DNA of 64,000 bases from Harmothoe impar (Eukaryota > Annelida > Polychaeta > Phyllodocida > Polynoidae), in the NCBI GenBank assembly GCA_947462335.1, contig OX381714.1, forward strand, positions 35,488,025 through 35,552,024. The letters run 5' to 3'. Both the position numbers and the translations under genes were made by a program. Position 1 is the first letter of the stretch. The number at the start of each line of letters is the position of its first letter. Below are positions 1-64,000 of the stretch, one piece after another. The notes beneath the pieces were generated by a model. It saw nothing but the letters and a program-made list of their open reading frames with translations, searched no databases and was not told the origin of the DNA.

Positions 1-3000
1 TGGCAACATAAGTCTCTGGCAAGAGTTCAGAGGCTGTGCATGAATCACATTTGTAAACCACCATGTGGTAGTATATTCAGTGGGCACGGAGTGAATTCAA
101 TGTTAACATTGGTTATTAATGTTCAGTTGCTGATTCTAGTTCAGGTAAACGCGTGCTGTCCATCCATCCGCATTACTGGTTTGCTGTGCCATGCAATGAT
201 TATCTTCAACATGAATATTAATTTAACTTTCCTACTATAATCAGTATTGTGTCTATATCCCCATATTAATACAGGTGGCCACATTTATTTTACTGTAAAC
301 TACCTACAGAAGTTGACAGTTTAAATTATCGGCTAATCAAGGAGATGGCGGGTTTATACACCTTTTATGCTATGTGTAGAGGGTACCTACACTAGGTTCG
401 GATAGGGAAATATAAACAGATGTATTTCACTATGAAATGTATACACATGCATCACTCTTTGAAATCGCAACAGTGTTGTAGCAGAGTTTCAGTGCAGCTT
501 GTAAGCATCATTGGGCTTTAAAATTCCATGGGTCTAGCAGCCATCCGTGTGAAAGTAGAAACAAGGGGCCCAAATTAGCGGTATTAGACTAATCCATCAA
601 CTTCTGGGTGTTGGCGTTGAATGACCTTCATTACCGTGTTAAATGCAGAACATTCGATACCATCATTCTAATTTTCCCTGTAGGACTAGCTTTTTCTCTT
701 TTGACATTTGGGCAATGGTTGCTGCTGAATAACCCATTGTTCTATCTTTTTCCACCAACTCTGAGGGTTCCTGCTGTAATGCAAGTTTAATTCAAGGTGC
801 TTCTAAATTGCTATTAATTTCATAAACAGTTCACGAAGGTAGAAAACCTATCCATGAAGCACACATCTGTCCCAAAATCGACATCATGTATTTTATACCC
901 AGTGTGAACCAAACAGAATTAGGTTAACATCCGAGAGGTAGATTTGAAAATCCTTTTTCGATACAGATATAGAAGGGTACCCTGTAAGGCATTGCCCTGG
1001 AGACAGCTGTACCACTGTGACCTTATTTATTGAAGGCTGCTTCAGGGATCACCAACACAGAATCTTTATGGATTCACCTGCTAGGCTTGGGGAATTGAGG
1101 GCATCTATATTAAAATTACTTGCTGTGCAAGGCCAGAGCCAAACTGGACACACCATAGCTATTTTCCATCGAGGACAACCAGGAATTAATATTTTATTAA
1201 GAAGTTTTTCTCACAATTTACAGTATCATATGTAATTGATAATTATGTTGAAAAGACCTACTAAGACATATCTCAGAAAAAGAGTTGCAATATTGAGATG
1301 AGGTAGATAGAAACAACTGTCAATATACATCCAATATTATCTACCTACTTCATAAACATTGACTCATAATGAAATGTTTACCTAATGAAAGGTATTTACA
1401 TAGTATGTCCTCCTTTCATTTTGGCATCACTCAAACATAATGAACAGCCCTGAAGTAAGAATTGGTAGACGCCATTCTACTGCATGCCTGTGATATCGTT
1501 GACAAAGCACAACGTTATCTAGAGATATCAAAATTCCTAGACTTATTATAATTGAGTGCAAGCTTTAACAGACCATCAACATCGTTCAAAAGTTACTTTT
1601 AGTGTTCCCGCATATCACATTACCCATCAACGAGAAGCTACTGGCAGTGTAGTCCCCATCGTAACCTAGCAACCACGTGAAGAAGGTGAAAAATACAACC
1701 ATAATAAACGTGTGCCACAAATTGGGAGCTGGGGAGCAGCTCAAAGTAAGCAGGGTTGGGCAGGGGTCCCTTGCAATTACAAGAGCAGCTCTTTATGTGC
1801 CAATTCCAAGGCCGTCTGGGTGGGTGCATGTTGAGATCCATGAACACTAAGACCCCTTTCTTCACTATAACCCCTGAATTATTAAACATTTCAAATCATA
1901 TTCTTCCTCCAGTGGGGCGCCTCATGTTAAGGCTGCATTCAATATAATAGGCAGTTTGAGCAGCTCGGTGGTGGGTTCAGTAAGGTAATGAGCAGGTTGT
2001 GAGGGCTGTGTGAACCGCTGCAAGAAATGGATCAATCTATGAGTCATTTCCCAGATGCTCACTAAGAAAATGCACTTATTGTATGCTCTGATCAAGATAT
2101 GATGTCACTTTCTAAATCATGAATCCAAAGCAATGTTCCTAACATCTGAACATAATGAGCACTGTTAAAATATATGCTCACGAAGATCTATCATTACAGT
2201 ATTTTAATGATTTAAACAATGCATTCTGATTTATTGTCAATGAGGGCTGCATAGCTGAACAAATGTATCCCTGCATATGCCATCTTATATCATCCAAGTT
2301 AACAACCCCGAATGTCCAGCAACATCATGGAGCTATATCCTACAGGAGACTGGTTGCCATTGGTAGACGTCTTCCAACAGCTGGCCAGGAATGAGTGTAG
2401 TCGAAATAGCGTCAGGATTGCTGCTAACAGCAAAGGCATTGACTTGCAAGGTGGAATTGAGTTCTGACACTTCTGATTACAGACCCCATCAGTTTTGTCA
2501 ATACACTGCATGTCATGATGTGCAAAGCTGGAAAATTCTCTGACCTTAACAGTATGGGAAATTTGACACTCACACTAACAGTATACTCAGAGGGGAGGGG
2601 AATAGTCCTGATTTGTATCAGCTGAAAGTATCTAGGTGTGATTCTCTCATCCCTAAAATATTTGAAAGTAGATATTTAGAAGTAAAGCCCTGATGTTGGG
2701 ACCACTCCCAACTATAACAGGCACTTTTCCGATAAAGCGACAAGAACCATAAGAGGCAGTTTCCCTCTGTGTAGCTCCATCTTCAAGGGGACCATCTGGT
2801 ACATCTATTCATAGCACAGAAAATACTTTCCGCGAAAGAACTCCTGTACAGTGGAAACTTCAGTACTGGTAGGAGTGTTACCTCCCAAAGCAATAGGTGT
2901 ATTGAACTGTCTGCACCTGAGCAATGCCATAATGGAGACTCGGTATCCACCATATTGATGTCTATTCTACAGCCTCTCATCACAAAACCTCAGACAATAG

Positions 3001-6000
3001 AGTGATATACAGAACTTTACACATGAAGGCAACACAAAGACTTTGAGTTCAACCAACAACTATGAATTTTAAATTATCACCCAGATGGAGAGGAACACCT
3101 CTGCAAATCAGCAAATGAAAGTGTCTGCTACATCAATAAAATATCATTTGATGTTAAAGGGAAGCTTAATGCAGTAAAATTAGACTGAAGGGACTGCCAA
3201 GGGGGAAACGAGTTGATGTTTTAATATTCCCGTATGTGTTATACAGTAAAGAGATGAGAGATATGTGTCAATCTTCGGCGATACTTTGTTGTCTATAGAA
3301 TTGGCGAAGCCCAAACAACTTTCCAAACAGATTAGCATGTTAAATTTGCTATTTTCCTAAAGGACATTCTGAGGTTGTTTTTGGATTTGAGATCATGCAG
3401 ACTAACTTCCAATGTAGTTTTCATTAATATAAGGTCATTGTGTATTAATGTAAGTAGATACCAAACTAATAATGATCTTTAATACATTATAATGATTGCT
3501 CTTTGAAAATATAATACATCTTATTGTATTGAATTGAATTCAAGTTATATGCATAGCTCTAATCAGTCTGCTAGCTGTTGCTTCTCTGCCTATCAACACG
3601 TATTCCGCTTTGCCATGATACATTTCCCATTCTATTCACCAAGGAAACTGAGTTAAAGATCTGCACCAGAGTCAATCATTCTCCCATTCATCCAGGGATG
3701 ACATTAAAAAGGCATGACTCATGCCATGTTTTATCCTGCAAACCCATTTATATTTACATTCACCAGCGAGAAGTCCCCAATGCCCCATGATAAGAAACTA
3801 GTTATAGAATGCAGTATAACCCACTGCATTCTTCACCCCGATGGTAGGCCTCTCGATCTACATCAGCGAAAGCAGAGGGTTGTTATCTTATCACTTGATG
3901 GAGCAATTTCTTATCATGGCCGCTGATTTATCGTGACATTAGTACGTGCCAGGATTTCAGGGGCTGCCCATGCATCAAAATGGGAATCAACCATGTGCTA
4001 ATCAAGGGGTAAACAAGTGCAGTCGATTTCAAAATATATTCAGTACATACTTCCCTTCTATAATAGAATGGAATTACTGAGAATCTATACTCAACAATGG
4101 CCTATTTTGTTACGATTTGTGCCTTTTGTATAATAGCTCTGATTAAATGTTTTATTAAACACGACTCGCACCCTTATGACATGACCCACCTCGAATTCTT
4201 CACCGATTTCCCTGCAAACACTTTCTTATGTAATTCATGAGAGATCTTCAGAGGGCTCCTATGGTCAGTTGTATGCTCATTGTGCTAGCTTCATCTTTAA
4301 TGACACGGCGTCACATCATATAATTATCATAAACAGTATATACACACAGAATACTGAAGTCAAACTTTGAATGCTGATGTCAGCAGACCTATCATAATTG
4401 AGTGCAATTATTAACAGATCATCAACATCTTTAAAATGATCTATATTCTATAATAGGTACCCAGAGTAGCTTTATGGTCCCTGTTAGGCGATGCTCATTT
4501 TGAAATAGCTCAGTTTTTCAGCATATCCACTAATAATGTGCATCAAAGTATGGTCCCTTGGATGCTATGAATCTATTTTCAATACTATACCTTCCCAATG
4601 TCTACTCTCAGTTCAAGTTACTATAAAAAGAATCTTCTCCCAATGCATGCAAAATAGCTACCTTTCAGGTCTAGATAAGTAAAGCACAAATATCCCGAGG
4701 GACCCTGGAGAATACATTCGTTGTAAGCAGCAGATGGCTTTCAAGGCTAAGTATAGCAGAAATGGAAACAGGAACATTGGTCCAAGCCATAGCATTGGCA
4801 TTGGCTTGCTCGGTGGAAAGGCCTGTAGTGAGTTCTGACACTTCTGATTACAGACTCCATCAGTTTTGTCAATACACTGTGTGTGGTGATGTGTAAGTCT
4901 GGGAGATGCTCTGACCTGGCGGTATGGGAGCTGTGACACTGACAGTATACTCTAGAGGATGTCAAGTGCGGGAGGGAAATTGGTTTTGACTTGTATTCTC
5001 AGATGTGATGCCAGTTAATATGCACACTTGCTCTATAGGCAAGGTAGTCATTATGTATAAGCACATATGAGTGATCAATAATGGTGTCTGTTGATGACAT
5101 TGCTATGCCTATTATTGTATACTGAATTCCACAAAATACCAATTAATGTATCGATACATAAATCAGATATGGATGCGCATGTCATTCAAAATGCAGCATT
5201 TAACCAGAAAGAATGCAGGGAAATATAAGAACTTCTTGATATACAACCACCAAATGATATACCCTACATTTTAAATAGTGAAAGCTAAAATATTCCTTTT
5301 ACACTTTGAACCAAAACTATATTCTGCTATCCATGTACCCTAATACCGTAATATATGTACTGTACATCTACCGTGGATTGTGCTGCTCAGCTACATTGAC
5401 TTCTTACAGTGTAGGACGCTGATGGATCCGCCTGATATATTGCCACAGTGGGTGGGACTGACACATTTGTATTAAATCCATGATATCAAATACGGTTTTC
5501 CTAAAGTATGAAGTATAGTATGGTAACTTGAGACAGAAGAAAAGACAATAACCTATATTCATTTCAGGATGTACTTGCTATCAGTATACTAGTTTACAAC
5601 ACACTCAAGGCTGAAGACTCTAAGGACTAGAATGCAATGACAAACAAGTCAGTCATGCATAGTACCATACTTGCACTGACTATATGAACCAGCTTACAAG
5701 TGCAGCGTCTCAAAAGGAGGCTAGCTTAAATACAGAAAGGCAGAAGCCTATAAGACTGCCTCAGTAGATTCTCCAGAGGGAGTGTGGAGAGCGTGTGTGG
5801 ATGGTTGGTGGGAACTGGATGGGTGCCCATCTAATCAGGGATGATACAATAGCATTCAAAGACCAGAGTTTAACACTACCTCCACACACACTCTCTAGAG
5901 GACCCACATGGATTATGTTGTTGGGGAAGTGTCGGTCGTCTACCTCTTCTTTCTTCCTGTTATTTCTGAGGCATTATGCAAACATACACACAATGCGCAT

Positions 6001-6580
6001 GTCCTTAGTGCCCTGTAGATGCACTGGGTGGGATGGGGGGGGGGGCGCGAAGGGATAACATTCTATCATATTATATATGATATGTATAGAAATGAAGGAA
6101 ATTACAATTTCTTTTGGATCCGAAACTGCAAGATCAAGATATTCCTTGAGCCACGGACCACACCAAACATATCAGTTTTCAATTATAATGAGAACCACCA
6201 GGGATTTGTTCAGTATTTTTTGTGTAGCTTCACAAGGAATGAAATCTCTTCTTCTACGTAGTTATAGAAAGAGGAGGAGGCATACGTCATAACCCACGGA
6301 TCAACCACTGTACAAAGGTCTTTGTTCAAAGAACTGTTCACATCTCAGCAATGTTGTCATGGGAATCTGTATGAGCCATATTGATTATTTCCTCAATTCT
6401 CCAACCTCTTGTCGCAAAATCTCATCGTCATGAGCCAACCTGTGGGAAAAAGCTGACACCCAACACAGAGTGCATCATTCGAGGTCACCAGGAGGAGAAG
6501 AAGCTATGAAGAAGCAGAAAAAAAGTGTCAACTGAACCAAGCCCTAAAACCAGACTAAAGGGGACTTCAGGGGAACACAC
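1..6580. repeat. Diverged tandem segmental duplication, non-coding
   Basis: Two colinear copies of a non-coding unit can be followed by eye. Segments near 30-110, 1535-1600, 2450-2620 and 2770-2990 recur in the same order near 3935-4050, 4393-4440, 4826-4975 and 6290-6430. The clearest pair shares a stretch reading CTGACACTTCTGATTACAGA. Spacing between anchors differs in the two copies, so insertions and deletions have accumulated. Open frames here are short and not conserved between copies, so I call no gene. Confidence 0.6.
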
Positions 6581-6602
6581 ATTATGAAGGTTAACATACT
6601 AA

Positions 6603-6922
6603 GGGAGTGATCATTTTTTAACAACAGGGGGGGGGTGGTGGGTTTCCATGCGGAGCGCGCGAAATTTTTTACCCCCCCCCCCGGTCAAGGGGTCAACATT
6701 TTTCCACCCCCCCCCCCCTTAGGGTCGAAAATCGGCTCGCGCGCGGGCCCTTTGAAGCATAGTAACGCGCGGGCTTTTTGGCTCAAAACAGGTTAAATTT
6801 TTTTGCCCCCCCCCCCAAGAGGGGTCCAAATTTTTTTGCCCCCCCCCGGGTCAAGGGGTCCAAATTTTTTTGCCCCCCCCCAAACCCACCACCCCCCCTG
6901 TTGATAATAAATGATCACTCCC
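6603..6922. mobile_element. Poly-C Harbinger-type MITE, complete copy 1
   Basis: A 320 bp element bounded by inverted termini GGGAGTGATCATTT and its complement ATGATCACTCCC. A direct TAA lies immediately outside each end (6600-6602 and 6923-6925). The interior is a series of C-runs separated by AAATTTTTT-like spacers. Terminal GGG plus a 3 bp TWA target duplication is the PIF/Harbinger signature. There is no coding capacity, and the proline-rich frame at 6778-6969 is just the translated C-runs. Confidence 0.85.
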
Positions 6923-6925
6923 TAA

Positions 6926-9442
6926 AGGTCAAATCCCACAACGCTAGAGAGGGTCAGAAAATGATGTGAATTGGTCTTATTGCCGATGTTGGGCCCTATT
7001 TTGGCTAACATAAGTCCAAATCGGTGAGAAAGGGTTGCCTTTGTCTTGTGATTTGGGAAATCACAAGGATCAAATGAGTTAGATATTTGCCCCCGGAAGG
7101 CCTAGAAAATGTTGCTTATTGGATTATGTCAATGATTTGGCTTATATAGGGGGGGGGGACCCTCCAAATATCTTTTGGCTAATTGAGAGGAAATAGTGAG
7201 GACAAATCATACTGTGAAGTAACTCCCCTCAAACAGATCCATTTACCAGTCCTGGACACAACACTTTGCTTGCCTATTATTGACCACTGTGGGATTTGGA
7301 GAGGCATAAGATCATGGGACAAGTGTTGCGATTTACAATATTGGCAATAGTTGCCCCTTGTTTTTATGTCAATAATCAACACTTTCTGGCCCATTTTTCG
7401 CGTTGTGGGATTTGACCTTAAGGGTTTAGAACGTCATCTGCAGCCACCACCCTATTAAACATATTTTAGTTGTAATTTTCATACTGCTCACAAGGTGTGT
7501 ATTCAACAAATCTCGAGGACAGGTCATCTGTCAAGTTGTTATCTGCTATGGCCTGCATTATGGTCCTTTTTGCAGATCGTGCCTCTAAGCCAGAAGGATA
7601 AGTGACAAGAGAAATGATGGATAGAATGCAAATGTATAAATGTACTGACAAATGACGGATAGCCATGCCACTACTGAAGAGATGTCTTTAAATTTTTCGA
7701 GTTGAAGGATCTCTGTTCATCAATTTAATTCGAGAAAAAGTTTAAAGATCAGGTGTACCCTTAATTAGATATTGACAAGAAATACATAGGTGGATCCGTT
7801 GTGGTACCCCACAACAACATCATGTGTAGTGCGTGTATAAGACATCCTTTCGGTAGTGTGTGTTGGCAGGAGTATATATACGTAAAGGTGACTTCATTGT
7901 TTCTATCTCTATAGAAAACCACTATAAGCCTGTTTCCTACAAATACAATCGACCAGTACAAATAGAACTACCTCGTGTTGACCTGGTGGCTATAGGGTAC
8001 AGAGTATGGCCTCATGCCCCCTTCACTCCAGTCCTGGCTCCCACCGACCCTGGAGGGCTGGGTTAGACACGCTACAGTCCCAGGTGAGGGAGTGCACTCC
8101 ACCACCTAACCTCACCCCATACCGAAGGCTTTAAAAATTTAACAAAGGCTTTGTATTGGTTCTACCACGGAGGAGAAGCGTGCCACTCCCTCCAGTGTGG
8201 CGAATACATCCATATACAACAGATCTCATATAGAGCACTCCCTTGGGGAGGAGGTCGGTGGCTTAGCTATGCCCTTTTCCTCCTGCTCCTATCTTATAGA
8301 TTAATTTCCGCCTCGTGATAGTTTGGTGTGGGAAGGTTAACTGCAAACCACAAATACTGTAAACATACGTTCCCTTTCCCAAGATGCAGGATATAGAGCA
8401 CCCTGTTCTACCTACCAGGCTACAATCTCTTAAGAGCACAATTTTACAAAAAACGGGAAGCGACGGCTGAGGATTTTTGCTTAGCATTAAGACATGACTT
8501 TGTCATTTATGTGTGTTCACTGCTGTAAAATACTAATTTGGATGTGTTATACCTAATTTTTTCTTTTCCGATCATTTAGTACAATGTACATAGAATTCAT
8601 TTCTAGCCAATTGGTGTCAAATGCAGACAAAACATCATTTCTACAGCTAATCATGCCAGAAGTAACTTTAAATAGGTTTTATTTAGACCTAAATTGGCCA
8701 TTGACAGGTTTTTGACAGGCTTCTCAAGCGTTTAAAGTATCCAGTATGTTCCAAGTTTGCTCTTGAGACCCTTTGCATGAAACATGGACTTCGAATTCCC
8801 AAAACACGTCTGTCCATGGTTATCAAAACTATATTAAGGTGGGATTTGGGTGATTATCTGCTGATATATGGGGCAAAAAGTGAACACAAGGAAAACTCTT
8901 TAAATACTCTTTGAAATGATTATTTATCTTAGCTGAAACCTGTTGTAAAATTCCCTGAAGGTAAGCATAGTGGGATGGCCGAAACAGTGTTCATCTGTAC
9001 TCTGTCCAAACGCAGGGCAAAAGGGCACACCATATTTGGCTGCTCAGCAAAACTTGAAAATTGAACAACTCAGCAACTACTTGTCTCATTGACTTCCAGT
9101 TCAAAGCTTTTAAAAGAAACAGATAGTGACTTTCTAATTGACTTGGAGAGCAGACAGTCTACTAAGAAGTGATTTCTGACATTTCCGCGGTAACTTTAGA
9201 GCTTCACATATCAGGAACTTGACGTGCTGCTGTGATCAATGTAGGCTCAGATGCAGCAGGATTTTGTTTTACAATTTCTATTGACTTTTTATTTGAGAAA
9301 CATAAAGTGGCTATCAGTGATAATGGTTTGAGTGATGAAAGGTTGCGGAAAGTTGAACATTTCAGATAATTTCATCATGATGGCAATGTACCAGTCCTGC
9401 ATTTTTCAAAATATGTGACACCATCTGCGGCGAAAAAAAACC
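6926..9442. other. No gene recognised
   Basis: About 2.5 kb of ordinary AT-rich sequence with a G-run near 7149 and short open frames without recognisable domains. The minus strand around 8370-8440 has a weak resemblance to a tRNA D-arm but no T-arm, so I do not call an RNA gene. Confidence 0.5.
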
Positions 9443-9445
9443 TTA

Positions 9446-9772
9446 GGGAGTGTTCATTTATTAATTACAGGGGGGGGGGTGGTGAGATTTCGCGCGGAGG
9501 GGCGAAAAATTGTTACGCCCCCCCCCCTCGAGAGCGCGTGTAACGATTTGCGCCCCCCTCGCCGAAGGCGCCGAAAATTTTTCGCCCCCCCCCCCCTTTG
9601 AACTATAGTAACGCGCGGGCTTTTTGGCTAAAAAGGGGCTTAAATTTTTACGCCCCCCCCTCAAGAGGGGTCAGAATTTTTTACGCCCCCCCCTCAGAAG
9701 GGGTCGGAAATTTTTACGCCCCCCCCCCCCAAACCCACCACCCCCCCCTGTAAATAATAAATGAACACTCCC
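9446..9772. mobile_element. Poly-C Harbinger-type MITE, complete copy 2
   Basis: A 327 bp copy of the same family as the element at 6603. Inverted termini are GGGAGTGTTCATTTATTA and its near-complement, with TTA directly repeated at 9443-9445 and 9773-9775. Its internal landmarks, including a central CTATAGTAACGCGCGGGC and C-runs, were used to orient the broken copies at 10458, 17081, 17225 and 19540. Confidence 0.88.
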
Positions 9773-9775
9773 TTA

Positions 9776-10454
9776 GTGCAAGGTGCATTAAGGTCCCTTT
9801 TCCCAGTACATGTCACATATGCAAATAATGATTGTAAAATCTGGTAGCCCATCATGTTAGCTTCAAAGTCATATCTGGATCACCATTGTAGATACAGTGG
9901 TGGTGAAATGATCAGTGATTCCTTGAAATCAACAGGGGTAAACTATGTTTTCCAGGTCTTGTCTTGGTCACATGGAGTATAGCGATGAATCTGGTTTCTC
10001 CATACACGCAGCCATGTTGCCGGATGTTGCTCTGAGATCTCACGGGAAATTCCGTGCTCAGAGCCAAGGTCCCGTCGGAAGTTACGTACCAAGGGCGAGA
10101 TATGCTGGTTACTGAAGTGGCCCTCATATAATCCCTTTCATGTCATTGGGAACCAGCACTATTGTAGCTGTTTATCAATAGGTCATGGGGCACAGAAGTT
10201 TGCAGTTTACACAACACCGACACATCACCAAACACATTACCTCCTCTATCCAGGAACGACAAGGAAAAGAGCAGGTAAGAGTCTATTCTTCACCATTCCG
10301 TAATAATGAGGTACAGTGGCTAGAGTGGGAGTGTAATTGCTGTAGAGAGGGGTGTAGACACACGGGTGCCCATGGAGTCCAGGGGCAGGAGTGGACAGCC
10401 TACAGCACACTGTGAGTGTGACTGCAGAGCCCTGCACCGTTTCCTAAGCCTTAA
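9776..10454. other. No confident gene; one weak exon candidate
   Basis: An open frame begins with ATG at 10185 and is followed at 10275-10280 by a good 5' splice-site match (GAGCAG then GTAAGA). Nothing else supports an exon and the peptide is not recognised. Confidence 0.2.
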
Positions 10455-10457
10455 TAG

Positions 10458-10622
10458 GGAGTGATCATTTATTAGTTACGGGGGAGGGGGGATTTGGGGG
10501 GAGGTATAAAGATTTTCGACCTCTCCCATAGGGCCCCTATGCCCCTTTTTTTCAGCAAAAAAAAAGCCTGTGCATTGCTAAAGTTTGAAGAGGGAGGGCA
10601 AACAATTTTGCCGTCTACGTTG
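10458..10622 (-). mobile_element. Left half of a MITE split by the retroelement
   Basis: Starts with the family terminus GGGAGTGATCATTTATTA. It matches the reverse complement of the right half of the copy at 9446, including the block GCCCC-T(n)-AGC-A(n)-GCC and the spacer AATTTTGCC. The match stops at 10622, just where a run of T begins. Its missing half is at 17081-17204. The 3 bases outside the terminus (ATA) do not match those beyond the other half (TTT), so the MITE's own target duplication is eroded. Confidence 0.75.
10618..10622. repeat. Target-site duplication CGTTG, 3' side of retroelement
   Basis: CGTTG occurs immediately beyond the retroelement's A tail and again at 17081-17085, next to its 5' end. 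Joining the MITE halves through a single CGTTG restores the expected order of MITE landmarks. Five bases is short for a LINE, so chance microhomology is possible. Confidence 0.55.
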
Positions 10623-10631
10623 TTTTTTTTT
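10623..10631 (-). other. 3' A tail of retroelement, preceded by small stem-loop
   Basis: Nine T on the plus strand read as A(9) at the end of the coding strand. Directly before it the coding strand reads GATGAAACCATC, which can fold as a 4 bp stem with an AAAC loop. A terminal A tract against a target duplication is typical of target-primed reverse transcription. Confidence 0.65.
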
Positions 10632-10694
10632 GATGGTTTCATCGTTTTATTTTGTCCCACCTTGCATGAGAAGTAGTAACCATACATGTATTTT

Positions 10695-10936
10695 CTTATC
10701 ATTCACGACAAGAACTAATCCATGTCAACGATGTAGAAACAAAAGTATCCTGTACTGAACTTATTTCGTTGGCACCATACTCAGAGTATTATTATACACA
10801 ACAAGTACTCAAGCTTATTGGTTTACTGAACAAAAATAGAGTTAATACCATACCCAGATACCATACCTTCTATACCTTCCTAGAACCTTACATGTTCAGT
10901 TGGTGCTATACACAGAGTCTTATTATACACAACAAG
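10695..10936 (-). repeat. Three hairpin repeats in the retroelement 3' region
   Basis: Coding-strand hairpins at 10936-10919, 10805-10788 and 10712-10695 follow the pattern CTTGTY-N6-RATAAG. The first two lie in a tandem duplication with a 131 bp offset (about 10771-10844 against 10902-10976). They match three hairpins upstream of the RT ORF at 14470-14828. The copy at 10788 has lost its closing pair. Confidence 0.65.
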
Positions 10937-11280
10937 TACTCTAAATGACTGGTTATCTGGACAAAATAAACAATAGGCTGCGTTTTAGCTGTGAGGCTAA
11001 TTCGAGGGCAGCAGCCGTACCTGGTGTAATAATAACTTCCTTGTAGCACTACAGTGTGCACTTGACAGGCGTCCAATGTATTAACTTTCATACAATCATT
11101 GCATGTGTACTAATCAGTTCAATTGTGCTCTCTATGATTTCTAGATAATTCACAGCTACACAGTACATTACATCCAAGGCATTATTCTTCATACCCAAGA
11201 ACTTTGATACCCGTCACTTCACTGATTCCTTTACAGATTAGTCCTTTGTAGGTGCCATCAGTTTAATAAGAATTTTGGTT

Positions 11281-11292
11281 ATGTATGTATGT
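11281..11292 (-). repeat. Short (TACA)n tract after RT stop codon
   Basis: Three units of ACAT lie about 30 bases after the RT stop. A short tandem repeat here could be mistaken for a CR1-type 3' end, but the hairpins and A tail further on suggest the transcript continues to 10623. Confidence 0.4.
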
Positions 11293-11321
11293 GTAGGATT
11301 GGAGTAGGGTGTGGATCCCCA

Positions 11322-14189
11322 TCAGGGAATTTCCAATTTCGGTTTGTTTATTTCAAGGAATTTAGAAATTTCAAGTTTAAATTTGTCGAGAGTTTCTAAA
11401 GATCGGTCCTCTGGCTCTAAATCATTCCAAACAAAGGCTAATGTATGCTCTAGGCTTCTAGTGTAGGCCCCACTGTGGGCTGTGTGACATTTGAGAATAG
11501 GTCCCTCCCAGGCCCTCGTGTTAAGATTCCTATGATCTTTATATTTGTCTTTTCTACTTCTGATGTAGGCTTCTTTAAGCTGGTGAGCATACATCCTGTC
11601 CTCCAGCATGTTCAACTTAGCCACTGCGTGAATTTGGTACGTAGGAGTAAGATGATCTACCCTTTGTGCTACCTTTAACCCTCTATTTTGAGCTTTTTGT
11701 CTCTTCTTTAATATGTCCTTCTTCACACCTGCATATAGTATATCCCCATACTCAATAATAGGTGATATATAAGTCTTATACAAGAGTATTGCCATATATA
11801 CATCAATGAACGCGCTAAGCCTAGCCATTTGATACGTTCTGAAAGCAGCCGTCTTCAATTGGTGATTGGCAAACTTTTCATATGATAATGACTTATCCAA
11901 TATCACTCCTAGGTATTTGTACTGTTCCACCTCATGAATAGGCTCGTGGTTTATCACTAACTTGCAATTATTCCAATGCACCTGACCTGAAAAACACATA
12001 AACTTAGTCTTTTTGCTATTAATTGTTAACCTATTAATTCTACACCAATTATAATAAAGGTCCAGATCCTCTTGCATTTTCAAATTCAATTCTTTCTGAT
12101 TTTTACCAGTTACATATAAAACAGTATCATCAGCGTATAACAGTACCTTGCTATGTTTACATATTAGCTCCATGTCATTGATGTATAATAAGAACAATAA
12201 GGGTCCCAAGATCGAGCCCTGAGGGACACCACACTTAATATCCAAGTTAGGTGACTTATAGTTGTTGGCCAATGTACACTGTTTTCTACCTTTGAGATAA
12301 TCCCCCAACCAAATACCTGCCTTTCCCACTATCCCATATCTGTCACACTTCCTAAGTAATATGCTATGATCCACAGTATCGAAGGCCTTTTTCAGGTCAA
12401 TAAATACAGCCAGGGTGTTATTACCAATATTTCTTTCTCGTAAAATGTCATCCGTCAATTCCCCTATAGTTTGAATAGTTGAGTGCTCCTTTCTATAGCC
12501 CCCTTGTATTGCAGACAATAAATTGTTTTCATCTAAATAAGCCATTAAGTTTCTATGTACAATTTTCTCCAACAGTTTTGAAGGCAAAGGTAACAAGGAT
12601 ATTGGTCTATAATTCTCAACCAGGGACAAGTTGCCATCTTTTGGGATGGGGATAATAGTTGCCTCCTTCCAACATTCTGGTACCTTCTGTGTTGCTAATG
12701 AACATTTAAACAAGTGTGTACATTGTGTCACCAAATGTGTGAATGCATCTTTAAGAACCACAGTGCTTGCTTGACTAAAGCCTGAAGACTTATGTACATT
12801 GATGTCTTTGATCAGTTTAGCTACTTCTTCTTCACTCGTGGTAAACTCAGTTAACTCACATTGAGCTGTGGGGAAGTTTGGTACCCAGTTAGTGTGATTA
12901 CCTTCTGACAACTTAGCACCTATGTTAGTAAAATATGTGTTTATTTCCTGGGCAACTTTATCAGACTTAATTATCTCCCCTGTGTCTCCCGACATCAATG
13001 ATATAATTGTCTTATCATTATTTCCTGGTAGAAGCTCAGCAATTTCTTTCCAGAACAGTCTGGGATTGTTTCTGTGCTCATCCAATTTCTGCTTAACATG
13101 GGTACCCTTTGTCTTAATGACCAACTTAGAGGCTTTATTTCTGTCCTTGTTAGCCTCTTTTAACGCAACATAGCTTTTTGATAACTTTGCTTTGCTAACT
13201 ATCCTATCCTTTTCTTTCAAGTTAGACAATAGGTCATTAGTCAACCACGGTTTTTTATTACCCTTGACTTTGTATTTCGTCCAGGGACACAGGACATCTA
13301 ATACATGTACAATTCTATCAAAAATAATTTTCCAAAGAATATCAACATCTTGAGTATTATAAAATATATTCCAGTTAAATGCATTCAATGCTCTCGTGAG
13401 ATTCTCTTTGGTATAGCTTTTCATCCTTCTGCAGTCTACAAAGTCTTTGACTGTGGAAACTACCCTGTCTACTTTGGAAGTGACATACACCATGTCGTGG
13501 TCACTGGGACCAAATTGTACAGTACCAGCTTCAACTACTGTGTCAATGTTAGTAAATATTAGGTCACGACAGGTTTGACTCTTTGCATATCTAGTGGGAA
13601 TGTTAATAAAGTTCATCAATCCAAAACCCATCATACCCTGTCGAAATTTCTCAGCCTCCTCTCCCATGGCAATCATGTCAATATTCATGTCCCCCAATAC
13701 ATAAATCTCATATTTGTGTAGTCTATGGACTCTGGACAATATTTCCTTGACTTTCTTCCAGAACAAATCAAAGTCCCCTTTGGGGGGTCTGTATACATTG
13801 AGAATTAAGATATTTTTCTTTTTCTCCCTTGCTATCATTACTGGGAGTAATTCCAATTCCTGTGTACTAACAACCTGTACATCCTGACAACAAGTGACTG
13901 TATATTCATCTTTAATGTAAGTAAGCAATCCCCCAGACTTTTTTAATTTCCCGTTCTCCTTCCAGGTTCTATCAGATCTAATTGTTTGGTATCCGTCAAG
14001 CTTGTAGTTACCGGTAATATTCTTTTCCTCTAGCCACGATTCAGAACATGTTATTACATCTAAAGCACTCCTGTTAAACATTATTTTAAAGTCCTCTATA
14101 CAATTTCTGATGCTACGCAAATTTAAATGTGACATGTGAAAACCCCAATCTGTGGCGAAACTCCCGACATCTTTGTGTACTTTAGTCAT
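11322..14189 (-). CDS. Endonuclease / reverse transcriptase of non-LTR retrotransposon
   Basis: A 955-residue polyprotein that nicks target DNA and primes reverse transcription of the element RNA. The N-terminal apurinic-type endonuclease spans roughly residues 15-240, with N23 in LNLRS, E50 in CSESW, Y133 in NVYRPP, D167 and N169 in GDMN, and S229-D230-H231 in SDHDMV. RT spans roughly 450-780, with NYRPIS near 526-531, FIDLKKAFD near 596-604 (catalytic D598), GVPQGSILGPLLF near 654-666 and YADD at 685-688. A C-terminal extension follows and no RNase H domain is visible. This architecture and length fit the Jockey/CR1 superfamily. The start is a true ATG and there is no stop or frameshift, so the copy may be young or still competent. 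It is the last of three co-directional ORFs, 729 bases after the SGNH stop. Confidence 0.95.
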   Translation of the reverse strand: MTKVHKDVGSFATDWGFHMSHLNLRSIRNCIEDFKIMFNRSALDVITCSESWLEEKNITGNYKLDGYQTIRSDRTWKENGKLKKSGGLLTYIKDEYTVTCCQDVQVVSTQELELLPVMIAREKKKNILILNVYRPPKGDFDLFWKKVKEILSRVHRLHKYEIYVLGDMNIDMIAMGEEAEKFRQGMMGFGLMNFINIPTRYAKSQTCRDLIFTNIDTVVEAGTVQFGPSDHDMVYVTSKVDRVVSTVKDFVDCRRMKSYTKENLTRALNAFNWNIFYNTQDVDILWKIIFDRIVHVLDVLCPWTKYKVKGNKKPWLTNDLLSNLKEKDRIVSKAKLSKSYVALKEANKDRNKASKLVIKTKGTHVKQKLDEHRNNPRLFWKEIAELLPGNNDKTIISLMSGDTGEIIKSDKVAQEINTYFTNIGAKLSEGNHTNWVPNFPTAQCELTEFTTSEEEVAKLIKDINVHKSSGFSQASTVVLKDAFTHLVTQCTHLFKCSLATQKVPECWKEATIIPIPKDGNLSLVENYRPISLLPLPSKLLEKIVHRNLMAYLDENNLLSAIQGGYRKEHSTIQTIGELTDDILRERNIGNNTLAVFIDLKKAFDTVDHSILLRKCDRYGIVGKAGIWLGDYLKGRKQCTLANNYKSPNLDIKCGVPQGSILGPLLFLLYINDMELICKHSKVLLYADDTVLYVTGKNQKELNLKMQEDLDLYYNWCRINRLTINSKKTKFMCFSGQVHWNNCKLVINHEPIHEVEQYKYLGVILDKSLSYEKFANHQLKTAAFRTYQMARLSAFIDVYMAILLYKTYISPIIEYGDILYAGVKKDILKKRQKAQNRGLKVAQRVDHLTPTYQIHAVAKLNMLEDRMYAHQLKEAYIRSRKDKYKDHRNLNTRAWEGPILKCHTAHSGAYTRSLEHTLAFVWNDLEPEDRSLETLDKFKLEISKFLEINKPKLEIP

Positions 14190-14359
14190 TTATGTATATG
14201 TTCCTGAATGTGGACCACTCCCCCCCTCCTACCTCCCTTGTTGATGGATTCCTACATGAGATGATAATGGTATAAAAAATTAAAAGGGCAGTAATAACTG
14301 CATTCCTGATAAACATGGGTCAATATAGGAGCTATAGCACCTGACAGGCGTTCATTTTA

Positions 14360-14407
14360 ATTACAAACAACCAAAAACAAAAAAAACAAAAACAAAAAAC
14401 AAAAAAA
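14360..14407. repeat. A-rich low-complexity tract
   Basis: Runs of A interrupted by single C on the plus strand, so T-rich on the retroelement coding strand. It lies about 170-220 bases upstream of the RT start. It could be a polypyrimidine translation or splicing signal, or simple slippage. Confidence 0.4.
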
Positions 14408-14469
14408 TTTTGCAGTTCAAGATATACCTTCCAGAAACAACATATTTCCTTTCGCTCCCTCATAATCCT

Positions 14470-14828
14470 CTTATCTTCATGACAAGTGGAGTAATCTACG
14501 TACTGATAAGGGGTAGAAGGAGATAGATAAACTACTACTAAATATAAACACCGTCCTAATGTAGCCTCCCTTATCGTTCATGACAAGAAAGGTCCACGTT
14601 TCAGACAAACACACATTTAAGGAACTCATATATATATGTTAAGATTTACCTTGAGTGAAGATTTGATGTCTTGATGGCCCTACATGTACTCTTTAATCAT
14701 TAAATTTGTATGTCATTTGTATTTCAAACCCAATCACTCGACTTATAACAGAACTAAACACCGCGAGTAAATGTGTATTGAAATTCAATGTACTTCAGAT
14801 CTCTACCTATCTTATCATACAGGACAAG
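14470..14828 (-). repeat. Three hairpin repeats between SGNH and RT ORFs
   Basis: Coding-strand hairpins lie at 14828-14811, 14587-14570 and 14486-14470. Examples are CTTGTCATGAACGATAAG and CTTGTCCTGTATGATAAG. Each forms a 6 bp stem with one G-U wobble and a 5-6 base loop. The loop-closing pair is C-G here but U-A in two of the 3' region copies, a compensatory change. All lie in the non-coding gap between the two ORFs. Confidence 0.7.
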
Positions 14829-14918
14829 AAAAGGCAAGCTCCTCGGTCTACATACAATCCCTTTACAAATTTCGACTTTCACTCAAATTCAACCCCGGTG
14901 GACATGACTTATACCCAC

Positions 14919-15599
14919 TTATATTGGCTTATAGCCTTGCATGGCAATTTTGTCTCTGATGTGGGCAAGGTGGGTTGTGAGTACCAGTGCAATTTTCGTA
15001 ATAACCACGTCATTGAAATGTAGGCCATCCTCCAAATACTTTGTATATTCATGCCTACGCCCAACTGTGTTTTTGTTGGTATGCACAATCCTTGAGAACC
15101 ACGGCGTCGAGGTTTTGGCAAGTCTATTTAGGTTGAAGATACACGAGTTGATCCTCCAGATCCCATTATTCATCATGATTTGTCGCTCTGGGGTGGCATT
15201 TGTGCACGTCCTGTTGAGCTGCATTCCTATCAGTGGGCACAATATTATACGCTGGCCCTGGTGCAAGTCTAGTAAATATTTATACATGTCCGTAATCCTG
15301 TCACACATGGCGTACACAAATTCATTCTCGTCTTTCCAATCAAACGTGTAAGTGGTCCTTCCCCCTTTGTACATTGGTCTGTGCGGTGTATTGGTGTCAT
15401 TTATGCCCGCTGCTACGTATACTATATCCCCATTGTTGTGTTTAATGTAGTTGTGGGCTGCGATACAAACGGATTCAAACCTGGCTCCTGGGAGAGCGTA
15501 CACATTGATGTGGAAGTTTGTGGTATCAAGCCTTCTCAATTCCGACTCCATCTTCAAATTGAATCGACTATCAGCAAAATATGCGACCATACGTGACAT
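14919..15599 (-). CDS. SGNH-hydrolase-like protein of the retroelement
   Basis: A 226-residue protein resembling the SGNH/GDSL hydrolase fold of esterases and deacylases. Block I is ADS with Ser11 as nucleophile and Ala in place of the usual Gly. Block II Gly38 is in LPGAR. Block III is GIND at 65-68 with Asn67, and the C-terminal block is DGLH with Asp191 and His194. All residues expected for catalysis are present. There is no signal peptide or membrane segment, so it would act inside the cell. I chose the ATG at 15599, because the frame opens further upstream only through a TTG. CR1-like LINEs carry an esterase domain inside ORF1; here it is a free-standing ORF, 655 bases after the NADAR stop. 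The substrate is unknown. Confidence 0.8.
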   Translation of the reverse strand: MSRMVAYFADSRFNLKMESELRRLDTTNFHINVYALPGARFESVCIAAHNYIKHNNGDIVYVAAGINDTNTPHRPMYKGGRTTYTFDWKDENEFVYAMCDRITDMYKYLLDLHQGQRIILCPLIGMQLNRTCTNATPERQIMMNNGIWRINSCIFNLNRLAKTSTPWFSRIVHTNKNTVGRRHEYTKYLEDGLHFNDVVITKIALVLTTHLAHIRDKIAMQGYKPI

Positions 15600-15650
15600 T
15601 TTGTAGACCTCGTGTTTTGGTGGGATCAACAACCTCGGTTTCCCTGTTAG

Positions 15651-16237
15651 TTTCGTATTATTACTAAAATATCACCACATTATTTGCTTAGTCACTCTTC
15701 TCTAATATTAAAATAAACATATTGTGTATTGCAGTTGCACCGAGGATTTTAAACCAATACGTTCCCTTGTCATTAATAGTCCAGTATTTATACATATTTA
15801 TGATAGATACGAAAACCCCTCTGAAAAACAGCATGCTCCATCTTTCCATACAGAGTTGGTCTCTTTCAGAGGTTTCGTACTCACATCGTGTACGTCAAAC
15901 TTTCCTATGATCAAGTACTCTGCCCTTAAAATTAACAAGTAATTAATTCTGTGCCTTTAATAACCTATGATTAATACTATTACACCGGGATGAGAACAAC
16001 AACCATTTCAATATTATGACCCCGAGATACGAAAATACCCATTCATTTCAACAGTAGCATTCCATGCCGCACTGAGTTAGCCACTACATGAATTTTCGTA
16101 TTTTGCCCTATCTCTAATGCATAACTCGTGATACCCCAACTAATGTTAACTTTATGTGGCAAATAGATCCATTATACAGTATTGTTGGAATGAAGTATTC
16201 TATACATTTACGCACGTGGTAATCTCCAGATACGAAA
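15651..16237. repeat. Nested inverted repeats built from ATACGAAA
   Basis: Six copies of ATACGAAA or its complement (one with TAC at the end) occur in under 600 bases between the NADAR stop and the SGNH start: 15651, 15806, 15873, 16026, 16094 and 16229. Plus-strand order is TTTCGTAT, ATACGAAA, TTTCGTAC, ATACGAAA, TTTCGTAT, ATACGAAA. The middle four form two hairpins (15806-15880, extended by CCTCTGAAA/TTTCAGAGG; and 16026-16101, extended by TTCAT/ATGAA). The outermost two can pair to enclose both. This looks like a branched RNA structure. Confidence 0.65.
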
Positions 16238-16254
16238 CCTCACCAGACAGACGC

Positions 16255-17049
16255 CTAAGTCCGTCTACCTTTCTTGCGCTTTGCTGGAGTCGACTTGCCA
16301 CCCTTGGCGCCGGCCCCTTGGTTATTTTCTTTTATCGCTGGCGGAACTTGATCTTTTTCTGGAGTTGTCTTCAGTGCCTCTGGCACCTTCACCGGCTCTG
16401 GTTCTGGCTTGTCAGGTTCAACTTTCTCAACTTCATCATCAGAATCCGAATCATCATCCGAGTCAGTCTCGCTACTAGAGTCACTTTCAGAGTCATCAGA
16501 GAGGATCTCGTCCCGTAGGTGTTCTAGGATTTGTCCCAGCTGATTTTCACCCTTCAACTTGCTATCCTCGATCTCACTAGCATCCTTGAGCGCCCATCCC
16601 GAACTCCAGTACGTGTCCCCTGTAGTCGCCTCGTACAGGTGACCATCTGTACTCTTCAGCTTCTTCCACAGTCCCCTGTTACCGTACTTGATTCTTTGAA
16701 TCATTTTCATCGTGGGCCTTTTTCTTGACTCCCACTCCTTGTTGTCAATGATCCGGGAGGCTTTCCTCTTTGCCTCATATGGGCAGATTGTAGTTGCTAT
16801 GTCCGCCGCTAGTAAGTTCTGTCCACAGCACACCGCTCGTTGGGACTGGTATAGGGACTCTGCTGTTGAATAGAGGTTTCCTCGATACATGATATCAACT
16901 TTGTGGAAGTTGGATAGGAAAGAGGCTGGCCCTTGAAAAGCAGTACCATCCTTCACCTTCCTTGTTTTACAGTCACTCAACCTTTGTCCAGCTGGCAACG
17001 TTTCAAGTTGGTTGTAGTTGTACCTGTTGTTTCCTATTAACAGGTGCAT
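16255..17049 (-). CDS. NADAR/YbiA-like protein with acidic and basic tails
   Basis: A 264-residue protein. Residues about 38-182 match the NADAR (YbiA-like) fold: F-LSNF near 44-48, STAESLYQ near 61-68, a run of A and I in the next helix, KEWESRK near 104-110, YGNRGLW near 122-128, TGDTYW near 143-148, and GENQLGQIL near 167-175. NADAR proteins cleave N-glycosidic bonds. Bacterial members act on riboflavin precursors or remove ADP-ribose from guanine. Residues 184-207 are almost all Asp and Ser, followed by a Pro/Glu linker and a basic end (KRKKGRR) that may direct nuclear entry or RNA binding. The ATG at 17049 was chosen because the open frame beyond it runs into MITE sequence with no ATG of its own except one inside the MITE. 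It is the first ORF of the element, 31 bases from its 5' end. Activity is inferred. Confidence 0.85.
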   Translation of the reverse strand: MHLLIGNNRYNYNQLETLPAGQRLSDCKTRKVKDGTAFQGPASFLSNFHKVDIMYRGNLYSTAESLYQSQRAVCCGQNLLAADIATTICPYEAKRKASRIIDNKEWESRKRPTMKMIQRIKYGNRGLWKKLKSTDGHLYEATTGDTYWSSGWALKDASEIEDSKLKGENQLGQILEHLRDEILSDDSESDSSSETDSDDDSDSDDEVEKVEPDKPEPEPVKVPEALKTTPEKDQVPPAIKENNQGAGAKGGKSTPAKRKKGRRT

Positions 17050-17077
17050 TCCCCTTTGCTGGGCCTCTCCCCCATTT
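17042..17077 (-). CDS. Possible upstream micro-ORF overlapping the NADAR start
   Basis: Five bases into the element the coding strand has an ATG that opens a 12-codon frame, out of frame with NADAR and ending with TAA just past the NADAR ATG. It could dampen or couple NADAR translation, or be ignored because it lies so close to the transcript end. No family is recognised. Confidence 0.25.
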
Positions 17078-17080
17078 GCT

Positions 17081-17085
17081 CGTTG
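17081..17085. repeat. Target-site duplication CGTTG, 5' side of retroelement
   Basis: Second copy of the pentamer found at 10618-10622. It lies between the inferred 5' end of the element and the resumed MITE sequence. Confidence 0.55.
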
Positions 17086-17204
17086 AGAGGGGGGGGGACC
17101 CCGAAACATGCCATGTGCTCTCGGGTGGGGAGGGGGTGTAAAAAATGTTTGCGCCTCCGCGGGAAATCTCACCACCCACCCCCATAATTAAAAATAACAC
17201 TCCC
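17081..17204 (-). mobile_element. Right half of the MITE split by the retroelement
   Basis: Plus-strand sequence ends with AATAACACTCCC, the family terminus. Read in reverse it matches the left part of the copy at 9446 (GGTGAGATTTC-CGCGGAGG, then GAGAGC). Together with 10458-10622 it makes one MITE copy of roughly 284 bp. It lies in frame with the NADAR ORF, so reading through it would add proline-rich residues that are not part of the element's protein. Confidence 0.75.
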
Positions 17205-17224
17205 TTTCTAAGAGCCTTGGACTC

Positions 17225-17540
17225 GGTAGTGTCGGAGGGGGGGGGGGGTGCCTCCTAAGGTCGGAAAATCGCAAAAGAATTCGACCATTTATGCTGTAAC
17301 TATATTTCCAAAAGTCATTAGGTGGCTTAAATTATTGTACCAGGTAGGCCCTACACATGTTTCAATATGTATACACCACAAATCCCTCCCCCCCTCTTTG
17401 AACTATAGTAATGTACGGGCTTTTTCGCAGAAGAGGGGTGGAATTTATTTTTGACCCCCCCCCTTTAGAGAGGTCCAATTTATTTTGTTCCCCCTGCTCC
17501 CTGTTAAATGGTGACCAGATGTTGATCACTTTCCTACTTT
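17225..17540 (+). mobile_element. Diverged poly-C MITE relic
   Basis: Contains the internal landmark CTTTGAACTATAGTAA followed by a GGGCTTTTT block and C-runs in the same order as the copy at 9446. It ends in a decayed terminus TTGATCACTTTCC. The left end is unclear. Confidence 0.6.
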
Positions 17541-17886
17541 TCTCTTTCAAGAATGGATACTTGCACATTACTAAGTATCAATGAGGGTTAGGGGCGGGAT
17601 TATTTCTCCCTCCTTGAGAAAAACTAAAATATTTGGTCAGTGAGTAAATGAAATAGGAGCTGACCACTGTTCAATGATTAATCTATATGTCCATCATCAA
17701 ATTCCGTCAATGAATATTTTAGGTAGAATCAGAAGCTGACAGCTATTGGATAATCAATCCAACTATCACTTAATCCAATTATCACTTATTTGTGTCCGTG
17801 AGTAAATTAAATAAGAAAAAGCAGTTCCCAACAGTTGTATAATTTAGGGTACTTTGTTTCTCATCAGACAAACTGAGAAGCCTGAC

Positions 17887-18003
17887 GGGGATGAGCCTGG
17901 GCCAGAGATGAGCACCTGCCAGGGACGAGCACATGCCAGAGCTGACCGCCTGCCAGGGACGACCGCCTGCCAGGGACGACCGCCTGCCAGGGACGACCGC
18001 CTG
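17887..18003. repeat. 17 bp minisatellite, GCCAGGGACGACCGCCT type
   Basis: About seven units. The last three to four are identical and the earlier ones are degenerate. Confidence 0.85.
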
Positions 18004-18422
18004 TAAGGGATCCGCAAATTTGTGGACGTCCGTAAATACACTCCATATATTTATGGAGCTGCGCGAATAGATACGGAAGTCCGTATTTGTATGCTTATGT
18101 ACCAAAAAACAATTTTATTCATCATTTTTATTTTCTCCACAAATATGTATGAAATGTGAATTGTGGACATCAGCAAATTTGCGGAAAAAAAGTTTCTTTG
18201 GTGTTGTGTTGTTTCATCACATGCTAGATAATTCTCTGTGAAAACTGTTACATATGATCACTGAGGCCTCCGAGTTGGATATACTCTATTTAATTTCAAT
18301 CAGTGAGTAGCTTAGAGCTGAGGATTTTGGATGATCAATTTGATTAAAGCTGAGTGTGATTCACTGGTTGTATGCACAAATTTACTATACTTTGTTCCTT
18401 ATCCCAGAAACTGATGAGTGGT

Positions 18423-18597
18423 TGCCAGTGACGAGCACGCGCCAGTGACGAGCCTGTGCCAGTGACGAGCACATCCCAGTGACAAGCGCATGCCAGTGAC
18501 GAGCACATGCCAGTGACGAGCGCATGCCAGTGACGAGCGCATGCCAGTGACGAGCAAGTGCCAGTGACGAGTGCATGCCAGTGATGAGCACGCGCCA
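18423..18597. repeat. 17 bp minisatellite, GCCAGTGACGAGCGCAT type
   Basis: About ten units differing mainly in the last five bases. The core GCCAGTGACGAGC is the G-to-T relative of the array at 17887. Confidence 0.88.
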
Positions 18598-18670
18598 TGG
18601 ATTTAAGCAAATAAAATCTTATCTTTTAAGGCGTTGTGTCATTTCATCACATGCTAGATATAACCAATTT

Positions 18671-19375
18671 CAATGCTCCCCTTGAAATTGCTACATGTAT
18701 GTGATGTTGCCAACCTCAGTGAAAGGTCAGGTCAGGCAATATGACAATTTGTTAGGGAAAAATGTGTTTTGTAAAGATTTCAACTTTTGTCCGGAAAAAC
18801 CTTTGAAATGGCCCAAAAATGTCCCCCTTTTCAGTGAAAAAAAATCCATGTGTTCTAAAATTCAAGTTTCCTATTGATACTTAGAAATGTGCCGGCCTCA
18901 TTTAGTGCCAGCTGTCCTTTGATAGTTGCTGGAAGTTACAGGTAATTCCTAGTTGTCTCACCATTTGAAACGGGAAAGTGACCTGCAGCTCTAAGGGTAG
19001 GGGGGGAGGGCACAATAACAAGCCATCCATAAATATTGTCACACAAATGATTATGGCTATATTGAACACCTACCCGGCCCGTTATTCTATTCCCCATACC
19101 TTCAGCATTGTATGTCACACTCAGACCAACACCCCTCCGACGTGCCATAATTTATGGACCCCCCTAATGTCACATTTTTTCTGCAAAAAAAAAGAAGTAT
19201 AAATGAAATGTGAATAACTGATGAAAATAAAATATTGTTGTACATTCCAAAACAGATTTCTGCTTGTAATAAATACCATAAACTGAATTTGATAGTGTTT
19301 CATTTTATTTTATATCCATCTAGATATGTCTAGTTAAATGTTTGGACTCAGGTAGTGGTTATCTATGAATTGCTG
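18671..19375. other. No gene recognised
   Basis: AT-rich sequence with a GGGTAGGGGGGGAGGG tract near 18996. No conserved frame or RNA was seen. Confidence 0.5.
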
Positions 19376-19539
19376 GGAGGGGCATGAAAAGAGAAGGGTT
19401 GATAATTTAACCCTCCTCCCCCGCAAGATTCCCTGGTCAAGTGGTAGAAATATTTTACCCCATCCCCACCATGTAATCCCACGCACTCTTGTTTATAAAA
19501 AAAAGAGAAGCAAGGGGCACACCCAGGAATTTGAAAAGA

Positions 19540-19799
19540 GGACGGGGGGTCCACCAAAATTATTAGCAAAGGGCAGAAAAGCGATTTTTTTTATGCCCCC
19601 CCACCTCCCATCGACAGTGTGTCAATTCTTTTTGCCCCCCCCCCCCCAGCTGAAGGCGGTTAAATCCCCCCCCCCCCTTAGAATTAGAGTAACATGCTTT
19701 TTTTGCTTGAAACGGTCATAATATTTTAGCCCTTCCCCTTCAGGAGCAGTCTAAATTTTGTATGCCCTTCCCCCTGTAGCTAATAAACGTACACTTCCT
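19540..19799 (+). mobile_element. Diverged poly-C MITE relic
   Basis: Successive C-runs with TTTTTGCC-type spacers, AGAGTAACATGC in place of the usual central block, and a decayed right terminus GCTAATAAACGTACACTTCC. The left terminus could not be placed, and G/C-rich sequence from 19376 may belong to it. Confidence 0.6.
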
Positions 19800-21640
19800 A
19801 CATCTACACAGAGTGAGTGACACTGCCAGTCTAGTATGACTGTAAACTAGTTTATATCTGAGCAGACGAAAGAGTGGGTGATAAGGAGGGATATCCATGA
19901 AATTCAGGTCTGCTTTGTTGGAACATGGCCAATCGCAACAGTTTTCCTTCTAGGAGGAGCAACAACTAAGGGTAATCTGCTAGTTAAATTATCCCAGATG
20001 TTTTAATACCATATAGTTTGTAAGATATCGAACAATGAAATAGACTCTACAAAGAGAGATTAACATGCCCAGAGGCCTTCCAGGAAGTGTCCTCACTGAC
20101 CAGAAACAAGCACAGCAGTGAAATTAGTTCCTTATTTGGCCTGTGTCACTTTCATAGATGGCGCTACCTGTTACGTTACATCGCTATATCCCCTTGCTGC
20201 GATGGACATACAGCATATCAACGCCTGTATGTATCATTCAACGCCTGTGTACTATGGGATGTAAAATAACTATTGTCTCGTTAAATGGCAAGAACATGAT
20301 TTCTCTCTTCATTCTGCACATAGATTCGATCACCATCATGAAAATATTTAGCTATTATCTGGGGATTTAAGCAACCGCGGGGCTTTTTCATAAGACACCA
20401 CAAATCAAAGGCCTTTCATCATGTGACAATACCTGTTTCACGATCATGAGAAGGATGATTGTCAAAATTGTTTCGCAAAAATATAATTATATATGAATAT
20501 GCAAGAATATATAATATATGTAGCCACCACCCTTACACGAAAACTCCTGATGTATTTTGACAAAAATATAATTATCAAGAGTCATGATTAAGTTAAAAGA
20601 CCTCCCGGAAAACGATCATCCAACTAACTAGCTAACTACGGTTAGCAGAGTGTGCATCAACACTGTCCTCATAGAACCTGATATACCAATATTTCACGCT
20701 CGTTCACATAGGCATTAAAAAGAAGCACAACACTATGAATAGGTAATGGGCCGTTCCTAAATTAATTGGGCCGATACGATCACAGTTCTAATGAGGTGGC
20801 ATTCCACAACCGTCCCTTAAACATAAAGATAATTAAGACCCCTCCAGAGGCAATGAACCATGAACAGTTAATCCTGTGAGAGAATGAGGCAGTCTGGTGG
20901 TCGGGGGAGAGGGGCGTTCGCTGCAGGTCATAGATTAGGTATAGGGTGACGCTGAAGGGCTCGGTGAGGAGTAGGGAGTGGGAGAGAGGTATATCTATAT
21001 AGTCTAGGGAAGTTTAGAAAATGTTCAGATTTCAAGTCATTTTTTTTTATTCCAGGAGGATAGTTTTAGTAGTATTTAGAAAGGGTTTGAACATAAAACC
21101 TAGTTAAATGTGAAGTCCGCAATTGAAGAGATTAAATATGTACATGGCTTAATGATGAGCATCACATGAATCTTCCACCATCGTGACCATGCCCAATTAC
21201 GCAAAACAGTCTAATTGTTATCATGGGTGGCAGTAATTTGGTAAGGTAATTCAAGGGCTATATATAAAAGAAGAGGGGGTATGAGTGATGGATTCCGATA
21301 GTGGTAGCCAGGCATGGAGTAGCCTCTATTTATCAAGTAAATGTCAGGTGCTGCACAATTATAATCAAGGACAAACAGACATTGGTCCAACTCATAAAAG
21401 TCGCTGAAGAATGTGTAAAGTGCAAAACTGTAGTGAGCATCTACAATGACATCAAATACCAATCCCTAAACTCAAAGTATGCTCCGAAATATTCGTACAA
21501 CCTCTCTGTATTTAGGACCTAATTAGTAACCCAAATGTAAATAATTGACGATTTATAGCTACCTAAATCTACTCCTAACCAATATCTACTTTAGATGAAG
21601 ACATTCTGGTACACCATTGGCTTGTATGACTGATGTTGAT
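19800..21640. other. No gene recognised
   Basis: About 1.8 kb of AT-rich sequence. A short direct repeat (CAAAAATATAATTAT at about 20476 and 20559) is the only structure seen. Confidence 0.5.
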
Positions 21641-21649
21641 TTATTTCAG

Positions 21650-21804
21650 GTCCTTTCTATAAAGCTAGCGTAAACCTTGATGCAGATGTCAAGGGCCTCC
21701 CTGGACTGGCTTCAAAGGGTACCTTCAGCTCTGACACCATCCTTCAGATGATTCTGGCAGAGGAGCAGGAGCAGGAGCACTCTAGGGTACACATTCAGAC
21801 CTGA
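21650..21804 (+). CDS. Possible 3' terminal exon
   Basis: A 50-codon frame follows a reasonable splice acceptor (TTATTTCAG at 21641-21649) and ends at TGA 21802-21804. The peptide includes LDADVKGLPG and ILAEEQEQEH and is not recognised. The third duplicate (28039-28196) has the same AG position and a similar peptide (LDADVKGLPG, MMQAEEQEH), but one extra base creates a stop near its start. The second duplicate (24760) is decayed. This could be a coding exon broken in later copies, or chance. Confidence 0.25.
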
Positions 21805-22595
21805 TGGATGAAAGCCATTACATTACCATAACCCTGAAAACCTCAGAAGATTTTCCAATACAAAAAGGCATTCCAAGCAACTATCAACTGTATAATATAG
21901 AAATAAGAAGGATTGTAGATTGATTGCATTACAGTAATGAAAAGTTTTTGGTGATATTCAAGAACGTGGATAGGTAGCATTTCCAGGTATTGGAATATAG
22001 CCTCCAGTTTTATCTCATCGTAATTGATATCAACGCAAAGTATGAGACTAGGCGTACAGAGATGTAGCTAGTTGTGTAGTAGAATAAGCAATTGTACAGG
22101 TGTCATTACACACTAACAGGATTTTACCATCATGAATTAATAAATCAATTACATAGTGTAATCATAATATTAGAGGGTTCATTGATGATAACAGTAAAAT
22201 TATCCCATACATTATAAAGTCCCAGATAGACATCTGCAAGTGACCATTTCTATCAACTTAAATAAGATCACTAATTTTTAACCTCATTCATTTTTGTAGC
22301 TGTGCTTTGGGGTTGGACATATCACAGACTTTTCCAGTATCTACTCTGATAAATGATTCATGTAGAGGGAGGCCAGTGTAAATGAAGGGAATCAAGGCAT
22401 CTCTACTTCCCTCCTTCTCCTATGGAAGTCAACCTCTGATGCTGATGTTGAAAGGGCATTTCAAACCGGATGGGTTAGGCTTAATGGTGGGTTCAATCAA
22501 GTATGGAACAACACTGGGTGAGACAGAGCCTATACTAACTGAGTGGTTGCTGGTGTGGGTGCTGAGTGGTGGCTCGGTTTGAGTGGAGAGCTCGG

Positions 22596-22612
22596 GGGGG
22601 GGGGGGGCTGAT
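22596..22612. repeat. G homopolymer
   Basis: An uninterrupted run of about 15 G. The duplicate at 26268 has only five, so the run expanded after duplication. A similar run lies at 26885-26900. Confidence 0.8.
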
Positions 22613-25600
22613 ATGATCCTTGCACAGTGAACTGAACCTGAGGTCGATGTGACCAAATATTGAGAGACAACTCTGTGAGCACGATGCAGCCACACACCAT
22701 GCTTTCTCTACAAACACCTAGAAAATATCATATTGATAAGAGGAACCAATATGCACACCTGAGCATTTGACCCATCACACTGTCAATGATTATGTGTAGC
22801 ATTGCTAATGTGGAAACATTTCTTAATCTAGTTTGAAATTGATTTAACATATAGCGTTGTTTATAACAGTACCAAATAAACCTGTTAACTATCATGTATA
22901 ATGGTAATGCTTCAGAAAACTCCTGTATATCATACAGAGATGAGATATAGAATTTCATGAAAAGTCCTGTCATGATTTAGTCATTAAGAACTGTGTAGAC
23001 TCTATCAACATGGATGAAATCATTTCCAAAAAACTAGAACTAAAAATGGTATTTATAAGGTATAATAGGGAGTTAGGTCTAGGGCGATATTGATAGTTTA
23101 GCCCCATATTCCTGTTTACGTTGTCAAACACAGCTTCGGGGGAGACATGAATAACAACATGTGAAACAAACTAACAGAAAATACAAAATACATGCTAATG
23201 CATTCCTCTCGTCGGTCTGTTGCAATTGATTCCCTGAGACCAGAAGGCACACACTGGGATAGGTTGTTTTGGTTGTTGGCATGCACATTGTGATCCAGAG
23301 GTAAACAGGGGGTAAGAGGAGATATGTGTCACTGCATTCATTTCTGGCCTTATGTATACATGTTTTGTCAATGTGTGTCTCTTTACTAAAACGTATGTAC
23401 TATTATGGCATGTAACACAGATAAAGGTTCATTACAATATAGACAGAGGTCCACGATGATCTGTCTGAGCCGAGTGTGATATGATCCAATGTACCACAAG
23501 TAGAAAAACCAGGAATTCAGACTAATTAGAGTGGATCTCTGTGTTTATTTCATGTAATTATTGATAAATTATATCTAAAAATGACACTTAAAGATTGGTT
23601 TTATAGCTATTTCAGTGACATCATCATGGAGAAACAGCCCATGGAGAATGAGCATCAGTTTCTCCACGGGGGTGTGGAGAACGGCCATTCCAGTACTTAA
23701 GCATAGTAACTTTATTTCTCCACATGAAATAAAGTTTAATATGTGTCTTTGCATGTTATTCACGTATATGAATTTTGTGTATTTTTTTTCTATTAATTAC
23801 AGACAAAGAGACATTCTCGTTATATCAACACTTGGGTTTTACATGTCACTAATCTAAATCATACAGGAACTATATTCACAGTTGTCAAGCTGTATGGGCT
23901 ATGTTTGAAATCGTTAGGACCCTTATGCATGTGTAAACATGACATTAGTCCTTTGTAGAGGTATGCATAAACTTATTTATGGCTCATTACTTTCATTGCA
24001 AAGGGGAATATCACACTCAAACATAATATACCGTATACAGCTATTTATAATCATTTATGGTCAACACATTCTACAATAGCGTTCACTTCATTGACATTTA
24101 CTGTTAAAACATAATTTATTAAAAATATTTTCAAAACAAATGAGAACTAACCACGTTGCTCCACCTAATTCTGGTGGCTCAGCTGTTATTTCTCATCATG
24201 GTGAAACTAAAATCTTCATAACCTTCAACACGTTTTTTCCCCCGAAATTTAAGACCTCAGTCTGTCAGTGTTGTGACTGGAAAAATAATTTTGCTCAAGG
24301 GCAGACTTCGCTAAATATAGTTTTAATACGATTTTTATAGCAATTAAACATAGCGATTCACCTTAGATTGGGTTATAATTCCTTTCTATTCCTGCAGCAG
24401 TTGTTGTGTTGATTTCGGGAGAGAATTTAATTCACTTCAGTTTTAATCAAAAATGTGACTAACGTTACTCTGTAACGTCGATTCACATTGATCACATCCC
24501 AAAAGATCGGTCATTTTGTGCTACCGTACCCCCCACACCCACCCTTTGGAAATTAAGATTTTTTTCGAGCTGATAGTTTTTGGTAACTTTGCTGTTTGGT
24601 GGACCTCTCCTATTCAAATTCCTTGGTCCACCCCTGCCAGTAAATTATTAATAAGATAGCTGCAGCTAACTAATCCATGTTCTTTGTCTATAGCTTAAAG
24701 ATGGAGATGGAGATAAATGCATTCAGGTTTACCCTTTCCCTGTACGACTGATGTTAGTACTACCCATGTTCAGTAAGGCAGTGATAACCCCTTTATGCAA
24801 ATGCCAAGGGCCTCCCTGGAATACCTTCAGAGAGTATCCTCAGCCCTGGCATAATCCTTTAGATGATGCTGGCAGAGGAACAAAATAATTCTAGGGAAAC
24901 CATGAAGTCACTGGTGGCTTGGGCCCGACCAGCACAATATTATGCCCACCTTGATAACTTTGTGAACCCTTTTCATTTAAATTAGATGTTATGGCTCTTA
25001 AATAATGGATGCCCATGAATCCCGATAGGTATACATCTAACATGATTAGGCTTATTAAAACTTTTCAGGCAAAGTAGATGCCTTAAAATGATATCAACAC
25101 ATTTGAAGCATGATAACTTCAAGGAGTCAGACGTGGGAATTACTTAGCTCGAAGTTTACTTTCTATGCCCACTGACCAGCTCCTGATTACAACCCCCGAC
25201 AATAACACTGGTCCTATAATGTTCTTCTAGTATGAACATAGTAGCTGTCTATAAAAAGATTTGAGCCATCAAATTGCTACTGTATAACTCTCAATGATAT
25301 CGCTGTTTTTATAATATTTTACCTGGATTATGTAACATACTCATCATAATTAATGATGGGGTGCCCACCCATGTTCTGCCAAACCACATAGTTATACTAG
25401 AAATTATACTTGATGAGGTATAGGTAATTGAGGTATATGATGTAAGTGTTGACATTACCAAACATGGGAAAGAGACTTTTTTCTAGCGTTTAAATAATGA
25501 AAACAATGTTATTTTATATAACCATATATCATTTAATATGTGTATCCTTACATAATATTATATCTGGACATAGGAATTTCCGTGCTGCAGGCCCGGGATA

Positions 25601-27265
25601 AATATACGGGAATATGGTACTTTCACTCCTCAAACAATAAAAAAACACCTTTGACCAGATTTATAACATAGTTCATAGGTGACAGTTTAATCGCACCATC
25701 TGTTCTTTCAGGCTAAATAGTAAGTCAAAGTTCAAATGACCAAAACAAAGAAGGAGGAAGCTCCGAATATCTATTGGCAAGAGCCTGCTAGCAGCTGGCT
25801 AGATGATATGTGATATATAGAAGACCTACATCTGATGCAGTCTATATGATATTGACTGAGTGGGATCGCATGCCAGAGGTGTGTGTCACAGCCCACCACA
25901 ATATATCCATGAAAGCATTGGTCCTGATAACTGTTGAAAGCATCAGAGACATGGGTGGAATATATTTTCATTTAACCCTCTTATCTGTGTCCAGCTGCAT
26001 CAATGATTTATGTATAGGGAAGCCAGTGCAAATGAAGCGAATTGAGAGTTCACCCCTATACCCCCTCCCCTATTGAGGCTCCCTCCGAGGCTAATGTTGA
26101 AGGGGCGCTTCAAATCGGGCGGGATTGGTTTAATGGTGGGTTCAATAATGTATGGACTAACAACACTGGGTGGTAGGGATGGAACGGAGCAAGGGATGGG
26201 TGCCTAACCAACTGAGTGGTTGCTGGTGTGGGAGCCGAGTGGTGGCTCAGGTCGGGTGGAGAGCTGGGGGTGCTGATATGATCCTTGCATAGTGAACTGA
26301 ACCTGAGGTCGATGTCACCAAATATTGAGAGACAACTTTGTAAGGATAGTTGGTGCATCCACACACCCTGCTCCTTCTACAAACACATAGAAAACATTAT
26401 ATTGATGCCGCGATTATCAATGCACACCTAAGTAGTTTACCCTGTCAAATTAATATGTGTAACGTTGGTTCTGAAACATCCATATCCTTTTTAGTCCTGT
26501 CAAATATTACAATGAATTCAACCGTTTGATAAAATTACACTAGTAAAATGACTAGGATATTTCCTAGGATAATTTAATGATTAAATCTAGACATTGAAAA
26601 GGTTCCTGTCCGTAACTATAGTAGAACAATTAATCATTATTGCTTCTTCCTGGAAGATCCCACTTACACCAATACAAAATAATAAAACTTAAAGAAATGT
26701 GCTTTAGTATTATTCAGAACTAGAACTAGAAATTACCTTGATATTATAGTATTTTACCAAAGGAAAGCTACAGCATGTTGGTCGGATGTTGTACGTTAAA
26801 ATTCAGGACTATTAAAGTCACTTAGAACGATGGTGTGTTGAAACCAAATTAACCGAATTATGGTGGATTTTTCTAACACGTATGGCGGGGGGGGGGGGGG
26901 CTCAATGCGATACCAACAACCACATGTTAAACAGTAATAGCACAAAACAAAATACATGCTGATTTATTCCTGTCGGAAACCATCGATTTGTTTGCCAAGG
27001 TTTGGGCCAGACACCGCACACTGGGAAACGTCGTTTTGGCCATTCACATGCACGCTAGCATTCAAGAGTAAACCGAAGGTGAGGAGAGATGTGTATCACT
27101 GTATTTCTGGCTTTTCCCAGGCTTTTTATATGGACTATATCTCTAAATGTATGATTTGGTACGACGGTAAACAAAGGGTACTAAAGTCAACGTTCAATGA
27201 ATTGCCCTATTGTTGCCTTTTTAGCATGTTGATCTATATTGCTCCAGCATGAGGAATACATAGAC

Positions 27266-27412
27266 AAAGGCCCATGGCCAGAGGATATTTTGGTATCATT
27301 CCACCCGAGGTGGGGCTGGGACCGTATCCCACGAAGCCGCAGGCTGGGTGGGATGCAGCCCCAGCCTCACCAAGGGGGGAAAGATACCAAAGTCCTCTGG
27401 CTTTGGGCCTTT
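27266..27412. mobile_element. Foldback MITE or long hairpin, 147 bp
   Basis: The two halves are reverse complements over about 55 bases each: AAAGGCCCATGGCCAGAGGA at the left and the complement of AAAGGCCCAAAGCCAGAGGA at the right, then TTTGGTATC and GAGGCTGGG blocks. It lies in only one copy of the duplicated unit, so it is an insertion. No obvious flanking repeat was found. Confidence 0.75.
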
Positions 27413-28038
27413 GCCTTTATTTCATGGTTTTTACTCTCCAAAATGAATATGTGTAAATGCATATAAATGGCCATAATAATTTGAACAAATGATGATGTCA
27501 CAAGCCATGGGATACGGGAACATTGTATCCCATGGTGGGCATGGGTACTTAAGGAGTTCTAGTACTTAAGCATAGTAATCAACGTTAATGTCTCACTGGG
27601 TTCTTCATCTAGCTAGGTTTTCATAGTCCTGCGCCTTAGACTGGTGGGAAAAAGATATATGGGAAAGGATGCACCAATGTTAGTATAGGTATCCTGCAGT
27701 GTACAGGTAACACACATCACAGAACATCTAGACAGCGCATAACTATATCATGAGAAAAACTATCAACAAGGCTGTCCCTGTCACCCAGTGAGAGTCAGTC
27801 ATTTAGCCATGAAAAAAATAGTGAAAATCCTAATGGTCCTATGCCGTCCAAAATAACACCTAAACTCATAGCTTGGTACAAAAATTGCATATATCAACCC
27901 TAATTAGGACCTTAGCCACTTGAAGAGGAGTGATATTTCCATTCTAGTACCTCAATCTACTTATAGCTCTGTATCTCATTAAGATGAAAAAATCTTGGTG
28001 TAGCATTGGCCTATGTGATGGACAATGTTGAAGTTCAG

Positions 28039-28196
28039 GCCTCCTCTATAAGGCTTGGGTAACCCCTTGATGCAGATGTCAAGGGCCTCCCTGGACCAGC
28101 TACATACTCTACCTTCAACCCTGACAGCATCCTTCAGATGATGCAGGCAGAGGAGCAGGAGCACTCTGGGGTACCCGTCCACTCCCAGATGGATTA
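28039..28196 (+). pseudogene. Frameshifted relative of the candidate exon at 21650
   Basis: After TTCAG the aligned frame meets TGA at about 28068-28070 because of one additional C. Beyond it the frame matching the first copy is open to TAA at 28196. It is called only because the alignment with 21650-21804 is clear. Confidence 0.25.
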
Positions 28197-28739
28197 AAGC
28201 TATTACATTAGCATACCCTTGAAAACTTTGGAAGCGCTTCCCGATGCCAAAATGTAATTTGAGGCAGCTAAACCCCTTGGGTATAGCATCATAACAGAAG
28301 ATGGGGACGAGGGGGGTTAAGTACGTTTTACTGGAGAAATGAAAAAGGAAGAAAAAGGAGATGGTCTAGATACCATGTTGTTAAATGTACAAATATATTT
28401 GATACCTTGTTCTCATGGATATATATTTACATGAAAGAATTAAGTGATATAATGTAAATATATTATGCAGCTTTACCAAAAATTAACCAAAAATTAACCC
28501 AAACTTAGTCTAATCTATTTCAGGGAAATAATACAAAAAAGATGTCATGTCATGTCTGTCTGTATAGTCCAAATCCATCGATTAGTTTGCCAGGTTTGGG
28601 ACCAGAAGGCACACACTGGGATAGGTTGTTTTGACTGTTGGCATGTACATTGTCATTCAAAAGTAAACAGGGGGTAAGGGGAGATATGTGTCACTGCATT
28701 CATTTCTGGCCTTCCACTATTTTTGTCAATGTCTAAATG

Positions 28740-30090
28740 GGACCCTATCCTAATCTTACTACACTTCCAACATGCAGTTGCATTATAGAGGTTTGCTTAT
28801 CGAATGTTTGAAGCTAAAAAGAGATCAATCTATGGGCCACAACTTTCATAAACATCATACTCTCCTTTCCTGCCTAGTCAATTCCCTCTCATTCCCTGTA
28901 GCTTTTGAAACTAATTTTCAGATTTACGTTATTGATGCACATTTCGCAACCATTTTGCCCCCCCCCACATCCCATATCTTATGTTCGTTCACTTCTATCT
29001 ATTTCATTTGATTGTCATCGATGTCCTGCAAGCTATCATGGCATTGAATTAAGCATATTTTACAAGGGTTTAAGAAATATAACGTGTAGCTTAAAGCTGG
29101 GCCGTCAGGGAATAAGTTCAGCATTTTCTATACATGGACTAAAATAACAGTTCCACCAGAGGGCAGCAGCGTTTGAACAGGGGACCATGAACATTGTCCA
29201 GCTACAACATATTCACCCTATCTTGTGCCTGTAAGAGCTAAACTCCCAGCCCTCTTGTGAATCAAAACTGAACTATATCCAAAAGTGCTTTGGCCTCACT
29301 ACAGCCATGACGGCCAAGCTTTAAGGTCGAGATCTACACTGGTTGTGGATGACACTTAAATAACAGCATTGTTCAGTACCACAGCCATCACCAACATCAA
29401 CCACCTCTCCCACTTCCTTCACCACCTACTGGCTCTAATCCTAAAAAGGCACCCATCATAATCCTCTGACTGCCTTCTGTGAAGCAATTAATTTCTGATG
29501 CAAAGGCTCTTTTTTTCTGCTAAATCAATTAACTAGCACATTCCCACAGAAACCAAGAGATTGGTCTAGCCTTGTTTAAACATGAAGATCGCTATAGCCA
29601 GGGTGATAGCTTGTCATTTACATGACTGTTGTGATAGACAAAGCCACCTTTGAAGCACAACCTTGCAGGTCAGGCCATGATGTTGGTTTATGTAGACCTA
29701 TACATACTTTGATAACATAGATATTGTTATACAATGTGCAATACACCTTGCTCTGTTGGTTAGTCTTGCAATGGAACCGTAATACATGTGACCTTTACTT
29801 AAGGCGAACAGCCAATTAGAAGGCATAGTCCATGAGTGATTTAGTGACAGGTTTAGTCACCAACATCGTCTAAAGTGTTTAATATCTGCTTCAAAATCCT
29901 ACATGTATAATGCTGCCTTTACAAACATCAATAATGCTGTAGGTTATAATCATGAAGCCTGCTTATATCCTACTGCCTTAGAAGTGAGGGGAAAATTCTG
30001 TACTACCTTCTTGGCAGTAATGCACTACGACTGTCACTCTGCATATGTGTGTGTGACGTCACGCGAGGTCTTTCTATACAGGTGCTACAC
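28740..30090. other. No gene recognised
   Basis: Non-coding by inspection. It contains a full palindromic CRE-type octamer TGACGTCA at 30054-30061. Confidence 0.45.
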
Positions 30091-31202
30091 AGGCGACACC
30101 TTTCTTCAAATAGGAAGCAGAAAGGCAATTTACCAGTTGTCAGTTTCTTTTTGGCCTTCTAGTTTGGGATGGGTAAAAGCTGTACAGTTTCCATATTTGA
30201 GATATGCCTGAGCTGATTCTTTTTTCTTTTGCTGTAGAAAGTTCCATTAGTGCGAAAATGTCTGAGTACAGTCCAGGGATTATATGAGACAATATTGTAT
30301 TTTACCAGGTACAGCAGAATCAAGGGATGTATTTGAAAAGTTAATGGACTAACTGGTCTACTTCTTGATTAGATCTTATTGCGTACAATACATTAGCTTT
30401 GAATATTTTCTATATGCAATATTGTACAATTTGGAGAGATGGCCGTTCACAGCTGGAACGTCTAAAGGAGAAGCATGCATCAGTAACGTTTTGAAGGTCA
30501 CATTCATCCCTCTCCTACATCCACTACTAAAGAGGCTAGAACAATTACAGCTGCATCCCAACTGGCTTTGAAATGAGCCCCAGAAGCTTTGCACTAATAG
30601 AACTTAAGCTTTTGTAATGGAATAACTGGCACGGAGAGGGTTTTGCTGAACTAATGAAACGTCCCTTGGAAAGCCCCTGAAATGAGAACTCCCTGGTAAA
30701 AGTAAAATATGGGGTTCAAGTGTGCCAACTGAAAGAAATATGATGATAAAGGTGATTGTAAAATCGCCTTCACAAGACGTTTGAGCCATTTGCTTGTTAC
30801 AAAATCACTAGTGCTGTTTGAAACTTGCTGTTTGACACATTATTTATTATACATCATCTACTCTGATAAGGAATAAGAAATCTAAAATGTAGTACAACAC
30901 AGAATATGCATTATAAGACAGAGGTAATGTTTTAGGGGTTGATGCATTTACAGTCGGGGGCAAAACTATTATCATGGCCCCCACAGTGATCAACTCCTAC
31001 CAGGAACCAGCGTGAGTAGTTCAAGTCCTTGCTAGTGGTGGCATTAGTGATACATTTTTCCGCCATGCCTTTGCTATCTTTAAGCGGTGTATTTATCAAT
31101 CACCGGTAATTTATGATTAGTAGTTTTAGTGTTTTTTTGTTCAATAAAAAAGGTGTGAACCCCTTTTGTTCACTTCTACAGAGGTGTCTAAATTATGCTG
31201 GT

Positions 31203-31219
31203 ACCCCCCCCCCCCCCCA
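31203..31219. repeat. C homopolymer
   Basis: About 16 consecutive C followed by ACCCC. Confidence 0.85.
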
Positions 31220-34123
31220 CCCCTTGTGCTGTTAAAATCACTTATACTTCTGTGAGTAGGCACTATGCACAATTTGAGGAAAAGCTTCTCTGAATTATGC
31301 TGATGTGTTGGTTAGGATTTAGCGCCTTTCCTTGTCAATAGCCGATGACCTAGTTTCAAAATGCTAGTTCACCTAGAAATCACTTCAAATGAAAGCTAGT
31401 GAAACACCCATTTGCATGATTATGTACAGAATACACAGCTGATAAACTATTTACAATAGACATGGGCATATTATTCATATCTTTTTGATTGAGAGTCTGG
31501 CATTCCTGTATTATTTCCCCTTCGTCCCTTGGAGCAGGCATATGCATTTTTTTACTTTGAGAATCGACCTTTTCACGCAAGCGCTGTGCTCATGTGAGAT
31601 ACCTAGTGTTAGTGTAACTTGAGGCACAGGATGTAATGGCAAGAGAAATATGGGATACCCCACCTGAGAAGAGTGTTACATTTTGACCTGGAAAAGAACT
31701 GTGGGCATAGGCAGGAAGGTCTAATTGATGCTCTGACAGTCAACTCCCTGTCCATGGTGTGCCCTATCATCACCCCCTCCAGAGTCAGGCTTAAGGTACA
31801 ATCTGATGATGGTTCAGGGCTTTTCTGGTGGCTGAGGTATTCAATAGTCTATTTTGGACTCTTGACTATAAATATTCTCACCTTCATTGTATGGCCATTT
31901 AAACAAAAATATGCCTTAAGCTTTGACACAGTTGATATCTTTGGGAATTAGGTGGCTATTCCTCTTAGGTGGCAATTCTAGCATCAGGTCAATACAAGTT
32001 GTACTCTTAAGGGGTTTCTCTTGATATAGGGCCTAACAAATACACCTGGAGAGTGTGTCAAATGGAAAAGGTAGGGAAATTATACCTAGGTCATGGTCAG
32101 TTCATAACAAAACACTTTATGTATGATTTTCCATCGATGAGGCTGTCCATATATACAAACAATATTATGCGGATTCTCCATATCGTTTACTTTAGACAGT
32201 TTGTAAATACAGGCGTCAAAGCTGGAGTCTCACATTATCCCATTTCCAAATGCTATTTCAAGCTCCTGTCCGTTTGCATAGGATAAAGCTATTGTTAAAA
32301 GGACGCTCCTGTTTGAGTCTTTGAGGGCTGAGTGTTGGTAGTAGAGCATTACACCCAATGTGTACCCTCCCACCGTGTATGTACTCAGTAAGGCCAGAGA
32401 CAGAACCCTTCTGTAAACACAAAGAAGTTGCCCTATAGAAATACTATCATAGACTGATTCTGTATTTATCATAACATGCTATATTAGGAGACAGTGATAG
32501 ATGTCCAATCGGTTTATTCAAACCAATAATCGTAGATTAATTTGTTAGAGACAAACTAGCAAGCGCACTGGAAAGGGTCAATTCGGTGGTTGATCATTCT
32601 ATAAATGCTTTATTTAGCAGAATAATCAAAAGCAGAGATGGATTGAGTGACCAACTTTGGGCCACAGGCTAGAACTTGCCTGCCGACCCCCTAGAAGTTT
32701 AGAAAATGGTTAGGAGGTCTTACAGAACATTGTGCGAAGCAGTGGTAGGAATCAGGAGCAGTGGTCGGAATGAGAGAGGGTTGAACATGTTGGAGTTAGC
32801 CTCTATATAGCTGTAATGCGTACCATGAGCTGTGAAGTTTTTGACCTATACCATGCACACTAGCTGAAATTTGCTTCGGAGCCTCTGCACTAATTCAACT
32901 AAGCGTCTGTAATAGGGAAACAGTGAGGGAGGTCTACACAATGAGTTCTAGTTAAGCCAGTGCAACTTCTCTCAGAAAGCTAATGAAATAAGTTTCCCGG
33001 GAGTAAAATATGCTGCATTTTGAACTAAAAGATTAAGCATTGAAAGAGTTGACAAGAAATTAAGGTTACAATCTATGTTTGGGTATAACTCAATATTGCT
33101 AGCCAATTAATCACGTAAGAATTCACTAACATTCATTTCGTACAAAGGGTACTTTAGACAGTTCTAAAGCACCTGTTGCTAGAATCAGGTTGTTTTCCAG
33201 GCACAGGGAACATGATGATTATGATGGAACTCACTAGGGAAGGTAATAATACATTGCCTTTGACTTTTAGAGCAGTCCCAGCTGCTGAACATTTAGGGGA
33301 ACTATTTAATTACAGTCAGTTCCAGGAATTATTAGACACCTTATCGCCAGCATCATAGTGTCTTGGATCCAAAGGGATTTGACTTGGCCGGAATGTACAT
33401 TGTGCTGGATGTTGCATACAGTAACTGCTGATAATATTATTCCTGTGTCAGATCTCCAATATAATTTTGTAGACATAATTATTGTCAAATACCTTCTTTG
33501 AAAAGAAACCATGAAACTTGAACCTGTAGTTTACACCAGCAGTAGGGGTGCATATTAATTAAGAGTTCTTCTTTGTATAATAATTTAATGATTTTGTAGA
33601 AGTCGAATATTTAGAGTGAAGCAGAGTTCTATGATAACTTTTATCAAACATACATGTGAAAAGTCTGATATGCCAAATATAGCAAATGTCCAATGATCCT
33701 GTTGGTGAATAAAAATGTTCATATTTGAGATTACTAGAGAACATTGAACTCAAACTTTCTATTTGATTAGTTTTGTCCTGGGAAAAGCATCTACCATGAA
33801 ATACAATGTTTGAATAATTCAAACACGTCCAGCCTTGTCACCCCACACTCACTGTGGCTTGTCGTGACCTAGCATATTTGCTCCGATCTGCGTTGTATAT
33901 ACATTTCACTGAAGGCTGCCAATTTTATGCCACACATGAGTCCCTTCACCATGTATGTCTTTCCACTCAACTATTCTAGGACTTAACAATAGCTTCATGA
34001 TGGCAGCTCTTGTGAAATGTTTTTGAAAGATAGTATGCAGTTTTTAAATTCCTGAGATATGGCCATGGCAAACTGTCAACAAATGGATGGGTATGGATAG
34101 AATGGCAGCAGTTAGTAGAGTCT

Positions 34124-34368
34124 GATTTGCTCCAGTGGACTATGGAGTTGATTGCTTGCTGAGTCCCACCCACTGCCTGAACGGGTAATTGGTGCTCTGA
34201 AAGCCCGCTCTCTATCCACATCACTCCCTATCTACACCCTGTTAGAGCCAGGCTTAAGTAACTATTCCCCCGGAGGAATTCTAGCTCCCAAATTGACAAG
34301 AGCACTACTCTAGATAGGGCTGAACAGTACTTACAGTGAAAGGGTGCCAAATGGAAAGGTCAGGAAAT
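34124..34368. repeat. Near-identical patch, copy A
   Basis: All 245 bases match 41330-41574 except one (G for A in CTGAACRGGTAATT). Sequence on either side is much more diverged, so this patch is younger than the duplication around it. Confidence 0.9.
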
Positions 34369-34374
34369 CCTATA

Positions 34375-34392
34375 CAGGCAATGGTCTGTCAG
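34375..34392. other. Paralogous empty site of the foldback element
   Basis: Reads AGGCAATGGTCTGTCAG, matching the sequence obtained by joining the flanks of the 41593-44547 element through one AAGGG copy, with one mismatch. Confidence 0.85.
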
Positions 34393-34437
34393 GTGATATA
34401 CAAAACACTCTGTCATATCCCCCTCCATTGCTATATT

Positions 34438-34447
<10 letters not shown>

Positions 34448-34526
<79 letters not shown>
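34448..34526. repeat. (AT)n microsatellite
   Basis: About 79 bases of alternating A and T abutting the left end of the TIR element that begins at 34527. Isoleucine-tyrosine frames across it are artefacts. Confidence 0.95.
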
Positions 34527-34529
<3 letters not shown>

Positions 34530-35151
34530 GCCAGGTGAGGGAAAACGTGCCTCCGGGGGGGATTTTTAGTACTGGTTTTGGCCACCAGGGGGCAGTATAT
34601 GGGAAAAACACTGAAAAATACACTAAAAAATGCTTGAGACCAATTTTTCATGGGGAATCCAGTGATATGCTTAGAATTATTCCATCTCCACTGAAAACGT
34701 TCCATTTTTGGAATGCAAAAGGAACATTTGTTGCCAAGGAAACATGGAAGATTGGCATATATGGCAACTTCTGGTTGCCATGGAAACACTCCATTATTCC
34801 AAATGGGATTTTTTTGCCACAAATGTTTTAGAAAATTTGACAAGGAACTCAGAATCGAAAACAGACCTCATAAATTCCCTCTGGAACCAATTTTATGATA
34901 AAAACATCAGATGTCTTTGGTTATTTTTCAACAAAACTGTATTTTTTACATTATTAGTATTCATAATAGGATATAGTGGATTTAGAGCTTATTTGCCATT
35001 TTCAGTTGTACACACTAACCCTGGTTTGACAAGCAGTTACAGCAAAACTACTTGGGATATTTTAGCTCAAGATATCTCATTTTAAAGCCTGTAACATAAA
35101 CTTTGAAAAGCCATTTCCACCCTGGAGGCACGTTTTCCCTCACCTGGCCAC
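34527..35151. mobile_element. 625 bp TIR element, non-autonomous
   Basis: The left end GTGGCCAGGTGAGGGAAAAC continues as GTGCCTCC, and the right end is its perfect complement over 28 bases. Farther out, CCATTGCTATAT at 34425-34436 pairs with ATATAGCAATGG at 35154-35165, so the true termini may enclose the AT tract. There is no coding capacity. A diverged relative lies at about 55388-55870. Confidence 0.85.
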
Positions 35152-37391
35152 ATATATAGCAATGGATACTCCCATTTTAACAGTCTACCATAAAAACACT
35201 ACAGTGCATACAGCCTTCCCCCTGTTGCAGTCTCACATTATCAAAATTGTCAATGCCATTGCACACTCCCCTATTTAACTAGGATAAACCTATTGTCAAA
35301 GGATGCCACTCAGTTAGGCCATAGAGATACTTTTATGGTCGTCCTTCTATACACTCAAAGGCATTCCTCCTACAGACGTCCCTTTACAGGCTGACTCAGC
35401 ATTTATCATAAGTCAGAATAATGGCACAGTAGTGGATGTGCAGTGTGTGATTCAAAACAAATATTTCAGCACATTTACATTAGGACTGGGGTGCCAGACA
35501 AGACAAAGCTGTTGCTGGAAATTGTTGAAGCCATAAAACACGAATGAGGGAGTGAGCATCGAGAACAATGGCCTTATCAATTATACTCAGATGAGTAATC
35601 AGACACAAGAATAATTTTTAACACGCAGAGGTGAACATAGAAAGATAATTACCTCAAATTTCTTGTAATGAAAAATTATTCAAAATGATAATGCTGTTTG
35701 TTGTTTGAGAACATTGATATACCTGCTTGAACAATTCATAATAGGATATTATTGTTCTGCAGATGCAAATATAAATCACCAGACAGGTCAACTGAGAAAG
35801 GGAGTGCCTAAAGTGGCATGGTCTGATGATTAGGACTCAAAAATGAATTTGGTCAAACCAGAGTGCTGAATATGGCCATACTTCATGTCCTATCTACTTT
35901 ATGAAACATTATTCCCTAGAATTCAGCTAATTATCAGTTTTATGATCAATTTAAGACTTTTGGAGTGCACGCTATAAGTCAACCTTTTGAAAATACATTG
36001 CAAAATACTATCTGCGTCCATGGGACCCTCTAAACCAGCCTTTATTGCCCATCAAAGATATTCTGTTGTGTCCAATTCTCCAAGTATGATGCTGTAAAAG
36101 CCTTCAGAACACATTTAAATACGTTTTAAAATATTGGAAAATTCGGACCATGTCACTTTAAGTAATTCTGAGTGTTTAAATGTAAGATATCATCATCAGC
36201 AGTTCAGCAATTCCATCCCAGAAATAACATTACATATCCAGCCAAATTGCTCCCTCCTCTTTGAGACTTCATGCAAAATTAAGTTGAAATTCTCTAAACA
36301 TGAAATAAACATATTCTAAAGACTGGCTGAAAACCATTGAATTAATAACTTACATTTAGCTGTCAGCGATGTTCCTAAAGGTTGGAAATTGGAGAAGTCT
36401 ACGATTTGCAGATGAGGCTGACCGGATGATATGTAAAGTACTAGGTGAGGGAGGTAGGCATGTTCGAAATGGTCTTAGCTAGTTATGTGCTTTTTGCACT
36501 CTAAGGTTTTCTAGCTACACCATCAGTTCAGACGCTACAGTTGTCAGTGCTTTTTGGCTGGGTAGAGAACTAATTTCCTCTGCTGATGATCTATGCACCA
36601 CATGCTCCCTAACCCTCCTCTAGGATTCAGCATTTGTCTGCTTCCTGCTCCTACTTCTTGTAACCTCTGCTGGAGGCAGCCATCCCTTCTAGAACAGAGT
36701 TTAGGATAGAAGGATAAGTTAAACCTATATGGCATGTGTGAATTGCTAAAGCAACACAAAAACTTGTTGATGTGTAAGAGAACAATTTAATGTTTTTATT
36801 TAAGGTAGGTTATAAATAGTTTGCTGACTCTTACAATTCTGTGCAAATTAGAAGTCTAGTATAATGATAGTTTTGTGAGTTCAGTTGTTAATGGGACAAG
36901 TGATCTGGATGTTAGTTGGGTGTGCAACCAAACGTATCTCCATGTAAGATGCCAGCTTAACTACACATTTGACAATGCCTTGTTAATACAGTTGTATGAT
37001 AACCTCTCAAGACTGAAATGGGCAAGGAATTTTGATGAAGACATGAAGATAGAACATGGAAGTAATGTATTAGCAATGTCTATTGTAGTATAGATGTGTA
37101 AGGATAAATTGGAATATAGTAGAAAGGGTAGGTTAGGTTGCTACCTTTATTTTACCTTGCATTACTAAGCACCAACACGAGATGCCAGAGATAGTCTGAG
37201 AGGTCTGAGAATAGCAGCCACACTCAAATTAAAAGTGGGTAATGTTAAAAGCAAAGGAGAAATAGCTTTTAAATTAGACAAGAATAACCTATTGGGGGGA
37301 CATGAAGTAGGTCGAGTGAACGGCATAAAATACTTCAATATCTCACTGTCTCACAAACTACCACAAAGAGTACAAAAATAATGTATATACA

Positions 37392-37394
<3 letters not shown>

Positions 37395-37447
<53 letters not shown>
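37395..37447. repeat. (AT)n microsatellite
   Basis: Alternating A and T immediately left of the element at 37447. Confidence 0.95.
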
Positions 37448-37450
<3 letters not shown>

Positions 37451-38999
37451 GTCAGACCCCACCAAAATGGACTAATTGGTGGTTATTTTGTCTTTTTCAC
37501 CTTTCAGCAGCTATTATGTGGACATACCTAATCATCACTTATATATTTTGATTTCATGTAAGAGAAAACACCCTAGGCTTTCCGGTAAAAATAAAACAAC
37601 TTTTTGTCGGACCATTATTTATGGAGTTATGACCTCTCAAAGTGGAAAAATTTCCTCCACAGTCCTGCAATTCAGAAATGACCCTCGTGTATGCTCCGAC
37701 ACTTTTATATTTGGGGTCAAAATGTGCCAAATACTAAAGGCGCTGGAATAACTCAAATATAATCAAAATAAGGGGGGGCACAAGTATTAAAGTCTGGAAA
37801 AAGAATTTTGTAATTATCTCTTTTTTTAAACTTCCCAGCGCCAAAATAGTGATTTTGGACTTTTTTTAAAAGTGTCGGAGCATACATCAACGATGAAAAT
37901 ACTGAATATACAAGGTCTCTAGCACATTTTTGTGGGTTGTAATGGAATATTTTGGCTGTAATAGATGAATCTCCATTCGTCAGTGTCGAAATTTCATTCA
38001 ATTTCACCACACAGGCGCAACAAAGCGCGCTAATGTAGCCAGTCTGTATACTCCGACACTTTTATGTATGCTCCGACACTTTTATATTTTGCCAAAAATG
38101 GAGCTCTCGCTCACTTAATATTGCTTCCCCATGCTACATATCAATTTGAAATTGTACCTAAGTGAGCCACCTACCCCTCATAACCTTTTTATATCGAATA
38201 TATGTGTTTAGGCCTACTGTAGGGGTGGTTTTGGTGTGATTCACCTCACGAAATTGGAAAAATTTGAACTTATTTCGCCCCAACCAACCTCAAAGTGAGT
38301 CTGGCTGGTGCTATGTGTACTTATTATGATTCACACACTTCTAGTTCATCAATTTATCATGCTTTACCTACGCTGGTAAGATGTATTTGGGTGCCAGAGC
38401 CCAATATAGTGATCCGCGGATAAAAGTGTCGGAGCATACACAGGATATGGTTAAGCTCTCATAGTGAAGTTAATAATAACTTAATCAAACCAAATCCAGC
38501 GCAGGCTAGATTTACTTGATAGTATGCATATTGAGGATATTGCACAGCAAGTTTGGGGATGAACAAGGCCATTTTGAGCAAACTAGAGAAAAGTTGGTGT
38601 CCACTGCCATTTTTTTCAAGATTTTCAAGATTTCTACAAAGTTTGTCGGCCTGTAACAGAAGAGGTTTTAGAGTGGTGATAACCAAACTTGGCATGCATT
38701 ATCCTATATACTGTGGCTAGTTGGAGGCGAAACTAGAAGATTCTATGGTGTTTTTAAAGCATTCTACCAGCTGTTTGATATTTTAGTTGTATGCTCCGAC
38801 ACTTTTATATCAACATATGTTTGCCGGTGAATAAAAACTGACACCCTGGGAGTTAAGCTGTCCAATTTATGTTTTCATGGAGCCAAGATACTAGTCTTTC
38901 AATAAAATAAACTTGCTTTAAGATTAATTGAGTTTGCTGAATTTTCAATCTGATATATTTCTGCCCCCAGATTAATCCATTTTCGAGATTTCTGACCCA

Positions 39000-39000
<1 letters not shown>
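37447..39000. mobile_element. 1.55 kb TIR element between TA tracts
   Basis: The left end ATGGGTCAGA and an inner AAAATGGACTAAT are mirrored at the right by the complements of ATGGGTCAGA and AAAATGGATTAAT. Both ends abut (AT)n tracts, consistent with TA-targeted insertion of a Tc1/mariner-like or similar DNA transposon. Frames of 85-91 codons inside are not recognised, so it is probably non-autonomous. Confidence 0.75.
37689..38810. repeat. Six copies of TATGCTCCGACACTTTTAT in both orientations
   Basis: Plus orientation at 37689, 38046, 38066 and 38789; minus orientation at 37867 and 38421. The pair at 38046 and 38066 is head-to-tail. All lie inside the TA-bounded element. Opposed copies could pair in RNA or act as protein-binding sites. 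Confidence 0.85.
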
Positions 39001-39043
<43 letters not shown>

Positions 39044-39076
39044 TATATAAATATATATACATCCATATTTATATAT
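39001..39076. repeat. (AT)n microsatellite
   Basis: Alternating A and T with a few interruptions, right of the element ending at 39000. Confidence 0.9.
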
Positions 39077-41329
39077 ATAGTAATTATCTGGATACTACAT
39101 TGCCTAGATACATCAAACATATGGTATTAAAGCAATCTATCAACACTGGTTGCCAAGAATTGACATGCTGATATCAAAATTTCAGTCTATTCTCATTGGA
39201 AGTCACCTTTTGTCCGTCTGCAGGCCACCTTATGCCACTCTTACTGCATGTTTTATGAAACTCTCTCATACCGTACATGTTGATATTGTCAGCTGCAGGC
39301 TTGGGATGATATATGAGAAGTAGAGTACTGCTGCAGTTATACCCTGCAGGTAATACTACTGGTGTTTCATCAAGTGCTCTGACAGATATACCAACCTTTC
39401 TGACTTGTGACACACAGTTCACTGCAGCCTAAGAGCTGAACATGCCAAATGGGAGACTTCTTTTACCCTCTTATATTTGCTTTAAAATTTGTTGACTCAG
39501 GCTCTGCCGATTTATCATTTAACAGAAAAGCAAAAGGAGGTATTCCAGCCACTTTATGCATCACAAACTAGTTGTCAATCGCACACCTAGTATTATATCC
39601 CAATTCCTTTACTAGGTACAGGAATTCTTATTAACAATGCACCCTCTTAGCCAAATATACATTCATGAATATGTGTAGAAGGTGAGGAGTAGTAAAGGCG
39701 CCGCGCTTATATACAGTCTTATATATCACCCTTCTCTTTCAGTTCTGCATATGGCCAGCAGAAAGCCAATTTACTAGTTGTCAGGTTCCATTTAGCACAC
39801 TAGTTGCGGATGGGAGAGGAATGTTGAGTTTGCAGATTTCCTTTGAAGGATGCCTTAGTTAATCTGGCCCGACTAAATGTTTCATTATTGTCTTCGCTGA
39901 AAATCTCCATGGGGCAGGAAAGTCGACATAGTATAGTGTTCTGTTGCTAAATCACTCCACTGTTTCATTTATATCTGGTGTAGACTAGTCATAGAATAGT
40001 TTCTTCTTTTGTAATGCTGACCCTTGCAAAAGAACTGTTGGGAGCTGGGATATTCAATGAGCCATATGGAAATGTTGATCTGTGGACAGGTCTCGATTAA
40101 CTGGGATGTCAAGGGATTTTCTATCCCTTCAGCCTCATCAGTTACTAAAGCAATTACAGATCTATGCACACAAACTGGCTTTCAAATGAGGCTCCCTCAG
40201 AACGTCTTCTATAATAGAACTGAGCTTTTGTAATAGGGGAACAGTCAGGGAAGTCTATACAATGATTTCTGGTTGAACTAGTGCAACTTTCCTCACAAAG
40301 GACTTGACATGGTAGCTTCCTAATCTGAGTAAAATATGGTGCTCTTTGGATCAACAGTTAATATTCTGCATTAGAGGAAAATAGCAACTATGAGCATCCT
40401 TGAAGGAAAACTGTTGCTTCAGGAAATTATGTCGGGCACCACCACCTGTATTGTCACAAGGGTCCAAACTATTTTAAGCAGCTGTTGCTGGAATCAAATT
40501 GTATCCAGGTACGAGTAACACTATTGTAATAATGACAGTCCCTATGGGTACAAGATGATACATTGCATTTGACTTTTAAAGTGGCCCCAGCTAGTGGTAC
40601 CCTGGTAATGGTACTGCTGCATGTTCGTCGGAACTATTTAATTACAGTCAGTTCTAGGAATAACTTTACAGCAATATAGTGTGCTGGATCTACAATAATT
40701 TGACTAGGCTAGCAAGATATTGCATGCAGTGCTATTCCTTTGCTAGATCATCAACATCATACTTATGTGGACATTTATTAGTGATAAATAACTAATGTAT
40801 TTATTTCATATATGTAGGGCAATTAGTTTGTTAAGCTTACAGTGGAATATTTTGAATCAAGCAATAATTGCTTAATGCATCTTGGATCAAGCACAGACAT
40901 GACAAATCCCATTACGAGATGCCAAATGAAATGTTAGTTGTCAATGAACAAAAGCATAATACTTCAGCTTACTAAGGGACATTAAAATCTGCAAACTCTC
41001 TGAACATCTACTTTTACTATGGCTTGTCTTCTTCTTATTCTGAAATGTTTGTGATCAATAGATAGTTTGATATAGTAAAGCCAATTTTATTGTATTTTAG
41101 TATTTACTGCCTGTTGTATAACAAGAAATATCATACATTATTTGTAACTTTAATAATCATGATATTCCAGCAGCTCACCCAGAGGCAAATGTATGTACAC
41201 ACTTTACAATGACATCTCCCAAGAAATCATTGGGAAAAAGGTATGCAATCATTTAATTCCTGAGTTATGCTCATGGCATGAACATGTTTACAAATAGAAG
41301 GGCAAATGGAACAGTAGTTAGTCGAGTAT

Positions 41330-41574
41330 GATTTGCTCCAGTGGACTATGGAGTTGATTGCTTGCTGAGTCCCACCCACTGCCTGAACAGGTAATTGGTG
41401 CTCTGAAAGCCCGCTCTCTATCCACATCACTCCCTATCTACACCCTGTTAGAGCCAGGCTTAAGTAACTATTCCCCCGGAGGAATTCTAGCTCCCAAATT
41501 GACAAGAGCACTACTCTAGATAGGGCTGAACAGTACTTACAGTGAAAGGGTGCCAAATGGAAAGGTCAGGAAAT
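41330..41574. repeat. Near-identical patch, copy B
   Basis: Partner of 34124-34368 with one difference in 245 bases. It ends 18 bases before the foldback element. Confidence 0.9.
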
Positions 41575-41587
41575 TCTATATGCAGGC

Positions 41588-41592
41588 AAGGG
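41588..41592. repeat. Target-site duplication AAGGG, left
   Basis: Directly repeated at 44548-44552 on the other side of the foldback element. Confidence 0.85.
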
Positions 41593-44547
41593 TGTGGGGT
41601 CTTTACACTACAAATCAGTCTTTAGACTACAAATTGATACCAATTTGTTGCGTAAAGACACACCACGGGTCTTTACACTACAAATGTGTCTTTAAAGCAC
41701 AAATGTCTTTACGCTACAAATGTCTTTAGACCACAAATGTCTTTACGCTACAAATGTCTTTACGCTACAAATGTCTTTAGGCTACAAACTGGGCAAAAAT
41801 ATGTCAGTCTTTACGCAACAAATCCTATATAGTGGTCTCAGGTATCAAACTGGGCATAAAAATCGTCAGTCTTTACACAGCAGATGCTATATAGTGGTCT
41901 CGGGAACTAAAATGCACTCATAGATCAGTCAGTCTGTATGCAACAAACCCTATATAGTGGTCTCAGGTACAAAACTGGGTTTAAAAGATCAGCCAGTCTT
42001 TACGCAACAAATCCTATATAGTATTTTATGGTACCAAACTGGGCTTCAAAATCGGTCAGTCTTTACGCAACAAACCCTATATAGTGGTCTATGGTACAAA
42101 ACTTGGCTTAAAAATTGGTCAGTCTTTACGCAACAAATCCTATATAGTAGTGTCAGGAACCAAAATGGGCTTATAGATCAGTCAGTCTTTACGCAACAAA
42201 TCCTATATAGTGGTCTCGGTTACCAAACTGGGCTTAAAAATCAGTCAGTCTTTACGCAACAAATCCTATATAGTGGTGTCAGGTACCAAACTTGGCTCAA
42301 AGATCAGCCAGTCTTTACGCAACAAATCCTATATAGTGGTCTCAGGAACTAAAATGGACTTATAGATCAGTCAGTCTTTACACAACAAACCCTATATAGT
42401 GTTCTATATAGCCAAATTGCACTTAAAGATCAGCCAGTCTTTAGGCAACAAATCCTATATAGTATTCTATGGTACCAAACTGGGCTTAAAAAGTGGCCAG
42501 TCTTTACGCAACAAACCCTATATACTGTTCTGTGGTACCAAACTGGGCTTGAGGAATTGGTGAGTCTTTAAGCAACAAACACTACAAAGTGGTCTATGGT
42601 ACAAAACTTGGCTAAAAAGTCGGTCAGTCTTTTTGCAGCAAACCCTATATAGTAGTTTCAGGAACCAAAATGGGCATATAGATCAGTCAGTCTTTACGCA
42701 ACAAACCCTATATAGTGGTCTATGGTACAAAACTTGGCTTAAAAATTGGTCAGTCTTTACACAACAAATCCTATATAGTAGTGTCAGGAACTTAAAAATC
42801 AGTCAGTCTTTACGCAACAAATCCTATATAGTGGTGTCAGGTACCAAACTTGGCTCAAAGATCAGCCAGTCTTTACGCAACAAATCCTATATAGTGGTCT
42901 CAGGAACTAAAATGGACTTATAGATCAGTCAGTCTTTACGCAACAAATCCTATATAGTGGTCTCGGTTACCAAACTGGGCTTAAAAATCAGTCAGTCTTT
43001 ACGCAACAAATCCTATATAGTGGTGTCAGGTACCAAACTTGGCTCAAAGATCAGCCAGTCTTTACGCAACAAATCCTATATAGTGGTCTCAGGAACTAAA
43101 ATGGACTTATAGATCAGTCAGTCTTTACGCAACAAACCCTATATAGTGTTCTATATAGCCAAATTGCACTTAAAGATCAGCCAGTCTTTACGCAACAAAT
43201 CCTATATAGTATTCTATGGTACAAAACTGGGCTTAGAAATTGGCCAGTCTTTACGCAACAAACCCTATATACTGTTCTGTGGTACCAAACTGGGCTTAAG
43301 GAATTGGTGAGTCTTTAAGCAACAAACACTACAAAGTGGTCTATGGTACAAAACTTGGCTAAAAAGTCGGTCAGTCTTTTTGCAGCAAACCCTATATAGT
43401 AGTTTCAGGAACCAAAATGGGCATATAGTTCAGTCAGTCTTTACGCAACAAACCCTATATAGTGGTCTATGGTACAAAACTTGGCTTAAAAATTGGTCAG
43501 TCTTTACACAACAAATCCTATATAGTAGTGTCAGGAACCAAAATGGGCTTATAGATCAGTCAGTCTTTATGCAACAAATCCTATATAGTGGTCTCGATTA
43601 CCAAACTGGGCTTAAAAATCAGTCAGTCTTTACGCAACAAATCCTATATAGTGGTGTCAGGTACCAAACTTGGCTCAAAGATCAGCCAGTCTTTACGCAA
43701 CAAATCCTATATAGTGGTCTCAGGAACTAAAATGGACTTATAGATCAGTCAGTCTTTACGCAACAAACCCTATATAGTGTTCTATATAGCCAAATTGCAC
43801 TTAAAGATCAGCCAGTCTTTACGCAACAAATCCTATATAGTGGTGTCAGGTACCAAACGTGGCTCAAAGATCAGCCAGTCTTTACGCAACAAATCCTATA
43901 TAGTGGTCTCAGGAACTAAAATGGACTTATAGATCAGTCAGTCTTTACGCAACAAACCCTATATAGTGTTCTATATAGCCAAATTGCACTTAAATATCAG
44001 CCAGTCTTTACGCAACAAATCCTATATAGTATTCTATGGTACCAAACTGGGCTTAAAAATTGGTCAGTCTTTACGCAACAAACCCTATATAGTGGTCTAT
44101 TGTACAAGATTTGTTGCATAAAGACTGACTGATTTTTAAGCCCAGTTTGGTACCATAGATCACTATATAGGATTTGTAGCATGTAGACTGGCTGATCTTT
44201 AAGGGTAGTTTGGCTATATAGAACAGTATATAGGGTTTGTTGCGTAAAGACTGACAGACTTTTAAGCACAGTTTGGTTCCTGAGACCACTATATAAGATT
44301 TGTTGCGTAAAGACTGACAGCTTTTTGTGCCCAGTTTGTAGCCTAAAGACATTTGTAGTGTAAAGACATTTGTGGTCTAAAGACATTTGTAGTGTAAAGA
44401 CATTTGTGGTCTAAAGACATTTGTAGCGTAAAGACATTTGTGCTTTAAAGACACATTTGTAGTGTAAAGACCCGTGGTGTGTCTTTACGCAACAAATTGG
44501 TATCAATTTGTAGTCTCAAGACTGATTTGTAGTGTAAAGACCCCACA
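41593..44547. mobile_element. 2955 bp foldback element with minisatellite core
   Basis: Begins TGTGGGGTCTTTACACTACA and ends with its exact complement. The inverted arms are near-identical for at least 300 bases. The outer part of each arm is built from about 17 bp subrepeats (GTCTTTACGCTACAAAT type) and the inner part from 60 bp units. A 5 bp AAGGG duplication flanks it and an empty paralogous site is present at 34.38 kb. The overall plan resembles Drosophila FB and sea-urchin TU foldback elements. TG...CA ends with a 5 bp duplication also fit an integrase-type transposase. It is non-coding, so mobility would need a partner. Confidence 0.9.
41800..44345. repeat. 60 bp minisatellite core of the foldback element
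   Basis: About 40 units of roughly 60 bases. Each has GTCTTTACGCAACAAA, then YCCTATATAGT, then a GGTACCAAACTGGGCTTA-like segment. Units run in plus orientation to about 44100 and in minus orientation from about 44105 to 44345. A higher-order period of 746 bases is visible (compare 42520-42760 with 43266-43506). Because 60 is a multiple of three, several long frames with an FTQQILYS motif appear in the track; they are not genes. Confidence 0.9.
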
Positions 44548-44552
44548 AAGGG
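44548..44552. repeat. Target-site duplication AAGGG, right
   Basis: Matches 41588-41592. Confidence 0.85.
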
Positions 44553-44884
44553 TCTGTCAGTTGATCTACAAAACACTCTATATATCCCCCAAACAATTAG
44601 GTTGTGAGACACGCAAATATAGCCATGCGAGACTCTGCCCCCTCCTTCCATTATGCTCTACCTGGGTGGTATGCCTATATTCTTCTTAACAAAAGTGCTA
44701 TGCCATATACTCCTGCATTAGGGAACCAGGACATTCTTTACAACCTAAGCAGAGGTTTTGGAGGCACCGAGAGGAGATCTTTCACAGACCCTCAGGAGAA
44801 GGTTTATGAGAATAAACCTCCAGTGAGAACAATAGGACCAAGACCTGAGTGGAGTATAATTTATAAACTCCTGACGTTATATGA

Positions 44885-44965
44885 ACTAGGTTAAGACTAG
44901 TCAGACTACAGATCTGTTCCGTCAACTGAGCTCTGCCAACTGAGCTAGTCAATCAGTTCTCTACA
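44885..44965 (-). mobile_element. tRNA-derived SINE head, degraded
   Basis: The minus strand carries TAGCTCAGTTGGCAGAGC (44947-44930), a perfect tRNA D-arm / A-box, followed by CAGTTGACGGAACAG. No matching T-arm B-box or acceptor stem is found, so it is not a functional tRNA gene. A related piece lies at 54560-54625. Confidence 0.45.
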
Positions 44966-47900
44966 CAGACTCTTCTTGACTCTTCTTAAGCTCAAATCCA
45001 AACATCATCAAAATAACAAACACATTGTAGGAGAGCTGTAGAATATGGTACATAACCACTGAGGTATAGGTTATTATAATAACATAACTCAGGCAGTGTG
45101 ACATACAGGCGTTGCCCTGTTGTAGTCTGACACTATCAACATTGTCAATGCCATTACAAATCCGTTATTTGTCTAGGATTAACCTAGTGCTAGAGGATGC
45201 TACTTAGTAAGGCCAAATATAATGCCCCTTCTATAGTCCCCCTTTTGAAGAGGATATCCTTGTTTGCAGATTTATATGATAATGATAACAATTTTGTAAT
45301 GGGATTTCAACGAATACAGACACTGTATGTATTTCCTAGTGAAGAAGATTAAGAAATTACTTTTGGCTTTACTAGAGTTCCATCCTAGTTATGATCTTAC
45401 ATCTTCACCCGAATACCGTCTTTGAATCCACATGCTAAACACAAATTGAAACTCTTTGAACATGGAATGAAGACGTTATAAAAAGAACCTAAAGGCATTT
45501 GAATCAGGAATCAACTGTCAGCATTTTTCCTAGGGGTAGGAAATTGGAGAGGTCTGTGAGTTTCAGACCAGAATGATATGTCAAGTGTTGGGTGAAGGAT
45601 GAGAGGGACATGAGGTGTGGGAGGCGGGCATGTTCGAATTGGTCTGAGCCAGTTATGTGCTTTTTGTACTGCAGCCATTTCTACCTCTACCATCAGTTCA
45701 GACGCTGCAGTTGTCAGTGCTTTTTGGCTGGGCAGCGAACTAATTCCCTCTGCTGATGAACTATGCACCACATGCTCCCTCACCCTCCTACTCCGACTCA
45801 GTTTCTTGTTACTACTTCTTGTAACCTATACTGGAAGAGACCATCTCTTCAAGGACAGAAACAGAGTTCAAGACGGAAAGGGGGGTGAACGTGCAGAGGA
45901 AAGCAGAGATTATAGAAGAGTTAATAGCTTGAAAATATACATTGTCATAATTTTATCATAGAATGAAAATTGCTGACTGTGCATTGTTTGTCGTTTAACA
46001 TAATGATTATACTGTCAAGCTGGCAAATATGGATGTCAGTTTGGTGTGCAACCAAAATCATCTTCATGCAAGATAAAGTCTGCTCTACTAGGCATTTAAC
46101 AGTTAGGTATAAGTTACAAGTATACACATTTGCAGAGATATCATATTCTTCTTATTCATATTGTGTGCAATAGGGTTAACAGTGGGGCCATCAGCTGTGC
46201 ATACTATGAGGTTATGAAACTAAGACCCAATAGGATGAAGATAGCAATGACTAGAATAAACATCTTTGATAGTAATGTAGTAGACAGGCTAGGATCTGGT
46301 TGAGACGCGAGTGATGGTCTGAGAGTTTTTTCATGGCTTCCTCCTGTGGTAATTATGTCATTTATATTTAACTGTGGACACCCCTTTGCCGAGGGGTCTC
46401 CACTGCCATAAAAAAGGGTGCCAGTCATGCGGTGACTGCTCACATTAAAAAGTGGGTAATGATAGAAGCAAAGGGGAAATGGCTTTTAGAAGAGAATAAC
46501 CTGTGGGTGGAATATGAAATAGGTTGGGAGAACAGCAGGAATGACTTCAATACGTCATCTCCTCAAAGCCTTCCTCTAGAAAATACTATCTCTTCCAAAA
46601 CACTTAACAAACTCAAATGGTGATTCCTAATTGTTTTCTATCACACCAAGGATAGTACGTAAAGCAATTTACACACATCTATATTATTATACACACATAA
46701 ATTGAATTCATAATTATCTGGATCTTATATTATATCAGTAATTTGCTGCAGCCCATCCTCTGTTTGCTGGCTTTGGTTAATGTTTGCTTTCCTCATTATA
46801 TTTCTTAACACTGCTCCATTCTGCCCCGTGCTTTATCACACTTATATACAAATGAAGAGCTTGGCTTCAAAACGCAATAATCATCATCAAAGAATTAAGG
46901 CACAGTGTTTTTGTCAAGATTCCCTGAGGGCAATTATCATTATTTGGTAGCTAAATGTATACTTGATAGAAACTTATGACATGAAAAATATATCAATTAT
47001 GGACAAATGTTTTAGGATCGCCTTTAACTATCTATAAACCATAGTTTTGTCTCTTTTCTTTTTTCAAATGGCGTTCATTGTATTTTGGAGCGAAACTCTT
47101 CAAATCCATCCATGCACCTTTCATCAAACGTATGGATAATCATAGTACCGCATACCTCTACACTATCCTGTCAAAAAGGAATCTAATATTGGGCTTGCAC
47201 TAAAGGACTGTGAACTCAATGCACTACTCGTTTTAGTCATTCTATCAAATGTACCCACCGTGAAATCCAATATTTGAATTATTCAAACATTTTCAAATAT
47301 TTACATTCTTGTCAACCACCATGCATTCACTGTGATGTTTCCATGACCTGATTTATCAATACCAACCTGCATTTGCCACACAATGTGTCAGGCTACCTCT
47401 TTAACACCATATAATTATAAATCACTTCTGTGTAACATTGGGCTTTGGATTATGTTTTGTAATGATCATGTAGCGTCATGTGTTAAGATGTATGTCCGAT
47501 AAGCACTGATGAGTATAATATATGATAATAATAAATTGAGATTGACTACAAGATCGTAGCTGCTGCCAACGCTTGTATAAAATGGTTTACATTATTTGTA
47601 TATCTTTTAATGAAGAATCAAACAAAGTCTCTATTCACGACTTGAATGTTTTGATTAAAATATTGCAGTTCAGATTCGATGACACCTCCTGTGAATTAGT
47701 GTTGACAGGAACGATACAACTGTACGCTATTCATTTTCTTGAAGTATGCACAAGGTTCACAGTCTTTAAATGTAATTGGTAAAAACAGAATAGTTTTATA
47801 GAATGTGATTTAGTCTCACGGGCTATAGAAAGTTGAGTGCTTGCTGAGTCGGAGTCAAGGGCCGAGCACATTACTAGTGCTCATTATTGGTACTTGTTAT

Positions 47901-50019
47901 TGAAAGCCCATTCTCAATGCACGTCGATTCCTATCCACTATCCCCTCAACTGCCAACCCTACGTATGCATTACCCTAGAGGAATTCCCAGTTCCCAATTG
48001 ACACAAGTAAATGTCTAGGTATAGATTAACCATAGATACATTCATGGGGTGCCAGCTGGAAAGGGTTAGGAAATGCTATGGAGACATAGATAACGTTATA
48101 AGATGTCCAGGTCTGGGTGTTAATTACATTCCACACAGAGTATAACATTGCACCCCCGATCCTTCTACCCCTCGTACAGGAGACTGACATTTTCTGTATA
48201 TGCAAGGGACGTTGCCCTATAGTACATGCTGGCTCAGCGTAATTCAAAAATGCTATGGTCCTGAGCAGTGCATTTATCTTTGAACAGTATTGAATCCAGA
48301 TATTAAAACCATGGACCTGCCAGACAAAGCAAGCAAATCTCTGTTGTTTAATGATGTGATCATATGAGAAAATAACGTTATGAAACCAACTACTTAAAAA
48401 TTGTATTATTCATAACAAGCATGACAAGCATTCAACATGATAGAATGGCACTTGTTATTTTGGCATGTAAATTTGTTGTTTATCCCATGAGAGACATCAA
48501 TATTCATTTTGGGATTTTATAAAAGGATGTTTCCGTTGTCTGCAGATGAAACCAGCCATTTGAAGTACAGATAAGGCAGACAGTGCAATTATTTCTGAAC
48601 AAAGGAAAGTAGGATATTACTTTCAACATTCTTGAAATTCCATTTCGGTATTTATAGAAATACAATAATAATCCTTTGTTGATCCTAATTTGAAAAGGAA
48701 CCGCAAATATCTTCAAACTAAGATTAACAGAAAGATGAAAATATCCCACAAAGGAGTCATCATGCGTCTGCAGAGCAAATGTACTTTCAACTTTCTCTCA
48801 TTTTCCCTAGGAGTTTGACAAATCGAAAAGCATGTCGTTTGCTGGTGAGTCTAACGAATAAGATAAGTGAAGTAGTGCATAGGAGATCGGGGAAGTGGCA
48901 AAGCAGGTTGCATTATGTTTAGATCGCTTCAGGTACTTTAGTGCTCTTTTCACTACTTTTCTATCTGCGTAATCAGTTTTGACTGCAGTTGTCAGAAAAT
49001 CCTCAATGTCTGGGCATTAACTTGGCATTAATATTGGTGATCTATGCAGCCTGTGATGCCCATTAACCAAGCTAGAGGACATAGTCTGCTTCCTCCTGCT
49101 ACTTCCTGTAATCTATCAAGATATTCTAGGGCGGCACCAAAGGTCAAGACCAAAAGGCGAAACAGATGAAAAAGATGCACACCTGGATGAATAAAGATAG
49201 AGTCTCATCTTATCAGTATTACATTTGGAATTTGGAATTTGATTATCTATACAATGCCCATAGGACATCAGTTCCTCCACTGAAGGCACGATACATAGTT
49301 TGGGAAGGGGGTTCAGTGTTCCCATTGCAATTATAATATTCTAGGACACCTGTTTGGAGGGAGGTTAATGATAGTAGGCCAGTGAGCAAGGGCTTGTTCA
49401 GCAATGTATCATGGTCCCACTGTAAGTAACCATGCTTAATTATTAGTAACATGTATTATCACTCATACAACCTTCGGTTACCTTCCCGAAACTCTTGGAT
49501 CTTTGTAAAAGGAATTTTGCTAACCAACAACTAAATGCTTTAAGTAAGCACTTTTCTATCAGATGATGCTCCTCACTGAATCAATCTAAATATTTGATCT
49601 TAAATTAAATGGATATCATGTCTTCCTGTTCCCCATCCCATGATATCTATGGCCAAAACCAACATCTGCATGTTATCCCACCTAGTTTTACATCCGGTTA
49701 TATCATTAAAGCCATTCCGCCACTCAAAAGAACCACTTCTGATATCTAAGATTTCTAAAAAGATGGGAGTCTTTCTGCAGATCCCCTTTTTGCATATCAA
49801 TGTATGTTTAATGAGAACTGCTTTCATACCTGAATGTTGCTATAGGCTATATGGAGGAGTTGGTTTCCGCTACAGACATTGGATGATATATGAGAAGTAG
49901 AGTACTGCGACTGTCAGACCCCGGAGCTAGTAATACTATAGTGTTTCATCAAGGGCCTTGACAGGTAAATACCAATCTGTCTGACCTGTGGCACACAGTT
50001 CACTGCAGCTTGAATGGCC

Positions 50020-51690
50020 ATGAAAGTGTACATACATGCAAGCTATGTCATGATTATCCTTGCAGCCAACCATATACAATAATCTCCACTGTTATCTGTA
50101 TAGGGAAGAAAGCGACCAATAAATATCAAATAGTTTCCTTCTTAGATTACAGTTCCCGTTGCTTGTAATATATGTAAGATCAGACAGGAGAGATGTGCGC
50201 TGCATCCATATGATATACTGTGTTCATTGTATGAAATTACACAATATGATTTCAAAATCATCTGGATGTAAGGAGTGGGCCCTAGTAACGACAGAAGGCT
50301 AATATTTCATTATAGAAGTATAGGTAAACATTATAATTCGTTATCTACAAAACAATAAAAAAAAAAACACGCACTGTTGTCCCAACAGTTGGGGTTCTCA
50401 CCATTGTACTCATGCGTTCCTCTTTTTAGCTCTGTCACCTTTTTCCACTCATTCATTTTTCATCACCCATTCAATACCCTGTTTAAATGAGAACATGCCA
50501 TGGAAATAAAAAAAGGGGGAGAACAGCCAGTTCTTGGCATTTGTGTGGGTGCAGAGGTGCTGATGACTCCATCAAAAGCTCTCTGTATTAGGTTCTGATT
50601 CCACACACACACCCGACTGCTGACTGATAATTGAGGAGATGGGCCAAGTTTCTTAGACCCTTAGACCCTCTTATAGATTCTAGCCACTTTTAAAGAATTA
50701 TTTTTGTTATGGCTTCAGTTAAATAAGGCTGGAATAAAGGTTGATATGTTGACAATATGAATGTATTCAATAGAAAATTAATACAACAATAATTAAGATG
50801 TCACACATCATGATAAATGGGGAAAAGTTGGGTTACTAGTAAATGCCGATGACCTTCATTATGAAAGATGTTGAACTGATTTGGATATTAGTTGGTGCTT
50901 TATATCTTAAACTGTCATCATTCATAACCTTTGTAATCAATAGCATCCTTCAACACTCATTCTCATTATTTCCTAAATTCTCACACTAATAGAATTAGTA
51001 CCTCCGAGCTCATCAACAATATAATACATAAAAGTTGCCGCCACCTCTCGCCTACTTCCTTGCTTGCCACTGAGAAGTGGCAACATGACGTGTCCTACGT
51101 CATCAGACATTGATGACGTCATTAATAATGGAGCCTATTCTTTCTACAAACCATGACTAGTTCCAATCAATTCCAGGCGGGCCCTCACCACCAACTACAG
51201 TCCATTCAAGCAGCGGTTATCATAGAATTTTTATTTTCTACACCAACCTCATTCCTGTCCCTGCACTAGCTCCCCTTTTACTCTCACTCTTTGAGGAGGC
51301 CATATTAGTTGGAAGAAAGATAGGGCCCTCTCAGCATTGATTGTATTGGGGAGCATGAGTGGTTCTGACATCTGAGTCATCTTGCATGCAAGCCATCTTA
51401 TCGCAGATAACTGGGAGGCAGCTGGATTGTCGTAAAATCCCCAATAACTGGGTCTGTTTCGGTTTGTTGGAGATTATCTGGCCTAATCTGGTGTGGCACA
51501 AGAGGGTAAAATCACGCCATGTCTTGGCAGATTGGGAAACACCGATGTTGTTGGCGTTGTGTGGTAGCTATAGGTATATTGGTGATGGGGTATTTTGGTT
51601 GGAGCTTGTGAGGGAATAGCGGATATATAGCTAAGTGGAACTGAATACATGCATTTATGGAGGCTTATCTGTATCCTATTTGCCCAGCAT
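50020..51690. other. No gene recognised
   Basis: AT-rich sequence. A palindromic TGACGTCA lies at 51114-51121 with a TACGTCA half-site at 51096. Otherwise nothing recognised. Confidence 0.45.
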
Positions 51691-51694
51691 CAGC

Positions 51695-52345
51695 ATGATA
51701 ATGAAAGATATAACATATTATGTTATTTTCTATGATTAGTAAAGGAAATGTACTGCACTTGCAGAGGTTGGCAACCCTTTTTTCCGAACCAAAGGTAGAT
51801 TTGTGTTCACTGGGGCAGAGGTAGCTGCATGATTTATATCTCCCTCCTTTAAACAGGGGAGTGTTGATACTCACCAAGGTAACACATGAGCTACAGTTGT
51901 ATTGATTTACTCAGAGATAATATGTTCCCAATTTCAACCCATACTCCTGCTGCTTTGGATGATTCTGTATCCAATTCCTAAAAACATACCTCATAATGAT
52001 GCAGTAGTCTCTACCGTAAATGTTTTGGTCATGAGCATTTATATTGCTCTGGGTCTTTTTCTCGTGATTGTACTGTTATTTACCAGTACAGATGCACAAA
52101 CTAAAGAGTGGGCGGTCGAATTGAAAGAATTGGCAACACCATATGCTACGGTTTCAACAAGATTTTTAAAGTATGATGATGAAATATGCAAGTTATATAA
52201 ATGTTCTATGATGAGTAAAGAAAATGTACTGCATTTGCAGAGCTCGAGGTCGGCAACCTTTTTTTTCTAACCAAGGGTAGATTTGTGTTCACACCACAGA
52301 GATCTTGGCCATAGGTAACTGCATGATTTTGATTTAAATCCCAAC
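51695..52345. repeat. Tandem duplication, about 510 bp offset
   Basis: Positions 51695-51850 and 52205-52345 share TGAT-AGTAAAG-AAATGTACTGCA, TTGCAGAG, GGCAACC and GGTAGATTTGTGTTCAC blocks. The interval between holds a 122-codon frame (51902-52270) with one strongly hydrophobic segment, not recognised and partly made of the repeat. Confidence 0.7.
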
Positions 52346-52840
52346 CGCCAACCTTTGCTTATGAGCAATTCCATTGCTTTGGGAGTTATTTCCTCTTTCA
52401 TCTTCTCAAAAGGTTATGAGACAGTTTAACTTGTTGAGAGAATGAGAGGTCTACACAGTAACCAGGCCTGTGTTCTACAGTTTTGACATCATCTTTGAAC
52501 CATCAAACCCTCCGTACTCCGGTGGAATCAATGGCTACATTACAGTTTTGATCAGCAACTGCCCTTCTTCCCCCATGATCTTCAAACACTTCTATGAGTG
52601 ATATATAACCTATCACTTTATAATGGATTGCTGTGGCATTGCCCCAAGGTTGTGCATTGATCTAGATCAAACTCCTGTGTAATACTATTCTATAAGTGGG
52701 CGGCGTTTCTATAAAACTTTTACATCCATAAGCTTTGTATGATTACCACTAAGGTTAATAACGGACACGTGCATAATAGAACCTCAAACATTGTACACTG
52801 GCTTACATCTACACATATGGTACCAATATGCTCTCTGTCA
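52346..52840. other. No gene recognised
   Basis: Nothing identifiable between the local duplication and the next repeat block. Confidence 0.4.
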
Positions 52841-53697
52841 TATTCCCCCCTGAGAGGATAGTACACTCTCTGATCGTTAGGGTGCGGCCTCCACCAAAGC
52901 ACAGCATGCACCAGCATAGGATATGGAGATTACCAAAATAGGGATAGGACAAGGCAAACAAAAAGGGAGGGTGTGGATCAAGCTAGGGCAGCACACAACA
53001 AAGTAAATCCTGGATCAAAGGTAGGGTACCCTGCTCCTATGCCAAGTCACAGAGTCTATGTGTATTGTCCCTTAAAACCTTTGACATGATAGGACTAGGG
53101 TGGTTTACAACAGAGAAAGGAGGGAGATAACAAAAAAAATGTCCTCATAAAACAGAAACAACAGAGAGCTCCCTGGGGGGTTTTCTACTTAATGTGCTCA
53201 TAACAAGGTGGTGCAGTGTTCTTTGATTGTTGGCTGGCAATAATGGTCCTGCCTATCTACCCCTTTTTCTGTCTTAGTTGTTAGGTTATGTAGATGTTAT
53301 TATCGTATTGAATACTATTACTCAGAAGCATGGCCTCCCTGTCTGAAGGTTTCATAATCAAAATGGCAGTAAGCGCACCTCATAGCTGTTCTACACATCA
53401 CTATGTTAGGATATTTAAACATAATGAGTAATTGTTCTGGCCATGCATAAAGTATTATGTGAAGTATAGCTTGATTACAGGAGGCATAGTTTATATGGAG
53501 GGGAGGGGTTTATAAATACGGTAAACGATACACTAGCTCCACACCAGGTTTACTTTCAAGCATGCAGAAGTTACATTTCCAGGATGGAGATAGCATACGG
53601 AAAATAACATTGAGAAACCTGTATCTCTCCCATAGCCAATAAAAGGCACAGCGAACATGTTGGAAGAGGTGTGGGTGGAAACCCTTAAGTAGGGTAG

Positions 53698-54128
53698 ACA
53701 CTGCCACCTAACGCTCCGATCCGCCCCATCTCGACCCATCTCGATCGTCCAGGCGGGTCCAGTCGGCCTGTGTATACCTGCTCCCGACCCAGTTGGAGCG
53801 GATCGGGGAGAGTCGGTAGATTTCAAGCAGTGCTTGAAATACGGGCCCGACTGGTGCGCAGTGGGGGGTGCAGATGGGATGGAGCGGGTCGGATGTGGCA
53901 GTGTATGTTGAAATCGGGAGCAGTCGGGAACAATCGGGAGAACTTAGACCAATGAATGGACACCATTTAGTCATGTGACCATCATTAATTAGTCTAACAA
54001 TGTATATACAGTCGGGCCCAGTCGGCAGTGTATACCTTTTCCCACGTCCCGCTCCATCTCATCTCGACCAGGGACAACTGGGTCAGTTGAGTTGGGATGC
54101 GGCGGATCGGTGCAACCAGCGGCTGTGT
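53698..54128. mobile_element. GC-rich element with imperfect inverted ends
   Basis: The left end ACACTGCCAC followed by CCGATCCGCCCCATC is mirrored at the right by ACACAGCCGC and CCGATCCGCCGCATC. Its base composition differs sharply from its surroundings, and CAGTCGG and GTGTATACC recur inside in both halves. No clear target duplication was found. It is absent from the paralogous interval near 58.8 kb as far as I can align. Confidence 0.5.
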
Positions 54129-54559
54129 AAGGCCTGCTTTACGATGCGCCCTAGAGACCCAAAGATGCTGCAGAATCTCACCAACTTTCCAACGCCTAGA
54201 GCAGTATCTGTAGACACCAAATCATTTGAAACCTTGTAAAACATGTTGTCTAAAGGCCAAGTTCACCAGGGGAATTACTGTTTTCTTTTTTGTATGTTGT
54301 TATCTAGAATAAGCAGGTGGGTAAAGAATGTACTGGGAATGAGTAGAGAGAGAGACAACGACAGATGGACAGAGAGAGGAACTTGGTGAGAGAGAGAAGG
54401 AGGGTGGGGGAAGAGCAGTATTTCAAATGGTGGGAAGAAATATGAGGGACACTGGAGATGTGGTGAGAGATATATGCGGGTGGCTAGTATGTCAGTGGCA
54501 ATAGAAAATAGAAACCGCCCCATTATCCAGCGCTGAAAACTAGAGGGAGCCATATATGA

Positions 54560-54625
54560 CTAGGTATTGAGAGCAACAAGGTTCCTTTGACCTATGCCAA
54601 CTGAGTTATACCCTGCCTGCCAATG
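54560..54625 (-). mobile_element. tRNA-derived SINE head, degraded
   Basis: The minus strand has TATAACTCAGTTGGCATAG (54610-54592) followed by GTCAAAGGAAC. This resembles both a tRNA D-arm and the piece at 44885-44965. No B-box was found. Confidence 0.4.
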
Positions 54626-55387
54626 AAGCACCTTGGTCATGTGATAGATGTGTTTCCGCTAGCTGGTTGGTGTCGATTTGTTCCAGGATCAGAGGGTACA
54701 CCATGGTGTGACAGAGGTGGGCAGGTGGGACGTGGTGGCTTATGTACCTTGGGGCAGGAGGGGGATGGAGGTCACCATCAACCACACCCCATTAATACAT
54801 CAAGCTGCTGGTCAGTGTATGGAGACTGAGTTCATCACATACAGGACAGTTTGAAGGATGTGGTTTTAGGATGTGTTCAGGATTTCAGAAGTGGGATGCA
54901 TTGCTGGGGCAGGTGAGGCACATGTATTATAATGATCATTTTTCTATAATATACAAATCCATAGTCAAGCTACTAGAAGGTCACAGAAGGCGCCAACCTG
55001 TTTTTGTAAGGAATAACGCCGGTTGTCAGTGAATGTGGAAAATACAGATGAATAACATATCGCTTTCTCTTTTTCTACTTGACAATATGCGAAGTTATTC
55101 CAGTGAAAGTATAATTATGTATGCGCATGAAAATAGAAAATAAAAAAATGGTTAATGTATCTAGTCTGAATTAGTGATTGATGACATCATGGATATACAC
55201 AGTACTATATCTATAATATGACCAGTGTGTTGACTGTGTAGGATTTTGTAGGAGAAGCTATTTTGTCTGACACCCTGCAGTGACATAGCTTACATCTCCC
55301 AATCAAAGCTTTGAGGGCCCATTAAAGCAGGCAGTGCTGTACCATGTGTTGATAGTCAAATCAGAAAAGATCAAAATTGTGACCCAT

Positions 55388-55870
55388 CTAGGGAAAAGAC
55401 CCCTTCAGGCGGGATTTTTAGCTCTGGTTTTGGCCAACAGGAGGCACCATAGATGCAAAAGAGTGTTAAATACATGAAAAAGGTTCTAAAACCATTTTTT
55501 TATGTAGAATGCAATGATCTTCATGAAATAATTCCATCTTTGATGCAAACATTCTATATTTGGAATGCAAAAAGAACGTTTTTGTGAAGAATTAGCACAT
55601 ATGATACTTTCTGGTTGCCATGGAAACTATCCCAAAAGCCTAAATTGGAGGTCATAATCCGGATTTCTTTAAAAATCCCATCAGTTACCCAAAACTGAAA
55701 ACAGAACGCAAAAATTCCTTCTAGAACCAAATTTAGACTAATAAATCCAATTTTATTTGGTTATCTTTAAATAATACTGATTTTTCATAATTATCATCAT
55801 TTACTATGGGATACAATGCAATTAGAGCTTATTTACCATTTTCAATTAGTGATATTATAATGGACAACAT
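55388..55870. mobile_element. Diverged relative of the 34527 TIR element
   Basis: Shares with 34540-35020, in order, GGGATTTTTAG, TGGTTTTGGCCA, CAGGRGGCA, TTTGGAATGCAAAA, TCTGGTTGCCATGGAAAC and AGAGCTTATTTACCATTTTCA. The left terminus is degenerate (GGGAAAAGACCCCTTCAGG) and the right terminus was not found. An old copy. Confidence 0.7.
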
Positions 55871-57062
55871 GTATGCAACGTATTGTGCATGACATATGGG
55901 ATTGGAAGTCTAAAAAAAACTCAGTATCTCTTTTTGGCACCTACATGGTGCTATGATGCTAGCAATGGAATCTCCAGTGGCTAAAGGGCTAGGATTATGG
56001 AAGAGACCAGAGGAGGTTGGCAATCAATAAGAAGGTATGGTACTTGTAAACAGCTGCTTTATAGGTAATACTTATTGCCTCCTATTATATCATAGACATC
56101 TAGGCTTATTTCATCCTGATAATGACTGGCATTATTTACAGATTATTTAAACAGATTCGCCCCCCACTTTAAGAATTCCCTGATTTGGCCAAAATGAGGG
56201 GCTTGTCAGGAACAAAGTGTTTGGAATAGAATTGGATCAGGTCAACAGTCTATGCTATGCAAGATCTGAAATTTGTATAGGGCCCCTTGCCACTGTTTTT
56301 CATTTGATAATATCAAACGCCTCTGTTGTCTAATGTGACCCCTACAAGACGAAGTATTAAAGAGAGATTATCAAGCCTTTTCTCTGCCAGTAACAGTTGA
56401 TGTTACTAAGCTCTAATGATATACTTCGATCATAATCAATAATGTTCTATGCTAAACTGTTGTTCAACATCACTGAGAGCCTATTGTGAAATTCTATCAA
56501 TCACTATGTGCATTTCTAGGTTCAGAGATAATCTCCTAAGATGTCATTGTACTGTTGTCACTGTTGACCATATTATGATTATTAGTCTTGGGCAAATTGG
56601 AAAGAATCACTGGCATATTAACCATAATAATGTGGAAGGGAGAGGTGTTTAGCCCGTTTTGATAATCCAGAGATCCTGATGCGCAGAATGCTCTTGTTTC
56701 AAAAATTGTGCTACTCTTCTATCCATCACAGATAATGAGATGACCATTCATTAAATTGTTGAGGACATTGTACAGAAATGTACAAGGGCAGAAAATGTCC
56801 TTTATCATAAGTGTTTCTCACCCAATTGATAATGTACATGCCTACTTGTAGAGGCTGTTGACGTTACTCACCTGGAAAAGGAAAGGAATTACAGTATAAG
56901 TAACATGATAGCATCAGTATTGACAAAGATCTAGTAGTTTATCAATGTAGTATAGATGAAGGGGGTTCTTCCATCACTACATATAATCCATGGGGGGCCA
57001 TTGATATATGTATGGAGAAATATCGTTCCCAGGTTCCCAGGGTGATCATCAATAATAAAGAT

Positions 57063-57075
57063 TCTCTCTCTCTCT

Positions 57076-57139
<64 letters not shown>

Positions 57140-57150
57140 GTCTCTCTCTG
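57063..57150. repeat. (CT)n microsatellite
   Basis: About 88 bases of CT with few interruptions. The Arg-Glu frame across it is an artefact. Confidence 0.95.
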
Positions 57151-58746
57151 ATTGACCATAAACACCCTACCACCATGTAAGATTCACACCGTCTGATGCT
57201 TTTAACCTTGTCTTGTGACATCGCTACCCAGAAAAAAGTGTCCATAAGCTACTCACCACTTGTACTCCTACCCACCGACACCTCATCTTTTATAATTCAG
57301 TGTTTTGTTTAGATTTATGAATTTTGCATGAACTTGTAAGCTTTCTACCACGAAGCACTATAGGCTAACCTTGAATCACGTGTGTAAAATGACACTACAG
57401 ACACTGTAGATTAGCTTACAGCTATATTTAGACACCGTATTCATACTCTATCAGTTCTATTTCCCCCCTGAGAGGAGTGTATGCTCCCCCATGGTTATGG
57501 TGCCCTACAAAAGCAAAACATGCACCAGCATAAGATTATGGAAAATACCAAAAAGAGACAAGAGAGGGCTAACAAAAAGGGGGTATGGAAATCAAGCTAG
57601 GGCAACACACAACAAAGTGAATGCCGGATCAAAGGTAGACTACCCCTTTCCCCTGCCAAGTCAGAGGGTCCATGTGTTTCATACCCATTAAAGGCTATGA
57701 CATGCGGGTACTGTTGTAGTCACAAATGAATTGTAGTCACAATTGAAAGGTGGCAAGAAGCAAAGGAATGGTAACATATAACAGAAACAATGCAGTCAAT
57801 AACAGTCCTACTTATCCACCCTCATTTTATTTTGCTGTAGCTGATGTGTCATGTATTTGCCTTCAGCATAACATAATATAATGTTATCCAGGTGGTTTAA
57901 CATTCTAAATGATGTGTTCTTTGCAGAACGTCTGTGAAGAATCATACATCTTAGAGGCTGGGAGAAAAGAGTTACATATATGGAGGCAAATACAAAAGGC
58001 ATATTTCTTTTGAAAAAATACCTGAACTTCACCTTTTTGATCAACTCTACAAATATAGACTACTCTATGCATTACTAGCCATTCATGACTAGAGACCCCC
58101 CAGATCATATTGCCACAAACAAGACTGCACTGGGTTTGACCTCAACACCATCTCCCAGTCCCACCTTTGTTTACAAGTTCAACTAACTTATTCTTCTAGA
58201 ATTACTGGTAAGGACCCTAATCAACCTCAGTAATTTCCTAATAACTCACACCTGATGAGACATTCAAGTCGAAACCACTCCAATTGTACCATCATACACC
58301 CTGAGTTTTACTCAGCTTGACACAAGCCCCAAATTCCCATGGGGATTTATTACCTCAAACACTAAATATCACCTAAGTCCTAAACATCTGCTCTAAGATA
58401 GTTGCCTTATTTGGCAGTCAACTCACAATCTGTTTGGAGAGTGAGTCTGCCTGGACTAAGGAAGTGATGTCACAGACTAAATCCCTGAGCTCTGATTGGC
58501 CAGAGCCAGCTGGTAACCATGGTACACATAAGCATAGTGAGCCTTGTAAACAAGGCATTCAGTGGTTGTGTAAAGTAGGGACAAGAAGTCTTTTCCCGTT
58601 TTTCCCCAAAAGGCATATTTAGGAATCGCAGGCACATCCTAATGCATGTTTCGCTGAACTATTCCCCATTAATTTACAAATATGTATATATAACTTGTAG
58701 AGAAGGCACCTGATCTAATGAGATAAATAAACAAAGGTGCACGAGT

Positions 58747-58813
58747 AGAGTTCCACACTGAGGGTTATATCACGAGGCGAAGCTGAGTGAAATAACCCTC
58801 AGTGGGAAACTCT
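58747..58813. repeat. 67 bp hairpin, possible MITE core
   Basis: AGAGTTCCACACTGAGGGTT at the left is complementary to AGAGTTTCCCACTGAGGGTT read from the right. The stem is about 27 bp with four mismatches or fewer, and a loop contains GAGGCGAAGC. Further short inverted repeats follow to about 59010 (CGTGAAA/TTTCACG), so the hairpin may be part of a 270 bp non-autonomous element. Confidence 0.7.
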
Positions 58814-61249
58814 GTTCATGTCATGCTGTTATTAACATTTTTCGTAAAAATTCCATCTAGTTACTCTGAAAAAGCTACTTTATAGTGGTTAAATCAACAA
58901 TTTTGATGATTTGACAGGCCGTGAAATATTGGCAAGGGTTGTTTCACGGGAGGTGCTAAATACGGCCTCCCTTGGTTAAGTAAATGGGAGTGCCGTATTC
59001 ACCATGAAATAAATGTGGAAGCTGCATACTGGGCTGATGGTTTACTCTGTCTTCCTGGAAAATCTAACCAGAGGCCCATCTTACACTGCTAGGATGGATG
59101 TAGACTGGGGCAAAGGGCTTAAGGGCACTCTATCTCCCTTCAAGCAATGAGAATATATACGGAAGGCATACACGAGGAGAGTGGTGTTGGTGCAATGCCG
59201 CACAACCCACCTTAGTGACCCAAGGATATGCTGCGGTATTTCACTACTACTTCCCATGCTATGGCTTTTAGAAAGGAATCAATACATGTATACTCAATCT
59301 TTTTGGATCTTTGTGAAATCTGCTACCTAAAAGGTCAAGTTCACAATTGATATTGACTTATCAAACAGTGGGTATTGTATTATTTCTGAATGGGCATGTG
59401 AGAAGCGAAACTGCTGAGAATGTTTGGAGAGAGTAGACCATTCACGTGAAATATAGGAAAAGAGTGAATCAGTTTCCAGACAGGTTGATAAGGAGTGGGT
59501 GATAGAAAAATATAAGGAGAGTGAGAGAGGAAAGAGAAATAGAAGGAGATAAAAGATCGATCAGTAAGGCCAGGCAGGCAAGGTTAAGGAATAAGATAAA
59601 TATGGTTAATTTGACTTTTCCACCCCCTAGTAGAGAAGCTAAGTCAGCATGTCTGCACAGGGAAGCACCTTGGTCATGAAACATATGTGTTTCCACAGTG
59701 CACGCGCATTGGGTGTCATCGTGGCCCGGGATCAGTGGGTACTGGCACCGGAATGGGGCAGGGTGGAGTGGAGGTGTGGAAGTTGGGAGTGTCAGGTCAT
59801 GTATCATGGGACCACAAAGTACACTCCATTAATATTTTCAGCTACTGGTCAGCACCTAGAGATCTAGTCTCATCAAATACAGAACAGCTTACAGGATGTG
59901 CTAGTACGTAGACCTATCCTGTTATCATCATGTTTTAAAATGGTATTCACTTTTCCAAACAGAACAGCTCAGCTTTTCAATTAATATTAAGGATTGTCAA
60001 TTGGTTCAAAATGTTTTGTCACAAGAACACATGCTTTGCAACAATTTACCAATATATTATGTAATAGGAATATAAGAATCCAATAGAGAGAACAAAATAG
60101 ACTATAATTAAAATTGTAATACAAAATATCAACTAGTGCCTGTTGTATATATGTTCAATAAATTGGGCCATTTTTTACAGAAGGAAATCATATAGCATTT
60201 ACATCAAAAGAATTACCAATTTAACCATTATAGAGGAAATAACTTCCAATACATTCGGTAAGATTCTGTTAAATGTTAATCAGAGGGCCCTACTTTCTTT
60301 CAAGAAACAAAATTTCTCTTCAGGTTGATTCCTCCCCCCCCCCCCAGGTAAGGGCCTGCAGGCCCAGACCATTGGCCTCTGTGCCAACACCCAGGGCCGC
60401 AAAATGCAACCTCATTTGTATTTATACATTACAATTCCATTTCCTCCACCACAAGTCTTGCTCTGGGGTCAAGCACCACAGTGCATATTAAAACAGGCCC
60501 CAAGTGGTCCAAATGTAGCCTACAATGAAAATCTCTTCATCCCCTCCCTTTGACTAACCTCCTTTGAGCAGTAAATGAATGTTCTCCAGAGGATCTGGAT
60601 CTCAGAGAACTTTCAGAACTACCTTCGGACACTTGTGGTGATTTATGTGTCACTCTCATTTCTATTGGCTTTAACTCGTCAGCTAGTCACAAAGGGGCTT
60701 TTGAGGTAATGGCAAAACCATGTCATAATGCACTATGATTGTGCCACCACCCACTCAATTATATGGGGTACAATATTGAGGTCTTTTTCAAAGAACTTCA
60801 TGATAGATTCTCTCAGGCTGCACCTTGAAGTATATTTAATCATAGTCAGCTCTTTAGTTATTTGGACTCTGTTGTGTAACCAAACTTCAAATCTGTAACC
60901 TTCAGATTGCTAACTATCACAACAATAGAGCTATCACAAAAGCGCACATACATATAATAAATTCCTAGACACTGTAAGGTGGCTTACTTCTGCTTAGGAA
61001 AAGCTCTCTGTCATAATCTCCTCTGACAGGATTGCAACTCCTGTGATTGTTGGGGTGTGGTTTGTTCCAAAGCACAGGACTCACTACCATCGGATATGGC
61101 GATTAGCAAAGAGAGCTAAGACAAGACAGACAAAAGAGAGTGAGGATCAAGTTAGGGCAGTGCACAGCAAAGTGGATCAAAGGTAGACTACCATCCGCTA
61201 TACCAAGTCAGAGAGTCCGTGTGTATTGTCTCTTACACTGAAAACCCAG

Positions 61250-61830
61250 TTGAGTTCCAGGGTAGTCAGTGATGACGAGTTTGGGTAGTCATTCACTTTT
61301 GACAACCTAAAGTAGTCATTCAGTTGGGGAATCCCCACAGGAAGTGATGTCATCAACTGAGGGAATCCTGACCTAGCTCCACTGGACATGGGCTATAATT
61401 ATGAAGCAGGTAAGTAAATCTACATCCATCCATGAATGTATGGCTTATTTTGAACCAGAAATATCTTATAATGGAAGTTAGGTTCTTGAAGATTATTCTG
61501 AGTCAAGCATTTTTTAGAATCTGCATGACAGGAGACATTTGTAGGGCAAATTATATATAGGTTTACCCTGAGTATAGGTCAGACACTGAGCAGTATACAG
61601 GTGCCCAGCCCCAGCCCTCTGTGTATAGCTATCTATGATTTTGACACTGCTATACTTCTAGCCAAAGAAGATATCAGATGTCATGGTAAGTGTCCTTTAT
61701 AAAAGCAGTAAGTTCTCAATAGAGGTGCATATGAAGTTAAACTAGTAGTGTGGCTTTACTGTGAGCCTGGGGCTGTGTGAGTTGTGTACTGTGTGTGTAT
61801 AGTAGTGTAGGGTGGTATGGTGGTAGAGGG
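61250..61830. other. No confident gene; two splice-donor-like sites
   Basis: An ATG at 61388 is followed by a perfect CAG then GTAAGT at 61407-61415, and ATG then GTAAGT recurs at 61683-61691. Without matching acceptors or a recognisable peptide these are only notes. Confidence 0.2.
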
Positions 61831-61835
61831 CCCTC

Positions 61836-61864
61836 AGTAGTAGTAGTAGTAGTAGTAGTAGTAG
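61836..61864. repeat. (AGT)n microsatellite
   Basis: Ten consecutive AGT/TAG units. Confidence 0.9.
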
Positions 61865-61963
61865 CACTCTCACCCTACTGCTGGTGAGGGAGGGGTGAGC
61901 ACTACAGGAGGTCAGGGGAGCAGTGACTGCACACACAGTCCAGGTGCAGGTAAGGGTAGTATA

Positions 61964-62049
61964 GGAAGAGGGAGGAGGGAGGAGGGAGGAGACAGGAGGG
62001 AGGAGGGAGGAGACAGGAGGGAGGAGACAGGAGGGAGGAGACAGGAGGG

Positions 62050-62080
<31 letters not shown>

Positions 62081-62240
62081 TGCGAGGAGACAGGAGGGAG
62101 GAGGGAGGAGACAGGAGAGAGGAGGGAGGAGATAGGAGGGCAGAGACAGGAGGGGGGAGACAGGAGGGAGGAGACAGGAGGTAGGAGTGAATAGGGAAGA
62201 AGAAGAGGAAAGAGGGAGGAGGGAGGAGGGAGGAAGGAGG
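61964..62240. repeat. Purine-rich GGGAGGAGACAGGA minisatellite
   Basis: About 275 bases, almost all G and A on the plus strand with a single C per unit. Unit length is 14-15 with irregular phase. Dense GG and GGG tracts could form triplex or quadruplex structures. Proline/serine frames on the other strand are artefacts. Confidence 0.9.
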
Positions 62241-62297
62241 TGGCATTTGTATTAAATACCCTACCAATAGGTATCCTGGATATATGATATAGTGCAG

Positions 62298-63080
62298 GTG
62301 ATTCACTAATGCATGGTGATGCACTAATGCATGCATGATGATGCACTGATGCATACATGGTGATGCACTGATGCATGCATGGTGATGCACTGATGCATGC
62401 ATGGTGATGCACTGCTGCATACATGGTGATTCACTAATGCATGCATGGTGATGCACTAATGCATGCATGATGATGCACTGCTGCATACATGGTGATTCAC
62501 TAATGCATGCATGGTGATGCACTGATGCATGCATGGTGATGCACTGATGCATACATGGTGATGCACTAATGCATGCATGGTGACGCACTGATGCATATAT
62601 GGTGATGCAAGATGCATACGATGATGCACTTGTGCATGCATGGTGATGCAGTGTTGCATGCATGATGATGCACTGATGCATATATGGTGATGCACTGATG
62701 CATGCATGGTGATGCACTGATGCATACATGGTGATGCACTAATGCATGCATGGTGACGCACTGATGCATACATGGTGATGCACTGAGGCATGCATGATGA
62801 TGTACTGATGCATACATGGTGATGCAAGATGCATGCACGATGATGCACTAATGTATGCATGGTGACACACTGATGCATACATGGTGATGCAAGATGCATG
62901 CACAATGATGCACTTTTGCATGCATGGTGATGCACTGATGCATACATGGTGATGTACTGATACATACATGGTGATGCACTTATGCATGCATAATGATGCA
63001 CTTGTGCATGCATGGTGGTGCACTCATGCATGCATGATATAACACTTGTGCATGCATGGTGATGCATTCATGCATGCATG
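62298..63080. repeat. 22 bp GATGCATGCAT minisatellite
   Basis: About 35 units of the type TGATGCACTGATGCATGCATGG. Most units contain the palindromes ATGCAT and GCATGC. Variants alternate between ATGCATGC and ATGCATAC. The His-rich frames here are translations of the repeat. Confidence 0.95.
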
Positions 63081-63540
63081 GTATAAGGGGTGTCAGCTTA
63101 GTATAGGGGGTATTGATATAGAGGTGTATAAGGCACTGGTATTCAAATGTAGGAGACATGGCTATAGGAGTGTATCAGACTAGTGGTATAGTGTGATTGA
63201 TATGGATATAGGGATATACCAATTAAAACGGTTGAAAATAAAGCCATATGATATCATTGAAGTAAATGTTTATTTAAAACTACCTTCTCTGCCCATTACA
63301 GATCAACCCAGCTACCCAGTCAGTGTAAAGACAGAGAGCGTCTCTCATAGAGAGACATAAGAGGTAAATTTTTGAATATTCCAGAAAAAATTCATTTTGT
63401 TTTTATGAAAACCAAATGCTTAAGGGGTGACTGCAATGAATCTAGTGCTGTATTGATGCATTATGCTGGTGTTCCAGTCAGCATGATGCATGAATGCATC
63501 ACTGGTGAAGTAGTTACAGCCTGCATTCATGCATAGTGAT
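63081..63540. other. Spacer between repeat arrays
   Basis: Unique-looking sequence with scattered TGATGCATGAATGCAT elements towards its right end. No gene seen. Confidence 0.5.
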
Positions 63541-63599
63541 GTACTCATCTATGCATGGTGATACACTCATCCATGCAAAACACATTCACAAACTCATTT

Positions 63600-64000
63600 A
63601 TGCATCATGCCTTCTGTAGACTAGCCCACACTGCTTCAACTACACAGTGATTCATTCATGCATCATGACTCCTGTAAACTAACCCTTTATGATGGCACAC
63701 AGCTTCAACTACACAGTGATGCACTCATTCATAATGACTCATGTACACTTACCCTTTAAGGATGGCACACTGCTTCAACTGAGCAGCACTTCATTTATGC
63801 ATCATGCCTTCTGTATGCTAACCCTTTTAAGAGATCACACTGATTCAAATGTGCAGCACTTCATTTGTGCATCATGCCTTCTGTATGGTAACCCTTTAAG
63901 GATGTTACATTGCTTTAACTACACAGTGATGCACTCACGCATCATGATTCCTGTAAGCTAACTCTTAAAGGATGGCACACTCCTTCAAGTACACAGTGAT
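63600..64000. repeat. 70 bp satellite running off the right edge
   Basis: The block CTTCAACTACACAGTGAT or a variant begins at 63633, 63703, 63773, 63843, 63913 and 63983, an exact 70-base period. Each unit also has GCATCATG, CCTGTA and CTAACCCTTTAAGGATGGCA blocks. It shares GATGCACTCAT-type sequence with the 22 bp minisatellite, suggesting a common origin. Confidence 0.9.

Follow-up and report, generated by a model that had tools for sequence, protein, structure and literature searches.

Evidence for a three-ORF LINE family in Harmothoe impar that carries NADAR and SGNH-type ORFs together with its endonuclease-reverse transcriptase

Most LINEs have a single ORF or a pair of them. In the window analysed here, a stretch of 64,000 nucleotides from the polychaete Harmothoe impar, three frames follow one another on the minus strand, with a NADAR domain in the first, an SGNH-type hydrolase in the second and an endonuclease-reverse transcriptase (EN-RT) in the third, raising the question of whether they belong to a single mobile element or have come to lie side by side by chance.

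The limits of the insertion are marked by a MITE that it has split in two. The sequence-only reading had placed the element at 10623-17080 (6,458 bp, minus strand), and these coordinates are right: blastn to intact MITE copies locates the first half of the MITE at 17089..17205 and the second half at 10455..10619 (both minus strand), with uninterrupted copies of the same palindromic MITE at ~9442-9776 and ~6600-6925. A target-site duplication, CGTTG, lies at 10618..10622 on the element's 3' side and at 17081..17085 on its 5' side; a 5-bp repeat by itself is weak evidence for a boundary, and it is the split MITE that provides the strong evidence. The 3' end carries, all on the minus strand, an A9 tail (10623..10631, T9 on the plus strand), a poly(A)-signal-like AATAAA (10646..10651) and, as found by pattern search, a terminal stem-loop, CUCAU-GCAAG-GUGGG (10656..10670). 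An inverted repeat at 10561-10598 / 17388-17425, considered as the TIRs of a large DNA transposon, belongs to MITE-like sequence. A repeat of GACAGGCGT, with one copy at 11064 and another at 14343, was rejected as a target duplication of the RT alone, because its spacer copy recurs in 6 of the 15 copies checked and its 3'UTR copy is present in the window element only. An Rfam search returned three matches, every one under the gathering score.

The three frames had been described as intact and on one strand. They are indeed present and share the strand; the first, however, is the remnant of a longer ORF1 and not an intact ORF, because the insertion begins at about codon 208 of a 485-codon ORF1 (that of the related copy L012), while the frame of 306 aa in the ORF list continues into the MITE flank. 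What remains of ORF1 (16255..17080, minus strand; first in-frame Met at 17049) comprises the end of a CTD-like region, the NADAR domain and an acidic/basic tail. ORF2 (14919..15599, minus strand; 226 aa from a conserved Met) is a free-standing SGNH-type hydrolase as judged by Pfam and alignment, and ORF3 (11322..14189, minus strand; 955 aa) matches Pfam RVT_1 with an E-value of 1.4e-37. The endonuclease match in the window ORF3 (Exo_endo_phos_2, E 0.0014) is below the cut-off, and that of the relative L032 reaches 3.9e-6; ORF3 combines an APE-type endonuclease and an RT in one ORF, as LINEs do.

The RT motif reads GVPQGSILGPLLF. The best PDB match to the RT, chain 8c8j (54 bits), which we take to be L1 ORF2p, differs at this motif and has TRQGCPLSPLLF. 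A CR1/Jockey placement of the RT, as expected in the sequence-only reading, goes by a motif and is tentative; the RT trees comprised unlabelled relatives. Tx1 elements resemble L1. The motif bears on the possibility that the elements share their lineage with the oyster Tx1 LINEs, several Crassostrea gigas families of which are reported to have a NADAR-like ORF1 (PMC12477816), in which case the SGNH ORF alone would be new. As the motif departs from that of 8c8j, we regard this as unlikely, on our assumptions as to the L1 identity of the chain and the likeness of Tx1 to L1.

Whether the three ORFs travel together was addressed across the 1.51 Gb host genome, which holds a large family with the layout of the window element. 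A NADAR match lies just upstream on the same strand in 92 of 150 scored SGNH matches, SGNH lies downstream in 91 of 147 NADAR matches, and no opposite-strand NADAR was found within 2.5 kb of any of the 150 scored SGNH matches. The sequence-only reading had proposed a search for further copies of the whole unit, and such copies exist: of 20 loci fetched, 16 have NADAR, SGNH and EN-RT in collinear order and nine have no interruption in any of the three frames, and one pair (L012/L013) is 94% identical over 6,762 columns with ends in common. The expected co-variation was also observed, protein distances of the three ORFs agreeing with Mantel r of 0.976-0.985 (n=15, p 0.0001; L010, L011, L013, L015, L023, L025 and L028, in which an ORF is broken or missing, and L030-L034 were outside the test). 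In the ORF pairs measured, pN is 0.01-0.21 versus pS of 0.16-0.91, and all three ORFs are under purifying selection in these pairs.

The layout might alternatively be a composite, with an ordinary LINE inserted beside or inside another element bearing NADAR and SGNH. Long spacers do separate the ORFs, and a conserved hairpin (see below) flanks the RT on either side, an arrangement that a nested insertion could give. Set against this are the recurrence of the layout, because of which it cannot be due to chance, and the common-end pair, the congruent distances and a series of 5' truncations; these paralogous copies rule the composite out and leave it a negligible probability. The upstream ORFs are mobilised with the RT, as had been suspected, and the low pN relative to pS agrees with this.

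The truncation series is apparent from 49 RT rows, of which 27 have both upstream ORFs, five have SGNH only, one has NADAR only and 16 have neither, a pattern that fits progressive 5' truncation. RT-only copies with conserved ends near 14200 had been named as an observation that would speak against a single element. In the two of the 16 RT-only rows that were checked, the starts differ from each other and are not near 14200: alignment to relatives puts both starts within the ORF2-ORF3 spacer, ~96-169 nt downstream of the SGNH stop. One of the two, L035, extends to the 3' end shared by the family and aligns with the three-ORF copy L010 at 96% identity over 4,114 columns. That both fetched rows, of the 16, begin in the same part of the spacer leaves room for a transcript starting there. 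Sibling copies that are 98% identical match positions 1-1532 and 1-443, counted from the 3' end. The stem-loop, RATAAA and A run recur at the 3' end in 12 of 21 sequences (the pattern required GYAAG and RATAAA, with the arms alone left free). Target-site duplications measure 5 bp at the window copy and 9 bp at L020; a clear two-ended duplication is absent in the other 10 of 11 copies inspected. A common 3' end with an A tail, 5' truncations and target-site duplication are thus all observed, as in LINEs.

Three loci chosen for weak SGNH matches (28-30%) and no listed NADAR all proved to have a diverged NADAR in ORF1. L028 has NADAR and SGNH with no RT downstream, L030 and L031 have NADAR and EN-RT sequence with no detectable SGNH, and a search for NADAR in L025, which one RT tree labels as NADAR-bearing, found none. 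The three ORFs move as a unit and have been kept together over deeply diverged subfamilies. Taking the split MITE, A tail, target duplication and homologous copies together, we consider it very likely that the window element belongs, as a 5'-truncated copy, to a three-ORF non-LTR retrotransposon (LINE) family in which NADAR, SGNH and EN-RT move as one unit.

ORF1 is 469-516 aa long in 15 of 17 NADAR-bearing loci and is ordered as a coiled coil, a possible L1ORF1p-like RRM/CTD as the central domain, NADAR and a charged tail. For the RRM/CTD, the HH score is 26.4 versus a best of 23.4 in 100 shuffles, at a probability of 18% (2% with a narrower profile), and neither Pfam nor a PDB sequence search gave a match; a Transposase_22 profile run over this genome found nothing, but neither did its control. 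The NADAR domain of the window copy (16504..16929, minus strand) scores 71.3 bits against a Pfam cut-off of 35.1 (E 1.4e-19). The domain is found in all 13 ORF1s of our alignment A3, and it exceeds the family cut-off in these, in the window copy and in L029, L030 and L032-L034. The family profile matches PDB entries 8bau and 2b3w. Three relatives (31-34% identity) were found in the protein collection, and PADLOC gave one NADAR match (PDC-M42C).

In the E. coli C7 NADAR, the corresponding catalytic residues are reported as E88 and K95 (PMC11543638). The catalytic Glu is kept in all 19 ORF1s read (the 13 of A3 and L029-L034), and seven places past it 18 of the 19 have a basic residue, Lys or Arg, and L033 has Ser; the window copy and its close relatives have Arg in place of the catalytic Lys. 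Glu282, Glu358 and Trp366 (L012 numbering) are invariant across the 13 ORF1s. NADARs are described as stripping ADP-ribose from guanosine in RNA (PMC11833690). The substrate here cannot be read from the sequence, because the Asp used by DarT1-linked NADARs (D171) is reported as not conserved across the superfamily (PMC11543638) and, among NCBIfam models, the domain scores best with that of a riboflavin-intermediate N-glycosidase (TIGR02464), at 68.5 bits and below the cut-off of 73.7. Alternatively, the domain might have been retained for a structural role or to bind nucleic acids, or might act on a small metabolite, rather than on ADP-ribosylated RNA or DNA. The nearest model, the fusion to an RNA-binding-like ORF1 and the Arg and Ser substitutions would suit such a role; the three invariant residues and the near-constant basic position argue against it, and we hold it to be somewhat doubtful.

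The SGNH assignment relies on the catalytic blocks, in which Ser, Gly and Asp-His are invariant in 11 sequences and Asn is kept in 10 of them. The window protein matches Pfam Lipase_GDSL_2 below the cut-off (E 0.0054; 17.7 bits versus 32.9), and L028 is the one relative to exceed it (33.2 bits). Of eight relatives scanned, five gave a GDSL match with E no higher than 1, and L026, L029 and P0006 gave none. The SGNH profile had no match among PDB sequences, no relative was confirmed among viral contigs, and PADLOC gave no SGNH match.

A conserved RNA hairpin, which goes beyond the sequence-only reading, is repeated in the 729-nt ORF2-ORF3 spacer (14190..14918) and the 3'UTR. The window element has three spacer copies (14811..14828, 14570..14587 and, with a 5-nt loop, 14470..14486) and two in the 3'UTR (10919..10936, with a U-A closing pair, and 10695..10712), all on the minus strand. 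Among 20 sequences (the window copy and L009-L027, with L028-L034 outside the count), the strict form is confined to these two regions; it is absent from L024 and L027. L028-L031 gave no family-type match, and L028 has a hairpin of another sequence. Since the arms vary little and GATAAG resembles a GATA-factor site, the repeat might function at the DNA level, perhaps as paired GATA-like sites, rather than as an RNA structure. Pair 6, which the search did not constrain, argues otherwise: 65 sites comprise 52 C-G, seven T-A and six T-G with no mismatch, and there is a single antisense match. Furthermore, a G-U pair is retained in the arms, and most sites have a loop that reads R-T-G-N-A-N. A DNA site is therefore quite improbable, and in the element RNA the hairpins probably serve as signals for protein binding or for translation. 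Spacers in 14 copies measure 351-703 nt (ORF1-ORF2) and 528-729 nt (ORF2-ORF3); for a LINE RNA that is polycistronic, such spacers are long.

By analogy with established LINE biology, a single polyadenylated RNA would encode all three proteins, ORF1p multimers would coat it, and EN-RT would insert it by target-primed reverse transcription, with the 3' stem-loop and the A tail as its starting point. NADAR biochemistry suggests that ORF1p would equip the ribonucleoprotein with a guanosine-ADP-ribose hydrolase of its own, which could remove ADP-ribose put on element RNA or cDNA by host antiviral ADP-ribosyltransferases. The SGNH enzyme may act on acyl esters and membranes in particle assembly or transport, as suggested by the zebrafish LINE esterase of ZfL2-1, which is reported to be active and to bind phospholipid (PMC3905857). 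Tentatively, then, this may be an ancient LINE clade with a three-protein particle, in which an ORF1p-fused NADAR erases host guanosine ADP-ribosylation from RNA or cDNA of the element itself, as a transposon-borne counter-defence; the esterase, together with the hairpin repeated downstream of ORF2 and of ORF3, would organise this particle or three-gene translation. A large, long-lived clade with accessory enzymes in two ORFs broadens the known cargo of LINEs. The NADAR would tie LINEs to nucleic-acid ADP-ribosylation, little known in animal defence against mobile RNA, and a transposon in which purifying selection maintains a NADAR would open this role to direct test. The free-standing SGNH ORF and the strictly placed hairpin offer handles on particle assembly and on translation of a three-ORF RNA.

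As compared to known systems, NADAR in a LINE ORF1 and SGNH in a LINE ORF1 have each been published; both in one LINE were not found in the reports searched. The C. gigas Tx1 LINEs likewise have a NADAR domain in ORF1 of an animal LINE; compared by description and not by sequence, they differ in that the available account (PMC12477816) mentions no SGNH ORF. The same source describes NADAR captured by another retrotransposon, in Pol of Ectocarpus Gypsy elements. Bdelloid LTR and Athena elements share a captured free-standing GDSL/SGNH ORF, although they are LTR or Penelope-like, the GDSL ORF is ORF3, and the passages describing them mention no NADAR (PMC5408684). The type II (L1ORF1p-like) ORF1 of L2/CR1 has a coiled coil followed by an RRM/CTD-like region (PMC4120745), a likeness that is suggestive only, and the ORF1 here differs by its C-terminal NADAR fusion. 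Finally, the CR1, L2 and RTEX LINEs, including ZfL2-1, also combine an SGNH-type hydrolase with EN-RT, but their esterase is described as lying within an ORF1 without defined RNA-binding domains (PMC3905857, PMC4120745, PMC5408684), whereas here SGNH is a separate middle ORF and ORF1 joins a possible RRM/CTD to NADAR.

The LINE studied here is a single mobile unit: it encodes three conserved proteins and carries structured RNA signals. Its copy in the window (minus strand, 10623-17080) is a single insertion: the outer flanks are the two halves of one palindromic MITE, which also has intact copies near by (~9442-9776 and ~6600-6925), an A9 tail (T9 on the plus strand, 10623-10631) forms the element's 3' end, and a CGTTG repeat flanks both sides (10618-10622 and 17081-17085). 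The boundaries proposed from sequence alone were exact. In sense order, the insertion carries a NADAR frame (ORF1), an SGNH-type hydrolase frame (ORF2) and an endonuclease-reverse transcriptase frame (EN-RT, ORF3), with Pfam E-values of 1.4e-19 (NADAR), 0.0054 (Lipase_GDSL_2) and 1.4e-37 (RVT_1). While all three frames, earlier described as intact, are indeed present, ORF1 is 5'-truncated, with a 306-aa frame that enters the MITE. Among the loci L009-L028, fetched from the same genome, ORF1 spans 469-516 aa in 15 of the 17 that bear a NADAR, and is shorter in L010 and L016. In L012, ORF1 starts ~212 nt past the 5' end common to L012 and L013; since the window element begins at ~codon 208 of an L012-type ORF1, we estimate that ~0.8 kb is absent from its 5' end. 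The aligned unit measures 6.75 kb in L012 and ~7.2 kb in L009. The MITE family (~330 bp, nearly entirely palindromic, C/G-rich, ends CTTAGGGAGTG..CACTCCCTTAG) is also found at 19640-19820, and minisatellite arrays with 17-, 63-, 22- and 70-bp units occupy 17901-18010, 18423-18591, 41669-44471, 62309-63082 and 63627-64000.

Searching the host assembly (1.51 Gb, 736 contigs) yielded scored matches for 150 of 1,263 SGNH candidates and 147 of 3,401 NADAR candidates, and 49 RT rows (48 of 21,770 candidates scored); as only part of the candidates was scored, these counts are lower bounds. A NADAR starts at most 2.5 kb upstream on the same strand at 92 of the 150 scored SGNH matches, and an SGNH match lies downstream of 91 of the 147 scored NADAR matches. 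Within 2.5 kb of the 150 SGNH matches, no NADAR lies on the opposite strand. Both upstream ORFs accompany 27 of the 49 RT rows, SGNH only 5, NADAR only 1 and neither 16: the pattern expected from 5' truncation. Among 20 loci spread across the SGNH ranking, NADAR, SGNH and RT are collinear in 16, with all three frames unbroken in 9; at L011, L015 and L025 only SGNH and RT are present, and at L028 no RT follows the NADAR and SGNH. At L028:1800-5800, downstream of its NADAR and SGNH, there are two long open frames of another kind (643 and 645 aa), perhaps another inserted element. L012 and L013 are 94.3% identical over 6,762 aligned columns and have their ends in common. The ORF1, SGNH and RT protein distances correlate across 15 copies (r 0.976-0.985) and within the 11 close ones among them (r 0.77-0.84); in each ORF of the 11 pairs compared, non-synonymous divergence is much lower than synonymous. 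The collinear loci, the L012/L013 pair, the correlated distances and the truncation-like RT rows uphold the earlier proposal that NADAR and SGNH are mobilised with the RT. DNA matches of 98% limited to the element's 3' 1,532 and 443 bases suggest recent 5'-truncated siblings. In another family copy (G000:C18:47962446-47967004), the DNA matches lack SGNH and the RT start between RT and NADAR, apparently through an internal deletion.

RT-only copies with conserved ends near 11280 and 14200 had been named as evidence against a single element; in L035 and L036, which we fetched out of the 16 RT-only rows, these ends are absent. Many family DNA matches do stop near 14350, even in copies extending into SGNH, and therefore spacer similarity fades there. 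L035 aligns with the three-ORF copy L010 over 4,114 columns at 96% identity, begins ~153 nt beyond the SGNH stop and reaches the common 3' end; similarity in L036 starts ~96-116 nt past the stop. Chance truncation is the simple reading. Both copies begin, at different points, within one spacer stretch ~100-170 nt past the SGNH stop, and they may instead stem from a transcript initiated inside the ORF2-ORF3 spacer.

The inter-ORF spacers are long (351-729 nt), and a hairpin, CTTGTC-RTGNAN-GATAAG, recurs in the ORF2-ORF3 spacer and 3'UTR. A strict pattern that left the sixth pair free, applied to 20 sequences, found 65 sites: 37 lie in the spacer and 28 in the 3'UTR, while the rest of the sense strand has none and the antisense strand has 1. 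Shuffling these two zones 20 times produced 0 or 1. At the free pair, 52 sites have C-G, 7 have T-A, 6 have T-G and 0 have a mismatch. Strict hairpins occur in 18 of the 20 sequences (absent from L024 and L027); when up to 2 mismatches are allowed, the count is 75 in 29.3 kb of spacer and 3'UTR versus 17 in 171 kb elsewhere. A 3' end pattern (GYAAG loop, RATAAA before the A run) is present in 12 of 21 sequences, and the free five-base arms of its stem-loop are fully paired in all 12. At 14363-14407 in the window, the ORF2-ORF3 spacer has an A-rich run (T-rich in sense) adjoining a GCCTGTC motif, which is common to 6 of 15 copies.

ORF1 begins with a coiled coil, weakly matched by coiled-coil families and chains, and continues with a central region, the NADAR and a tail that is acidic, then basic. 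Profile comparison of the central region with the L1ORF1p RRM/CTD scored 26.4 (E 0.0013, probability 18%), whereas the highest of 100 shuffles reached 23.4; a narrower profile scored 19.3 against 18.0 (probability 2%), and Pfam and PDB sequence searches with this region matched nothing. We regard it as a likely, and only likely, RRM/CTD like that of L1ORF1p. The NADAR is matched in 13 of 13 ORF1s, with 8bau and 2b3w as solved relatives by sequence. Taking the E. coli C7 NADAR residues E88 and K95 as reference (PMC11543638), each of the 19 ORF1s read keeps the Glu; at the K95 position, 18 have Lys or Arg and L033 has Ser; the E. coli K95R variant is active in vitro and does not rescue cells (PMC11543638). 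In ORF2, all 11 sequences compared keep the SGNH Ser, Gly and Asp-His pair, and 10 keep the Asn; of nine family proteins scanned, L028 alone clears the Pfam cut-off, and the family profile matched no PDB sequence. Four SGNH proteins from public contigs (P0004-P0007) are 67-72% identical to the window copy; P0004 comes from another source, probably a species other than the host, because its best host-genome match is 78%.

L029, picked for a 38% NADAR match, carries the full set of three ORFs; its NADAR was identified by Pfam, its SGNH and EN-RT from reading and alignment. L030 and L031, chosen for NADAR matches of 29-31%, have a NADAR-ORF1 and EN-RT sequence; we looked for SGNH in both and detected none, and the L030 branch may either have lost SGNH or not yet gained it. 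L030:328-7701 holds a ~3.38 kb head-to-tail duplication in a NADAR-ORF1 LINE, with two near-identical ORF1 copies, the second after a truncated endonuclease frame. L032, L033 and L034, picked for 28-30% SGNH matches with NADAR not among the matches listed, all carry a diverged NADAR within ORF1 (Pfam E 2.3e-19 to 2.8e-16) and an EN-RT (L032 by Pfam; L033 and L034 by eye). In an unrooted RT tree with L032 and L033, a 100/100 branch has the 11 NADAR-following RTs, L025 and P0008-P0025 (database RTs known here from RT alone) together on the same side. The diverged loci and the tree indicate that the combination is old.

By analogy with LINE biology, the 3' stem-loop and A tail would support target-primed reverse transcription. 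ORF1p would coat the element RNA, and its NADAR may strip ADP-ribose off guanosines: NADARs remove ADP-ribose from guanosines of RNA in vitro (PMC11833690) and of DNA (PMC11543638), and it has been proposed that those of eukaryotic RNA viruses work against ADP-ribosylation by the host (PMC9503650). For the SGNH protein, a role at membranes is possible, like that argued for ZfL2-1 (PMC3905857), and the hairpins may tag element RNA for its own proteins or aid translation after long spacers.

The titles and abstracts listed, from a collection that leaves out most subscription papers and Repbase notes, reported no LINE joining NADAR and SGNH, and the main text of a bivalve LINE survey contains neither the word NADAR nor esterase (PMC10294476). 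A NADAR-like ORF1 is described in oyster Tx1 LINEs and a NADAR in Ectocarpus Gypsy elements (PMC12477816), rotifer elements have GDSL ORF3s (PMC5408684), and one 448-element survey places esterase ORF1s in only two vertebrate L2 and CR1 groups (PMC4120745). NADAR-like ORF1 and esterase ORF1 are thus each already known from LINEs; against the literature searched, a NADAR and an SGNH together in one LINE appear to be new.
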